Assembly (NCBI RefSeq): GCF_000003815.2
Contig: NC_049993.1
Location: 14,017,333 to 14,081,332, forward strand
Direction: 5' to 3'
DNA: 64,000 nucleotides
Source of the DNA: Branchiostoma floridae
Taxonomy: Eukaryota; Chordata; Leptocardii; Amphioxiformes; Branchiostomatidae
Shown: piece after piece, positions 1 through 64,000 of the stretch
Layout: the number at the start of each line of letters is the position of its first letter
Position numbering within the stretch: the stretch's first letter is position 1
Position numbers and translations under genes: made by a program
The notes under the pieces: generated by a model
Database searches by the model: none
What the model was told of the DNA's origin: nothing
What the model saw: only the letters and a program-made list of their open reading frames with translations

Positions 1-487
1 TTATACCCATGTTTGATATAACTTGTTAAAACAGTTGTATGCTTAGAATTAAGTCTGCCAAAATGTTAGAGGCAAATCATTATAATGTTTCACAATTTGT
101 TATACAGTTGCACATTTGTTACCTTACAAATTGGTTAAACCACCATTACTTATTTAGTTTGTAAACTTCAGGAGAAGTTTAGTTTGCCGTAGGGGGGAAG
201 AATGTAAGAGGCCAAAATGGCATACACCCCCCCTACGGCGGTAGTATAGCCCAGTGCCCCCCGAGGTCACGATATCCGGTTCCGACCAGTTCCACCCAGT
301 TCAGTTTTCAGACATGTTTCCAAGAATACAGACACACTTCAGAGCAGTCCTTGTCTGAGCCTCCTTTCATCAGAGTATCCTTGGGGTGAGGGACAGGGCG
401 GTCAAATGTTACCTTACACTATTAGTCAAGCATGTAACCAAATTGCAGAAAGAATATGGGATCTGGATGTACAACGATTTCACTTAC
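1..487. other. Presumed KRI1 intron with a short hairpin
   Basis: No coding exon could be recognised here. At about 184-241 an 11-12 bp inverted repeat (gccgtagggggg against ccccccctacggc) flanks a short loop. It looks like the core of a small foldback element. The next KRI1 exon is not evident in this stretch. Confidence 0.4.
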
Positions 488-2402
488 CCTCCTTTTTCTA
501 GCAGAACCTTCCGTTCATAATCTTTAAGGAACATCGGCTTTTCCCTGGGCTTTTTGCCCTTCCCCTCAGCCTTGTCAGACTCTGCTTTCTTATCTGCAGG
601 GAAAAACAAGTATTGTAAGAAAAACAAGAACTTGAAGAAGTTTGTGCACAACTTGAGATTAGAATAAGGCTGGACATTGTTTCTTAAAATGATTGATTTG
701 TGTTACATATTAGTAACTCAGTATCAATAGCTAAAGTAGGGTCATGGATTATAAGTATACAAACATGTACACAAGACACTGCCACTGGCAAGTAAATTTA
801 ACCCTCGGACTGCTAAGGCAAAGTTGTATTGGTTACTGGGTTAGACAGCATAGAGATCTCGGGTTAAACATAAGATCTTCAATAACTTGTTGTACTTCGA
901 GTTTCATAGGAATAGTACACATGGATGTAAATACTACTGTAAATGCATTTAAGTTCGCGGGGATTTAATTTCGCGGTAGCGGGGAAAAGGACTTTTCGCG
1001 GTAGTTTTAATTTCGCGGTGGCAACATGCACTGTAGTATCTTAATGCCCTGGAATAATGTTCGCGCTGGTTTTAGATTCGCGGTGAAATGGCCAACGCGA
1101 AAACCGCGAAAATAAATCCACCGCGAACATTTCTGCATTTACAGTAAATGTTAGTACCTTCATAGAAGCTGACATCCTGTTGGTAAATCCGTGGGTCTTT
1201 ACTCTTCAAAGCTGCCAGGGTTTTCAGGAAACCCTTTTCAATGGCTGGGGTCAATTCCTGTGGGAAGAAAAACAAAATACAAAGCTTTTCGTCAGAAGTA
1301 CAAAAGAAGAACATAGTTTTGACTTTCACATCCAATTAACTTATTTCAAGTACATGTAAAACAAATACAAATTCTGAGTTGCACAAATTTATGACTGTCA
1401 AGATACTGATGATAGACTAACCAGGTCCTGACTGTCAATCATAATTACCAGTTTAGCCAATGATAGAATGGCAATGTACGGTTTGAGCAAGATGCTTTGC
1501 ATGGGTCTATATAGTGTATCATTCTATTGGTGTGAACCATATGTTGCACTAGAAAGAACCTGCATGACTTTTCCATATAATATTTTCACTTTATGAAAAT
1601 CTTACCTGGACTTCTAGCCTACCTTAGAGCACAATTCTTGAGTTTAATTGGATACTGAATTGAGCATAGACCATAGCCAGCCTGCAGCGCTTAGACTGAA
1701 AGTTAGCGTTATCTATAGCCTTGTTGAATAATTTTAGTGTTAGGGGCAGTGAAAAGAGAGTAGTTGGCCCGCCCAATAAAATAGGTAGTTTGGGGGCCGC
1801 CATGCAGGTCCTCCCTTGAAGGAAAGAGTGAAGCAGAACTAAACCACCTACCACAGCATCCTCGTCTTCTGTTTCTGATGATGAGCTGGAACTGGCGTCC
1901 ACATCCACATCTCCATACCGGTCTTTCACTGGGATATATCAAAATGGAAGTGGCATTTAAATCACTATCATACATAGCAGGAAAATATAGAAAGGCAACC
2001 ATAAATTTATGGCAACCATAATGGTTCATGACAGAAGAAGATGTACAGCAGCAACAACAATATAACATACTAACTCTTCTAGATATGTAACGTTATACGT
2101 AATTCTTCACATAATACCAAAAAGCTATATCTGTATTTGCTGCTAATTACATACGAAGTGTGAAAATGTAAGTTTGAAGGTGTTGCACATGTTCACATGT
2201 CCGTGCCCCCCTCCCCACACGAATACAAACACACATATTTAGAGCTTCTAACTTACAGAGATTCACGTTTCATCGATTGTACTAACAAAGTAAAGCGTAA
2301 TCTATAAAACATACGTTTCTGGAGTTCCTCTTTCCTCCTGTATTCGTCATATTTCTTGGCGAAATCTTTGTTGATGCGAAATCCGACGTCGTCTTCCGCC
2401 AT
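488..2402 (-). CDS. KRI1: KRI1 homologue, N-terminal part (four exons, continues past left edge)
   Basis: KRI1 is a nucleolar protein needed for small ribosomal subunit assembly, working with KRR1 and early pre-rRNA particles. Four exons with consensus splice sites join in frame: 2315-2402, 1852-1928, 1158-1257 and 488-593. The ATG at 2402 opens a protein starting MAEDDVGFRINKDFAKKYDE. Family hallmarks follow in order: LKDRYGD with an acidic/serine stretch, then an LKSKDPRIYQQDVSFYEG segment, then PMFLKDYERKVLLE. These match the order in animal KRI1 as I remember it. The remaining C-terminal part, including the conserved core, must lie left of position 1. The gene is transcribed away from PIGG, and their starts are about 1.15 kb apart. 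The intron between exons 3 and 4 holds a small inverted-repeat element. No defect is seen. Confidence 0.9.
935..1146. mobile_element. CGCGAA-type miniature inverted-repeat element, copy A (212 bp)
   Basis: The element starts TACTGTAAATGCATTTAAG and ends with its inverted counterpart CTGCATTTACAGTA. Internally it repeats TTCGCGG and CCGCGAA several times. It lies in KRI1 intron 3. The ends are bounded by TA, as in Tc1/mariner-like elements, although a TA target duplication alone is weak evidence. Copies D (6650-6861) and E (7642-7836) share the same ends and order. Confidence 0.75.
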
Positions 2403-2898
2403 GTTGGAAAATTAGCATGGTGGGAAGAAATTTAGGCTAATCCATAGTTTTGAAGGGTTCACAGAAATAAATTAGCCACATTAAAATTAGAAATACGGCC
2501 ATACGACTTAATTCTAAAAGTATATAAATAAAACGTAGAGTATTTTCTCTTATAATCTGTTTGTAATAGCTTTACTATGTCAATAGTTGAATTTTACGGT
2601 AAATACTAAGATATAGACAACCCCTACTCAGTGGTATGTTCCGTAAAGGTTAATTGAGGTCATCGACTCCAGGCGGTAAGTACGAAGATGGCAGCAAATT
2701 TGTTTTAGCTCACATCTGACAATTTTCACTAGCGTCTTTTCTTTGTTTCCTCCATGCAGCATCTTAGATTTCCATCTTACCGTTGTGCTGTTTTTCAAGT
2801 AAGTAGTAACCCATTAACTATCGAAATATAAGGAAAACTTACAAAGATAACGTAAATGATATATAATGAAGAATGATCAAGCTCAAGCTGATTTCAAT

Positions 2899-3042
2899 TA
2901 CTGTAGATACAGAAGCATTCGCGGTGGATTAATTTTTTCTATTAATATTATGGTATTAGATTGCAGGCTATGGTGTTACCGCAAACTTAAAACCACCGCA
3001 AAAAGTCCCTTTTCCCGCTTAAATGCATTTCCAGTGTATGAC
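2899..3042. mobile_element. CGCGAA-type element, decayed copy B
   Basis: It keeps TACTGTAGATACAGAAGCATTCGCGG at one side and AAATGCATTTCCAGT at the other. The internal segment (tggtattagattgcaggcta followed by tggtgttaccgc) is inverted relative to the same segment in copies D and E. Ends are eroded, so limits are approximate. Confidence 0.55.
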
Positions 3043-3404
3043 CAGTTCTTTTGAGTACGTAGAGTAGAGTAGAGTAGACACTACACTACAGTGATCAAAA
3101 GTAAGGAATACATACCTCATAATTCTGTGAATAAGAATTTTCTTGCACCATTGACAGGGTACAACCTGCATTTTTACAATACATGTACACAGTGTTTAAT
3201 CTCCTTGGTTCGACTTCGAGTACGCTTGTGCGATGAATTGTAGATAATATGTCAAAGGTGAAGCCCCAAAGACATAAACAGTCTGGTCTTGACCATTATT
3301 TGCATAACGATGAATAAAACATTATGCCACCTGCAAAATGGCGGTAACATTGTTTAAGAGCCAGGGGCCATAACCTTTGATATATTACCGAGAATTCCTG
3401 TTGT

Positions 3405-3443
3405 CGCACATGCGCACAAGAAGACGTTGTCACACATGCGCAC
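3405..3443. promoter_or_regulatory. Tandem CATGCGCAC motifs upstream of PIGG (NRF1-like)
   Basis: The sequence CACATGCGCAC occurs twice within 40 bp, about 110 bp before the PIGG ATG. It contains TGCGCAT in reverse orientation, a half of the palindromic NRF1 site that is common in animal housekeeping promoters. Binding is an inference from the motif only. Confidence 0.35.
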
Positions 3444-3554
3444 TACCAAATCCAGAGCCTTCAACCACTTTGAAGTTGGACGTTACATGAAGAAGAAGAA
3501 GAAATTGCTAACGAGTTACTGCAATATATTTCTACACTTTTTCCAGATCTGAAG

Positions 3555-6500
3555 ATGTATAAAAGTCACACAGCCTTCCTGCTAGTCTGTGTGGTGATCC
3601 AGGTTCTGGGTGTGGTCATCTTCCTGAAGGGTTTTATTCCCGTTAAGAACGCCGTGCCTGGACATGCTACTCTTCTGGACCTGCCTCCTGAACCATGGGA
3701 GAATCATACTGTAGCCTCACAGGTACATCTGTTATGTTGTTATTGTTATTGGGTCGAGTACTCTCTCTTCACAGCCAAGGACTTAATTACGAGATGCTTG
3801 CAGTATGTGTGGGGTTAAATCACAAGCTTAAGGGTCTGTAATTAAGAATACCAGTCTGTACAGCCCACAGTGACCTCAATACAACAGTAAGTGCAACAGG
3901 TAAATAATTGAACTTCTGAACACCTGTTTGAACCACTGCCTTGAGACTGTTAAGGACTGAGCAACTTGACAGAAACTTTTGCAGTGGTTTAATGCTCTCA
4001 GTTTTCACGATGTCCTCTTTACCGCGAATTTGAAACCACCGCGAACATTTTTCCATGCGAGTTAAAGAGACTACAGTGGATGGCACTACCGGGAACTTAA
4101 AACCACTGTGAAAAGTCCTTTTTTCCGCTACCGAGAAATTAAAATTAAATCCCTGCGAACTTAAATGAATTTACAGTTCTACATGTATCAAAATACACCA
4201 ATGATAATGATATACAAAAAAAAAACCAGTTACTCAAGCAACTGGGTACTAGTATGATCCAGTTGCTTGAGTAACTGCATGTTGGTGTATAGTAGACAAT
4301 GATAGCTTTTAAGGTGGAACACGATAGTATACTGCATACAGTTTGCAAATTTATAAAAAGTAAAGTTAACCAGCTATTACCTACTTCACAGAGCCATGGT
4401 GCCCACTCAGAGGACAGTGGTAACCCAGGTCCCCTGCTTCCCCCCATATTTGGTCGGCTGGTGATCATGCTGGTGGATGCCATGAGGGCAGACTTTATGT
4501 ACGGAGACAGTGGCAAAAACTTCATGCCTTACACAAGGGCACTGGTGGACTCGAACTCATCAGTGAGGTAAGTTAGAAACTAAGGCCAACAAAAAATCAT
4601 TCTCCTATGCAGAGCATTGCAACGTCGTTAAAGCAACGTGTGGTCCAGATAGTTCTTGGATGGGAGTCCCCCAACCAAGGACGACCGGATTGCTGTAGCC
4701 AGACCAAGCATGGTCATTCCACGAAATCGTCTTCTGGGAGGGACATAAAATGGGAGTCCAGTGCTCGAGGAGGTGCCTCGACGATGTTAAACAGCCTCAT
4801 TACTCATTGGTACCTACTGGCTGGCAAAATACACCAGATGATTATTATTATGATTATTATTGCCTGTGGCCTATACAAGAAGAAGAAGGCCTATACAATA
4901 TACTACCTTGAGGAGGCTCTGCCAAACTGGGCTGAGGTTTCCAATTTTGTGGGCGTTGCCTCTAAGCAAGCTGTCAGCCAATCAGAGAATCAGCTTTACA
5001 TATTTAAAGGAAATTTAAGGTGCTTCTCTGATTGGCTGACAGCTCAGTACTACTACTAGTAGAGAACCACACAGACAAAAGTGGAAACCTCAGCCCAGTT
5101 TCGTACTGAACCTCCCCAAGGTACATGTACAGTATATTGTATAGACTGTGGTGTTTTTTTAAGCTTGCGCTATGAACTGAACTATGTTTAGTGTACATCA
5201 TCGTATGAAAAATGTGCTGTAGATTTTTTGCTGTTGTTGCAATTTTAGCCATGATGTCTTTTTACAAACTCATCAATATGTTCTTTGTTTGATAGTCTTT
5301 CAATTTAAACTCTTGTTTTTCATGCTTCAAGATTTAAGTTCTTGGATCTACAAACTACCTACTACCTACTGGAATACTGGTAACCTGCTACTGTGTTACT
5401 AGTATCCTGTCACTCATTTACTATTGTGTATGTGATGTATTGATATATAATTGTCATTGAGCTCTGACTTTCTCTGCTTCACTTTTCCTAGTTTTATAGC
5501 CAAGGCCCACCCTCCCACTGTCACCATGCCCAGGATCAAAGGTCTCACCACTGGCAGTATCCCCGGGTTTGTTGACATTGCGCTGAACTTGGACTCCAAG
5601 GCTCTGGTGGAAGACAACATCATCACTCAGATGTACCGTGCGGGGAGGAGGATGGTGTTCTATGGTGATGACACGTGGCTCAAGCTGTTTCCCGACCACT
5701 TTGTACGCTATGACGGGACCACCTCATTCTTTGTTACTGACTACACTGAGGTAAACAAAGTGGTGCAATAGCCTTAGTGGGCAGAAATCTAGCTTAGCAT
5801 CTGGGAGGTCATTCTCGACTGTAAGAACCTGAAAGAAAATCTTAACTTGGTATCATCATCATCATATCATTCCATGTCAATAGTGCAGCCAGGCCACGGC
5901 CTACTTGCTATGATTTATAATTGGGAACATTTACGATTACAAACTCTCTGTTTTGTTGCAGACAAGCAAGCTAACTTTGTAGTTTTACCATTGATTGTAA
6001 GACTGTTGGGTAATTTCTCCAATATGTAGCCGGGACTCCTCACACTAAGTCACTTATCTTTTGTGAATTTCTATACATATACCTGCATGTACTTTTTCCT
6101 TTATGTCATGTTGTTTTGTACAGTTTTGTATGTTAATAGGCCACAGGAAGAATAGTGCAATGTCACGTTACATTGTCAAGCTCATAGCAGATCTTATTCA
6201 AACTCACACTCTGTAGGCAGCAAATATCAAATCATCAATGCAATGCAGTATGAAACTTAATGAAATAAATGTCACCACATTTAGTCCCTGTTTTCTTGAC
6301 ATTTGTTTTTGTGTATTGTTTCATCAGGTGGACAACAATGTTACGCGGCACGTTGCCCCCGAGCTTTCGCGTACAGACTGGGATGTGATGATCCTCCACT
6401 ACCTTGGTCTGGACCATATTGGCCACCTGGCCGGACCAGCGAGCCCTCTTGTTGGACCAAAGCTTCGAGAAATGGACAAGATAGTGGAAACCATTCACAC

Positions 6501-9500
6501 AACAGTAATGGAACAGGTAAGGTACTAGGTTAGAACCTTATGGCAGTTGTTAATGAGGAGTTAAACCATAATTTTCAACTCAACAGAATTTTCAACAGGC
6601 TCCCAGCAGAGACTTTCCTAGTCTCCAAGCAGCCCCTACGGTGCCTAAATACTGTAAATGCATTTAAGTACACAGGGATTTAATTTCGCGGTAGCGGGAA
6701 AAAGGACTTTTCGCGGTGGATTTAAGTTCGCGGTAACACCATAGACTGCAATCTAATAGCATAATAGAAAAATGTTTGCGGTGGATTTAAGTTCGCGGTG
6801 AAGCAGTCACCGCGAAAACCGCGAACATTAATCCACCGCGAACATGTCTGCATTTATAGTAGATAGTATCAAAGCTGGCAAAGGAGTATAGGCGGCCAAA
6901 GGGAGTCAAACGGGCACCTGGTGCTGCTATACTAAGTCCCTTGCCAGCTTTGATACTATTTCTAAGGCACTGTAGGGTCTGCTTGGAGACTATCTTCTCC
7001 AGCTCTCTCACCCAACATTGTCAGAAGCCTATATTTCCCCCCCCCCCTTCCATCCCGACAATAATTTGACCCATTGTCTTTTTGAATCATATTTATACCT
7101 TATATGCATCATGTTCTAATTATGAAATCAATGGTCACACAAATCCAAGTTGCTAAAGGTCTGCCTGGTCCTTAATGAACTGCCCTCATATCAACCTTGT
7201 GCAAACTTTAAGGTAATAAATCATTGTCTTGATTGCGACGTCATTAAAGGAGACATTTTTGCTGGTGGCATGCAGGAAGTTACAAGTTTTTACGATATGT
7301 ACAAATTCCTAGTATGCATGTGTGTACATGTCCTTGTTTCCATTTCATCTTCCTGCATTCTGCATTCAGTTGTACCGTGTGGATTTCCTTTCCTCTGTGA
7401 CTATTTTAACCCAATATTACAGCTGGTAGGCCTCACCTGTTTCTCCTGATCTTTCTCACCTGTTGTTGATGAGATTTGTTTGTTATCTACACCTCGCCTT
7501 GGGATTACTTAATAAGCACAGCCGTACTTCAAACAAAGCGATGAGGTAATGTTTGCATGGTGAGTTGATTAAGCGGCAGAATAGGCTGCCATAAATGTGA
7601 CAACTTCCCATTATCTATGGTGAAACTGTCCAGAAAATAGGTACTGTAAACGCATTTAAGTTTGTGGGGATTTAATTTCACGGTAGCGGGAAAAAGGACT
7701 TTTCGCAGTGGATTTAAGTTCGCGGTAACACCATAGACTGAAGTCTAATACCATAATAGAAAAATGTTCGCGGTGGTTTTAAGTTCGCGAAAACCGTGAA
7801 CATTAATCCACCGTGAACATTTCTGCATTTACAGTATTGCTTTGTTTCCAAAGACAAACAAAAAGATAACCAGGTTGCCAACCTTCCTGTTTATTGGCCT
7901 GCATGTATTGTAATAAACAACTTACTGTTCTATAGGCACAGCCTGGTACAATCATTATAATGGTATTTATCAACATTACTAGGTCACATACAAAATGCAA
8001 ATTTACTGTAACATGAATCATTATGAAGTATGTTAATCGTACACACAGATACAGTGCCAAAATCCATCGCTGCTGATGCTAAATACACATTCTTAATCAA
8101 TATTGAAGTGTAATGATATGTAGCCGACACCCAAAATTAGACCTTGGCTCGTAAAACTCAACAGCAAAAGCAGCTTGTGTATGGGGTTTTCAGTCACAAT
8201 TCCTCTCAATTGATCAGCACAATGTTTATAAACAAGAGAAATGTTCAATTGCAATTGTTTGTTTTTGCATGACAAACACATGCTCAAGAGCTACGCAGCA
8301 TCCTGTCTTGTAAAGTAGGCAATTTCTGTCAGCGGAATTTGGTAGTCTTGCAATGTTTGCCCGCCGTCGTGTATCTCGTTTGTCTTCTCGTCCCTCCACC
8401 TGTATCCTGGAGGCAGGTACACATTTCTCGCCGTCGCGCCCTGATCCAAAATGGGCGCCACGAGCATTTCGTCTCCAATCAGAAACTCTGAGTCAATCGT
8501 CAGCGATGTTTCGTCTCGCGGGGCGATCCACCACAGCGGACGGATGATAGGATCTCCCGTAGCAACAGCCTCGTTGGCGTAGCGTAGGATTAGGGGCGTG
8601 ACAGTGGTCTCGTGAAGTTCAATGTAGCGTAGGGTGAGGTCAACAACCTTAGGATGCAAATGAAAAGCATTTGTTTTTTTTCAATCTGTACATATATATA
8701 GCATAATGATTATGATCATTTACTACATCATATCTAATCTGTTTTTACCACAGACTATCTATTGATACTGGAAATAATAAAATCAAAACTGCACAAGAAC
8801 ACTACTAAGGGAACTGATAAATTCTGGTCTATGTGGATTATAAGGTGGTCATCATGTATAGACAAAGTTTTTTACAGTGTCAAATAGAAAAATTACTTGG
8901 TCTTGGTCAAGTGGTCCTTGATAAGTTGGACACTTGTACTGGACCAGGTTTGACTGTTATCTTACTACGCTCACTGATTATGTATCTCTGAAAACCGTGG
9001 AACTGACTTACCTCCTGATCGTATTGCCACGGCACTATGGAGAACTGCATGCAGGGAAGGAAAGCTGTGACTTCTAGCCATCGGATGAACAGCTCACGGT
9101 CAGGATAAACGCCGTCGTAGCCGTTCCCGCCAATCATATCAGGGAGGATGTAGGGATAGCCGAGAACGGAGAAGGTCAGGGCAGTTGGGATGAGAGTTTT
9201 CAGTCCCTTGTCGTACCCCTAATGTGAATCTTTGTCCATCATTCTAACAAAGGCAGGGATTTCTTGATTCTTGTACGCTGCCCTTACTTCAATCATAGGA
9301 CCGAACTCAGCAGCAAATTCAGCATACAGAGTTGTGTACTCGTTGTTGTTGTCCAGTGGCCGAGAAAGTACAAAGTTCGAGGGGAGGTAGTTGACTTCTC
9401 CAGCGTCGAATTTGAAGGAGTCTATGCCGTAGTCACGTTGCATTTTTCTCAGGCGTTCTTTGAACCAGGTGGTAGCTGCAGGATTGGTCATGTCAACGAT

Positions 9501-12500
9501 ACTGGCTACGCCATTTGGAACCCACCACCGGATGATCGCGGGAACCATCGCTGAGCAGCATCCTCCAGATAACATCGTAGCTAGGTACCTCTTCTCTAAA
9601 CCCTCACGGAACATATCGGAATCAAAGTTTGCAAAGGGATGGATCCACAGTGTGACACGGAAGCCTTTATTCTTCAGTTCGTCAACCATCTGTCGTGGGT
9701 TGGGGAATCGAAGGTTGTCAAAGTCGTCGCCGTAATAGACCGACCAGTCGTCGTCGATCTCGAGTTGACTGTTAGAGAAGCCGTAGCGTTTGATGTCGTC
9801 AGCAAACTGCAGAATGATGTCTTGGGTGATGTTTCTGTGGAACTGTGCCCAGGTGGACCAGATTGGGGACTGGATCATACGCTCGTCGGGTTTCCCGCGA
9901 GGCTTACCATAAAACCTGTTCATCATGAACTGCTGAGCTGCTTTCACATCCCGAGCCTGACAGATCGTGTACTCTAGCTTCGGACGAATATTGTTGACGT
10001 TTTGGTAGGGTGAATCCTTGTACGCCGCCTTGAAGCAGAGTTTGCCGTTGTTCATGAAGTTTACGCTAACGTGCAGGGGAACCGTCTCCGCCACTGTAAC
10101 ACCAACCCCCTCGGAGTTGACCCAGTAACGTTCCATGACCGAACCCCACTCCTCCAAACTTTGGTACATGTCACCCGAGAGATAGAACGTCATGGATTTG
10201 TTCCACGTCTCGATTGGCCATCCCTGGTAGTACATCTCCGCGCCCCCATACCAGTGGGCGGGTGAAAGGTCAAGGCAGTCCATTGGCTCGTAGTTGTCAA
10301 CAAGAGCCTCCCAGCTTATAGTATAGCATTCTGCCTGCTCTATTTCCTCAGCCTTGATCACAACTGTGGCCATGGACCACTTGTAGCACTGTTCCCCTGG
10401 ACCACATTGTAGCTCCTTAGGTAACGGGTGGGGGGGCAGACCAAGGCCCAGCGTTCCACGAAGTGTAACCTTCCCCTCGTGCTTTAGAGTGAATGCTCCA
10501 TTGTCTGTGGAGAACTCGGCATTCTTGATCCCAACTGTGGTGCTCTTTGGTGCCAGGAACGCTGCTAGAAGACCAGCAATGATAGCTATGGCAGCAATAA
10601 CGCCTATCCCGGCCATAATACACAAGCACCTCGTTCTTATGTTTCTTTGCGAGACAGTATTGTTGTCATCTCCTGCCATCATTTAAAGACTTGCCACATA
10701 CGCACCTTTAAGGAGTTTGAATTTTTTGCTCCTTGAAGATTAGACTGGAATAAGTTGCTGTAACTGAAGCTTGATCTCGAAGTAAAAGACGTGTCGCTCA
10801 GCAAGCCCCTTTTGGCGCGCAGTTGTCCCAAAAGTTAATATATAATCTTTAATCCTCCCTAATTGTCAACATTCTGTCAAGTGTTAGACCTTTAATATAT
10901 AAATGAGGTGGGAAAACAGAGAAGTTAATAATTAAAAGCCCACGACAGTCTAACACCCTTGCAAACAAGTGGTGCTTTAGTGATGACTCAAGGCTAATCA
11001 TTAGCCGAATCTTTCAACGCTTCCCTTCTGAAAACATGCAGAGAGTGATACATGGTCACTAATGGGAGGAAAATTGATCACTGTATATTTTAAAATTTTT
11101 CCATGACTTAAACGTAGCGGTTGCCGCAAACTGTGAAATTATCTTTTAACCACCATTGTTTCAACCACATTCTAAATGGCAATGCAAAGCAAAGATTTTT
11201 TTTCCGTTGAGTGAAATGTAAGTGTGGCATACATGTATGTAATCATGAATTATCCATAGTTTTCCTGATTTGTTTCATTATCATACACTAAGTAAAGTAC
11301 AAATATGTAGATCTTAGTAATTAGTCATAATCTTCTTACTATAGATATATTTTAGACCATGTTTTGTTTAGACTCAACATGTTGTGGACTACATGTTTTG
11401 CTAACAAAATTCTGAACTATGTAATATAACAGACAGGTTTTGATATTTTCAAATTTAACGAAAGCACAATGCCAGTTTCAAACCCTTAACATTTAACATT
11501 TCATTGTAAAACTGTGCAAACTATAGTGTGCTACGTATACGCTGTAATAGTCAGTCTATAATATTGAATGGTCAAGAAAAGATGCTGCTGCATTATTTGT
11601 TTTTTTGTAGGACAGTGAGAGAGACCTCCCGACCCTGTTGGTTCTGTGTGGAGACCACGGCATGAGTAACGCAGGCAGCCATGGAGGGGCGTCGGCCCCC
11701 GAAACTCTCACCACCCTGGTGTTTCTCAGCTCTCTCTTCTCCGGGGGAAAAGGTCCAAGCCTTTCCTTGCTTTGTTACAATTCCTTGTTAAGCACTGACA
11801 ATGTGTAGCCTTGAAGTCAGACTGTTGCAAGGACATACACCGGCCATCTACTCAGCTCAAGGGCCAACACAGCCCCTAGGAAATTTTCTTTAGTCCGGTG
11901 GAAGATCCTAAGGCAAAATTTCCTTAAGAGCATGTTGGCCCTTGCACCAAGGGTCTATAGACAGGCAAGGTCCTCAGCTCTAGGGCCAACCTGAACTGGC
12001 ATGAACTTGGAGCTTGGAGCCAGGGAGCTGGCCTGCTAAGGCCCTAGAAACAGTTTGGCATCCAGGCTACACTGTGTGTTTACACCTTTAAAGTTTTTTG
12101 GCGACGCCTCAGGGGTGAGCCAAATGGTATATATTATTCAGCTTGTCTAGTTATTCATGACAGATTTTGAAAAGAATTTTGAATATTCCAAACTTGTGGC
12201 AGCAAAGTGTTTCGGAAAGTTTAATCTATTCTCTTTTTATAAGTTTGATATGTCAAAAGTCAAATATCATTGATAGTGTTCTACTAATCTATTGTTTTAT
12301 ATACTAAATACACCTCATGTGTTATGAAACTTCTCCCCCCTCTAAACAGGCTCCAGTCATGTGACCTCACCAGTGTACCAGACTGGTCTTGCCCCGACCC
12401 TGGCCTTGACCTTTGGCCTCCCCGTGCCACAGAACAGCCTGGGTCAGGTGATGACCCCTTTACTGGCAAGGTCAAGTGCACGGGATCAGCTTCGTGCTGT

Positions 12501-15500
12501 GCAGATCAACGCTCATCAGCTGGTAGGGGTTCTACAGGCTAACATGGCTGAATTTGACAGAGGTATGGCTCCAAACAGGGAGAAACATTTAAAGTTATAT
12601 TTCGATATCACTTTGTATACCCAAGAAATATGCCATAGATGACAGGAGAAAAAAATATCTAAAATCTCATTAAAAAATTTTCTCCTTTAGAGATTTTAGA
12701 TTCTTTCTGCTGTCTTCTATGGCATATTTTTTGGGTTGCTATGCCAATTTTTTCCTTCATTTTGTGGCGCTGTGCAATTTCATATATTTTTAGTGTGATC
12801 CTCTCATCTATTACATGTAGGTTTCACCTATAAAATTAATGTTTACCATTCTTAAGTAAATGAAATGTCCACACCTGTCACTAACTACAGATAACTACTA
12901 AGAACTATAGATCAAGGTATAGACAATGGAATGATTGGGTTTATATTTGTCATATAAATGCTGACTAAGTCCTGATAATAATCATGATTCCTCTATCTTC
13001 CACACTTGTACGTATGCAGAACCTGGTTACCAATTGTACCAACAGGCAGTGAAGATGCACTCTGGTTGGCTGAAGGCCCTGGTTAGCGGTGAATCTGTCA
13101 CTAGTCTGGAGACCCTGGGACAGAGAGTCTCCCAACAGTACAGCCGGGCCATGGAGAGCATTGTTGACAGGGTAGCCGCCTCTCTGTCTGAATACGACAT
13201 GCACGCTATGGTTGTTGGTATTACCCTCCTGGTACAGGTAAGGAGAAGTTCATTTTATGCCTTCTGTATCAGATTCTGTACAGCCATTTTAGCTGCCCTT
13301 CAGTGTAACACACCAGCTTTGCAGGCATGCGGCGTGACAGCAGCTGGTTATATTACTGTGAACACTGAATGACCCGTCACACCTAATAACCTTTGCATAT
13401 CTGTCTGCAAGTGTGCTTTAAATCTTAATAGCCTTTTTGGTGGTTGTTCATGTATAGGGGCAGTGGGTTGTTATCCACTGTGTCTGGTATTGGAAGCCAG
13501 AGATCAACCTTTCCTTCTGCCACAGTGCCACCTTTTACTTCGCCAACTTTTAATATAAATAAGTCATGTTACTAACCATTTTTATGTCTGGGTAGAGAGA
13601 AAGGAACCAACATAGGAAGCATATCCAGAAATTCAGGAATAGAACCCCTGACGTCATGATCTTGTGTTCACAAGCATGGCCACTCAACTATTTGATGTCC
13701 CTGTAAAAGCATTTTGTTTTATTGCACCATTTGTATCATTATCTTTGCTGTCCACGGAGTATCATTTTGGTTGCAAAGTATTTAGCAAGTTAAAGTAACA
13801 TCAAGTTACAACATGTTGAAATCTTCCCGGAATGTAGTATTAAACACAGTCAGGCATTGACTCAATTTCCTGAAATGAGGAGAATCATGATTTTGTATTT
13901 TCTATATCTCAACCATAGCACTGTTGATGCACACTACAGTTGAGTACAATTTACCTCTTTCATCATCTTATCTGATACGTTTGAATATCTTTTCTCAGGT
14001 GTTATTCATCCTCCTGGTGGCATCTAGACAGTTTCTTACAGAGATTGTACCTGTAGCAGAGGCTTGGATGGTGTACATCCCCCCACCTGCTCTACTCCTG
14101 AGTAGTTTCTTCCTGGTTCTCTCTGCACATGTCAGCCTGTGTACAAGTACTACAGGCTGGGCTAGTGCTGAACTGTGCTCAGGTAATTATAAAAGGATAC
14201 TGTATAAAGTACATGCCCATAGGTCATGCATGGGACACGAGATTCTTGTACAACACTTGAACTGCCTGACGGGTCCAGTGGGTTTGGATGAACCCAGGCC
14301 AAACAAACTCATAATAATAAGTAACCAAAATAAGATAGACACAACTGGGGGTACGGACACTACTAGGTGTACGGACACTACTGGGGATACAGACACTACT
14401 GGGGGTACCAACACTACTGGGGGTACGGTATACATCCACTCTTAAAAGTTAGTGCTACTGTTCTTCCCCCGTTTTCCTTTTAGTATTCTTCCTGCTAGAC
14501 TTCAAATTTATCTGTATGTAGTATGTATACTACACATTTTAACAACATTTAATACATATCTCTCTAGGACCAGCTGGATGGCTCATGTCGCTTGCAGCTG
14601 TGATTTCAACCAGTGTCTGTGTCTCCTTGATGATCAAGTTGTTTTTCCTGACTGACGGCAAGGCACTGATTTCAGCAGCTAGCCATGGTCTGCACATGGT
14701 AAGCCCCACATTTATTCATTCAGACTTGTTAGCTCCCAACCAGGTAGAAAAGAGAACTAGGAAAGCCATGCCATGTAACAAGGTAATACTTAGGAAGTAG
14801 GTTGAAAATATTCTACAAAAATTCGCTTCACTACATGTAGGTATAGAAAAATGTTGTAAGAGAAAAGTGACTTGAATGTAATTGTTGTACAATTATTGTG
14901 ATTGTATGTATATAATAAGGTTTTACAATGATAGGAAAATTATAGGAGAGTTATAATTGAAAATCTTACTCCCAGTTTTTAATACTTGAACATTTAAGTC
15001 ATTGTGTCATTCATTACAAGTTTTTGGTGAGTCTAATTTGTTAGTTGCAGAACGGTTTAGCCTTTCAAACATTTCTCAAAGTGATTGTATCATCTTAATC
15101 TATCTCTTTCAGTGTTGCAGTCTTCCATTGGAAGCCCTGTTCCTACTGGCAGGGGTGGTGTTACACACAGTCAGCCTCGGATCCAGCAGTCTAGTGGAGG
15201 AGGAACATCAGACCTGGTACTTCCTCCAGACAACACTCTTCTTCCTCATCATGATGTCCAACCCTCAACCCTCACACCAGCAGCCAATCGCATGCGAGGA
15301 TACAACTACTACTTCATCTCCTATAGATATGTATACACAGAGAATATCACTTTCAGAAAGAGAACAGAAAGATGATGGTAAAACTGTGAAGAAGACATCG
15401 ACTAAGAAGGAATCAACTTTATTTGAACAAAATGTGCGATCTGGATGTGGGGCCTTAAGCAGGCAAGACTTTGTACCAGAGCGTTTGAGGAGGATGGTTG

Positions 15501-18404
15501 CAGTTCTGGTCCTGTTGTTAACCAGTCGGCTGCTAAGGTCCTGGAACCAGACAGGGATTGTGATGGCAGATCGACCGGACATTGGGGACTGGTTTGTCAG
15601 GTGCAGTTTCATTGGTGGAAATTCATAATCAGTTATTTATTCAGTATCCTTACGACGGCATTGGTCATGCTAGGTAGGATACTATGGCCTATGTGATCTC
15701 TTATTCTTATTTATGGTAAGATGTTGTGCCTGTTTAAGGGCTCTGTCTGTGATGTTGCAGTCATCATTTTGTTGTGAAAAAAATGCTCTGGTATGAATGA
15801 ATGTTCATATTTTTTTGTTGGGCTTGCATATATATGGCCTTGGAAACAAATTATGAATGCTAGATAAATGCTAAAATAAGGAAATTCATGAAATAAGCAC
15901 TTTTTAATGCGAGATTTTTGGTTATGTATATTTTTGTGATGTAAGTTAAATTAAGAACATTCTATTGTCCATGGTGACTGAACTCATAAATTGTTATATG
16001 TCACACATTTTCAGACCAAAGACGTTAGGAAATTCTTAAAGCTTAAACATGCCCATTTCTCTATGTCTTTACAGACCAGAGAACAAGATCTATTTATCCT
16101 CCTTGGTGGTTGCATCATTCCTCGTCATCTTCATACTGCAATGGAGGACTTGTGATTTTACCAGCTCCCTCTTACTTGGACTTGGGTTGATTGGAATCTA
16201 CCATTACAGAGCCAAAACTGGAGTGCTTGCTGCACCTTGGATACTGCATACAGACAAGTATGTACCAAAACTTCTCTTAAATACTAAACCTTCTCCGTGC
16301 TGTGTAACACTGTTAGTTAGGTGGTTAACATCTTTTACACATCAGATGGGGCATAGGGTGACATCCATCTTCGTTTCAATAGCCCTTGGGCCACACAAAT
16401 TTGTGCAATCATAAGGAAAATTTTCTACCTCAGGTGGTAACTGATATATAAAATTGTGGGTCCTGGTCTATAGACTGGAAGGTTAAATTGCCGCCAGGCT
16501 TCTAGAAGAGGACTTTAAAAGGCTTGAAATGTTTTTTGGCAATACCCCAGGAGTGGAGCCTTTTGTGTACTACTGCAATTAAAAGAAAGATGATCTAAGA
16601 ATTACATTAAGGCAAAATTAAAATACAACTATGATAGGGATGCTAAAAAAAATTTTACGGATCTAATTTTCTTGCGAAAAATGACAGTGTACGTTTGTCT
16701 TGCAGGGGAATATTTGAAGCACGTCTAGTGTACCTTGTGATTATCATTCACCTGTGTTGGACTTGTCTTGGGCTGTTAAAGACTTGGACTCAGCATCTCC
16801 AAACCGAGAATGTTGAAAACTTCACAGCCAACAGAGACGGCATACAAGAGAACGATCTGCGTACAACACAAAGTTTTAACAAAGAGAACAAAAACTGGAA
16901 GGACAGCAGAAAGACATTTGTGGATGGTCTCTTTACAACCTTAGTGTTGTTGGAAGCCTTGTTGCTGAGACCACATAATACCACAGTGTTGGCAGTGACT
17001 GTTTTCCAGCAGTACCTCCTACACGAGCTGGTGTTACCATGGACAGTTCTGTCCCCCAGTGTCCCCTTACTGTCACTTCTACATGTGTGGATGGGACAGG
17101 CTGCTTTCTACTTTCAGGTAAGCCATTGAAGTAGTTCTTGTGCAGTCAGATTGGTTTTGGTGATTTCTCCTAGATTGCGTATTTTATTATTATCTTATTA
17201 AGTGAAATGTTGTTGTAGTATGGTGTGAGATGGAGACAATTTTTTATATCAAACATAATAGAAAGTAAAAGGGGATTGTAACGGAACATAAACAATACTA
17301 TTACTAAATTTAGTACGATTAATTGGATAGTGAAGGTGAGTGAGTACATACTAAACAAGATACCTATAAACCAAAAGTCTATCGATTTCTTCTTATTTTG
17401 CTTCAGAAGTTCAATTAGAACAATTGAGGTACAATTTGGGCAATTAATCACTGAGCTAGACGGAATTGGAAAAGGTGCAATGAAATGTATACCAGGTACA
17501 AGAATGCACGTACAGATAAACAACAACCATGAGTTATCAAAAGTGCACCCTATATAGTATACAAACATTATTCAGCCTCTTATTATTTGAGGCTTGATTG
17601 CACCTTTAGAATATCGTGCTTCTTTTCAGGGTAACTCCAACAGTATCGCCACCATCGACATCTCGGCTGGATATGTCGGTATGGAAGACTACGTACAGGA
17701 GGTAGCGGGAATGCTAACCTGCCTCTCTACATATGCTGGGCCTTTTCTATGGTTCTCCAGTCTTCTTGTTTTCATTGCAAAGAGATATTCAAGGTAGGTT
17801 TAGGATGTAGGTATACCAATTGAGCTAGAAAGAATGGTTAATTGGGGGATAGGCACTGCCTGATAACAAGAAAGTTTGGAAGTGTCATCTTGCCAGCGTG
17901 ATGTATTGTAAAATGTCAGCATGCGCAGCTGCTAATGATGAGGTGTGGTCACAGCATAGATTAAAAAACAAAGAAGATTTTTGTGATGGTTGTGGTTGAA
18001 TTTTATATAATGAGACTACATCTTTCCACATCTTCATCAGATTTGAGCACATTTTGTTAATATATAATACAAGTTAAATGCGGCAAATCTAATTTATTTC
18101 AAGAGGTCTCAAAGTGTACAGTAATTTCTCTGTGCTCTTGTGTCTTCTGTCCAGGCCATACCCAGCCTTGCTGCAAGCCTGTTTCACTATCATCATCACA
18201 AGGACATTACCAGTTACAGCTTACACCGTAATAACAACCATGCAGCGTTACCACCTCTTCGTGTGGAGTGTTTTCTCCCCCAAACTGCTGTATGAGGCCA
18301 TGTTGACAGCTGTGACAGCGGCAGTGGTGGTCTTGATACTTTGCCTTGGGGTACCCCTTCAGATGATTGGCACAATTCATAAGCTGACTCATACAACAAG
18401 ATAG
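3555..18404 (+). CDS. PIGG: GPI ethanolamine phosphate transferase 2 (PIGG), 14 exons, complete
   Basis: An ER membrane enzyme that adds ethanolamine phosphate to the second mannose of GPI anchors, acting with PIGF. Exons: 3555-3722, 4392-4567, 5492-5750, 6328-6516, 11611-11752, 12350-12562, 13020-13237, 13999-14182, 14568-14698, 15113-15600, 16075-16257, 16706-17117, 17630-17793, 18155-18404. Every junction is GT/AG and keeps phase, giving 1,058 aa; human PIGG is about 980. Visible features: an N-terminal signal anchor; the alkaline-phosphatase-fold metal site LVDAMRADF (D85) followed by [14 protein letters not shown] (D230, H234); CGDHGMS (D279, H280); [11 protein letters not shown]; and a hydrophobic multi-pass C-terminal half ending [17 protein letters not shown]. 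It is PIGG rather than PIGO or PIGN because the TMPRIK and VDNNVTRH segments match PIGG. Intron 4 (5.1 kb) hosts an antisense glycosidase gene. Confidence 0.95.
4030..4175. mobile_element. CGCGAA-type element, decayed copy C
   Basis: Inside PIGG intron 1. It runs in the opposite sense to copy A: TTACCGCGAATTTGAAACC, then CCGCGAACA, then a mutated inner part and an AACTTAAATGAATTTACAGT end. The partner end is missing or degenerate. Confidence 0.5.
4225..4278. repeat. Short inverted repeat (CCAGTTACTCAAGCAACTGG)
   Basis: The 20-base arm CCAGTTACTCAAGCAACTGG is followed 14 bp later by its reverse complement with one difference. The same 19 bases appear again at 54087-54105, about 50 kb away, so it is a dispersed element rather than a chance hairpin. 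Confidence 0.5.
4612..4866 (+). mobile_element. SINE with a 5S-rRNA-like head
   Basis: The stretch GTTCTTGGATGGGAGTCC, then ACCGGATTGCTGTAG, closely follows the internal control region of 5S rRNA (TAGTACTTGGATGGGAGACC, then ACCGGGTGCTGTAG). A body with GTGCTCGAGGAGG follows, then an ATT-rich tail at about 4838-4866. This is the layout of SINE3-type elements. It lies in PIGG intron 2. Exact ends are uncertain because no target duplication was established. Confidence 0.6.
4891..5144. mobile_element. Foldback element in PIGG intron 2
   Basis: Long imperfect inverted repeat. The left arm runs CTATACAATATACT, CCTTGAGGAGG, AAACTGGGCTGAGGTTTCCA, and the right arm is the same series reversed (TGGAAACCTCAGCCCAGTTT, CCTCCCCAAGG, AGTATATTGTATAG). 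A GCTGTCAGCCAATCAGAGAA inner pair repeats the symmetry. There is no coding capacity. It fits a MITE or foldback element about 254 bp long. Confidence 0.65.
6650..6861. mobile_element. CGCGAA-type element, copy D (212 bp)
   Basis: In PIGG intron 4. It begins TACTGTAAATGCATTTAAG and ends TCTGCATTTATAGTA, with inner TTCGCGGTGGATTTAAGTTC and CCGCGAACATTAATCC blocks. It is the same length as copy A. Confidence 0.75.
7642..7836. mobile_element. CGCGAA-type element, copy E (195 bp)
   Basis: In PIGG intron 4, about 780 bp after copy D and in the same orientation. Both ends are intact (TACTGTAAACGCATTTAAG and CTGCATTTACAGTA). It shares the inner ATAGACTGAAGTCTAATACC block with copy D and is slightly shorter. 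Confidence 0.75.
8291..10682 (-). CDS. MYORG-like GH31 glycosidase with an in-frame TAG, nested antisense in PIGG
   Basis: Family 31 glycosidase of the MYORG (myogenesis-regulating glycosidase) type, expected as a type II ER/Golgi membrane enzyme. Exon 1 is 9012-10682 and exon 2 is 8291-8647, joined in phase 0 (WQYDQE to VVDLTLRY). The product has a short cytoplasmic N-terminus, one membrane helix (about residues 22-44), then the catalytic barrel. Visible motifs: [32 protein letters not shown] (likely nucleophile D426), [21 protein letters not shown] and [10 protein letters not shown]. Codon 488 (9219-9221) is TAG in DSH[15 protein letters not shown], where relatives have Trp (TGG). The likely acid/base Asp is three codons later. 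The frame stays open on both sides, so this is one nonsense change rather than general decay. Recent pseudogene, segregating null allele and base error are all possible. Confidence 0.85.
12621..12735. repeat. Hairpin in PIGG intron 6
   Basis: The arms CCAAGAAATATGCCATAGATGACAG and AAATATCTAAAATCTC are mirrored by GAGATTTTAGATTCTTTCTG and TGTCTTCTATGGCATATTTTTTGGG. About 45 bp of each arm can pair around a short AT loop. It is likely a small foldback element, with no coding content. Confidence 0.5.
14340..14432 (+). repeat. 18-bp minisatellite in PIGG intron 8
   Basis: About five units of ACACTACTGGGGGTACGG, with small differences between copies. It directly follows the exon ending at 14182 by about 160 bp and is intronic by the splice model. 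Confidence 0.75.
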
Positions 18405-18698
18405 TGCAATAAGCATGATTACTTAAACCCTTAGGTATTGCTATATTAACTATTGTTATTAATTATCGCATTTTATTGAATTATGTACGCACTTTTTAGA
18501 AACTTTTCAAAATTCAAATAGTGTTGCAAGTCATCACCAAAGTTATGGTGCTTACTTTATTTGAGGTTTCCTCTCGGACAAAATTAAAAGAGGCATTAAG
18601 AACCTAGTGGAATCAAACTCTACTTGCTGGCACATTTTGTTCATGACGCCTCATTTTAAGCACATGGAGATATCAAATATGAATGGCATTTAAAATAT

Positions 18699-18780
18699 AT
18701 GTTGGCAGCTGTAACAGAACCTGTGGTGTCATGGTCCTGATATTATGCCTTGAGCTACACCTCAGATGGTTGGGGCAACG
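18699..18780 (+). pseudogene. Duplicated fragment of the PIGG last exon
   Basis: This stretch (TGTTGGCAGCTGTAACAG, later TGGTCCTGATATTATGCCTTG, then CCTCAGATGGTTGG) parallels 18301-18370 of the PIGG final exon with scattered substitutions and small indels. It lies about 400 bp downstream in the same orientation. It is a relic of a local tandem duplication and has no open frame of its own. Confidence 0.6.
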
Positions 18781-18981
18781 CTAGTCTTGCTGTTCACACA
18801 CAGACACTTAAAATATAGCCTTCTCGGCGAAGGTAATACTTGTACAACACAACTCTATGTTTTTTTTCACCATTTCTACATCACTATTCAAAGGACAGAG
18901 TGCAATGCCCTTGTCAGTGTCCTTTCTAGAATGTCCTTCCAGGAATCCTTGCTCTGTTTATCCTTGAAGCCCATATCAGAA

Positions 18982-19190
18982 CATAAAAGGAGCAGTTGTC
19001 TCTAGAATCATTCCAGACTGAGTGTTGGTGCAGGCACTGCCGCGACTTGCAGTACAAAACTCGAAATTTACGGAACGACCATTTCTAGAAAAGGTGAGCA
19101 GCAGATCGTAAACGTGATAGAATCTGGGACAAGTGAAAGGTGAGTGACATTTTGTTAAGCATCATGAAAAGAATGAAATTGGATATATAG
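18982..19190 (+). promoter_or_regulatory. LRR gene 1 core promoter and leader
   Basis: A TATA-like CATAAAAGG at 18982 is followed 33 bp later by the A of CCAGACTG, the spacing expected for a TATA-driven start. The same pair at the same distance precedes the other three LRR genes. A short upstream ORF (19164-19190) ends one base before the main ATG. Function is inferred from motif and paralogue conservation. Confidence 0.5.
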
Positions 19191-19191
19191 A

Positions 19192-21504
19192 ATGAGCGTA
19201 AGAGCAGCCATACTGATGGTCTTGGCAGCTGACTGTGCAGCTTTTGATCAGCCCTCTTCTCAATGTAACAGAGCTTCTTGGGTATCATGCGAGCCTTTCA
19301 AAGACAACAAACGGGGGAATTTAGCTCACTTTACCTCAGGGAAATGTGTGACTTGCGTGGGCTCAAACGGCAGTAGTCCCACTGAAAATCCCTTTCATCT
19401 TGTTGAGGACCCCCCTCCATCAACGCTGGCGATAAAAGGATATCCATTTGGTGTTCTTACGGCTACAAAACTAGCACCCCTTGATCATTCTACGGTTAAA
19501 ACTTTCGCGCTAATAGACTGTAATATCACAGACGCGGATGACAGCACGTGGATGGGGTTTACTAGTTTGACTAGGCTGGCCTTAGATTTCAACAGGTTAA
19601 CACACATCAAAGAGGCTTGGTTTTCAGGCATGGGGCAGCTCAGTCTGCTGAGATTGTCCCACAACCTAATCCGGCAGATAGATCTAGAGAGTTTCAAGCA
19701 TCTACGTCACCTTATCATCTTAAACCTGGAAAACAACCTGTTGCAGGTTGTAGATCCTGTCTGGTTTGAAGGGTTGAGCTGGCTGATGTATATGTTCTTG
19801 GGGTCAAACAAAATCCAAAGAATCCCGTCCAGTGCCTTCCAGAACCCGGCGTTGGTATATCTAGATCTGAATGGAAACGATCTATCTCACCTGGACAGGG
19901 TTGTGTTAGAGGGTTTGCTGAAACTGTCTAACCTGCACATCAGTGGTAACAGGTTGGTGTCTGTCCATGATGATGATATACCACAAAGAATGACGTGGAG
20001 CCTAGATCTCTACAATAATGTCTGGACACAGAGTTGGACAGTAATTGTTGAGGTGCCCAAATTCGTCTTCTGTTATGGGTACTATTCGGCGCACTCTGTT
20101 GCATGGATGTTTCATTCATTGGATAATATAGATCACATCCGTGGGTCGAAAATCACTCCTGGCAAGTGTAGTGTGGCAGATCTTTCGTTAAGTAAGATCT
20201 CTATTCAGCCACCTGTAGTTGTCATTGCTACCGATGGCTTTCCAGTAGATGGACTGGACATGCTGGATCAGTGTAGGCAGGTTTGGGAACACAACACGGG
20301 CATTACAGTACCATTGGCGGGTAACTCTGTCTTTCGGCTGGTGTCTACGAGCGCTCAGAATACAACCACAACTGTTGCCATTGCATCTGGCCACAAGCCA
20401 AACACACAGAAAAATGACACCATACAGAACGTAACCTGTATTCTGCTCAGCAAAGATAACCACACGGAGTTGTTCTTCACATTCCCCAGGGTTCAAACCA
20501 AACCTCAGATGTCATCCATTGCATATGAGATTCGTACTGACCATGTCGACAATCTAACCTCTTACTTTGACACTACATCTGTATTGTATACATCTTCTGG
20601 ACCACGGTACCAGTCCCAACCAACTCCACTACCAGACCATATGCATGTAACAATCGCAGTTGGTGTTTCGGCTGCAGTTCTGGTCTTGTCAGGTCTTACA
20701 TATAGAGCACTTAAGTTTAAAATGCAGGACAGCAGACTTACTCGCCGAGATAATGCCTTCCCCGCTTTGCGAAGGTCAGCTTCTCTACCTTTGGTCACAA
20801 GATGTAGAAACTGGCCGATCCAGGACGATTCAGTCTCCTGTAAGTCATTGCCAGCTCTCTCCGTTTCTGAGCCTTCTTATACCGAGATTCCTGATCACGT
20901 AGCTGCTGCTCAGCGGCCTCTGCCTGCCTTTCCACATACCTACTCAGTCATACCAGATGTAGAGGCTGCTGTCGATCTGTCTGCCCAACCACACATTTAC
21001 TGTCATATCCCTGATTATGATAATGCAGGGCCTATTGCCTTCTACGCTGCTGCTGCAGATATATCACTTGGAACACATGCTGTATATGGTGTTAATGGTG
21101 AGATTAAGCGGGTTGTACCATCTATATTGTGTCGTCGTTACTCAATAGCTGCTACACAATCTGAAGTGTATGATCCGGCGTTAGAGGCCAGAAACAATCA
21201 GCTCACTCTATATGGGAAAAGATTGAATGCCGTCCAACAGCATCGTCACTCTATAACTGCAGTGTATGACTCGGCGATAGAGGGTAGAAAAAATCATTTC
21301 ACTATGTATGGGGAAGCATTGAATGCCGTCAGTATGCAAAGCAGGCGGGCAAAAACACTGGGAAGGACCCGCAACACACCACAGTGTGTATGTCTTGATC
21401 GTACAGTACCAAGTACACATTTGCCATGGCAGATTTCAGGCGAGGGAACCCGTAACACTCCACGGCGTGCATCCCTTCCATTTACACAACAGAATACCTT
21501 CTAG
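19192..21504 (+). CDS. LRR transmembrane protein, cluster gene 1 (770 aa, truncated repeat tail)
   Basis: Single-exon gene of a family I do not recognise. In order: signal peptide (residues 1-18, MSVRAAILMVLAADCAAF); Cys-rich cap; about six LRRs (about 80-265; examples LTRLALDFNRLTHI, LIILNLENNLLQVV); an unfamiliar Cys-containing juxtamembrane region (about 265-480); N-glycosylation sites; membrane helix (about 485-506); cytoplasmic tail. The tail has RSASLP (528-533), PSYTEIPD, RPLPAFP, YSVIPD and YCHIPD, as in its paralogues. Only one good array unit (GEGTRNTPRRASLP) precedes a TAG at a TGG position of the unit. Degenerate units continue downstream, so the ancestral tail was longer. It is the most diverged member of the cluster. 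Ligand and function are unknown; a membrane receptor role is inferred from architecture. Confidence 0.85.
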   Translation: MSVRAAILMVLAADCAAFDQPSSQCNRASWVSCEPFKDNKRGNLAHFTSGKCVTCVGSNGSSPTENPFHLVEDPPPSTLAIKGYPFGVLTATKLAPLDHSTVKTFALIDCNITDADDSTWMGFTSLTRLALDFNRLTHIKEAWFSGMGQLSLLRLSHNLIRQIDLESFKHLRHLIILNLENNLLQVVDPVWFEGLSWLMYMFLGSNKIQRIPSSAFQNPALVYLDLNGNDLSHLDRVVLEGLLKLSNLHISGNRLVSVHDDDIPQRMTWSLDLYNNVWTQSWTVIVEVPKFVFCYGYYSAHSVAWMFHSLDNIDHIRGSKITPGKCSVADLSLSKISIQPPVVVIATDGFPVDGLDMLDQCRQVWEHNTGITVPLAGNSVFRLVSTSAQNTTTTVAIASGHKPNTQKNDTIQNVTCILLSKDNHTELFFTFPRVQTKPQMSSIAYEIRTDHVDNLTSYFDTTSVLYTSSGPRYQSQPTPLPDHMHVTIAVGVSAAVLVLSGLTYRALKFKMQDSRLTRRDNAFPALRRSASLPLVTRCRNWPIQDDSVSCKSLPALSVSEPSYTEIPDHVAAAQRPLPAFPHTYSVIPDVEAAVDLSAQPHIYCHIPDYDNAGPIAFYAAAADISLGTHAVYGVNGEIKRVVPSILCRRYSIAATQSEVYDPALEARNNQLTLYGKRLNAVQQHRHSITAVYDSAIEGRKNHFTMYGEALNAVSMQSRRAKTLGRTRNTPQCVCLDRTVPSTHLPWQISGEGTRNTPRRASLPFTQQNTF

Positions 21505-22115
21505 CCTTGGGTGATATTAGAGGAGGGAAAAAGTGACACACTGCGGCGTGTGTTCCTCCCCACACTACTGAACACCTACTGGCCATGGGAGACCCCAGGG
21601 TAGGGAACCCAAACCACACCACGGCGTGCGTCCCTCTCTACTTTACCTTAAGCATATACATAGGGGAGGAGACACATACCACATCACCACACTCGTCTCT
21701 CTCCACACTACCGAACACCTACTGGCCATGGGAGACCCCAGGGGAGGGGACCCAAACCACAGCACGGCGTGCGTCCCTCTCTACTTTACCTTAAGCATAT
21801 ACATAGGGGAGGAGACACATACCACATCACCACACTCGTCTCTCTCCACACTACCGAACACCTGCTGGCCATGAGTAATCTCAGAGGAGAATATCGCAAC
21901 CCGTAGAACACCACGCCACACCACCGAACACCTTCCGTTTAAGTGAGATTCCAAGGAGAGGAACCCGTAACACAGCACGGCGTGTGTCCCTCTAGATAAC
22001 ACCAAACAATTTAAGAAATGTTTCCCACTACAAACTACCCATTATACCTGCTGGTAATGCAAGAAGCACTGCCGAACACCTACCGGCCACCGGATACCCC
22101 AGGATCTGGTACCTA
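21505..22115 (+). pseudogene. Decayed C-terminal repeat array of LRR gene 1
   Basis: Immediately after the gene 1 stop, units resembling NTYWPWETPG and RRASLSTLP continue with stops and frame changes. A 143-bp block (ggccatgggagaccccaggg onwards) is repeated: its starts are at 21581, 21724 and, more diverged, 21867. The period is not a multiple of three, so this duplication happened after coding constraint was lost. A polyadenylation-type AATAAA lies at 22331. Confidence 0.75.
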
Positions 22116-23286
22116 TTTACAACGACCTAAAGATATCTAGAAGCCTACTGTAGGCATCCTATGTGTAGCTTTGATAGAAGTAGTGTTAGGAACTTGTTGG
22201 GCAAGCTAGTTTAATACACAAACCATTTATATCAGATACAATGTGCAAAATCAGAAAAAAGTCTTCATCAATCAAGTAATCTATATCGTATGCCTAGTAC
22301 TCATTTATGGAAAATACATGATGAGAATTAAATAAAAAATGTTGTGGGTTAAGGACTTCCCATGCTTTATGCAATCGCAACATAGAAATGCTTTAAAACA
22401 TTTATATGATATTCAAGCTCTCATTCGTTCACAATTTCCTCTGTGCCTCCGTCTCACATCTACTAGGGCTCTCCCCAGGATGTCCTATCCTTCCCGGACA
22501 AAATATTCTGCTACGGATGAACAAAAATTTCAATGATGATAAAACGCAATGTCCGCTTCCTGCAAAATTTCTAGCAAAAGCAGGCATGAAATCAACGATT
22601 TTATACAAACAAGTCATGCACATTGACAGCCTTGAGCATGTGTGTGTGGAGACAGTACATGTATGTAGTCGAATTCATTACCGTTTTGATAAGATTAGTC
22701 TGGATGAAAAAAAATTCTCAATTCGATCTTTCTGTCAACACTCTGATGTCAATAGCGTTTATATGGTGTCCCTGAGCTTTTCGTCCTTGCGAAAGCTTTC
22801 GTCCTTTTCGTTCTCAGTCACATGTTCTCGCGATATTAGTCACGTGTTCTCGAGGTGTCAGTCACGTGTTCTCGCGAACGATTCCCGCGAATGACGCGGA
22901 CCTCGTCATACGTCCATGACATTCCAAAAACCTCGAGCACTTCTGCAAATACGTCACTAGTAAAATGCTATATTTCAAGTCTTATATTAGTCTGGGTATC
23001 AATATGTGCTGAAATACTGGCAAACATTTGTAATGCGTCAAATACAAGTCTACGTGTCCTCATGAGTCCTTGACACTTCTATGAGAAAATATAAAGGAAT
23101 AAGTTGTCTCCAAAATAATTCCAGACTGACGGTTGGTACATTCAGGGACGGCCGCTGTATGTTGGCAGTATCAAACTTCTTAATTCCAAATATTGGTCAG
23201 AAGAGGTGCCGCTTTCAATAGAATCAGCGGAAGGTCAGTAACAAATCTTTTCAGCCTCATAACAAGAACAAAATGGAATATATAAA
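22116..23286. other. Intergenic region and LRR gene 2 promoter/leader
   Basis: It holds AATAAA at 22331-22336 (possible gene 1 poly-A signal) and a triple CACGTG/CACATG repeat at 22816-22876. The gene 2 promoter has TATAAAG at 23090-23096 and CCAGACTGACGG from 23121. A short upstream ORF is at 23273-23296. No additional coding gene was recognised. Confidence 0.5.
22816..22876. promoter_or_regulatory. Three tandem AGTCAC(A/G)TGTTCTCG motifs (E-box CACGTG)
   Basis: The motif AGTCACATGTTCTCGCG at 22816, and CACGTG versions at 22838 and 22860, are spaced 22 bp apart. CACGTG is the canonical E-box. The site lies 470 bp upstream of the gene 2 ATG, and I saw no equivalent upstream of genes 3 and 4. 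Confidence 0.4.
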
Positions 23287-24687
23287 ATGTATGTAACAGC
23301 TTACCAAATAAGATATGCTGTCATACTGCTGCTCTTGGCACCTTGCTGTGCAACTTCACGATGTAGCAGGACATGTGGGCCTCTCAGAGACAGGAAGGTA
23401 AGGGACAGGGTGGGATATACTATCATAAAGAAGATATCATGTCAAGTGTATATGGGCAATATCAGCGGCATTGTGACTGGAAAACCTTTTCATCGAGATG
23501 TTGAGGGAATGAGAGGTTCTCTTCGCGTGGTAGTTACAGGATATCGGTTTGACGTCTTCTCGGCTGCAGAACTAGGGCCATTTGATCATTCAGCGGTTCA
23601 AACTTTGGCGCTGATAAACTGTAATATAACAGATTTGATTAACGGCACCCTGATGGGGTTTACTGATTTGACTATACTGTCTTTAGATTTCAACAGTTTA
23701 AGACAAATCAAACAGACCTGGTTTGCTGGTCTGAAAAATATCCTTACCCTCTTGTTGTCCAACAATCAAATCAGGCAGATAGATCCAGGGAGTTTCAATC
23801 ACCTAAGTCGCCTTAGTACTTTGAACCTGGAAAACAACTTGTTGCAGGTTGTAGATCCTGCCTGGTTTATAGGAGCGAACAGGCAGAGGAACATGTACTT
23901 TTGGTCAAATAAAAACCAAACAATCGCTTCAAGTGCATTTCAAAACCTGGAGTGTCTAGATCTGCGCGGAAACAATCTATCTCAGCTCGACGAGAAAGTG
24001 TTCAAGGTTTTGCTGAAACTGTCAAAACTGCACATAAGCAGTAACAGGTTGGTGTCTGTCCATGATGATGTCATACCACAAAGAATGACGTGGAGCCTAG
24101 ATATGTACACTGATGTGAACACAAAGAGTTGGACAGTAGTTGTTGAGGTCCCCAAATTTGTCTTCTGTTATGGGTACTATTCAAAGGAGAATGGGTATTC
24201 TGTTGCATGGATGTTTCATTCATCATACACTATAGGTCATACACGAACATCGGGCATCAAACCCGGTCCATGTAGTCAGGAGCTTCGCCAGTCACCTGTT
24301 GTTGTCATTGCTACTGATGTCTCTCCAGAAGATGGACTCGACATGCTTGAACAGTGCAGGCAGGTTTGGGGATACGGCACGGGCATTACAGTGCCATTGG
24401 TGGGTAACTCGGTCTTTCATCTGGTATCCACAAACACACAGGACACACCCAACAGGGCAAGTGTTGCCTTAGTATCTCGCCCAAAACACACTGCACAAAC
24501 AAATGCTACACACGACGCGACACTGAATGTATCCTGCATTCTGGTCAGCAAAGACAAGCACACGGAGTTGTTCTTCACAGCCCCCAGGGTTCCAATTCAG
24601 CCCCACACGACAAGTGTTGTATCCAACTTTCGTCAGTATCTAACTTTCGTAATATGCCGAATCCTGGATATCCAGGAATCGTCCTGA
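23287..24687 (+). CDS. LRR transmembrane protein, cluster gene 2, ectodomain half (split)
   Basis: The open frame gives a signal peptide (MYVTAYQIRYAVILLLLAPC), a shortened Cys cap, about six LRRs (for example LTILSLDFNSLRQI, LSTLNLENNLLQVV) and the same juxtamembrane region as its paralogues. This ends in VSCILVSKDKHTELFFTAPR. At about 24607 the paralogous reading stops and unrelated sequence begins, ending at TGA 24687. Membrane helix and tail resume at about 25741. As it stands the product would be a secreted LRR ectodomain. A weak GT/AG pair, 24614 to 25733, would restore the frame, so splicing cannot be excluded. Confidence 0.65.
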   Translation: MYVTAYQIRYAVILLLLAPCCATSRCSRTCGPLRDRKVRDRVGYTIIKKISCQVYMGNISGIVTGKPFHRDVEGMRGSLRVVVTGYRFDVFSAAELGPFDHSAVQTLALINCNITDLINGTLMGFTDLTILSLDFNSLRQIKQTWFAGLKNILTLLLSNNQIRQIDPGSFNHLSRLSTLNLENNLLQVVDPAWFIGANRQRNMYFWSNKNQTIASSAFQNLECLDLRGNNLSQLDEKVFKVLLKLSKLHISSNRLVSVHDDVIPQRMTWSLDMYTDVNTKSWTVVVEVPKFVFCYGYYSKENGYSVAWMFHSSYTIGHTRTSGIKPGPCSQELRQSPVVVIATDVSPEDGLDMLEQCRQVWGYGTGITVPLVGNSVFHLVSTNTQDTPNRASVALVSRPKHTAQTNATHDATLNVSCILVSKDKHTELFFTAPRVPIQPHTTSVVSNFRQYLTFVICRILDIQESS

Positions 24688-25740
24688 GCAGAAGGACGAT
24701 TCCTGGATATCCAGAAATCGTCGCAAACAGGACGTTTCCTGGATAGACGACGGTGTTTATCCAGAACGTGTACGTGGGGGTGGAGCTTCCTGTTTTCGAG
24801 GGAGGAGACTATGCGGAGGGCGGGGGCATGTTGTTTTCGTCAGAAAGCCGCCATCTTTGTATCTCCCCGCAAGAAGATCGTGTAGTTTATTCTGTTGATC
24901 CTGGTGTTACAGAACTTAAACGAATGTTGATAATGATACTTTGATGTTTACATGTTACTTACGTATCAGGCCCAAAATGCTTTTTGCGTAATGAATTAAC
25001 AAATGGCAGTCAAGATGGGATAAAGTTACTGTTGTTTTCCGTATAGCGACACATTCACGGTAACGTGTTAATAGCATCCAGATGGCGTCCCCTTGTCACA
25101 CAAGGCCTGGTCCACATCCTGGATATCCAGGAAACGGCTTGAGCAGGAGGACGCTTCCTGGATATCCAGAAAACGGCTTGAACAGACTCAGGACGAATCC
25201 TGGATATCCAGAAAACGGCCTGAACAGGAGGACGATTCCTGGATATCCAGAAAACGGCCTGAACGCCTGACGAAAATAAGGAATTCTCCCGCCATTTTTG
25301 ATTTGCGAGCAAGCGGTCACTGTGGGTCACGCACGCACCGCAATGGTATCCTGCACCGCGGGTGCCCCGTAATACTCTGAACGCATGTCTAAAGACAACC
25401 GTTGTCCACAACGATAGACAATAACAGTCGCACGACTATATTATGTGTTGTGTGTGTGAAGTTGTTTTTCGTGTAGCGTCACATTCTATTTACGTGTTAG
25501 TAGCATTCAGATGACGTCCTATCATGGGGAGGGCAGCGGTCACTTCCGGGTTTTAATCTCTCGCAACTTGAGTCTGTCGAGGTCTCACGAGGTCGACCCA
25601 TATATGGAAACATGGGCGTGCATAATAATGTTTTCTGTACTGTCAATCACCATAATTGACGGCACCGGAAGTACGAATCCTGGATATCTAGTTTTCGTAA
25701 GGTTTTTGGACGATTCCTGGAGCCGCGGAAAAGTAGATGC
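24614..25740. mobile_element. About 1.1-kb insertion in LRR gene 2 with GGATATCC palindromes
   Basis: Compared with genes 3 and 4, the sequence CCCCACACGACAAG is separated from ACAAGCACTGCC by about 1.1 kb found in neither paralogue. The shared ACAAG at both edges could be a short target duplication. Inside, CCTGGATATCCAG occurs at 24663, 24702, 25118, 25157, 25199 and 25238, with a variant at 25679. The four central copies have a 39/42/39 bp period. A pair of about 60-bp direct repeats (25041-25095 and 25458-25515) flanks this block. The element family is not recognised. Confidence 0.55.
25118..25262 (+). repeat. 39-42 bp tandem repeat with CCTGGATATCCAG core
   Basis: Four units, each carrying the near-palindrome CCTGGATATCCAG followed by AAACGGC and TGAACAG. 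Unit lengths are multiples of three and read PGYPENGLN in one frame. No promoter or start suggests this is translated. Confidence 0.7.
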
Positions 25741-26995
25741 GACAACAAGCACTGCCAGCAAATATCAAACTGACCTAGCCGACGGCCTGACATCCCTCTC
25801 TTCCGCTACCGATGAATTGTACAGTACATCTTCTGGAGCAAGCGACCAGTCTATAGCACCTCCAGTACAAGACAATATGCTTATTCATGTTCCAATTTCG
25901 CTTCTTGTTCCTGCGATAGTGGTTTTGATCTTGTCATCAGCCATTGCGTATAGAGCAATCGAGTTAAAAGTGCAGCACAAAAGTGACACACGCCTATCTG
26001 CTGCTTTCCCAGCTTTGCGTAGGTCAGCTTCTCTGCCTGTCGTCACAAGATATACAAACAGGACGGCCGAGGAAGATACAGCCTCCTGTAAGTCATTGCC
26101 TGCTGTCCTCTTCTCCAATGATCCATCTTACAGTGAGATCCCAGATAATGTAGCTGCTGCTCAGCGGCCTCTACCCGCTATTCCACAGATCTACTCAGTC
26201 ATTCCAGATGCTATAGCTGCTGCTGAGCAACCTCTAGATCTGTATGCCCAACCACACATTTACAGTCATATCCAGGATGATGATGATGATATGGGGCCCA
26301 TTCCCTTCTATGCTGCTGCTGCAGACATGTCACTTGGTACAGATACTGCATATGGTGTTAGTTGTGAGAGTAACCAGGTTGTCTGTAGTCCTCACTCTGT
26401 AGCTGCCAGAGAAACTGCTGTGCATGGCGCAGTTATAGAGGCAATAGACCATCACGTCAAATTATACGGGAAAGAACCAAATGCCATTAGACAGCAACGC
26501 TATCGGGCACATGGATTGGGAGGGAGCAGTAACACACCACGGCCTGCATGTCTCCCCCTCACTGTGCCCTATACGGACCTGTCATCTAATATTCCAGGGA
26601 AGGGAACCCGTAACACACTACGGCGAGCATCTCTGCCCCTTACACCAGAAAACATCATATGGCCATGTAAGATTCCAGGGGAGGGAATCCGTAACACACG
26701 ACGGTATGTATCTCTGACCCTCAGCTTACCTAACACCTACTGGCCATGGAAGATACCAGAGCAGATAACCCACAACACACCAAGGCGTGAGTCCCTCGCT
26801 CTAGTCACCCTACCTAACACCTACTGGCCATGGGAGACCCCAGGGGAGGCAACCCGTAACATACCACGGCGCGCGTCCCTCTACGCACTACCCAACACCT
26901 ACTGGCCATGGAAGATACCTGGTGAGGATATACCTGTTGGGAACACACCACGGTGCGCGTACATCCCCCTTGTCACACCACCTAACACCTACTGA
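25511..26995 (+). CDS. LRR cluster gene 2, transmembrane and cytoplasmic half
   Basis: From about codon 78 the frame is homologous to genes 3 and 4: STASKYQTDLADGLTSLSSA, a membrane helix (about 126-148), FPALRRSASLPVVTR, DPSYSEIPD, RPLPAIP, YSVIPD and YSHIQD. A tandem tail follows (about eight units of the NTPRRxSLP / NTYWPW type). The first 77 codons come from the inserted DNA and are not family sequence, so the ATG at 25511 may not be used. The TGA at 26993-26995 replaces TGG in a YWPW unit; the same frame stays open in repeats up to TAG near 27457. Either the 3' half of one disrupted gene, or part of it if 24614-25733 is spliced out. Confidence 0.6.
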   Translation: MTSYHGEGSGHFRVLISRNLSLSRSHEVDPYMETWACIIMFSVLSITIIDGTGSTNPGYLVFVRFLDDSWSRGKVDATTSTASKYQTDLADGLTSLSSATDELYSTSSGASDQSIAPPVQDNMLIHVPISLLVPAIVVLILSSAIAYRAIELKVQHKSDTRLSAAFPALRRSASLPVVTRYTNRTAEEDTASCKSLPAVLFSNDPSYSEIPDNVAAAQRPLPAIPQIYSVIPDAIAAAEQPLDLYAQPHIYSHIQDDDDDMGPIPFYAAAADMSLGTDTAYGVSCESNQVVCSPHSVAARETAVHGAVIEAIDHHVKLYGKEPNAIRQQRYRAHGLGGSSNTPRPACLPLTVPYTDLSSNIPGKGTRNTLRRASLPLTPENIIWPCKIPGEGIRNTRRYVSLTLSLPNTYWPWKIPEQITHNTPRRESLALVTLPNTYWPWETPGEATRNIPRRASLYALPNTYWPWKIPGEDIPVGNTPRCAYIPLVTPPNTY

Positions 26996-27457
26996 CCATG
27001 GAAGATACCTGGTGAGGATATCCGTAACACACCACGGCGCGCATCCCTCCCCCTTGTCACACAACCTAACACCTACTGGCCATGGGAGATACCTGGTGAG
27101 GAGACCCATAACACACCACCACGGCGTGCGTCCCTCTCCTCACTACTTAACACCTACTGGACATGGAAAATACCAGGTGAGAAGACCCACAACACACAAC
27201 AGCGCGCGTCCCTCCCCCTTGTAACACCACCTAACACATACTGGCCATGGGAGATCCCAGAGGGAGGAACACATACCACTCCACGGCGTGCGTCCCTCTC
27301 CTCGATACCTAACACATACTGGCCATGGGAGATCCCAGAGGAGGGAACACACACCACACCACGCCATGTGCCCATCTCCGACCTACCGAACACCTATTGG
27401 CCATGGGAGATTCCTGGGAAAGGGACCCATAACACACCACGGCGTTTGTCCCTCTAG
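26996..27457 (+). pseudogene. Untranslated continuation of the gene 2 repeat array
   Basis: After the TGA the same frame reads on without a stop through about six further units (TPRRASLPLV, NTYWPWEIPGEETHNTP and so on) to RRLSL-stop near 27457. A single base change (TGA back to TGG) would be all that separates this from coding, so the truncation is recent. Confidence 0.7.
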
Positions 27458-28244
27458 ACACCATCGAACTTGACACATATCGCCCTACATACTGGCCATA
27501 TGAGATCCTACGGGAAGGAACCAGTAACACAGAACAGCGATTACATGTTTGGATTTATTAGACATGTTTATGGTTTGAGTATTAAGTAATATTTTCCGCA
27601 TTGTATTTGATCTGTAGCATGTGTGCGTAGTTCGAGTTTTCTTTTGGATATATTAATGTTTTACTACCTTTGGAGCCTGGATTTTTTTAATCGGACATAC
27701 TGTTATTTATGTGATTTTGTACTGGTATTCACCTGTGGCTGTTTCACGAACCCTAGAGAAAGCCTAGAGTACAATATCTGACATAAAATGATAAACATTA
27801 CAATCCACATAAAAGCAACCATGCAAACAACCTTGCTAATATATTCCGTAAATCTAAAAGCAGGCACAGACCAGTTGGGCAGCCTTGACTGTGCCTACTG
27901 ATCAGCTAAACTAATGAATAAGTAAATATAACAATACAGACATTTCAACAACCTTGAGCACTTCTGCAAACACGTAAGTAAAAAACTTTTAGATTAGTCT
28001 GAGTATCAATACTCAGGTAATCATTTGCAATGCATCAAATACCATTCTGCGTGTCCTTGTGGTGTCCTTCATGTGTCTTTTAGAATGTATAAAGGTGCAA
28101 GTTGTCTTCAACATTAATCCAGACTGACGGTTGGTACATACAGACATGGCCGGTGTCCAGAAAAGGTAATAGAATCTGGGACCAGAGGAGGGTGAGTAAC
28201 GCATCTTTTCAACCTCACGGAAAGACTAAAATGGAGTATGTAGA
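27458..28244. promoter_or_regulatory. LRR gene 3 upstream region and core promoter
   Basis: TATAAAG at 28088-28094 is followed 33 bp later by the A of TCCAGACTGACGG, then a leader with a short upstream ORF (28231-28254) overlapping the start codon. The region from about 27916 is nearly the same as 31917-32245 upstream of gene 4. Nothing else coding was seen. Confidence 0.55.
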
Positions 28245-28254
28245 ATGTGTCTAA
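28231..28254 (+). promoter_or_regulatory. Upstream ORF overlapping the gene 3 start
   Basis: ATG GAG TAT GTA GAA TGT GTC TAA starts 14 bases before the main ATG, in another frame, and ends 10 bases after it begins. Equivalent overlapping frames are at 23273-23296 (gene 2) and 32232-32255 (gene 4). Gene 1 has a related one at 19164-19190 that ends just before its ATG. Confidence 0.45.
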
Positions 28255-31200
28255 GAACTGGAAAGAGATATGCAGCCATATTGCTGATCTTGGTATCTGG
28301 CTGTGCAGCTATTGAAGAACTTTCTTCTCAATGTAGGAGAGCTTCGGCGCCGTCATGTATGCCTTTCAAAGACAGGAAAGAATATTCCAACCTAGTTTTA
28401 TGCGTGATCTGTACAGTTTTCAACGGTAGTGCTGCCCCTAGATATCCCTTTCATCTTGTTGAACGACAGGGAAAGTCTCTCGACCTGGCAATAAGAGGGC
28501 ATCAATTTGGCGTCCTCTCGGCTACAAAACTAGCACCACTTGATCATTCCGCGGTTAGAGCTTTGATGTTGATTGACTGTAATATCACAGATGTGCAAAA
28601 CGGCACCCTCCTGGGGTTCACTCGTTTGTCCTGGTTAGTCTTAGATTCTAACAGGTTAACACACATCAAGCAGACCTGGTTCGCTGGCCTAAAATATCTC
28701 AATACCCTGATGTTGTCCAACAACCTAATCAGGCAGATAGATCCAGGAAGTTTCAAGCACCTTGGTCGCCTTTATCTTTTGAACCTGGAAAACAACTTGT
28801 TGCAGGCTGTAGATCTTTCCTGGTTTATTGGAGCGACCAGGCTGAGGCGCATGTACTTGGGGTCCAATAAGATACAAAGAATCACTTCAAGTACATTTCA
28901 GAACCTGGAGTTGATGTATGTTGATCTGCGTGAAAACGACTTATCTCAACTGGACGAGAAAGTGTTCAGGGTTTTGCCGAAACTGTCAAAACTGCATATC
29001 AGCAGTAGAAGGTTGTCTGTCCATGACGATGTCATACCACAACGAACAATGTGGAGCCTAGATCTCTCAATTGATGCCTCGTTAAAGAATTGGACAGCAG
29101 TTGTTGCGGTGCCCAAATTCAACTTCTGTTTGGAGTACGTTTCGCAGATGAATGTGTTTTCCGTTGAATGGGTGTTTAATTTATCAGATACTTTGTGTCA
29201 CACCCGAACATCAGACACCGTTTTCTGTCCATTTACTAGTAGTCGTAAGGTTCGCCGGTCAGCTGTTGTTGTCATTGCTACTGATGGCTCTCCAGTAGAT
29301 GGACTCGACATGCTGAATAAGTGCAGGCAGGTTTGGGGATACGGCACGGGCATTACAGTGCCATTGGTGGGTAACTCGGTCTTTCACCTCGTATCCACAA
29401 ACACCCAGGACACACACAATAGGGTAAATGTTGCCTTACTCTCTCGCCCCAAACACACTACACAAACAAATGACACATACGACCCGACACTGAATGTATC
29501 CTGCATTCTGGTCAGCAAAGACAAAAGCACTGAGTTGTTCTTCTCAGCCCCCAGGGTTCCAGTTCAGCCCCACACGACAAGCACTGCCAACAAATTTCAA
29601 ACTGACCTAGCCGACGGCCTGACATCCCTCTCCTCCGCTACCGATGAATTGTACAGTACATCTTCTGGAGCAAGCGACCAGTCTATAGCACCTCCAGTAC
29701 AAGGCAATATGTATACTCATGTTCCAATGTCACTTGTTGGTCCTGTAGTAGTGGTCCTGATCTTGTCAGCCATTGCATATAGAGCACTTAAGATAAAAGT
29801 GCTGCAAAAAAGTCACACAGGCCCGGCTATTGGTTTTCCTGCTTTGCGTAGGTCAGCTTCTCTACCTCTCGTCACAAGATATACAAACAGGACGGTCGAG
29901 GAAGATACAGCCTCCTGTAAGTCATTGCCTGCTGTCCTCCTCTCCAATGATCCATCTTATAGTGAGATCCCAGATAATGTAGCTGCTGCTCAGCGGCCTC
30001 TACCCGCTATTCCACTGATCTACTCAGTCATTCCAGATGCTATAGCTGCTGCTGAGCAACCTCTAGATCTGTCTGCCCAACCACACACGTACTGTCATAT
30101 CCCGGATGATGATGGTATGGGGCACATTCCCTTCTATGCTGCTGCTGCAGATGCATCACTTGGTTCAGATACTGCATATGGTGTTGGTAGTGAAGGAAAC
30201 CAAACAATTTTTAGTCGTCACTCTATAGCTGCCAGAAAAACTGCTGTGTATAACTCCGTTGAGACCAGAGACCATCACACTTCTCTATACGGGAAAGCAC
30301 GAAATATCGGCACACAGCAAAGCAAGCAAGCACAAGGACCGAAAAGGATCCTTAATAGCACACCACGATGCCTCACTGTACCTAAGGCATTATTGCCAAG
30401 GGAAATCCCTGGGGAGGGACCTCGTGACACAACACGGCGTGCATCTGTACCCATCACATCACAGAACACCTTTTGGCCATGTGAGATCCCAGGGAATGGA
30501 ACACATAACACATCACAGCGTGCATCCCCTCCTCTTGTCACACCTCATAACACCTACTGGCCATGTGAGATCCCAGGGAAGGGAGTCCGTAACACACCCC
30601 GACGAGCATCTTTGCCCCTCACAACACAGATGTGTTCACTTACCTTCTGGGCATATGATAGCCCAGGGGAGGGAACCCGTAACACACCACGGCCTGTATC
30701 TTTTCCCCTTACCTTACCTAACGCCTGCGGGCCATGCGAGATCAAAGGGGAGGGAGGCACTGGTAGTAATAATCAGCATGCGTCGCTCACCAATCCGCTG
30801 AACACCTGTTCATGTACGATCCCATCTAAGGGAACAATAAACATGCCACTGCGTGCGTCCCTCTCCGAACTACCGAACACCTACTGGCCATGGGAGATCC
30901 CAGAGAAGGGAACCCGTAGCACAACAAGGCGCACGTCCCTTCCTATCGTCACCCTACCTAACACCTACTGGCCATGGGAGATCCCAGAGAAGGGAACCCG
31001 TAACACAACAAGGCGTAAGTCCCTACCCCCTGTCACACTACCTAACACCTACTGTCCATGGGAGATCCCAGAGAAGGAAACCCGTAACACACCAAGGCCT
31101 AAGTCCCTACCCCCTGTCAAACTACCTAACACCTACTGGCCATGGGAGATCTCAGAGAAGGAAACCCGTAACACACCAAGCCATGAGTCCCTTCCCATCG

Positions 31201-31370
31201 TTACCCTACCAAACACTTACTGGCCATGGGAGATCACAGAGAACTCCCGTGACACACCACGACGTGCGTCCCTCTCCAAACTACCGAACACCTACTGGCC
31301 ATGGGAGATCCTAGGTGATGGAACAAGTGGCAAACCAGGGCGTGCGTCCCTGTCTATCCCAAAAGTATAG
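28245..31370 (+). CDS. LRR transmembrane protein, cluster gene 3 (1,041 aa)
   Basis: Intact single-exon gene. Signal peptide MCLRTGKRYAAILLILVSGC; Cys-rich cap (about 25-60); about six LRRs (about 85-260; LSWLVLDSNRLTHI, LNTLMLSNNLIRQI, LYLLNLENNLLQAV, LRRMYLGSNKIQRI); unfamiliar juxtamembrane region with CRQVWGYGTGITVPLVGNS; membrane helix (about 492-513); basic FPALRRSASLP (RSASLP 536-541); DPSYSEIPD, RPLPAIP, YSVIPD and TYCHIPD. The last third is a tandem array: about six degenerate units (for example FWPCEIP) and then six canonical ones (LPNTYWPWEIPEKGTRNT, RRKSLPPVT). An AATAAA lies two bases after the stop. A cell-surface receptor with a phosphorylation-rich tail is the inference; no TIR, death or kinase domain is present. 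Confidence 0.88.
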   Translation: MCLRTGKRYAAILLILVSGCAAIEELSSQCRRASAPSCMPFKDRKEYSNLVLCVICTVFNGSAAPRYPFHLVERQGKSLDLAIRGHQFGVLSATKLAPLDHSAVRALMLIDCNITDVQNGTLLGFTRLSWLVLDSNRLTHIKQTWFAGLKYLNTLMLSNNLIRQIDPGSFKHLGRLYLLNLENNLLQAVDLSWFIGATRLRRMYLGSNKIQRITSSTFQNLELMYVDLRENDLSQLDEKVFRVLPKLSKLHISSRRLSVHDDVIPQRTMWSLDLSIDASLKNWTAVVAVPKFNFCLEYVSQMNVFSVEWVFNLSDTLCHTRTSDTVFCPFTSSRKVRRSAVVVIATDGSPVDGLDMLNKCRQVWGYGTGITVPLVGNSVFHLVSTNTQDTHNRVNVALLSRPKHTTQTNDTYDPTLNVSCILVSKDKSTELFFSAPRVPVQPHTTSTANKFQTDLADGLTSLSSATDELYSTSSGASDQSIAPPVQGNMYTHVPMSLVGPVVVVLILSAIAYRALKIKVLQKSHTGPAIGFPALRRSASLPLVTRYTNRTVEEDTASCKSLPAVLLSNDPSYSEIPDNVAAAQRPLPAIPLIYSVIPDAIAAAEQPLDLSAQPHTYCHIPDDDGMGHIPFYAAAADASLGSDTAYGVGSEGNQTIFSRHSIAARKTAVYNSVETRDHHTSLYGKARNIGTQQSKQAQGPKRILNSTPRCLTVPKALLPREIPGEGPRDTTRRASVPITSQNTFWPCEIPGNGTHNTSQRASPPLVTPHNTYWPCEIPGKGVRNTPRRASLPLTTQMCSLTFWAYDSPGEGTRNTPRPVSFPLTLPNACGPCEIKGEGGTGSNNQHASLTNPLNTCSCTIPSKGTINMPLRASLSELPNTYWPWEIPEKGTRSTTRRTSLPIVTLPNTYWPWEIPEKGTRNTTRRKSLPPVTLPNTYCPWEIPEKETRNTPRPKSLPPVKLPNTYWPWEISEKETRNTPSHESLPIVTLPNTYWPWEITENSRDTPRRASLSKLPNTYWPWEILGDGTSGKPGRASLSIPKV
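30370..31360 (+). repeat. Coding minisatellite of LRR gene 3 (75-84 bp units)
   Basis: About twelve units in frame; the last six are well conserved. DNA consensus pieces are CCTAACACCTACTGGCCATGG, GAGATCCCAGAGAAGG and AACCCGTAACACACC followed by AGGCGTAAGTCCCT. Units of 78 and 84 bp alternate irregularly, and every length keeps the frame. Confidence 0.85.
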
Positions 31371-32245
31371 CAATAAAGAAAATGGCTATTGACAGGAAGA
31401 TTCGGTCAACAGTGGAAAAATTCGCAATGTTGACAGGATGATATATTTCTCCGTGCAGTCTTTTATCGACACAAGTTTGAAGTCACAAAAATTAAAAAAA
31501 TGTTTTTTTAATGCCTGAGACTATTACTTTAATCGTCAGTTGTTTTATGCCTGTCAATCGCTTTTTAAAATTTCTTGTGACATTAAGCTTTAAGTGCAAA
31601 TACGTCTGATAACAAATTGTTAATATCTTGAAGCATTGGCTAATCTCCAAGCAGATCTTCCAGTAGAAAAATTGTCATGCCGGTTAGGAAACTTTCCAAT
31701 TTACCAGCCAGGCTAGCATATCTGGTGAGGATATACCTGGTGAGGATGTACCTGGTGGTAACACACCACGGTGCGCGTACTTCCCCCTTGTCACACAGCC
31801 TAACACCTACTGGCCATGGGAGAAACCTGGTGAGGAGACCCATAACACACCACCACGGCGTGCGTCCCTCTCCTCACTACTTAACACCTACTGGACATGG
31901 AAAATACCAGGTGAGAAAATAAGTAAATATAACAATACAGACATTTCAATAACCTTGAGCACGTCTGCAAACACGTAAATAGAAAAGTTTGAGATTAGTC
32001 TGGGCATCAATACTGGTAATCATTTGCAATGCGTCAAATACCATTCCGCGTGTCCTTGTGGTGTCCTTCATGTGTCTTTTAGAATGTATAAAGGTACAAG
32101 TTGTCTTCAACATTAATCCAGACTGACGGTTCGTACATACAGACATGACCGGTGTCCAGAAAAGGTAATAGAATCTGGGACCAGGGGAGGGTGAGTAACG
32201 CATCTTTTCAAAACCTCACGGAAAGACTAAAATGGAGTATGTAGA
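31371..32245. other. Intergenic: element arm, gene 2 tail fragment, gene 4 promoter
   Basis: From left: AATAAA at 31372-31377; a copy of the about 150-bp arm seen twice at 36.1-36.8 kb (here about 31545-31695); a fragment of the gene 2 repeat tail (31721-31916); then the gene 4 promoter with TATAAAG at 32087-32093 and TCCAGACTGACGG, and an upstream ORF at 32232-32255. Confidence 0.6.
31721..31916 (+). pseudogene. Duplicated fragment of the gene 2 repeat tail
   Basis: GGTGAGGATATACCTG, CACCACGGTGCGCGTAC and GACATGGAAAATACCAGGTG match 26921-27183 of gene 2, with one unit missing. At 31917 the sequence switches abruptly to the gene 3 upstream region (27916 onward). It marks the left junction of the duplication that made gene 4. 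Confidence 0.75.
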
Positions 32246-35200
32246 ATGTGTCTAAGAACTGGAAAGAGATATGCAGCCATATTGCTGATCTTGGTATCTG
32301 GCTGTGCAGCTTTTGAAGAAGTTTCTTCTCAATGTAAGAGAGCTTCGGCGCCGTCATGTATACCTTTCAAAGACAGGAAAGAATATTCCAACCTAGTTTT
32401 ATGCGTGATCTGTACAGTTTTCAACGGTAGTGCTGCCCCTAAATATCCCTTTCATCTTGTTGAACGACACGGAAACTCTGTGGACCTGGCAATAAGAGGA
32501 CACCAATTTGGCGTTCTCTCGGCTACAAAACTAGCACCACTTGATCATTCCGCAGTTAGAGCTTTGATGTTGATTGACTGTAATATCACAGATGTGCAAA
32601 ACGGCACCCTCATGGGGTTCACTCGTTTGTCCTGGCTGTTCTTAGATTTTAACAGGTTAACACACATCAAGCAGACCTGGTTCGCTGGCCTAAAATATCT
32701 CAAAACCCTGATGTTGTCCAACAACCTAATCAGGCAGATAGATCCAGGAAGTTTCAAGCACCTAGGTTGTCTTTATCTTTTGAACCTGGAAAACAACTTG
32801 TTGCAGGCTGTAGATCTTTCCTGGTTTATTGGATCGACCAGGCTGAGGCGCATGTACTTGGGGTCCAATAAGATACAAAGAATCATTTCAAGTACATTTC
32901 AGAACTTTCAGGAGTTGATGTATCTTGATCTGCGTGAAAACGACGTATCTCAACTGGACGAGAAAGTGTTCAGGGTTTTGCCGAAACTGTCAAAACTGAA
33001 TATCAGCAGGTTGTCTGTCCCTGACGATGTCATACCACGACGAATAATGTGGAGCCTAGAACTCTCCATTGATGCCTCGTTAAAGAGTTGGACAGCAGTT
33101 GTTGCGGTGCCCAAATTCAACTTCTGTTTGGAGTACATTTCACAGATGAATGTGTTTTCCGTTGCATGGGTGTTTAATCTATCAGATACTTTGGGTCACA
33201 CCCGAACATCAGACACCGTTTTCTGTCCATTTACTAGTAGTCGTAAGGTTCGCCGGTCAGCTGTTGTTGTCATTGCAACTGATGGCTCTCCAGTAGATAG
33301 ACTCGACATGCTGGGTCAGTGCAGGCAGGTTTGGGGACACGGCACGGGCATTACAGTGCCATTGGTGGGTAACTCGGTCTTTCACCTGGTATCCACAAAC
33401 ACCCAGGACACACACAATAGGGCAAATGTTGCCTTAGTATCTCGGCCAAAGCAAACTACACAAACAAATGACACACACGACGCGACACTGAATGTATCCT
33501 GCATTCTGGTCAGCAAAGACAAGCACACGGAGTTGTTCTTCACAGCCCCCAGGGTTCAAACTCAACCCCACATGACAAGCACTGCCCACAAAACAGACGT
33601 AGCCGACGGCCTGACAATCTTCTCTGCTACTACAGATGCATTGTACAGTACATCTTCTGGAGCAAGCGACCAGTCTTTAGCACCTCCAGTGCAAGACAAT
33701 ATGCTTATTCATGTTCCAATATCACTTGTTGTTCCTGCAATAGTGGTCCTGATCTTGTCAGCCCTTGCATATAGAGCACTTAAGATAAAGATGCTGCAAA
33801 AAAGTCACACAGGCCCGGCTATTGGTTTTCCTGCTTTGCGTAGGTCAGCTTCTCTACCTGTCGTCACAAGATGCACAAACAGGACAGTCGAGGAAGATAC
33901 AGCCTCCTGTAAGTCATTGCCCGCTGTCCTCCTCTTCAACGATCCATCTTATAGTGAGATCCCTGATAATGTAGCTGCTGCTCAGCGGCCTCTACCCGCT
34001 ATTCCACAGACCTACTCAGTCTTTCCAGATGCCGCAGCTGCTGATGAGCAACCTCTAGATCTGTCTGTCCAACCACACACTATCCTAGATGATGATGATA
34101 TGGGACCCATTCCCTTCTATGCTGCTGCTGCAGACATGTCACTTGGTACAGATACTGCATATGGTGTTGGTAGTGAAGGTAACCAAGCAATTTGTAGTCG
34201 TCACTCTATGGCTGCCAGAAAAACTGCTGTGTATAACTCCGTTATTGACACAAGAGACCATCACACTTCTCTATTCGGGAAAGCACCAAATATCGACCCA
34301 CAGCAAAGCAAGGAAGCACAAGGACTGAAAAGGATCCTTAGCATCCCTCGATACTTTACTGTACCTAAGGCATTATTGCCAAGGGAAATCCCTGGGAAGG
34401 GACCTCATGACACAACACGACGTGCATCTCTACCCTTCACACCACAGAACACCTTTTGGCCATGTGAGATCCCACGGGAGGGATCCCGTAACACACCACG
34501 ACGTGTATCTTTGCCCCTTACCTTACCCAATACCTACTGGCCATGTGAGGTCACAGGAGAGGGGGGCACTGGTAGTAATAATCAGCATGCGTCGCTCACC
34601 AATCCGCCAAACTCCTGGCCATGTGCGCTCCCATCCAAGGGAACAATAAACATGCCACGGCATACGTCCCTTTCCGAACTACCCAACACCTACTGGCCAT
34701 GGGAATTCCGAGAGAAGGGAACCCGTAACACACCACGGCGTGCGCCCCTCCCCCTCACGCTGCCTAACACCTACTGGCCATGGGAGATCCCAGAGAAGGA
34801 AACCCGTAACACACCAAGGCGTAAGTCCCTTTCCATCGTCACCCTACCTAACACCTACTGGCCATGGGAGATCCAAGAGAAGGAAACCCGTAACACACCA
34901 AGGCGTAAGTCCCTTCCCCCTGTTACACTACCTAACACCTACTGGCCATGGGAGATCCCAGAGAAGGAAACCCGTAACACACCAAGGCGTAAGTCCCTTT
35001 CCATCGTCACCCTACCTAACACCTACTGGCCATGGGAGATCCAAGAGAAGGAAACCCGTAACACACCAAGGCGTAAGTCCCTTCCCCCTGTTACACTACC
35101 TAACACTTACTGGCCATGGGAGATCCCAGAGAAGGAAACCCTTAACACAAGGCGTAAGTCCCTTCCCATCGTTACACTACCTAACACTTACTGGCCATGG

Positions 35201-35920
35201 GAAATCCCAGAGAAGGGATCCCGTAACACACCAAGGCGTAAGTCCCTTCCCCCTGTCACCATACCTAACACCTACTGGCCATGGGAGATCCCAGAGAACG
35301 AAACACGTAACACACCAAGGCGTACGTCCCTTCCCATCGTCACCCTACCAAACACCTACTGGCCATGGGAAATCCCAGAGAAGGGAACCTATGACACAAC
35401 ACAACGTGCGTCCCTCTCCAAACTACCGAACACCTACTGGTCATGGGAGATCCCAGTGAAGGAAACCCGTAACACACCACGGCGTGCGCCCCTCCCCCTC
35501 ACGCTGCCTAACACCTACTGGCCATGGGAGATCACAGAGAAGGAAACCCTTAACACAACAAGGCGTAAGTCCCTTCCCATCGCCACCCTACCTAACACTT
35601 ACTGGCCATGGGAGATCCCAGTGAAGGGAACCCGTAACACACTAAAGCGTGAGTCACTTTCCCTTGTCACACCACCTAACACCTACTGGCCATGGGAGAT
35701 CTCAGAGAAGGAAATCCGTAACACACCAAGGCGTGAGTCCCTTCCCATCGTTACCCTACCAAACACTTACTGGCCATGGGAGATCACAGAGAACTCCCGT
35801 GACACACCACGACGTGCGTCCCTCTCCGAACTACCGAACACCTACTGGCCATGGGAGATCCTAGGTGAGGGAACAAGTGACAAATCACAGCGTGCGTCCC
35901 TCTCTATCCCCAAAATGTAA
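32246..35920 (+). CDS. LRR transmembrane protein, cluster gene 4 (1,224 aa, longest array)
   Basis: Intact single-exon paralogue, very close to gene 3 through ectodomain, membrane helix (about 489-511) and motif region (RSASLP 533-538, DPSYSEIPD, RPLPAIP, YSVFPD; the third YxxI is lost where gene 3 has TYCHIPD). Signal peptide, Cys cap, about six LRRs and juxtamembrane region are as in gene 3. The C-terminal array is much longer: about four degenerate WPC-type units and 15 canonical WPW-type ones, many with RRKSLPPV or RRKSLSIV. A 168-bp two-unit block is repeated almost exactly. Start offset from gene 3 is 4,001 bp. AATAAA (35922-35927) begins one base after the stop. No stop or frameshift is seen, so it is presumably functional. 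Confidence 0.9.
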   Translation: MCLRTGKRYAAILLILVSGCAAFEEVSSQCKRASAPSCIPFKDRKEYSNLVLCVICTVFNGSAAPKYPFHLVERHGNSVDLAIRGHQFGVLSATKLAPLDHSAVRALMLIDCNITDVQNGTLMGFTRLSWLFLDFNRLTHIKQTWFAGLKYLKTLMLSNNLIRQIDPGSFKHLGCLYLLNLENNLLQAVDLSWFIGSTRLRRMYLGSNKIQRIISSTFQNFQELMYLDLRENDVSQLDEKVFRVLPKLSKLNISRLSVPDDVIPRRIMWSLELSIDASLKSWTAVVAVPKFNFCLEYISQMNVFSVAWVFNLSDTLGHTRTSDTVFCPFTSSRKVRRSAVVVIATDGSPVDRLDMLGQCRQVWGHGTGITVPLVGNSVFHLVSTNTQDTHNRANVALVSRPKQTTQTNDTHDATLNVSCILVSKDKHTELFFTAPRVQTQPHMTSTAHKTDVADGLTIFSATTDALYSTSSGASDQSLAPPVQDNMLIHVPISLVVPAIVVLILSALAYRALKIKMLQKSHTGPAIGFPALRRSASLPVVTRCTNRTVEEDTASCKSLPAVLLFNDPSYSEIPDNVAAAQRPLPAIPQTYSVFPDAAAADEQPLDLSVQPHTILDDDDMGPIPFYAAAADMSLGTDTAYGVGSEGNQAICSRHSMAARKTAVYNSVIDTRDHHTSLFGKAPNIDPQQSKEAQGLKRILSIPRYFTVPKALLPREIPGKGPHDTTRRASLPFTPQNTFWPCEIPREGSRNTPRRVSLPLTLPNTYWPCEVTGEGGTGSNNQHASLTNPPNSWPCALPSKGTINMPRHTSLSELPNTYWPWEFREKGTRNTPRRAPLPLTLPNTYWPWEIPEKETRNTPRRKSLSIVTLPNTYWPWEIQEKETRNTPRRKSLPPVTLPNTYWPWEIPEKETRNTPRRKSLSIVTLPNTYWPWEIQEKETRNTPRRKSLPPVTLPNTYWPWEIPEKETLNTRRKSLPIVTLPNTYWPWEIPEKGSRNTPRRKSLPPVTIPNTYWPWEIPENETRNTPRRTSLPIVTLPNTYWPWEIPEKGTYDTTQRASLSKLPNTYWSWEIPVKETRNTPRRAPLPLTLPNTYWPWEITEKETLNTTRRKSLPIATLPNTYWPWEIPVKGTRNTLKRESLSLVTPPNTYWPWEISEKEIRNTPRRESLPIVTLPNTYWPWEITENSRDTPRRASLSELPNTYWPWEILGEGTSDKSQRASLSIPKM
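34380..35915 (+). repeat. Coding minisatellite of LRR gene 4 (about 19 units)
   Basis: In-frame 75-84 bp units encoding LPNTYWPWEIP, EKETRNTPRRKSLP and PVT or IVT. A 168-bp dimer (WEIPEKE...RRKSLSIVT plus WEIQEKE...RRKSLPPVT) occurs twice in a row from about 34799 to 35134 with almost no differences, indicating a recent unequal exchange. Confidence 0.88.
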
Positions 35921-37940
35921 CAATAAAAATGGCTATTGACAGGATAATCCTATCAACAGTGGAAAAAATTCCACTGTTGACCGGATGATCATGTCAACAT
36001 TGCATATATTTCCAAGGTTAAGGTCACAATAATTAAAATCTTTAATGCCTGAGACTACTGCTCCCCTTAATCGTCAACCGTTTTATACCTGTCAATCGCG
36101 TCAGGCAAAACTTTTTGAAATGTCGTGTCATTAGGATTTAAGTACAGATGAGTTTGGCAACATATTAATAATATCTTGAAGCATGCAATAGGCTAATCTC
36201 CAAGCAGATCTTCCAGTAGAAAAATTGTTGTGTCGGTCAGAAAACATATAACAGATTACACTCTGTGACAGTGCTACTTTAAGCTTAACCTGACGCTAAA
36301 AGTAAAAGTTGTTATTTGTTGGTGTTGTCCTGAGTGCTGAATTGACGACTGTTGTGTACCCACATCCTCTCTGTTGGAAGTTGATGCTTGAAAGGATTAT
36401 GTTCTGATGAAAACCTTTGATGTTTCATTACTTAAGGCCACAGCAAGAAATCTAATTGATGACAACATATCCAAACTAAAAATCTAAAGTGAAAGCACAA
36501 AGTTGCCAAATCTTTAAGATAGAGACCATAAACGTTGTGACAGGGATCATGCTAGTAGACAAAACATGGTATCACAGCCAAGAAGTCTTTTATTCATGTA
36601 TCAAAGAAGTGCAGAAAGTATCGAAAGTGTGATAGGCTGGTATGACTTACCAATTAAGCTGGTAGCTACATACAAGGCTAAATTTCATGACCGACATGAC
36701 ACTTTTTCTACTGGAAGATCTGCTTGGAGATTAGCCTATTAAATTACATGCTTCAAAATATTATCAATTTGTTGTCAGACTCATCTGCACTTAAGAGCTT
36801 AATTTACAAGGAATTTCAAAAGTTTTTATGCCTGAAGCAATTACCGGGTCAACTGGCCATGGACCCTATTTTGGCTCACATAAAGATTTCGCCACAGGAA
36901 GATTTGCTTCGAGATTAGCAATTGTCACCCTATATGTCGCTTTGACAGAAGTCATGTTGGATACTTGTGAGACAAGATACTTTGATACACATCACATAGT
37001 TTTATATCAGATTCATGTGACAAATGGAAACAAATTCAGAAAGAAACACCTTCAGTCAAGTAATTCATTCTATGTTGTACTTTATAATCATTGAAAATGC
37101 ATGATGAGAAACAAAGAAAAGATAGTGACATGGAACCTAAGTTGTGAGGCAAGAAAATTTCCATGTTCTATGCGTTCACAATACATGGTGCTTCAACTTG
37201 TTTAACAGTAAGCTCAACATGGGTCAACAGATATTACATTCAGAAAACTTAAAATACTATAATTGCAGCTGATGCATATCAGCCTTTTTCATACAACTAA
37301 ACTACCTACATGTACAATGTGTCAATAGAAATCAATTGCCATAAAGATACAGTACACTTCCAGCAGATATATGACATACTCATACTCTTAACCTTCCACA
37401 TATTTTTCTGCTGTATGTATATCTCTGTCACACATGTTTTGCACATTGTCTCTACATTCTATGAAATATCAGAACCAGGGCTCTCTCAAGCATCAGTCCA
37501 TCTATACTAGGAAAAACTTAAATGAGGAATGGACACAAATTTCAATAGCTTTGTTTCCCTTCATAAACATTTTTATTAGGGTACCAACAGTGTCACAAAC
37601 TATTTGCAAGATCATGGCATTGTATGCAATGTTCCCCTCAAAATGCAGAAAAAGGTCTTTTAGATGGTAACAAACTTCAAAATGTACAGAAGCATATCCC
37701 TACTTTCTTGCATGTTCCATGATACAGAACTTTGCTCAGACAAGGTGCGAAGTTGGGCAGAGAGAGCCCTGTCCAGTACTCTCACATCTCTAAGACTAAT
37801 ACATGTACAAGACATGTGCATCTAGAATGCTCAAATACCAAGTTTATTCTGCTACCAAAAAGAGCGTGTTGGCACCATCCTCTGGATCCGTACCCATTCA
37901 GCATATATTCTATGCTATGTACATGAACATGTCATCTGGT
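35921..37940. other. Gene 4 3' flank; no gene recognised
   Basis: Contains AATAAA at 35922 and an inverted pair of about 150-bp arms at 36103-36245 and 36702-36845. AT-rich unique-looking sequence follows to the hAT-like element at 37941. The open frames here are short and unconvincing. Confidence 0.5.
36103..36845. mobile_element. Element with about 150-bp inverted arms
   Basis: Left arm 36103-36245 and right arm 36702-36845 are reverse complements along GGCTAATCTCCAAGCAGATC, TTCCAGTAGAAAAA, the ATATCTTGAAGCATG type blocks and CAGATGAGT. They enclose about 455 bp. A lone left arm is at about 31545-31695. No transposase was seen. It resembles a non-autonomous foldback transposon, with its precise edges undefined. 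Confidence 0.6.
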
Positions 37941-38364
37941 TAGGAGTGGGTACCGGAATGTACTGGTACAAAACAGTTTTTTTCTTGTTGGACCAGTCCA
38001 GGAAAACTGGACCGGATTTTGGTCCAGTTAGAAAATGAACAGATTTTACCGGCAGGATTGTTACGTTTTGGGGCTTATAACAGGAGCGAAGCAGAGGAGA
38101 GTTGATAGTCATTTTTACCAAGTTTATACAGTCAAACCTGGTCTAAAACAGAGGCAGTAAGTGTTGTTTACATGAAGATAGGATCTTAAAAAGCCAGTGG
38201 ATGTCGAATACTCTTTCAAACAGAATCCTTTGTAGCAAAAGGGACCATCAATTTGAGTTTTGCCCAATGATAATTACATGTAGGTTCAGATCCGGACATG
38301 GACCTGATCCTCTGGACTTGGACCAAAACTGTACCTAAATTTTCTGTACTGGTACCCAACAAGA
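37941..38364. mobile_element. hAT-like non-autonomous element, copy 1 (424 bp, TSD CATCTGGT)
   Basis: Flanked by the 8-bp direct repeat CATCTGGT (37933-37940 and 38365-38372). It starts TAGGAGTGGGTACCGG and ends TCTGTACTGGTACCCAACAAGA, the mirror of the start with the outermost bases diverged. Inside, it is rich in GGTCCAG and CTGGACC. An eight-base target duplication is typical of hAT transposons. Confidence 0.8.
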
Positions 38365-38560
38365 CATCTGGTAGTAAGATCTTTTTGATACTATAGGAAT
38401 AGTACTTTTCCAAAGGGTATCTTGCTATAGTGCAACAGAGGAATTTAAATTTATAGAGATAATTCTTTAGGCTTTCTGCACATTTTGCAAGACCTTTGGA
38501 ATCAATCTTTTATATTACAATATGGATCAACACTGAATATTCATTGTTGAGGTAATACTA

Positions 38561-38908
38561 AAGCTAAGGGCACAGCCCACCGAACATGCAACTGTGTGGT
38601 GTCTACGTGCCAAAACGTGGGCAATTGTTTGGGATCCGCAAGTGGTAAGTAAGTTGTAAGCACATACAACGAAACTCACCATTTGTGCAACAAATGATGC
38701 ACGCAACTGGCTCACAGCCAGGCGTGGCATGCAGACCACATACTTACGTATTACACCTTGCTCAACTGTGCGAGCGACATACATCGAGACATACTCCCTC
38801 CCTGCTCTGGCCATTCCTTCCCCACATTTTCAGAAAAAACGTGGCGGATGTGACATCCCACAAAAACGTATGGACAAAAAGCATGTACAGCGGGTTATGC
38901 CCTTAGCT
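38561..38908. mobile_element. Inverted-repeat element with AGCTAAGGGCA ends
   Basis: It starts AAGCTAAGGGCACAGCCCAC and ends GGGTTATGCCCTTAGCTT. The ends pair as AAGCTAAGGGCA...GCCC. The interior has no coding capacity. It lies just downstream of the GET3 stop, in the 3' flank of that gene. Confidence 0.5.
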
Positions 38909-38929
38909 TAAATGTGACTCGTGCCTGGC

Positions 38930-41900
38930 CTACAGCGGTTGTCCTGCGTGGTACGGCTCCAGGATATGTTTTGAGAAATGCTTCACCTTCTCTATCCCCC
39001 GTACCTCATGGTTTAGCAGTGGCAGCTTCGTAATGTGGAAGTCTTCATACAAGTCTTCAATCTGTGGCACCAAAGAAATAATCAGTAGAAGCTAATAAGA
39101 GGGTATAAAATTGATTGACGAATTCAAAACCACACAAACTGCTACCATCAAAGTATGACATTGCGTACGACCATAAAACTTGTTGAGACGGCATTTCTGA
39201 AACCTGGAAGAACAGGAATTTGCTTACAATTTCCACCTTTGACTGATTTATGACAAATACAATGGAGGTGCAAAATAGTACATCTTTTGCAAGTGAGGAG
39301 GGGGAATAGCAAACAAAATTGTACAGAAATGTCCGGAAACATACAGTGTATGTCAGCAGACACTGGGCAGACGTAAATACTCGCAAAACGCTGGGATCAG
39401 TGCTACTGGTCATGTACGAGGCTAGACTATTGAATTCTCAGGAGCAACTCAGAGTTTGAGTAACATGGATACCAGGCTGTGGCAAGCCTAGATCAGGTTC
39501 TGAAAAGTCAAAATTTAGGTAATGGAACAGGAGGCTCACCTGGTCGAGATATTTACACTGCATCTTGTACCTGGCGGCACACATTCTGCAGGGCTGGTCC
39601 TCTTGTGTGGGGAATAGCAGCTGGTTCACCACGATGTTGTGGGTGTCGATGTTACACTTGGTCAGCTCTTGAACCAGTCTCTCCGTCTCGTACAACGACA
39701 AGAACTCTGCGATGCACACGCAGACGAATGTCGTCTGGTCCTAGAGAATGGATAGAAATGGCTGTAGTCATTTTCTTGGTCCTTGCAAATTGCACATCTA
39801 ATTCCACAGAGGTCAATATGAACACAGAGGGCCTTCTTCTTCCGGTTGAAGCGACCACAATCATCTCGTTGATTATTCTGTCGCTTATGGGTGGTCAAGG
39901 GTCGAGGCCACCAGCCAAGGTTTTAGGTTGTCACATACGCTCGGAAACCATTGACACAAACGTGTCAATGGTAGAGGCTTCCACAGCCACTTGTGGTAGC
40001 AGGTTCCAATCACTTATAGTGCGCGGCAAGAAAGAGGCCTTACGGTACAATGTCTTACAGACAGGTCGAACCAACTGCCTGTCATGAGAACGTCTCGCTC
40101 GGGTTGGGGCGGGTTGTAGTTTTCCTCTCAACCCTTCTGTGTGGACAATGTTATGTTTTATTTTGTAAAGCATGGTAAGGCGGGCAGACTTCCTTCTGGC
40201 CTGTAGACTGTTCCATTGCAGATCTTCTAACATTGTAGTTGGACTGGAGGTGCGGCGGAGGAGGGCTGAGAGGAAAGTTTGACTATTATTGCCTTGCATT
40301 CACTAACTGATTCTGTTTGGAGTCTCCAAGCACATCTATCAGTGGCACAGCAGTATCCAATGGGCCAACCAATTTCTACTAGGCCATTGAATACTGGTTG
40401 GCCCTTTGGATACAGAGATTATCTGAGTGAACCAAGATACTGTTCTTATGTTGCTCTAATTCTGCACTATTTGTTTTTACATTTTGAGAAACAAACGAAA
40501 TTGCCATGGCCTACAATGTATGCAGTCAGCATGAAGAACGAAAAAGCATGTAGAATATCAGACTTTTTGATAATCTATAATGCTTTAGTCTTTCTTGAAT
40601 TCTGTTCAGTATTTTTCATCATTTTTATAATATCAATATTGCTTGGCTTGACTTTACAATCCAAGCACTGAGTGTGCCACCTTCTATATATGACGATCAG
40701 TGATAAAAAAAGGAATCAACTAATTCACCTCAATATATTGATTATGCAGTTTAAAACCTTCTTTAGTCAGGTGTCACACACTCAGCACCTCAAAAAATCA
40801 AACACTATAAAAGCAAACTTTCCAAAATTTTTTTACCAAAACCATGAACAAAGAACAAAATAAAACAGGTTTGGCATTAACGCTAACAAGTATGAAACAA
40901 GGCATATACCATGAGGCCTTATGTAGACAACAAATTGTAATCTTCAATTACTCAATAAAATTGGTCTGGGCATGAACGTTGTTTTAAAATTGATTCAATC
41001 TTTCTTTCAGCACACTAATCAGACTCAATATGTCTAGAGCTTTCTGGACCTTCAGTTTTGTGTCCTTGGTATACGATTACACTCGCAAAGCAATTTAACA
41101 AGATGGATTAAGAAAATTTTTTTCCAGACAAATCTGATCTTTTTGGGGGGGGGGGGCAGACTAATCCTCATGATTGTATGAAAGATATTCAAAAGTTGCA
41201 TCACTGTGAATGGAAAAATAGCAGTAAAACTGAATGCAAAAACATTAAAGTGCAGAAAATTCATTATTTACATTTACATTTTTGTCCTTTTTGACATGTT
41301 TATCTGGCCTATTGAGCAAAGTAATTTTTCATATTGCACTTAAATTGTAAGCAGTTTCACTTTCTTTCATGTTAGGCCTGTATCAATTTTACAATAATCA
41401 CTTGAATCCAAATTTCCTTGGAATACTTTATCCGTTATTTGTATGATGCACTATGAGTGACTCTTTTTGATAAAGATGCAATCAAAAATAAGATGGAAAT
41501 TAGAGCAAAAATCATATAGTGACATAAAGACAGAAGATGGGCCCCTATGAGGGCCAATATACATTAAAGTGTATATAACCCTCATCGGGCATAGTGTCCA
41601 GAGGTTCTTCTGTTTCTGTAGGGCAACTTTACTGGAGGGTGACTAGTAGTAGACATGATGGCAATTTAAAGTCTTCAGTTCTTAAGTTGTCCAGCTAAGA
41701 CCAAAAAGGCAAGACTGTACAACTGCAAATCAACCAACAGGAGAGTAAAGTCTTTTCTAAAGTATCCTTGTTCTGATGAAATGCTGTCTTTTGAAGCTAT
41801 GAAGTCACCTCAGGACTGACTATTGCAATCGGTCAGATTCTCCAAAGGCCCAAAACCACAGGAGTATCTGATCCATTTAAAAAAGATTCATAAAAAAGAA

Positions 41901-44900
41901 CATTTTGTAGAATCTATTAAAGTCTGTGTGTGTGTGTGTGGGGGGGGGGTGTTGTGTTTTGTTGTGTGTCTATGAAATAATAAATGAATGAATGAATGAA
42001 TGGATGGATGGCTGAATGAATGACTTATTTGTAAAACATAGCAACCAATAGACTGAATTGTATAATGGGTGTGTGTACATAGGTGTGTGTTAGTGCGTGA
42101 TTGTGTTTATCCAAGGTTTTGATTATGTAACTATAATGGAGAACTATCAGAAGTGTCTAAAGTACTAGTAGATTGTAATGTGTTAAAGTGGAAAGGTTTT
42201 TTTTCAGTCCATTGTGTGTGCTAATACTGTACCAACAATAGATGTGTGCATGTGCACATGTTCTAGCATGAGACCTAAAAAGAATGCATACATGCATTTA
42301 ACTGTTTTATGAACAGAAGGGAAAGAATTGGAGTGGCTTATAAAAAAGTATATAGACACTAAGTGTGCTTGTTGTGTGTGTGTGTGTGTGTTTTAGCCCT
42401 TAACTTCAAAACAGTAAAAAAAAAATGGTAGTCTATAGTTGAGATGTTTTATATGTTTGCTATTTTGCAGATGCATTCAGCATGATATAGAAGCAATAGA
42501 ACTGCCTATATTATTTCCTTGTAATGTGCTTAAGTTGGAAGTACATGTATGTACTTATTGCAGTGGGCTTTATCAAGGCAAACTGAACGTAGTAGTTTTT
42601 ATTGTATTATTCATTATGCAAGATTTAGAAGTAGCAATACGCCACATGTCAGTAACAGCTATTTCAATAGTGGACATTCAGCTTTTGGGAATTCACATGT
42701 TAAGGGGAGGGGGCTGAGCAGCTTCAGTCATTACAAGAGGTGAAACAAAGAACTTTGACCCCTTAAAATTGGTGCAACAATGATAATAACAGAACAAACA
42801 TTACAGGAATACCATGGTAACATAACATCAAATTGGTAGCTGACATTAAACCACCATATGGGATAGAAATGTGGAAAAGAGTGACTAATTGGAACTATTC
42901 AAGTTGTATGAAGACATTTTCTGTGACATAATCATTATCCAAGGTTTAGATGATGTGAAGATGGTATAAGGTTTTATGTTCACATAGCCAGTGAACTGCC
43001 TTTAGGGTAATGACACCAGCTTTGTAAAGCATGTACAAGTTGTGGACTGTTATAAAGTTTGATACACTCACAACAGGAATGACCCCTACTAGGGCTGGGT
43101 ATCGGTACAGCGTACCGGTACAAAACCGGTTTTTCGTATTGGACCGGTCCAGAAAAACCGGACCTGAAAAAATTAGGTGGACCGAATGTTGGACCGATTA
43201 CAAAATTAACAGATTATTTTATCAGGCATTCACACGTTTTAGCGCTTGTAGATGGAAGAAAATAACAAGAGTGAAGTAGAGTAGAGTTTATAATAATTTC
43301 TACCAAGTTTTACAGCCAATCGTACCGGTGCAGTTAGCGTTGTATAATTTTAAAGCGCCAGTGTGAGTCTAATACTCCACCAAACAGATTTCTCTGTAGT
43401 AAAATGGACCATTGGTATGAGTCATACTGCATCAGGTCCAGGTTCAGGTCCGGACCTGGACCTAATCCTTTGGACCTGAACCGGACCTGGACCTGAATTT
43501 TCTGTACCGGTACCCACCCCTAACCCCTACTATTGATGAGTGTAGTTAAGTTCTTTCATGTGCTCGAAGTGAGGATCTCCTCAAACACAGGACATATATG
43601 TCATATTGGAAACTAAGGATATCCCTAACCAAAATCATATACTGTACTAATTTTTACATTTTACCATTTACACTAAACAAACCATCAGGACTAGAGTTTG
43701 ACCAATCCTGCCTGTCCATCTTAATTAGCAGTTTAACCAATGATAGCATGGCAATTAGCAGTTCAGCCAATGACAAAGTGGTTCATGTCTGTCAAATACT
43801 TCTGATGGGGGTGGGCAGGGCTGCTGGATCAGTCTGTTCTTGCCACATCTGTCACGGACAAACTTGACCATATGGCTCAAGGCCATAACTATGTTTCCTG
43901 CTGTAGGATTATAAACATTCACTTTCTTTCACTTTCACTCGCAAGGGATAAGACAGGGAAACTAGTAAATTTTGCTAGCACACACCATGATCATACTGTA
44001 CATAATATACATTTGTAGGTCTTTTTAAGATATCTACCAAAACATTGCTCTTGATCTTCATGCATATTCTTTTCCACATTTCTATCCTATATGGTGGTTT
44101 AATGTAAGCCGCGGATTTGATGTTGATACCATGGTAACAACAACAGATAGAAAAAATAAAGAGACGAGTCTCAAAACCAAGGTACTATTTTGGCATGAAG
44201 ATACTTACTTACAAAAAATCAAGGTCCATACTCAAATACAAAGTTGGAAATTTAAACCCACCCAAAAGTCCTCATACCCCCTCTTTACTACTTCTTAAGC
44301 ATGAATTTCAAACTTCCAAATGTTGTGATTGTTTTTCAAAACATGATGGACATTTTAAGCTAGAGAGCTCACTTCTCTCTGAAGCAAATATTACATAGTC
44401 TACAGTACTGTCGAAAAAAAAAAAACACTTACCGGATCCCGGAACTGTTCGTTGACTTGGCGTATGATCGGCAAGGTGTCTTCTAGTCGTGACGACATCT
44501 CGTCAGCGTTTATATCCCCCAATCCCAGCAAACCTCCAATCTGATTGAAAATAACAATCAAAAAGCTTTTTTAGTCTCATTGAAAGTTTGACGATACTTT
44601 GATGGAGAAAACACGGTACTGAACCAGGGTTGAACGAGTTATCAAACATTCACTTGTCCTATTGGGCAAGTATATACAAAATCACATTGCCCAAACCAAC
44701 TTTTCATTTGACCGAAATTTAAATGACATTTTCGCTGTATTTTCATTTCCAGCAATGGAATTCTTTTATTAGCGGCTCAATATTTTTGCATGTCTTGACC
44801 AATGCTTGATACTTTGACTGTGAAATGTAAAAAGTATCAAAATCTCTGACTCATGGAAAAATCTTACTTGCCCAATCAGGCAAGTGTGGTAGGACACGTG

Positions 44901-47728
44901 CTAGCCCAATCAGCACTTTCACTTGTGGACTTGTCCAACCCTGATTAAACCCTTTTCTGTCATCTTCTCACCTGTTGTATGAAGGGCGTAATCTGCGACT
45001 TTAACCTCAGGAGTTTGCCCAGACCCTTCTCAACGACCGCCGGAAACGACAGGAGGCGTAACGTGTGTCCGGTCGGCGCCGTGTCGAAAACGACAGCGGA
45101 GAAATTCATCCCCTTCACCAATCTGTGGGATAGATACAATTAGTGTTGACATTACAGCAAGAGAAATTGAAGAAAAAGTCAAGACAAGGTTGAATTAGCT
45201 CCTGTTGTTTGAGTACAAGTGCTACAATGTAATGTCTATCATCACATAGCCAAGGGACGTTGACCAATCAGAAAACCTCATTTCATGTTGATTGTGATGC
45301 TGTAACACATGGAAAATCATTAACAACCGGTTGTTAAATAACCACCTCATAAAACCACCGAGTGAACGAGGTGGTTTTATTGGGTGGTTACACTAACAGC
45401 AATGGAACAGGCGTTATAGCACGATGTACACCTCAGGGTGGGTCATTAATGCTTAAGTCTTGACTTCATCTTCAATTGAACTGTCTTAGAACTGTCTTTA
45501 CTTCATTTAAATATCAATTCATAGTTTTGGTTAAGTACTTTGTATTGAGCATTTCAATATTTGGAAGTCTAAATGTCATACAAGTCGTTAACAAAATGAT
45601 TTTCAAAGATACGAAAACTGTGTGCAACTAGAAGTGAAGATGCTATTGTGAGAACGTATTTATTTGTGTAGAACTGTAACTATTAGAAAATGATATCTTC
45701 TATGTATAAGTATGATGAAAAACGGAATAAAATGTAGACAACTGGTGTAAATCTGAGTGGGTCTCATTACATTATAGTTCATAACAGAAGTCAAGATATC
45801 ACTATTGTCTTTACCCACTCACTCACTCACTATCCAGTTTAGTATCCATCAACAACAACTTTGCAAAACTGCAACATAATCTTTCTCAATATCTCCAAGC
45901 AGACATTTAACTATTTTAAGGCAGGCCTATGGAGATGGACTAATTATAATTTGGTCCCTAAACATCCCCATAATTTAGAAGAAGATTTAATGATGTTGGG
46001 ACATGGAACATCAAACCACATTACAGTCTGGTCTCCTGGTTGATACTCTTGAAAAGGTGATAGTCACCTGTAGCTGTTATGTCCATCCTTCCACAAATGT
46101 GGTAAAACTAGGTACATAAAAAAGGCCACCTTGCCATCTGTCAAACTGAACACAACGAGAAAATGTCCGACCTCATGACCTCTGCATAACTCATGGCCTC
46201 GTCCACTCCAGGAAAGGCTGTCAGTAACTCCTGCATCATGGCCTTCCCTACACCAAGAGCGCCACCTAGGGGTGGGAGGGGGTACAACAATCAAGACTAA
46301 CTTTGAACATTTCTTCTGGATCTTTCTTGAAAATTGATACAATTATCTGATGAACAAAGTGATTGTGCTCTACAAACATTTGTATCTGATAAAAGTTAGT
46401 ACCGTAGAAGTAGAAATTATGCACGTCAGAAGTTACCCGAGTTTTGATATAAGCGAGAAATTGGATTCTTTGGCTATATAAATTTGACTGTTTAGCCAAT
46501 AATTTCTGATCATTACCTTCTGCTTGATCCTCAAAAAAGTCATCAGGTAATTCAGACATCCCCAGATTGGGATCAATTTCCTGGAACAGAAAAAAACAAT
46601 GTTCATGTGACGTAACATTACATGTGTTCTAATTATAAGCAATAGTACAACTATGATTAATTAAAAGTCACACAAAAAGTGTTGAAATCCATTTAATGAA
46701 CCCAGACACTCTTCTACATTCCAATTATTTTGTGAAATAAGATAATTTCTAAAAGTAAAAGCTATAAAATTATTCTACTTAATGTTGATAACAAACAAAA
46801 ATATACAAAGGTAATATTGCAAGCTTATACATAACATTTAAGTACTTTCACATGGCTAAACCTAACAAACTACTGCTCTGACCTAGTGTTTATTTTCTCA
46901 AATACATTAATATATATGGTGACCAGCCCCTCCAGGTCTGTCCTGACCCTTGCTACATTATGTAATACAACACCACAAGGTGTCTGCTACTAGTACTTAA
47001 CCAGTAACCATGGTGACAGCCATGTGGTGAAGGTCATTGACCTTACTTGTTTGGCAAAGAAGAAGAAGAGGAAGAAGAAACTGAAATGACATGTTTGAAC
47101 TTCTGTGAAGGTAAACATAACAAAGGCTTTAATTTAAGCTAACACTTATGAGAATAATAGCTGTAAACCCACCATTGCAAACAGGTTCTCAAAGCCGTTG
47201 ACTTTTGTTGGGATTTTGGAGAACTTTTGGTCGAAGGCGTCGGAGATGTTGTGTGCAGGATCCGTGGAGATGATGAGAACTCGCTCACGAACCTTCGCCA
47301 GCTGGATCGCCAGGCTACAACTGTTGGTGGAACAATATAACAGTGTAAATCCCTAGTTATTTCAGGTACTGATAGTGACTGATACAGGAGTTCTTCATGG
47401 ATACAGAAACACAGTGCATTTTGATATACAAATACAAAATTATCCAGGCTTGATAAACTGTGGGAGAGCAATAAGTGCAACCTGCAATTGTGAGGATCGG
47501 GAGCTTATAGGTGTTGGGCCTACCCTCATCCCGGCATCAAAGGTATAAAAATAAACTTGGCAGGGTAGCGACCTTCGGGAGCAGACTAAAGCAAAGAAAG
47601 CTGAACTCCAGGCTACTAATATCTTCACTTTGCGAACACCTACAATGTACAATCTAACATTTGTAGGTTACCGATATACTAAAATTCATCACAAAGATTT
47701 ACCCAAAACTTCCCGAGTTACATATATG

Positions 47729-47759
<31 letters not shown>

Positions 47760-47764
47760 ACACT

Positions 47765-47830
<66 letters not shown>

Positions 47831-48341
47831 TACACACACAGAAACAATGAGCCTTCTTGGCAAATCTAAACATGTAATGGCTCTATGTTTTGCTTATCAC
47901 CATGAAAATTATAAATAGCTGTAGTCCCGGAAGTAGGGGAACCCAGCCGCTAAACGCCAAGATAAACTTGTTTGCGAATTTTACACTTCATCAGTTTATG
48001 TTTCTTGGCCTTCGACAGTGGTAGTCAGCACTCTCCTTGCTTTTATTACTATAAGAAGTTAATATTTCACTATAAAAACCTTTATGAGCTGTGATACCGA
48101 TCTAAGGACACGTCATCTTTTAGACTCAGACAGGCTGTTCAGAATCGCCCCCCTCCCCCATGACATTTTACCACTAAAACGGCCCTTACCTGCACGTGGT
48201 CTTCCCTACCCCGCCTTTCCCGCCGACGAATATCCACTTGAGCGACTTTTGCTCAACTACATTGCGCAGAGAAGGGTCCAGAGCTTCAAAATCGTCTAAG
48301 ACGGCATCCTGGTCCGCGTTGGTGCTGTTGGCGGTCGCCAT
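38930..48341 (-). CDS. GET3: GET3/ASNA1 ATPase, 8 exons, complete (349 aa)
   Basis: Cytosolic homodimeric ATPase that carries tail-anchored membrane proteins to the ER receptor (WRB/CAML). Exons in transcript order: 48341-48190, 47320-47173, 46580-46517, 46265-46172, 45122-44972, 44540-44433, 39740-39540, 39061-38930. All junctions are GT/AG and in phase, giving 349 aa; human is 348. Seen: P-loop [10 protein letters not shown] (40-49), [12 protein letters not shown] with D71 of switch [11 protein letters not shown] (switch II), [16 protein letters not shown], and the dimer zinc motif CRMC (290-293). It ends [11 protein letters not shown]. Intron 6 (4.7 kb) hosts a LINE fragment, microsatellites and a hAT-like element. 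No defect is seen. Confidence 0.96.
39780..40300 (-). mobile_element. 5'-truncated LINE, 3' end of ORF2 plus 3' tail
   Basis: In GET3 intron 6, on the same strand. The frame from 40299 to 39931 has the usual C-terminal end of non-LTR retrotransposon reverse transcriptases: [18 protein letters not shown], a basic spacer, [20 protein letters not shown] and [10 protein letters not shown]. After its stop a short tail with TTCAACCGGAAGAAGAAG follows. No endonuclease or catalytic RT motif remains. The clade (CR1, L2 or similar) is not resolved. Confidence 0.7.
41920..42020. repeat. (TG)n and (GAAT)n simple repeats
   Basis: A TG/G tract at about 41925-41950 is followed by GAAT/GGAT tetranucleotides at about 41982-42024. 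A second (TG)n run is near 42366-42392. Both are within GET3 intron 6. Confidence 0.8.
43090..43522. mobile_element. hAT-like non-autonomous element, copy 2 (433 bp, TSD ACCCCTAC)
   Basis: Flanked by the 8-bp direct repeat ACCCCTAC (43082-43089 and 43523-43530). The ends TAGGGCTGGGTATCGGTACAG and CTGTACCGGTACCCACCCCTA form an inverted repeat of about 20 bp with two mismatches. It is homologous along its length to copy 1. It lies in GET3 intron 6. Confidence 0.85.
47728..47841. repeat. (TC)n(CA)n compound microsatellite
   Basis: About 30 bp of TC is followed by about 80 bp of CA with rare interruptions, in GET3 intron 1. Confidence 0.95.
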
Positions 48342-50694
48342 CTTGCTGTCAGTCACTATATCTGTTGCTGCACTTTTAGAGTATATCGCATGGAGGCGCT
48401 AACGAGCGGTGCCATGTGTGGCACACCTTGGCAATCACCTTGGCTGTCACGCAAAAGCTTCTGTCTGTCCAACTGCAAATGTATAGGAAACTTCATCAAC
48501 TAGCTAATTAGCTAACAGATAGAAAAGTCAAGGAAAAAGCATGATAACTAGTGGGTTAAAAATTTGCCTTTCCATTATTTTTTTCCAGGATTAAAACAGA
48601 CACTGCTTGTTTCACTATTTGAAATCAATTGACAACAAAATACATAATATCATATACTATGGTATAGACAGTTGTATTGCAGTCAGTGATGATAAAATAC
48701 TGAAAGTACTGAGATTTTAATTGTCTTTATTCTCCCATCCATTGTAAGCCAAGTGTTTCAAGGGTCTACGACCTTTCCCATAACGATTGATGCAAAAGAT
48801 TCGACGAAAGTAATAACATAACCGTCAGAATTCACTTTGAGTACACGCTTAGACGATTCTATATATATCATGACGCCATTCAAAGTTATTTTTTGTCTTT
48901 ATTCTCACCAATGATTGACGTTAATTGACCAGAAGTACAAGTTAAAACGTCATTTTCTCCATTGTACTTCTACATTTTATAAGCACCAGAGGCCAAGCAC
49001 CAGTGAGAGTACAGAGTACAACAACAACAAAGCACCATTAGTCCATGGGCCAGAGGAAAAATCGGTACCTCCGAGGTGGCAAATTCTCCTTGTTATTTTT
49101 GAATAGTAGAAGGCCTGTGGTATATATTTTGACGTGATAGCCATTCTGGTATGGTAGCTTTCTACCGGCTATCAGCCTTCAAACCTATCACCACCTAAAT
49201 GATCTGGAGATTTCGTGTCTTGAACAAGGGGGAGGGGCAAAAATTTAAACATCAATATTTTTCAGTGAAAATTCACAGGCTACTAGAGCCTGCTGAGAGG
49301 ATCATAAAAATATCAATAGATTTTTGGTTTTGTGATTCAACACAAAATTATGACTGCCTGAAATCATATTTTTTGGTGATTTTCTGGTGAAAAATATATA
49401 CTTTACTTTCCAATATCGTTCATTTATTCACATTACCTATGGGGCCTTGCCTGATGAATTAGACTTACCGTCCGTATCATTCCCTGCATATTAAACTTTA
49501 AATGATCGAAATCCATCAATGAAATCCGGAGATATGAATGTGTGAAGAATGACACATCTGCCAGCTTATAGTGACAATATCGTTGCTAAGGCCGTTGCTA
49601 TGGCTGTTGTTAACGAGGTTTCAGATCGTACTCCACAACAAAACTGATACAGAGAACTTACTTTTTTGTAGTCTTTTGCTCTGATTACCTCAATAGAAGT
49701 ACAGGGAAAAGTATTAAAATGTTTAACATTTAACAGATGCAGAAATTTGCTTTTTTTATGTCATTTCTTTCAGAATCATTAGCAAAACTGTTGCTAAGGC
49801 CGTTGCTAAGGGTGTACTCAGTCATGTTTCAAGCAAAGATCAGTACAGAGTCAAGTTCTCTGACACGTGATTTTGCTCCTGTCATTTTGTAAATCAGGAA
49901 TAATTGTGAAAATATCAAAATTGATTGGAAATGTTAATTTGGGCTCTACATGGGGGTTATAAGGATACCTGAAAATGAATTACCTTGATATTACACATTT
50001 TTGTAATTTTTTTTGCTCTTCATGCTACGTCATTTAGTAGATACCTTACTAAAATTCACAGTATATCTAGTATATCGTGCACAATGAAAAAGGCTCTGCA
50101 TGGGGGTTACCAGGGCTCCACATATGTGACAACGTTTAATACACAAGACACTGGATGCAGGACTGCGTCATGCATATTGAAAATTTATCTAGAAACAAGA
50201 CCGTAACAAAAGGTCAACAACAAGGCTACTCTGGGATGAATACAATTATATTGTACTTTTCTTGATCAAGTTCTTTGACATGTAATTTTGCTACTTTTAT
50301 CTTGATAGAAATGTGACAGTCTTCTGGACTTTTGTACACCTTCAAAAATATAATTGCAGGAGAAACCAGACAAAGTATGCTGAGGACGGAAGGTTGGGGT
50401 CGGCCAAATTATTTATAAGTAATTCTTTGTATGTGTGATAGGTATGTGGAACTATGAACAACCATGTGATAAACCCTCAAGTTTTTTCTGTTATTGGGGC
50501 ATGTAGAGAGCAGCACAGCACAGCATGTCTCACGAAGAAATAGACGTTAAACAAGGACAATAACATCAACATTTATATCTATATTAATAGTGCAGTAGAA
50601 CGTTAAAAGTTTTTGTCCGTGGGTTGTTATCCACTGTGTCTAACCCGTGACATCTCGTTCCATTACAACAATATATATACTTAACTTTACCTCA
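48342..50694. other. Intergenic between GET3 and the BTB-Kelch gene
   Basis: The left end must contain the GET3 promoter. No coding gene is recognised. At about 49580-50110 there are loosely repeated blocks (GTTGCTAAGGCCGTTGCTA twice, CATGGGGGTTA twice), suggesting an old tandem duplication. A retroelement-like tail, TAGACGTTAAACAAGG, is at about 50542. Confidence 0.45.
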
Positions 50695-53600
50695 TCAGTA
50701 TCGTAGATGCACCAAATGGGTGATTGGCAGATGGAGAGTACGAACTCTAGTGAACCCGGACCCAGGGTACCCTGGTAGCCCGGTGTACTGCCATTCCCTC
50801 GTCCCCAGGTCACACCACTGCGTGGAGTTCTGACTCACCATATACAGTTTGTAACCGTACTTGTCGTCCAAAACTGTTAGATCGTCCACGTAACTTCTTT
50901 TCGCCAGCGGGGGTCTAGAGAGGTAGTTCCATTTGCCCGTTTCCGTGTTAAAACACAGGGGGTCGCTCTCAAACTCCCTTAGAAACCCGCAAATGAGGTA
51001 AATGTTCTGACGAAATGACGTCATATTGAAGACGAAGCGAACCTGGGGGATTCTGGAGATCTCTTCCCAACAAGCCGATCCTGGGATAAGTCTGAAAAAA
51101 AAAACAGATTTTATTTGCTTTTATTCATCAGAATGTACACGTATAAAAACATCCAGCTAGGGTTACCCAACTAGTCAGAGGCCATTACAAAGGGCTATCT
51201 CTGGTAACTGGCCAATATAACGTTTAATACATGTAACGAGGCAAGTGTAAATGTAATATACAGCACGACGCTGATTCTTTCCCTCGTTTACACTTCTTAA
51301 AGAGAGAGTAAGGGACCTAATACGGAACCTTGTGGTACACCTGAGCTAACATCAGGCCAATCAGAACATTGTCAACTTTGATTTTCTTTATAATTCATTG
51401 TATATACTTGTTTGTTCACATAAATTTGAAGTAGACCTTATGAAAGTCGCTGTACTTTAGTTGTGTCAATAAAGATACTTGTATGTAGTTTGTACGTACG
51501 TATGAGTAGAGTAAAGTAGAGTAGAGTTCTTCAGACACAGGTAGGAACTCCAGTTCCAGTTTAGGCCGCTCTCTCGTATGTTATGAATAGTATGAAAAGC
51601 GGAGATAATATACTAACCTGGCAAGCGTAATAACTGTGATGAAAAGCAACCTTACAAGCTATCTAAAAGGCAGAAGGACTCGACATTACTCCCAGAAATG
51701 GCTCGGTGGCGCTTCTTTCAAACACAAGATTGACAGTTGTGCGCTAAAGCATTACCTATAGATGACTTCTCCCCCAGGTACAGCGATGTTAGTGTAGACC
51801 GCCCCTCGGCAGGTGGTCAGGTTTGCGTTCAGCATGGGCCTCGGTAGTCTGGGTGCGTCACGCCACCTACCGGTCCTGAAGCTGTACTGCTCCACTGAGC
51901 ACAGGTCCACCAACTCGTGTTCGTCCGAGCCAGTCTGTCCGAAATACGCAGTCATTACAATGGACAGGAAGGTTATGTTTAGATAGCGTTTGTAAATATG
52001 TATGTATGTCTATCAGTATGTCTATCTGTATGTATGTGTGTGTGTAGTTGAACAGCATAACTCAAGAAGCTGTGGATGGATTGTTACGAAATTTGGTACG
52101 TACGAAGTTAGGTCTTGTCTTTTTTTGGTTCCCCTGGCGACTTTCCTTGGTACTGCAGCATAACTTGCGGATTGGTTATCACGTTCTCTTTTTATCGAAC
52201 GTCGATATCTCAGTCACTTTCTACCACGCTTTGTTTTGATACAAGTGTCATTTTTAATAGAAATTGGAATAACTGAGTTTTGAAACGTTCGCAATATCGA
52301 GAGTTCATTTTCATATTTAGAAGTACATGTTTGACAAATAGGAACTGAATAAAGATATGGAAATAATTTGCACGTAGTTAAATACGAACTGTGAAATACA
52401 GCGTGTTGAAGCTTGTTTGACAATATTCCAAGTTCTAAAGTTGTTCATTGATTGTTAAGAGTTTTGTAAAGTAGCTAGCATATGAGGACGTACACTCATT
52501 GAAAAGAGGGGATAGTGTACCTTTTTGTGGATTGTACATCCGCCAACCGCGTACAGTACATTGGCAGCATCTATTCCAGCCAATCCGCAGTGGGCTCTCA
52601 GAACGCGCGGGTGTTGAAACGATGCCCATGTGTTGTACAGCGGATCGTAACAAAACGCTTCCTTCTGAAGTTCCTTGCGATGTTTGGACGTAAAACCTCC
52701 CAGGACGATTAGCAAGTTGTGAACGATGGCGACGGAACAGCCGTCGGTACAGAGGGAGGGCGGGAAGGGACAGATCGGGCCCCACTTCTGCTCGAAGTGG
52801 TCGAAGACGTAGAGAGACCGTGGGGTTTCCATGTTGTCCTGTTGGGTGTTGTTGTAGGTTCCTACCGCACAGATGAACTCTTGTGGCTCGTACCTATAAT
52901 AGTCGGAACAACAGACACAAAACATTAATAGGATATAGGAGAATTCTTGTACACAACCAGGGTGTACTTACTTTGCTTACGTTTCGGTGTCTATTATTCA
53001 AACACCTTCCTCAAAGCTTCTGTCTGGAGTTCTGCTTCTCGCCGCTATATGTAGCAGATGTTGGTGTCGGCAAGCAGAACTCCAGTCAGAAGCACCGAGA
53101 AAGGTGTTTGATGGACACCGAAACGTAAGCAAAGTAAGTACATCCTGGTTGTGGACAACACTTTTCTCCTCTATTCTATATTCTATCAAGCTGATGAATT
53201 TATTTTTGGACACAAACCATTCATGTAAATCATAACGATGTATATAGTTTGGTACGAATTTTACTGTCAGAATTAGGAGCACAGATATTACAACGGAGGA
53301 GAAAATAAGATGAAAGAACAACTATGCTGGGAGAATGTGTACAAAAAGGATGTTTCTTGTAGAATTGAACTGGACAACATCAGTCGATATCAATGAATGA
53401 ATCCACTGCTTCTATGATGATACATTATGCAAATTATACACACATGAGTCAATGAGGGATGGATCAAATGAGAGAGATAGCCTGTGGCGTCCTCCGTCCA
53501 GAGATTCCTGAATAGATTAGAGACTGAAGGGGTAACAAATTAAAGCTTTACTCACTCAGTGGTATATTTGTTTTTGACTTGCCAGGCGTTATTTGTGTAA

Positions 53601-54740
53601 CCGCAAACACATTGCTTAGCAGTTGATTACAGATCCATTAGCACACACTTCACTTTACCTCAGTGCTACCAGTTGATCTCTTTCTTGCTCCGTCAGTCCG
53701 TTGTACTCCATCGACTGTAGCAGAGCCAGGTAGTTCTTTCTCATGAACATGTATGCAGCTTTCTCCAAGTCCGCTAGGTAGTGCTTTTTCGCCACACGGA
53801 GGCACCTCACGCATGTTTCTATCTTCATGGCGCGTCTCATGTAGTTGATAACTCCGTCCATTTGAAGGAATACTGCTGTTTCTAAAATCTCTTCTGGCCC
53901 TACCTAATGTAAGAGAAGAGTAAAAGACAACGAAGTTCGAAAATTCAAAGATACAACTCACAAAGACATCCATAGTACAGGTCATAAGCATTTCTTATGC
54001 CCAATCAACTAATTCTCTGACGATTGCCAACATAGGGCATCCATATGATAGTCATAGTACATACAATCCAGTTGTCAGCCAAAATGCAGTTACTCAAGCA
54101 ACTGGGTATGATTTGGGAAACGTCCAGACATTCCAAACAACATCCGTTTTTTCTTGTCAGTGGCATATCTTATTACGTGGATGTCTAATCTTCATCGACA
54201 CAACTCAAAGTTCAGTTGTCCTTTACGGAAAGGCTGTTTCCGGTCATTGTCAGCAGTTGGTTCTGTTACAACCGGCTTGAAAATTCTAACAGCGCCGAAA
54301 CGTTTACAACAGCTAGATACATTCATTTCTGTGACTGTAGCAATACCAGCCCCTTCAGTTTTAATCCAATGGCTGACATGACAACTTTCTTGTGGATTAA
54401 AATACGTTCGAATTCAAATCGCTAGGGAGCGCTACTACATAGGATGATACTAGGGATCGAAAAACAACAACACGCGTACGATACTAACCTTGTCAAATCG
54501 CATTTGTCTTGTACTGAATAAGTCTAAAATGGTTTTGAAGGCTTCAGACGACACACCGTGCAGCTCCACTCTGTTCTCACAACTTTCCCTCATCCCAGAA
54601 GACATCATGGCGGAGAAGTAGCCGCTCTCTTGTGTCAACTTTCCCTTCTTGACGCAGAATTCTTCTTCATCAATTACTACGAGGAGTACATCGTCTTTGT
54701 TCCCCTCCAAGTCCTGTTCGCCGTTATTTTCGTCGGCCAT
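50695..54740 (-). CDS. BTB-Kelch protein (KLHL/KBTBD type), 5 exons
   Basis: Such proteins are usually substrate adaptors of CUL3 ubiquitin ligases. Exons: 54740-54489, 53903-53659, 52893-52521, 51934-51756, 51091-50695, all GT/AG and in phase, giving 481 aa. I chose the ATG at 54740 (MADENNGEQDLEG); the frame extends upstream only to a GTG. BTB domain about 15-110 (DVLLVVIDEEEFCVKKGKL, SGYFSAMMSSGMRES, FLQMDGVINYM); a short BACK-like helical stretch about 110-165; then kelch-type blades (YVFDHFEQKWGPICPFP, LIVLGGF, CYDPLYNTWASFQHPR, VLYAVGGC, YSFRTGRWRDAPRLPRP, CFNTETGKWNYLSRPP). At 481 aa it is shorter than typical KLHL proteins (about 570-620), and the weakest junction is the exon 4 acceptor. 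The exact subfamily is not resolved. Confidence 0.8.
52938..53169. mobile_element. Foldback element in BTB-Kelch intron 2
   Basis: Near-palindromic over its whole length. ACTTTGCTTACGTTTCGGTG, AAACACCTT and CTGGAGTTCTGCTT on the left mirror AAGCAGAACTCCAG, AAGGTGTTT and CACCGAAACGTAAGCAAAGT on the right. The outer arms extend to GGAGAA and TTCTCC. It is a non-coding MITE-like element about 232 bp long. Confidence 0.7.
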
Positions 54741-57700
54741 TTTCTCTGTTGAAACTCCTGTGTCCACTAAAACTTTATGTCATAAAAAAAAGGAGAAAAT
54801 GAAGTTTTGCATAGTAAAACTTTACTAACGTGACAAATGTTAAATTATGTTTTTTCGTTCTTTTCGTCCACCGTTTTGCCTTCTATCAACATCATAAGAA
54901 AATAAAATCATGTTTTTCTCAGCAAAACACTCCTAACGTGCATGTTATTTGAAATTGAATACGTTAATGGAAATACATGTACATGCAAGAGAGTATTCGG
55001 CTATATAATAGGTATGGTCCATGTTGGGTCAAACGACTACATGCACTATTTGGATACAAAATGTAGTGCAATGCAGTGTCTGGTGAAGAATGAATGACCC
55101 TGTCAGACATAGTCGACCACGTCCTCCCGACCTATTCCTGACCATGGTTGTGAGATAGTTTGTTTGTTTGTGCCTTTATTTATACTAAAAAATGCGCCAT
55201 TCGGTCGTCGGGCCGCTTTTCGTGGAGGTCGAGTTGAAATTCAATTGTCGTAAGCAAGGTCACATGTAGTTGAGAGTTGGTCGGTTAGATTGCCTACTAG
55301 TGTCTAAATACCAGCCGATCGACTGTAAATTTTGAAAATAAAAGTCCCTGCACACATTAAGGGTACCTTTTGCATCTGACATGGTCATGTCGGCTATGGA
55401 GTAAAACAGCCAAGTTTTTTTCTTCAATAATGTAAAGGTTATGCTATAGATTTGTGAAAGAAGGAAGCATGTGTTTCAACATGTTACAACATCCTCAAGC
55501 TTCGCGCCAACAAGTCTACAACCTTACCTCTACAAGAAGTTTAAGGTAGGGGAGGGGAGCCAATCCTACTGCGCAATACATGGACATGTATTATGTACAA
55601 ACCTTACCCAAACCAGGTCATACCGGACAGCTGGATATATAGAGAGGCCTCAATGGGGTTTTACAAATCATACATAATAAATATAAGAAACTGTAGTCTT
55701 TCCTACGTAATTTCATTACACCCCAAATACTATAGCGTTATAAATTTTACTTCATTTTCATCGCCATTTCAAGCAGTGTGATTAAATGATGAGCAAAAAA
55801 GAAAAACGTTTTCATGGAAGTCCATTTCAACAGTTGTTTTGAAGCTATCGCGTAACGTTAAATGTCTTTATTTAGTATTGGCTGCAATTCGATATCATTT
55901 CATCATGCGATATTAGCCTAGGGGTTACGTTCGAAATTAAATCGCAAGGAGGCGCTCTTACACATAAAGATTATTGGGCGAAGAAGAGCTGCGTATTTGT
56001 GACCCGTAGATACGAACACTACTGGCGATACTGACAACGCTTCGACAACTCAACTACTACTACTACTATAAGGTTTTTGCGATAGATCTTCGCTAGACTA
56101 GGCCTGTCAAAGGACGCGAAACTATCCAATTATAATCCGAAGCAACAGGAGACAAGTAAAGGGAATGCACAGGCAGCTAAAAATTGATCAAAGTACTCGT
56201 CTGAGATTAAGATTTCCATCCACGTTAGTAGAAACCTTGTCCTTTGAGGCCGCTGTGTCTCAACCCATTGAAACTTGAGCATGTAAAACGTCATTTCACA
56301 GTGCATGTTCATATAAATACACTTTTCTATCTACTTATCTACTGATTTTCAAAAGAACGTCGACTGAAAACTAATGATCATAACGATCTAAAATTTTAAT
56401 GGGTATTGATAAAAGATTTTATACTTTATAGATATGCCCCGAAAATTGAGTTGCGCATGCACCTTAGTTCTGGGTTGAGGTGGTGTCTCACTGCACTTGG
56501 GGCACCGGTGCGGTACTACGGGATTCATTCACTACCGCACTGTTGTGTTATTGTCGCCGATTTTTCTAAAATTTAGATATTGCGTAATACGTAAAAGTAT
56601 GACTTAGAAGACAACAAAATATACAAAACGTAAGAAACTCCGTTCTTCATCTCTGAAATTTGTTGAGTAATCTTTCGAACCCCGCAGTGCCGCACCGGTG
56701 CCGCAAGTCGCAAACTTTTTAATCACCCCTCCCGCACTACTTTGAAGCTATCTATACTCCTACTCTGATAGGTGCTCTGTGAGCGCAAATAATTCCAGGT
56801 GGGTGATCTGGCATTTACCATACGGATGATACGGTGGTGTGGGGGCGGAATCTATCGTGTTTTTACGTAAAAATGACGTCCACAAAGAGTCGCGAATAGC
56901 TCAGACTGCGAAGGAATAGCGATCAGCACCAAGGACAGCTCTGTCCGAAGACTACAGCCGGTTTTTGTTTTCTACACCCGTACTCTACCAACTGGACGCC
57001 TTTTTCTGTGTAAATAGCGTCACGGACCGTTAATTTTGAACCCCAACTTTTGATGGCGCCGGCTAGGTCACGGAGGAAAACGTCCAAAGAAGATCGGTCC
57101 AAAAATCGCATTTCTTCAGGATCTGAGGTACTAGTATTTTGTTTGCTATTTTTGTTGTGGTTTTCAATTTCGTTTGTCCTGTTGGTTATGAGATTTAATT
57201 AGCTTTCCTTGTTATTTTGTTTGCTTGTTTGTATGTTTGTTTATGACGAGATGTACATTGGTCTTCATGAATGTGCGCCTCTTTTTGTAAGGTTAAATTT
57301 CCCAGGACATTTGAATTTCTTCAATAGTGTTAGTAACATTGTTGTTGGGGTCGTTCTTTTCAGCTGATATACATTTGCTTACTTCAACAATTTTGAATCC
57401 GAAACTACCAGTGCATCAAAATGCCAGCTATATGTTACTAGTATACTGATAACGCTCTGATTCTTTGAAACGCTACATTTAAAATATTCAATATAAAAGG
57501 ATCTCCATACGCGTACTTTAAGTACAAGTTATTTCTTCATATGATAGTGCATAATGATCGTTGATTGGGACGACCTATTGCGTACTTGCAACATACCTTC
57601 CACCCACCTGTTGCTACGAAGTCTCATCAGAGAAATATCCAGCCTGTCAATCACTTATCGTCTTTGCCAATAGGAGTGGCGCGTATTTGTTCATGGGTTT

Positions 57701-58553
57701 TGATTGGGTGTCATCAAGGGTGGGTGTGACTTTGTGGCCGTAGGAGACATATCCCAAGTGGCTTTTATGACGTTGCTACTTTTGACATATACGTCAACAG
57801 CGATTATTAGCCCACTTGCTACCGGTATGGGGATAAAAATAGAAGTGACAAACAACTACATCACACCCAGGAACGTGAAATGGGAAAGTCGTTGTTGAAC
57901 GCTGGAGAAATGGTCTTAAAATGCTTCATGCCGAAAGAACACCAAGATCAAGATATACACTAAAGATGTACGAAGACTGCAATTGTATTTTCGATTTCTA
58001 GGGGGCGTTTCAGTACCGTGCGTAAGCGCTTTCTGCACTCTCCGTTATAAACTTGCTGCATAGACGGCATCGACTTCTTATATCTTTAAAATACATTTTT
58101 CGCTTTCATACATAACCCCAAAGCACCACATTGTTATCTCTAGAATAGGCATTTAACAGTTGTAAAGTAGCCCTAAGCGATGTCTCTAAAATGGAAGATT
58201 GCTTCCAGACATCAACATTCAATGGGGACATTGACGTAACTACAATCATCCCAACGGAATAACACACATCTCAAAAGCCCTTGATGACGCCTGTTTGGGG
58301 TATCACATAAAGTAAGGCGTTATTTCTAAATAACATCGATTTAAATTCATTCTGGGAGATGAAACGCAGAAATGCAGAAATATCTTTGCCAAGAAGATTA
58401 CGTTTTCGGTAGCGTTCGCCTCTCTCTCTCTCCCCCCCCCCCTCTCTCTCTCTGTGTTTGTTCGTCTGTCTATGTGTCTATCAGACTGTACAATAACTCC
58501 TGCTTATTTGGTTTGTGTAAGACTTAAAATGATTAAATTTTTGGTTGGCAACA

Positions 58554-58732
58554 CGCTAGTTCAACTTTATCTCCGGGGTAACCTATATCCGTTGTTTTTA
58601 GAATTAGGCTATTTAGGGATACCCATTCGACGGACAGTAGTTTTGAATTGCAATATCTTCAAGATATACCTGAACATCATGTTTTTTTAAAACAACGGAT
58701 ATAGATTTCCCCGCGGTATAAGGTGAACTAGC
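58554..58732. mobile_element. Foldback element with CGCTAGTTCA ends
   Basis: CGCTAGTTCAACTTTATC and CCTATATCCGTTGTTTT on the left are mirrored by AAAACAACGGATATAGATTT and AAGGTGAACTAGCG on the right. The interior is non-coding. It fits a small MITE. Confidence 0.65.
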
Positions 58733-59367
58733 GTTAGATAGCCCGTGTTGTATCTTCAAATGAAGCTTCGCTATAAGTAGAATGAGTTTGTGTCGAACTA
58801 TTTTCAATACATAGTACCCCCTAATAGGGAAAAGAATGGAAAACAAAGGCAAGAATTTCTAGAACATGAGAGTTTGTATTTATGAGAACATCCCCGTGTG
58901 GTTGTCATATACATCTTGAAGAGACATACAGAGATGTATTAGAATGGATACCTTTAAGGTATGATACAAGGGTTGTTATATAAGGGATACCATGCAGAAA
59001 TATTGCTATGTAAAAGGTTAACATCGATTGTATAATGGATAAATGCTCACTACTTATTACCGCCATGAAAATGGAAGTACATGTATTGTTTGAGTTTGTC
59101 TGTTTGTCTGTCTGTGTTTCTACATAGTTTGCATGGTCAGCATAGCATATGGTTAAATTATAATTATACTAAATTTTATTTGGCATGTGGTTATGGCATG
59201 TTTGAAAGACGAAGGTTGGAAGATTTGGAAGACGAAGGTCAAGATCAATATTAGGCCTCCAAGCAGCTTTCCTTGGTACTACAGCGAAAAGTCTTTTTTT
59301 TTTGCATTTACTCTCCAGGGCAAACTTTGAAGTTTTGGGTGGAAAATGGCTTTTGCAGGTTCGAGCG

Positions 59368-59550
59368 TCTAGCACATGGTGATGGAACTGCAGTGGCGTT
59401 TTTGACAGAATCTTTGTAATGGGTAAAATCACATAACCCTTCCACACAGGTATGGGTGCCTCTAGCGCATGGTGTTGGAACTGCAGTGGCGTTTTTCACA
59501 GAATCTTTGTAATGTGTAAAATCATATAACCCCTCCACACGGGTATCCGT
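59368..59550. repeat. 93-bp tandem duplication
   Basis: Two adjacent copies begin TCTAGCRCATGGTG, with shared GGAACTGCAGTGGCGTTTTT and ACAGAATCTTTGTAATG. They start at 59368 and 59461 and differ by about ten substitutions. Confidence 0.8.
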
Positions 59551-61599
59551 TACAAGTAACAAGTGCGACAAGGCTGTGTATGGCAAGGGCCATCTAAAAA
59601 AAGTCAAGGTCAAAATTGAAAAAAGGGAAAGAAAAAGGAAAGACAAAGAGGCAGAGGGATGAAAGTGTTCGTCTGTTCTGTATGCAAAATGTACATGTCT
59701 AGAATATAGAAGTAGTCAAAGCATTGAGATTCACTTATAGTTTGAAGCACATACGTATGTAGTTATAAACATTCACAGTAGAGTGTAAAAACATTGCTTG
59801 TACAAATGTAAAAAAAAAAATCACCATAGGAAATAGAAACATAAATATAGAATTTTGAACATGATTTTGGGGCTTCAATTGGTGCACTCATTTCGAAATG
59901 CCAAAAGTACTTTCCCCTATGGGAGTAGTTTTTTTGTCGTGACACACCCAACCCTTCCAATAATGTACAATCCCCGTTCACTGCGTCAAGTACGAACCCA
60001 CAGTATTTGCAAATCGGCAAATCTTACTTGAACGCAGGATCTGTATATTTACAGTAGCATGGGTCTTGTATTAAATTCCATGGGTGACGTCCTCTGCAGT
60101 CTCTAAATTTATTGCAAGAGCACGAAAAAACAAGATGGGTAAAACATTTTCTACGTCGGCCCTATAGAGACAATGAACATTGTAGCAAGTGTTGAAGCGA
60201 TTTCACCGACAATATTTTTTTTTCATTCCTAAGTGCGCAAAGGTACAGTAGTGTAGTAGAATAGTAACACTTACAAATTAAAGTTGCTAACTACACTCAT
60301 AGCTACCACACGTAAGTGTCACTTCTGCAAGTACCGAACTACATGTAGTGTCACTTCTACAACTACACTCATAGCTATCTCACTGGTGTTACTTTAACGA
60401 GTAAACTCAATGCTAACACTCAATATTTCCCCCCAATTTTCGGCATTTTCGTGTCACGTTGACTGTTGAGGGGGACAAAATTCCTTGTGTCCTTTTCGAA
60501 ATCATGCGAAAATCATTGATGTCATCCATACAATTCACTTGATGTGGCCCTACGTAGAATAGATACTGTAACTAAACGATAAAGCCAATAATACGACGTG
60601 GGTTGCGTAGACGTTGGCTAACGTCCATTCAAAGCATGGGCACCACGCTTGGGAAGACAATATCCTTAATAGATCAACGTTATCGATAAAGCGTCGACGT
60701 CACTTTGACGTCAACGATTATCCAACACAAAACATCTGGCGTTACGGTAACGAAATAAGATAAGAGAAATCTTAAGCTGATTTCATGGATAGCGCCTCTT
60801 AAGGTTTCAGTTTAAGACAGGGATAAAAAGGCGAACGGAATTTAAGTATTTTGGGATCTATTCCAACTACTCTATGACGTATATACAAAACTGAAAAGTT
60901 CTTATCATCGCTTATATAAACGAAATGTTGCATAATTTGCGTGAGAAAGGTAATGCGTTTTTTCTCAATATGAATGAAAAAGCTCATATTTAGTGTCATT
61001 TCTTGATATAGATCGGAATCATCACACGATTCATATTGTTCTGTGGGTATATCAAAGTTTACGGATCTTTTAAACATGTTTTTCTCAACGTTTAGAGGCC
61101 AGTTAAATGTGTATTTTGTCACATTTAATATCCCGTTCACACAAAGAATCGAGTGTGTAGGACGTTGTATTACGTCATGTATACAGTTCCGGTCAGTAGC
61201 TTTTCATAGCTTGGTTGGTCTAACACGTGCTTTCTTTCGCTAGGAATCAGAAATGTTTTGATATGATGAATGATTTATGAAGCAATGATGTCATAATCAG
61301 ACTTGTGCGTAGGAGGTTTTGTATACAAGCGATCCGAAATAAATACACCCAAGCGGCATAGCCTTTCATTTAGACAAGATGCGTTTTTTATTGATTCTTT
61401 TCACAATTGTAGAAAGCTAATATTTGGTCTCCTAAAGCAGAAATGGCTAATTATTCATTTATATTACACCATCATCTTAATTTATTTGATACAGAAAAAT
61501 TGCTTTGTTTGATATACGAAAATTACCAAATGGTAAAACGATTATGAATTGTCACCTTTCCTGCGAGGTGAAAGTGTAACAAAATCCACGGACATTAAA

Positions 61600-62360
61600 A
61601 ATCCTCCCTGTAGCAGGTGGTGCTGACGTCATGGCCACGTCCACCTCTGATTGGCTACAATGAACAGGTGGTTGGTGTGGATTGGATGACGTTGGTCCCA
61701 GCCGCGCGCTGATTGGTGGAGGCGTGCCGTGGATCCGGGTCATTTTCATGCTAATATTCCCAGGCTTGTTTGCGTGGAGTCGCCCTAACCAAGCTGACGT
61801 ACTCTCTAGCCGCAGCCTCTCCAAAAAAGATATACACGCGTTTTTACCAGACGTTTTCCGAGGGCCCTGACACTCCGACAAACAGAGAAAGGTAAGCATT
61901 CAGGTGAAAATCGCTTGTTGTTTCCAGCTGTGGTTATTCCACACCTTTGTTTACCTGGGTGTAGTGTTACCGCGGCTTGTTTGAGGAAGAAAAAGGGCAG
62001 CTGGTAGGTTTTTCAATGGTGTGGGTTTGCAACATGGCCGCCATTCGAGCACTTCGTCATGATGACGACTCTCTGACGGGCCACTGGGAAGACTGAAGGA
62101 CGTGGAAAGAATTGTAATATTCATCAGCGACCCCCAACAGAGCTTGGCGCAGGATATTATATACCAAGCGGGCGGCGTTTCCTCTTCCGCCGCCGTTGTG
62201 TGCTCGCTTTGCCCGTGTGTTTTGTTGTCTACACGGGAGTTAGAAAAAAGGGGAGGGGCCGCTCTTTAAGGTGGAAAGGTAACCCCTTACCGGTGATTGC
62301 TCGAGGGGCCGTACCTTTTGCACGTTAAGTGATGCGCCACGAAGGAGGGCTCCAGGTAAG
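61600..62360 (+). promoter_or_regulatory. GC/CpG-rich promoter-like block with two candidate first-exon donors
   Basis: Local GC and CpG content is clearly above the surrounding AT-rich DNA. Three inverted CCAAT boxes (ATTGG) lie at 61650, 61681 and 61712. Strong plus-strand splice donors follow: AGAAAG/GTAAGC (61891/61892) and CTCCAG/GTAAGA (62355/62356). A CAACATGGCCGCCAT motif resembling a YY1 site is near 62030. No coding exon follows within the window, so this is probably the untranslated start of a gene that lies beyond 64000. Confidence 0.4.
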
Positions 62361-64000
62361 ATTGTCCGATGGGCTCTGGCCATATTTCTGACGCGTTTTC
62401 CTTTCCACAAAGCAAAGCTTTTGATCTATGCTTTTTTTTATTTCATTACCATATTTATTTTCAGTACCATTTTCTTAATGTTTTTATGCATTTTTTCCAT
62501 GCACCTGGGTTGAGTATATGCATAATTTGCTTTTAGTTATTTCAGTATATTATACATCTAAGAATAATCGTATATGACTTATGATATGCGTTTTAGTGAG
62601 AACTTTACGGAGAATGATTTTCGTGGGGTCACGTACACCGAATATTGATGTGTTTTTGACAGGTAATTGTGTGCTGCGCAGTGATTGTTTGAAGTATCGC
62701 GTTTCATTCACTCAAAAGCAATGATTTTTGTCTGCATATTAAATATCGAGTGACGATATTTTCCATTTATCTAATAAACATATTTGCTGGCTGCTTCATA
62801 ATTTGGAGAGTCCAGAGCATTTTTATTAAATTACAATTCTTGCAGAGTGAATTTTGCAGACATTTTTTTATCAAAATCTGTCAGCATCGCTTTTACAGTG
62901 TAATTTTTTTTCCAAGGACACATCAATTTTCAACTTAAGCAGAAGCAGTAAAACCATTATTATAGTAATTTTCCAGACCATGTGTTTTTCTATGGAGATA
63001 GTTCAAGCTAGCCGACCACTTTGATAGGTAGTCACTGCCATCTGTGCTATGTTTATCTTTTCTCTGGGCATGCTTTTAATTCTATTGATAGTGCACACAG
63101 ATATAGGAGTGGCTACATGTAGCTGTGTACACAATGCATCACTAATAACCATTACCAGGTACTGTAAAATATCCATGGAATTTCCTTTCCTTAATGCACT
63201 TAGTTAACTCTAATAATAAAATTTCAGGATACCATGAGGATACTGCATTAAAAACAGTGAATTTAAAGAGATGTATTAAAATAAATGCAGTATCAGTAAT
63301 CCTGAGGTTTGCACAACTCAGATATTCAGGTATTCAAGACAGCCTGATTCTGGATTCTACTCTCTAAGTAGAGGCCATACTCTGTGTGATTTTATAAAAA
63401 TTTTTAGGGACTTTCTATTTTGCCTATTTTCGCTGTTCCACTCGGAAAACCTGACGAAATGCCTAAAGTGTACAAAACCGCTCAGAGCCTAACCTCTGCT
63501 TGGAGAGTACTTTAAAACACTGTCTTATAGTTTGATGGTCTGAGGGCAGTATTTTGAGAGTTTGTTGTTTTTTACTTAACGTAAAACCAAAGAAATTCCT
63601 TAGTAACCTTCATAACGATGTGGATTTTTTGTTACAGTTGCGTGATTTAGAAAAAGAAAAAAAAGAAAAAAGTCACTTCAAAATTGGCAAAATTTCATCA
63701 AATTGTCCGTCCCCAGTTGTTGTCCTTGGTTTGTCCCCAAGGCATATAAAGTTAATACCATTAGCCAGTATGTGTGTGATAAGCCTTGGGTTGGTTATTA
63801 TTGCTGGAAGACCTCAAACACGCAGAACTAATCTGACACATTCCCATTACCTTGGCGCTATCAGAATCAGGAATTTTAAGAGGCTGCGCAAAGCTCAGCG
63901 TCATTGAGCAAGTAAATATCTGCCCTGTGAGCACTAAATAATATTTTCTGTCAGAATATGACTAGTATTCTGTTAAACACTGCATGGTATTTAGAGAGTT
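62361..64000. other. AT-rich tail, no gene recognised
   Basis: If the promoter-like block at 61.6-62.4 kb is real, this is the first intron of that gene. The only longer open frame (63554-63907) has Lys-rich, low-complexity beginnings and no domain I know. Confidence 0.4.

Follow-up and report, generated by a model that had tools for sequence, protein, structure and literature searches.

Amphioxus serves in tracing the origin of vertebrate immunity. In lamprey variable lymphocyte receptors, variability is concentrated on the concave LRR face. In the Src-docking proteins FAK and p130Cas, a proline SH3 motif lies near a tyrosine SH2 motif, giving a two-point docking logic. BbLcLRR, an LRR receptor of the amphioxus Branchiostoma belcheri, is phosphorylated by Lck, has its tyrosine Y655 within the sequence HDYSEV and acts as an inhibitor of T-cell signalling (PMC8211107). 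FrLRR, likewise an LRR membrane protein of B. belcheri, is linked to Grb2 and phagocytosis (PMC10199209).

Here we describe a gene cluster in Branchiostoma floridae whose members are part of a large family of type I membrane receptors, each encoded by a single ORF. As a tentative reading, drawn from sequence, we propose that these may be expanded recognition receptors that dock a Src-family kinase and carry a PKA/14-3-3 array of variable length.

A receptor gene cluster within a large family

The window, meaning the whole 64,000-nucleotide stretch of DNA that was analysed, was originally predicted to hold four single-exon paralogues. Three of these are intact single ORFs in the ORF listing, all on the forward strand: gene 1 (19192–21504, 770 aa), gene 3 (28245–31370, 1041 aa) and gene 4 (32246–35920, 1224 aa), the last a recent tandem duplicate of gene 3. 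Gene 2, on the same strand, is split by a mobile element into a 5′ half encoding the ectodomain (23287–24614) and a 3′ half encoding the helix, tail core, first array units and an in-frame stop (25745–26995). The products of all cluster genes combine LRRs with an unannotated extracellular region, a single membrane helix and a tail that finishes in tandem units of about 28 aa; in gene 1 the LRR ectodomain, helix and tail core are followed by an array remnant. Upstream of gene 1, a TATA-like element is found together with AGTTGTCT (18983–19001, forward strand), and the same combination recurs at 23091, 28089 and 32088, preceding genes 2, 3 and 4, respectively. The cluster does not form an isolated four-gene group: it makes up a single clade within a family whose related loci number at least 74 and lie on 17 contigs of the 513-Mb genome. 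Viral contigs gave 66 pattern matches, with no relative among them.

Conserved motifs and a repeat array in the cytoplasmic tail

We read 22 tails, drawn chiefly from the best-matching loci, using SH3 and SH2 motif preferences, for which our literature search found no supporting paper. RSASLP occurs in 21 of these tails. A Y[STCG]EI tyrosine is present in all 22, as is a class I SH3-type proline motif, and every tail therefore shows the pattern of a Src-family docking site, in which the class I SH3 motif lies close to a tyrosine of pYxEI type. In gene 3, the first motif appears as FPALRRSASLP (29835–29867, forward strand), by motif a 14-3-3 mode I-type or basophilic kinase-type site, and the YSEI tyrosine adjoins the proline motif in PSYSEIPDNVAAAQRPLPAIP (29952–30014, forward strand). 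Among three distant members inspected by eye, L042 lacks RPLP and L043 lacks RSASLP. Neither Yxx[ILV] nor the class I motif in its simple form occurred more often than in shuffled tails. Omega was 0.00–0.10 in the motif windows versus 0.51–0.91 elsewhere in the tail for all six pairs among genes 1–4, with windows picked after inspection of the alignment and gene 2 handled as two halves.

The tail ends in tandem 84-bp units (TRF scores up to 1539) with the kemptide-like consensus NTYWPWEIPGEGTRNTPRRASLPLVTLP. Tandem units had been predicted correctly, although the proposed length of 26–28 aa was too narrow: units span 25–30 aa, and 28 aa is the length of 113 out of 130, some of which were clipped at 28 by the unit-splitting script. 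Unit numbers vary among genes; by eye we count 18 in gene 4 (34448–35917, forward strand) and about 11 in gene 3, where units of ~28 aa occupy 30465–31367 on the forward strand, and gene 1 retains only a remnant before its stop. In-frame arrays with RRxS are present in 18 of the 22 tails and absent from the other four. The PKA consensus is RRXS followed by a hydrophobic residue, as in kemptide, LRRASLG (PMC7361990), and mode I 14-3-3 sites follow RSXpSXP, although 14-3-3 motifs are poor predictors (PMC8093981). RRxS[LIVFM] is found in 76 of 130 units and RxxSxP in 94, leaving 36 without the latter; together with the RSASLP of the tail core, these are motifs of the 14-3-3 client and PKA type. 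If phosphorylated, the array unit would resemble a 14-3-3 mode I site. A Pfam match of the gene 4 array to SWC7 (E 4.6e-6; score 27 bits, cut-off 25) concerns a yeast protein and was read as a repeat artefact.

A possible, though unlikely, alternative is that the tail core signals through its tyrosines in the manner of an ITIM/ITAM-like immunoreceptor, as reported for BbLcLRR, by recruiting phosphatases or other proteins with SH2 domains, and that slippage carries the array along as a coding minisatellite close to neutrality. The Y[STCG]EI tyrosine in all 22 tails is in line with such a core, as is the HDYSEV tyrosine of the inhibitory BbLcLRR (PMC8211107), but the strict ITIM pattern occurs at or below shuffle level, with 0, 1, 1 and 0 instances in gene 1, the 3′ half of gene 2, gene 3 and gene 4. 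For the array, neutrality would agree with units being more alike within genes (0.67) than between genes (0.59), with arrays that finish in stops and slide out of frame at their ends, and with the four tails that have none; against it, the S, L and P of the array show low nonsynonymous change while silent change is normal.

A hypervariable face on a conserved LRR scaffold

The LRRs are confirmed by Pfam LRR_8 matches in all four genes (E 9e-36 to 6e-29), and Pfam LRRs were found in all 24 family ectodomains searched. Hydropathy likewise bears out the membrane helix, with a single strong one in gene 1, the 3′ half of gene 2, gene 3 and gene 4, placing these proteins in the broad class of extracellular-LRR single-pass receptors. 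The predicted signal peptide fares less evenly: an N-terminal hydrophobic segment exceeds the hydropathy cut-off only in genes 3 and 4, and in gene 1 and the 5′ half of gene 2 it was recognised by eye.

Between the LRRs and the membrane lies a cysteine-containing region with no domain annotation (in gene 3, extracellular residues 259–440, encoded at 29019–29564 on the forward strand). It gave no Pfam match and no significant PDB match in searches with 1, 4 and 24 sequences, and so remains as unfamiliar as originally described. Weak antibody matches hinting at an Ig-like domain (E 0.045 with one sequence, 0.67 with four) were gone with 24 sequences. Judged by sequence, the family is probably not of the LRR-Ig type, with no Ig among the best 25 of 26 Pfam families for 24 members; LRRNT, LRRCT and WSC, as modelled by Pfam, are absent from the same best 25. 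No TIR domain was found in genes 1, 3 and 4, in either half of gene 2, or in the full-length members L019 and L021. The receptors thus stay undescribed-looking when compared with Pfam, PDB and motif strings in the open-access literature.

Sequence variation within the LRRs is concentrated at two concave positions per repeat, with an entropy of 1.59 bits against 0.07 bits for the almost invariant scaffold, and omega is near 1 across the N-terminal part. Positive selection at the variable positions was considered and rejected: omega, obtained from a purpose-written likelihood script, was 2.64 with a shared silent rate but dropped to a non-significant 1.77 once the local rate was left free. The hypervariable concave positions, the N-terminal omega near 1 and the 74 or more loci uphold the part of the earlier interpretation that envisaged a fast-evolving family of surface receptors, although that interpretation is only partly supported overall, the lineage specificity and the role in recognition or immunity that it also proposed being putative.

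Such a variable face would suit self/non-self recognition equally well as pathogen ligands, and the nearest relatives by sequence in PDB, among them acid-labile subunit and LRRC15, are extracellular LRR proteins of a general kind. These points speak for cell-adhesion, developmental or allorecognition receptors in place of pathogen receptors, an account that would leave the tail biochemistry unchanged and that we consider improbable.

Gene 2 disruption and array relics

The 1,130-bp insert in gene 2 (24615–25744) is flanked by a 5-bp target duplication, ACAAG, and has short inverted ends; full-length copies with 89–98% identity occur at no fewer than 29 other places in the genome. This dispersal, along with the lack, by eye, of an in-frame GT/AG join and of a pyrimidine tract, led us to reject an intron. 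Gene 2 has a further in-frame stop within its array (26993–26995), past which units continue with the frame unchanged (26996–27457, forward strand). Array relics also follow the stops of gene 1 (21556–22110, forward strand, out of the gene 1 frame) and gene 3, in the interval before gene 4 (31700–31975, forward strand). With these corrections, to gene 2, relic arrays, unit length and family size, the original observation holds.

A broken gene 2 and relics behind genes 1–3 could suggest decayed, unexpressed repeats instead of functional genes, but this is very improbable given that 61 of the 74 loci have open frames of at least 750 aa with no stop within the match, that omega is near zero in the tail motifs and that all four genes share the upstream element. 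Least probable of all is a TRAF6-recruiting role for the 28-aa repeat unit: the binding motif PxExx[acidic/aromatic] is frequent in the tails of genes 3 (five, shuffle mean 0.48) and 4 (12, shuffle mean 1.39), but is absent from gene 1 and the 3′ half of gene 2 and, across the family, is confined to 20 of 130 units from 4 of 18 genes, the family consensus being PWEIPG; we therefore rejected this reading.

Discussion

The architecture of these receptors is directly observed, and from here on we infer their ligands, kinases and immune role. In the Src-docking reading that we tentatively prefer, the LRR face would bind varied ligands. Because RPLPxLP is paired with YSEI-type tyrosines, a Src-family kinase could dock through its SH3 domain on the class I proline motif, phosphorylate the tyrosine and then be held there by its SH2 domain. 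PKA, or another basophilic kinase like it, might phosphorylate RSASLP and the array's RRASLP sites, which could then bind 14-3-3 dimers, with array length setting the number of dimers that bridge or retain receptors. The repertoire would turn over by tandem duplication, transposon insertion and array slippage.

A stronger and more doubtful proposal is that these proteins represent a new class of signalling receptor. The germline would then encode a repertoire of dozens of LRR receptors, each with an undescribed extracellular domain and a binding face that diversifies, and the tail would act as a multivalent PKA/14-3-3 rheostat linked to a module for Src-family docking; the number of kemptide-like repeats, evolving by slippage, would set the gain of this rheostat. 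With its 74 or more loci, a hypervariable LRR face and a common tail, the family would amount to a large germline recognition repertoire. The array is unusual minisatellite-like DNA, and since it encodes near-identical phosphorylation-type sites in series, differences in repeat number from gene to gene could modulate signalling. The tail also yields directly testable predictions, namely Src-family docking and PKA-dependent 14-3-3 binding.

Among known systems, BbLcLRR shares an amphioxus LRR ectodomain, a single helix and YSEV-type tail tyrosines, one close to the YSEI motif of the present family. It differs in its length of 699 aa and in the LRRNT, LRRCT and WSC domains assigned by its authors with SMART, which are absent from the families listed here, a comparison of Pfam with SMART models; the tail array and RSASLP go unmentioned in the part consulted of that account (PMC8211107). 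FrLRR has a folate-receptor domain, a GPI anchor and a Slit2-type LRR, and no such tail, as far as the consulted part of its report goes (PMC10199209). Toll-like receptors share the LRR ectodomain and one helix, but have the TIR domain not found in the proteins scanned here, and the LRR solenoid of the present family is much shorter. Like variable lymphocyte receptors, the family varies at the concave LRR face, but with complete germline frames, no LRRCT and a cytoplasmic tail. Finally, whereas FAK and p130Cas are cytoplasmic scaffolds, the SH3–SH2 motif pair here lies in receptor tails, mostly twice.

A tandem cluster with one interrupted member

The cluster comprises four LRR receptor genes on the forward strand. 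Three of them are each encoded in a single frame, g1 (19192–21504, 770 aa), g3 (28245–31370, 1041 aa) and g4 (32246–35920, 1224 aa), and g2 is read as two frames with homology to g3 (23287–24614 and 25745–26995), its repeat array containing an in-frame stop beyond which units continue as far as 27457. g3 and g4 share 88% identity across 3.4 kb and are recent duplicates. Silent divergence between g2 and g3 is 0.15 over g3 residues 339–440 versus 0.40–0.45 upstream, and this local drop suggests gene conversion between the two copies there. Each of the four start codons is preceded, at 156–209 bp, by a TATA-like element and then AGTTGTCT, a combination absent from the rest of the window (4 matches versus 0.11 expected, for a pattern composed after inspection of the upstream alignment).

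Homology of g2 to g3 breaks off at 24614 and picks up again at 25742. ACAAG is common to both flanks of the insert, whose ends are TGTTGTATC and, reversed, TGTCGCATC. A genome search placed the full 1,130 bases at no fewer than 29 other positions with 89–98% identity, which identifies the insert as a mobile element. This dispersed element (24615–25744) also carries internal TCCTGGATATCCAG palindromes.

Elsewhere in the window, the reverse strand carries a 487-aa ORF of glycoside hydrolase family 31 (9219–10682; best PDB match myogenesis-regulating glycosidase, E 3.6e-89) and two ORFs with kelch motifs (50695–51120, E 2.3e-7; 52455–52967, E 2.7e-7), perhaps exons of a single kelch gene. A forward-strand ORF at 14990–15628 contains a PIGO/PIGG-type GPI ethanolamine phosphate transferase membrane region (E 6.5e-13).

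The family across the genome

Searching the genome (513,431,437 bases in 431 contigs), in which contig C15 holds the window, with residues 1–580 of g3 returned at least 78 matching places, a lower bound from scoring 75 of 1,613 candidates. Merging neighbours left at least 74 loci on 17 contigs, g1–g4 included, with an open frame of at least 750 aa free of stops within the match at 61 of them and a second family locus within 50 kb at 37. Twenty of the 70 other loci (L009–L028) were fetched, being the best-scoring ones except C15:15439390, so that conservation counts are biased toward closer relatives. In a single maximum-likelihood tree, rooted at its midpoint and lacking support values, g1–g4 form one group apart from these 20 loci.

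Pfam LRR matches in g1–g4 are confined to the ectodomains, and LRRs are present in 24/24 member ectodomains; the membrane helix and N-terminal segments were assigned by hydropathy. The stretch between LRRs and helix matched no Pfam family, and PDB searches with it gave no confident structure using one sequence (best E 0.045, antibodies), four (best E 0.67) or 24 (best E 1.4, unrelated).

A tail-core query found additional genome places among the matches listed. The three that were read, L041–L043, have LRRs (by Pfam in L041 and L043, by eye in L042) and, by eye, a CxQxW...NITC- or YITC-like stretch preceding the helix; none of the three joins a non-LRR ectodomain to the family tail. A further match, C262:33370–33918, sits within a reported 5,559-aa open frame, much longer than other members.

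Conserved motifs in the tail core

Tails were read from 23 ORFs (g1, g3, g4 and, for each of L009–L028, its longest ORF) and are present in 22, L027 stopping short. Exact RSASLP occurs in 21 of the 22 tails, and [CW][RKS]SLP, Y[STCG]EI, class I RxxPxxP and RPLP occur in every one; two RSASLP-type sites are found in 16, RPLP appears at least twice in 18, and 18 tails carry an in-frame array in which RRxS occurs. Among the distant members, inspected by eye, L042 is without RPLP and L043 without RSASLP.

For all six pairs among g1–g4, omega was 0.00–0.10 in six motif windows (51 codons, picked after the alignment had been seen) versus 0.51–0.91 in the rest of the tail, and a window-independent run test returned p values of 0.019 (longest invariant run) and 0.0007 (top three). 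Mean identity over 17 tails (the 22 minus L009, L011, L016, L020 and L022) was 0.63 in the tail core versus 0.56 in the ectodomain, the tail core being higher in 103/136 pairs; between the window genes and the remaining genes, tail-core identity was 0.41, below the 0.44 of the ectodomain. RRxS and RxxSxP exceeded chance in g3, g4 and the 3' half of g2 (no more than 6 of 500 shuffles). The simple patterns for class I SH3 and Yxx[ILV] were no more numerous than in shuffled tails, and the case for these motifs comes from their conservation.

A homogenised repeat array

From 18 of the 23 ORFs, 130 array units were extracted, with the consensus NTYWPWEIPGEGTRNTPRRASLPLVTLP. Because the extraction pattern itself prescribes how a unit starts, conservation of its opening residues is in part built in, an effect from which positions 18–23 are exempt. 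RxxS occurs in 102 units, RxxSxP in 94, RRxS in 76, RRAS in 49 and a TRAF6-type motif in 20. At the S, L and P positions pN is low (0.15–0.18, where pS is 0.44–0.55), and the x of RRxS is freely variable (pN 0.43). Units are more similar within genes (0.67) than between genes (0.59), a pattern indicating that slippage or conversion homogenises them.

The PKA consensus is RRXS-hydrophobic, with kemptide being LRRASLG (PMC7361990); the 14-3-3 mode I motif is RSXpSXP according to a review that cautions that such motifs are poor predictors (PMC8093981).

A variable LRR face

Across 24 ectodomains, entropy was 0.07 bits at scaffold positions (LxxLxLxxN), 1.59 at concave x positions and 1.17 at other LRR positions, with the first two x positions at 2.48–3.57 bits in three of four scored repeats and at 2.83 and 1.48 in the last. 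A set of five close genes (four from contig C8, one from C16) showed 61 nonsynonymous versus 0 synonymous differences, counted at 10 codons of five repeats and summed over 10 pairs; no such excess was found in the C13 group (10.2 versus 5.8) or the C15 pair (7 versus 4).

When the silent rate was tied to that of the whole ectodomain, codon likelihood put omega for the variable positions at 2.64 (2dl 87.5 relative to an omega of 1); a free silent rate lowered it to 1.77, which is not significant (2dl 3.14). Omega was 0.19–0.21 for the scaffold, 0.52–0.57 for other LRR positions, 0.96–1.06 for the N-terminal part and 0.56–0.70 for the region after the LRRs. By these estimates, amino acids at the variable positions change no more slowly than silent sites do, and selection for change is likely, not proven, under a model that assumes no gene conversion.

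Proposed working and relation to known receptors

The architecture, the family size, the conserved tail motifs, the variable face and the variable array are direct observations, and around them we propose that the LRR face would bind ligands and that RPLPxLP together with YSEI would dock a Src-family kinase. The motif preferences behind this Src-family reading are ones we take to hold. A basophilic kinase would phosphorylate RSASLP and RRASLP, which in phosphorylated form would bind 14-3-3, and array length would tune signalling.

RRSASLP, TYWPWE, WPWEIP and QRPLPAIP were all absent from a largely open-access collection of papers, and no paper listed there on amphioxus LRR receptors (PMC8211107, PMC8361754, PMC2575513 and PMC10199209 included) was recognised, from titles, abstracts or passages, as a description of this family. 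The closest comparison is BbLcLRR, an LRR receptor of Branchiostoma belcheri with a YSEV tyrosine, which is an Lck substrate and acts as an inhibitor of signalling in a human T-cell line (PMC8211107); by analogy, this precedent makes the tyrosine part of the proposed mechanism plausible, and an inhibitory outcome of tail tyrosine signalling possible.
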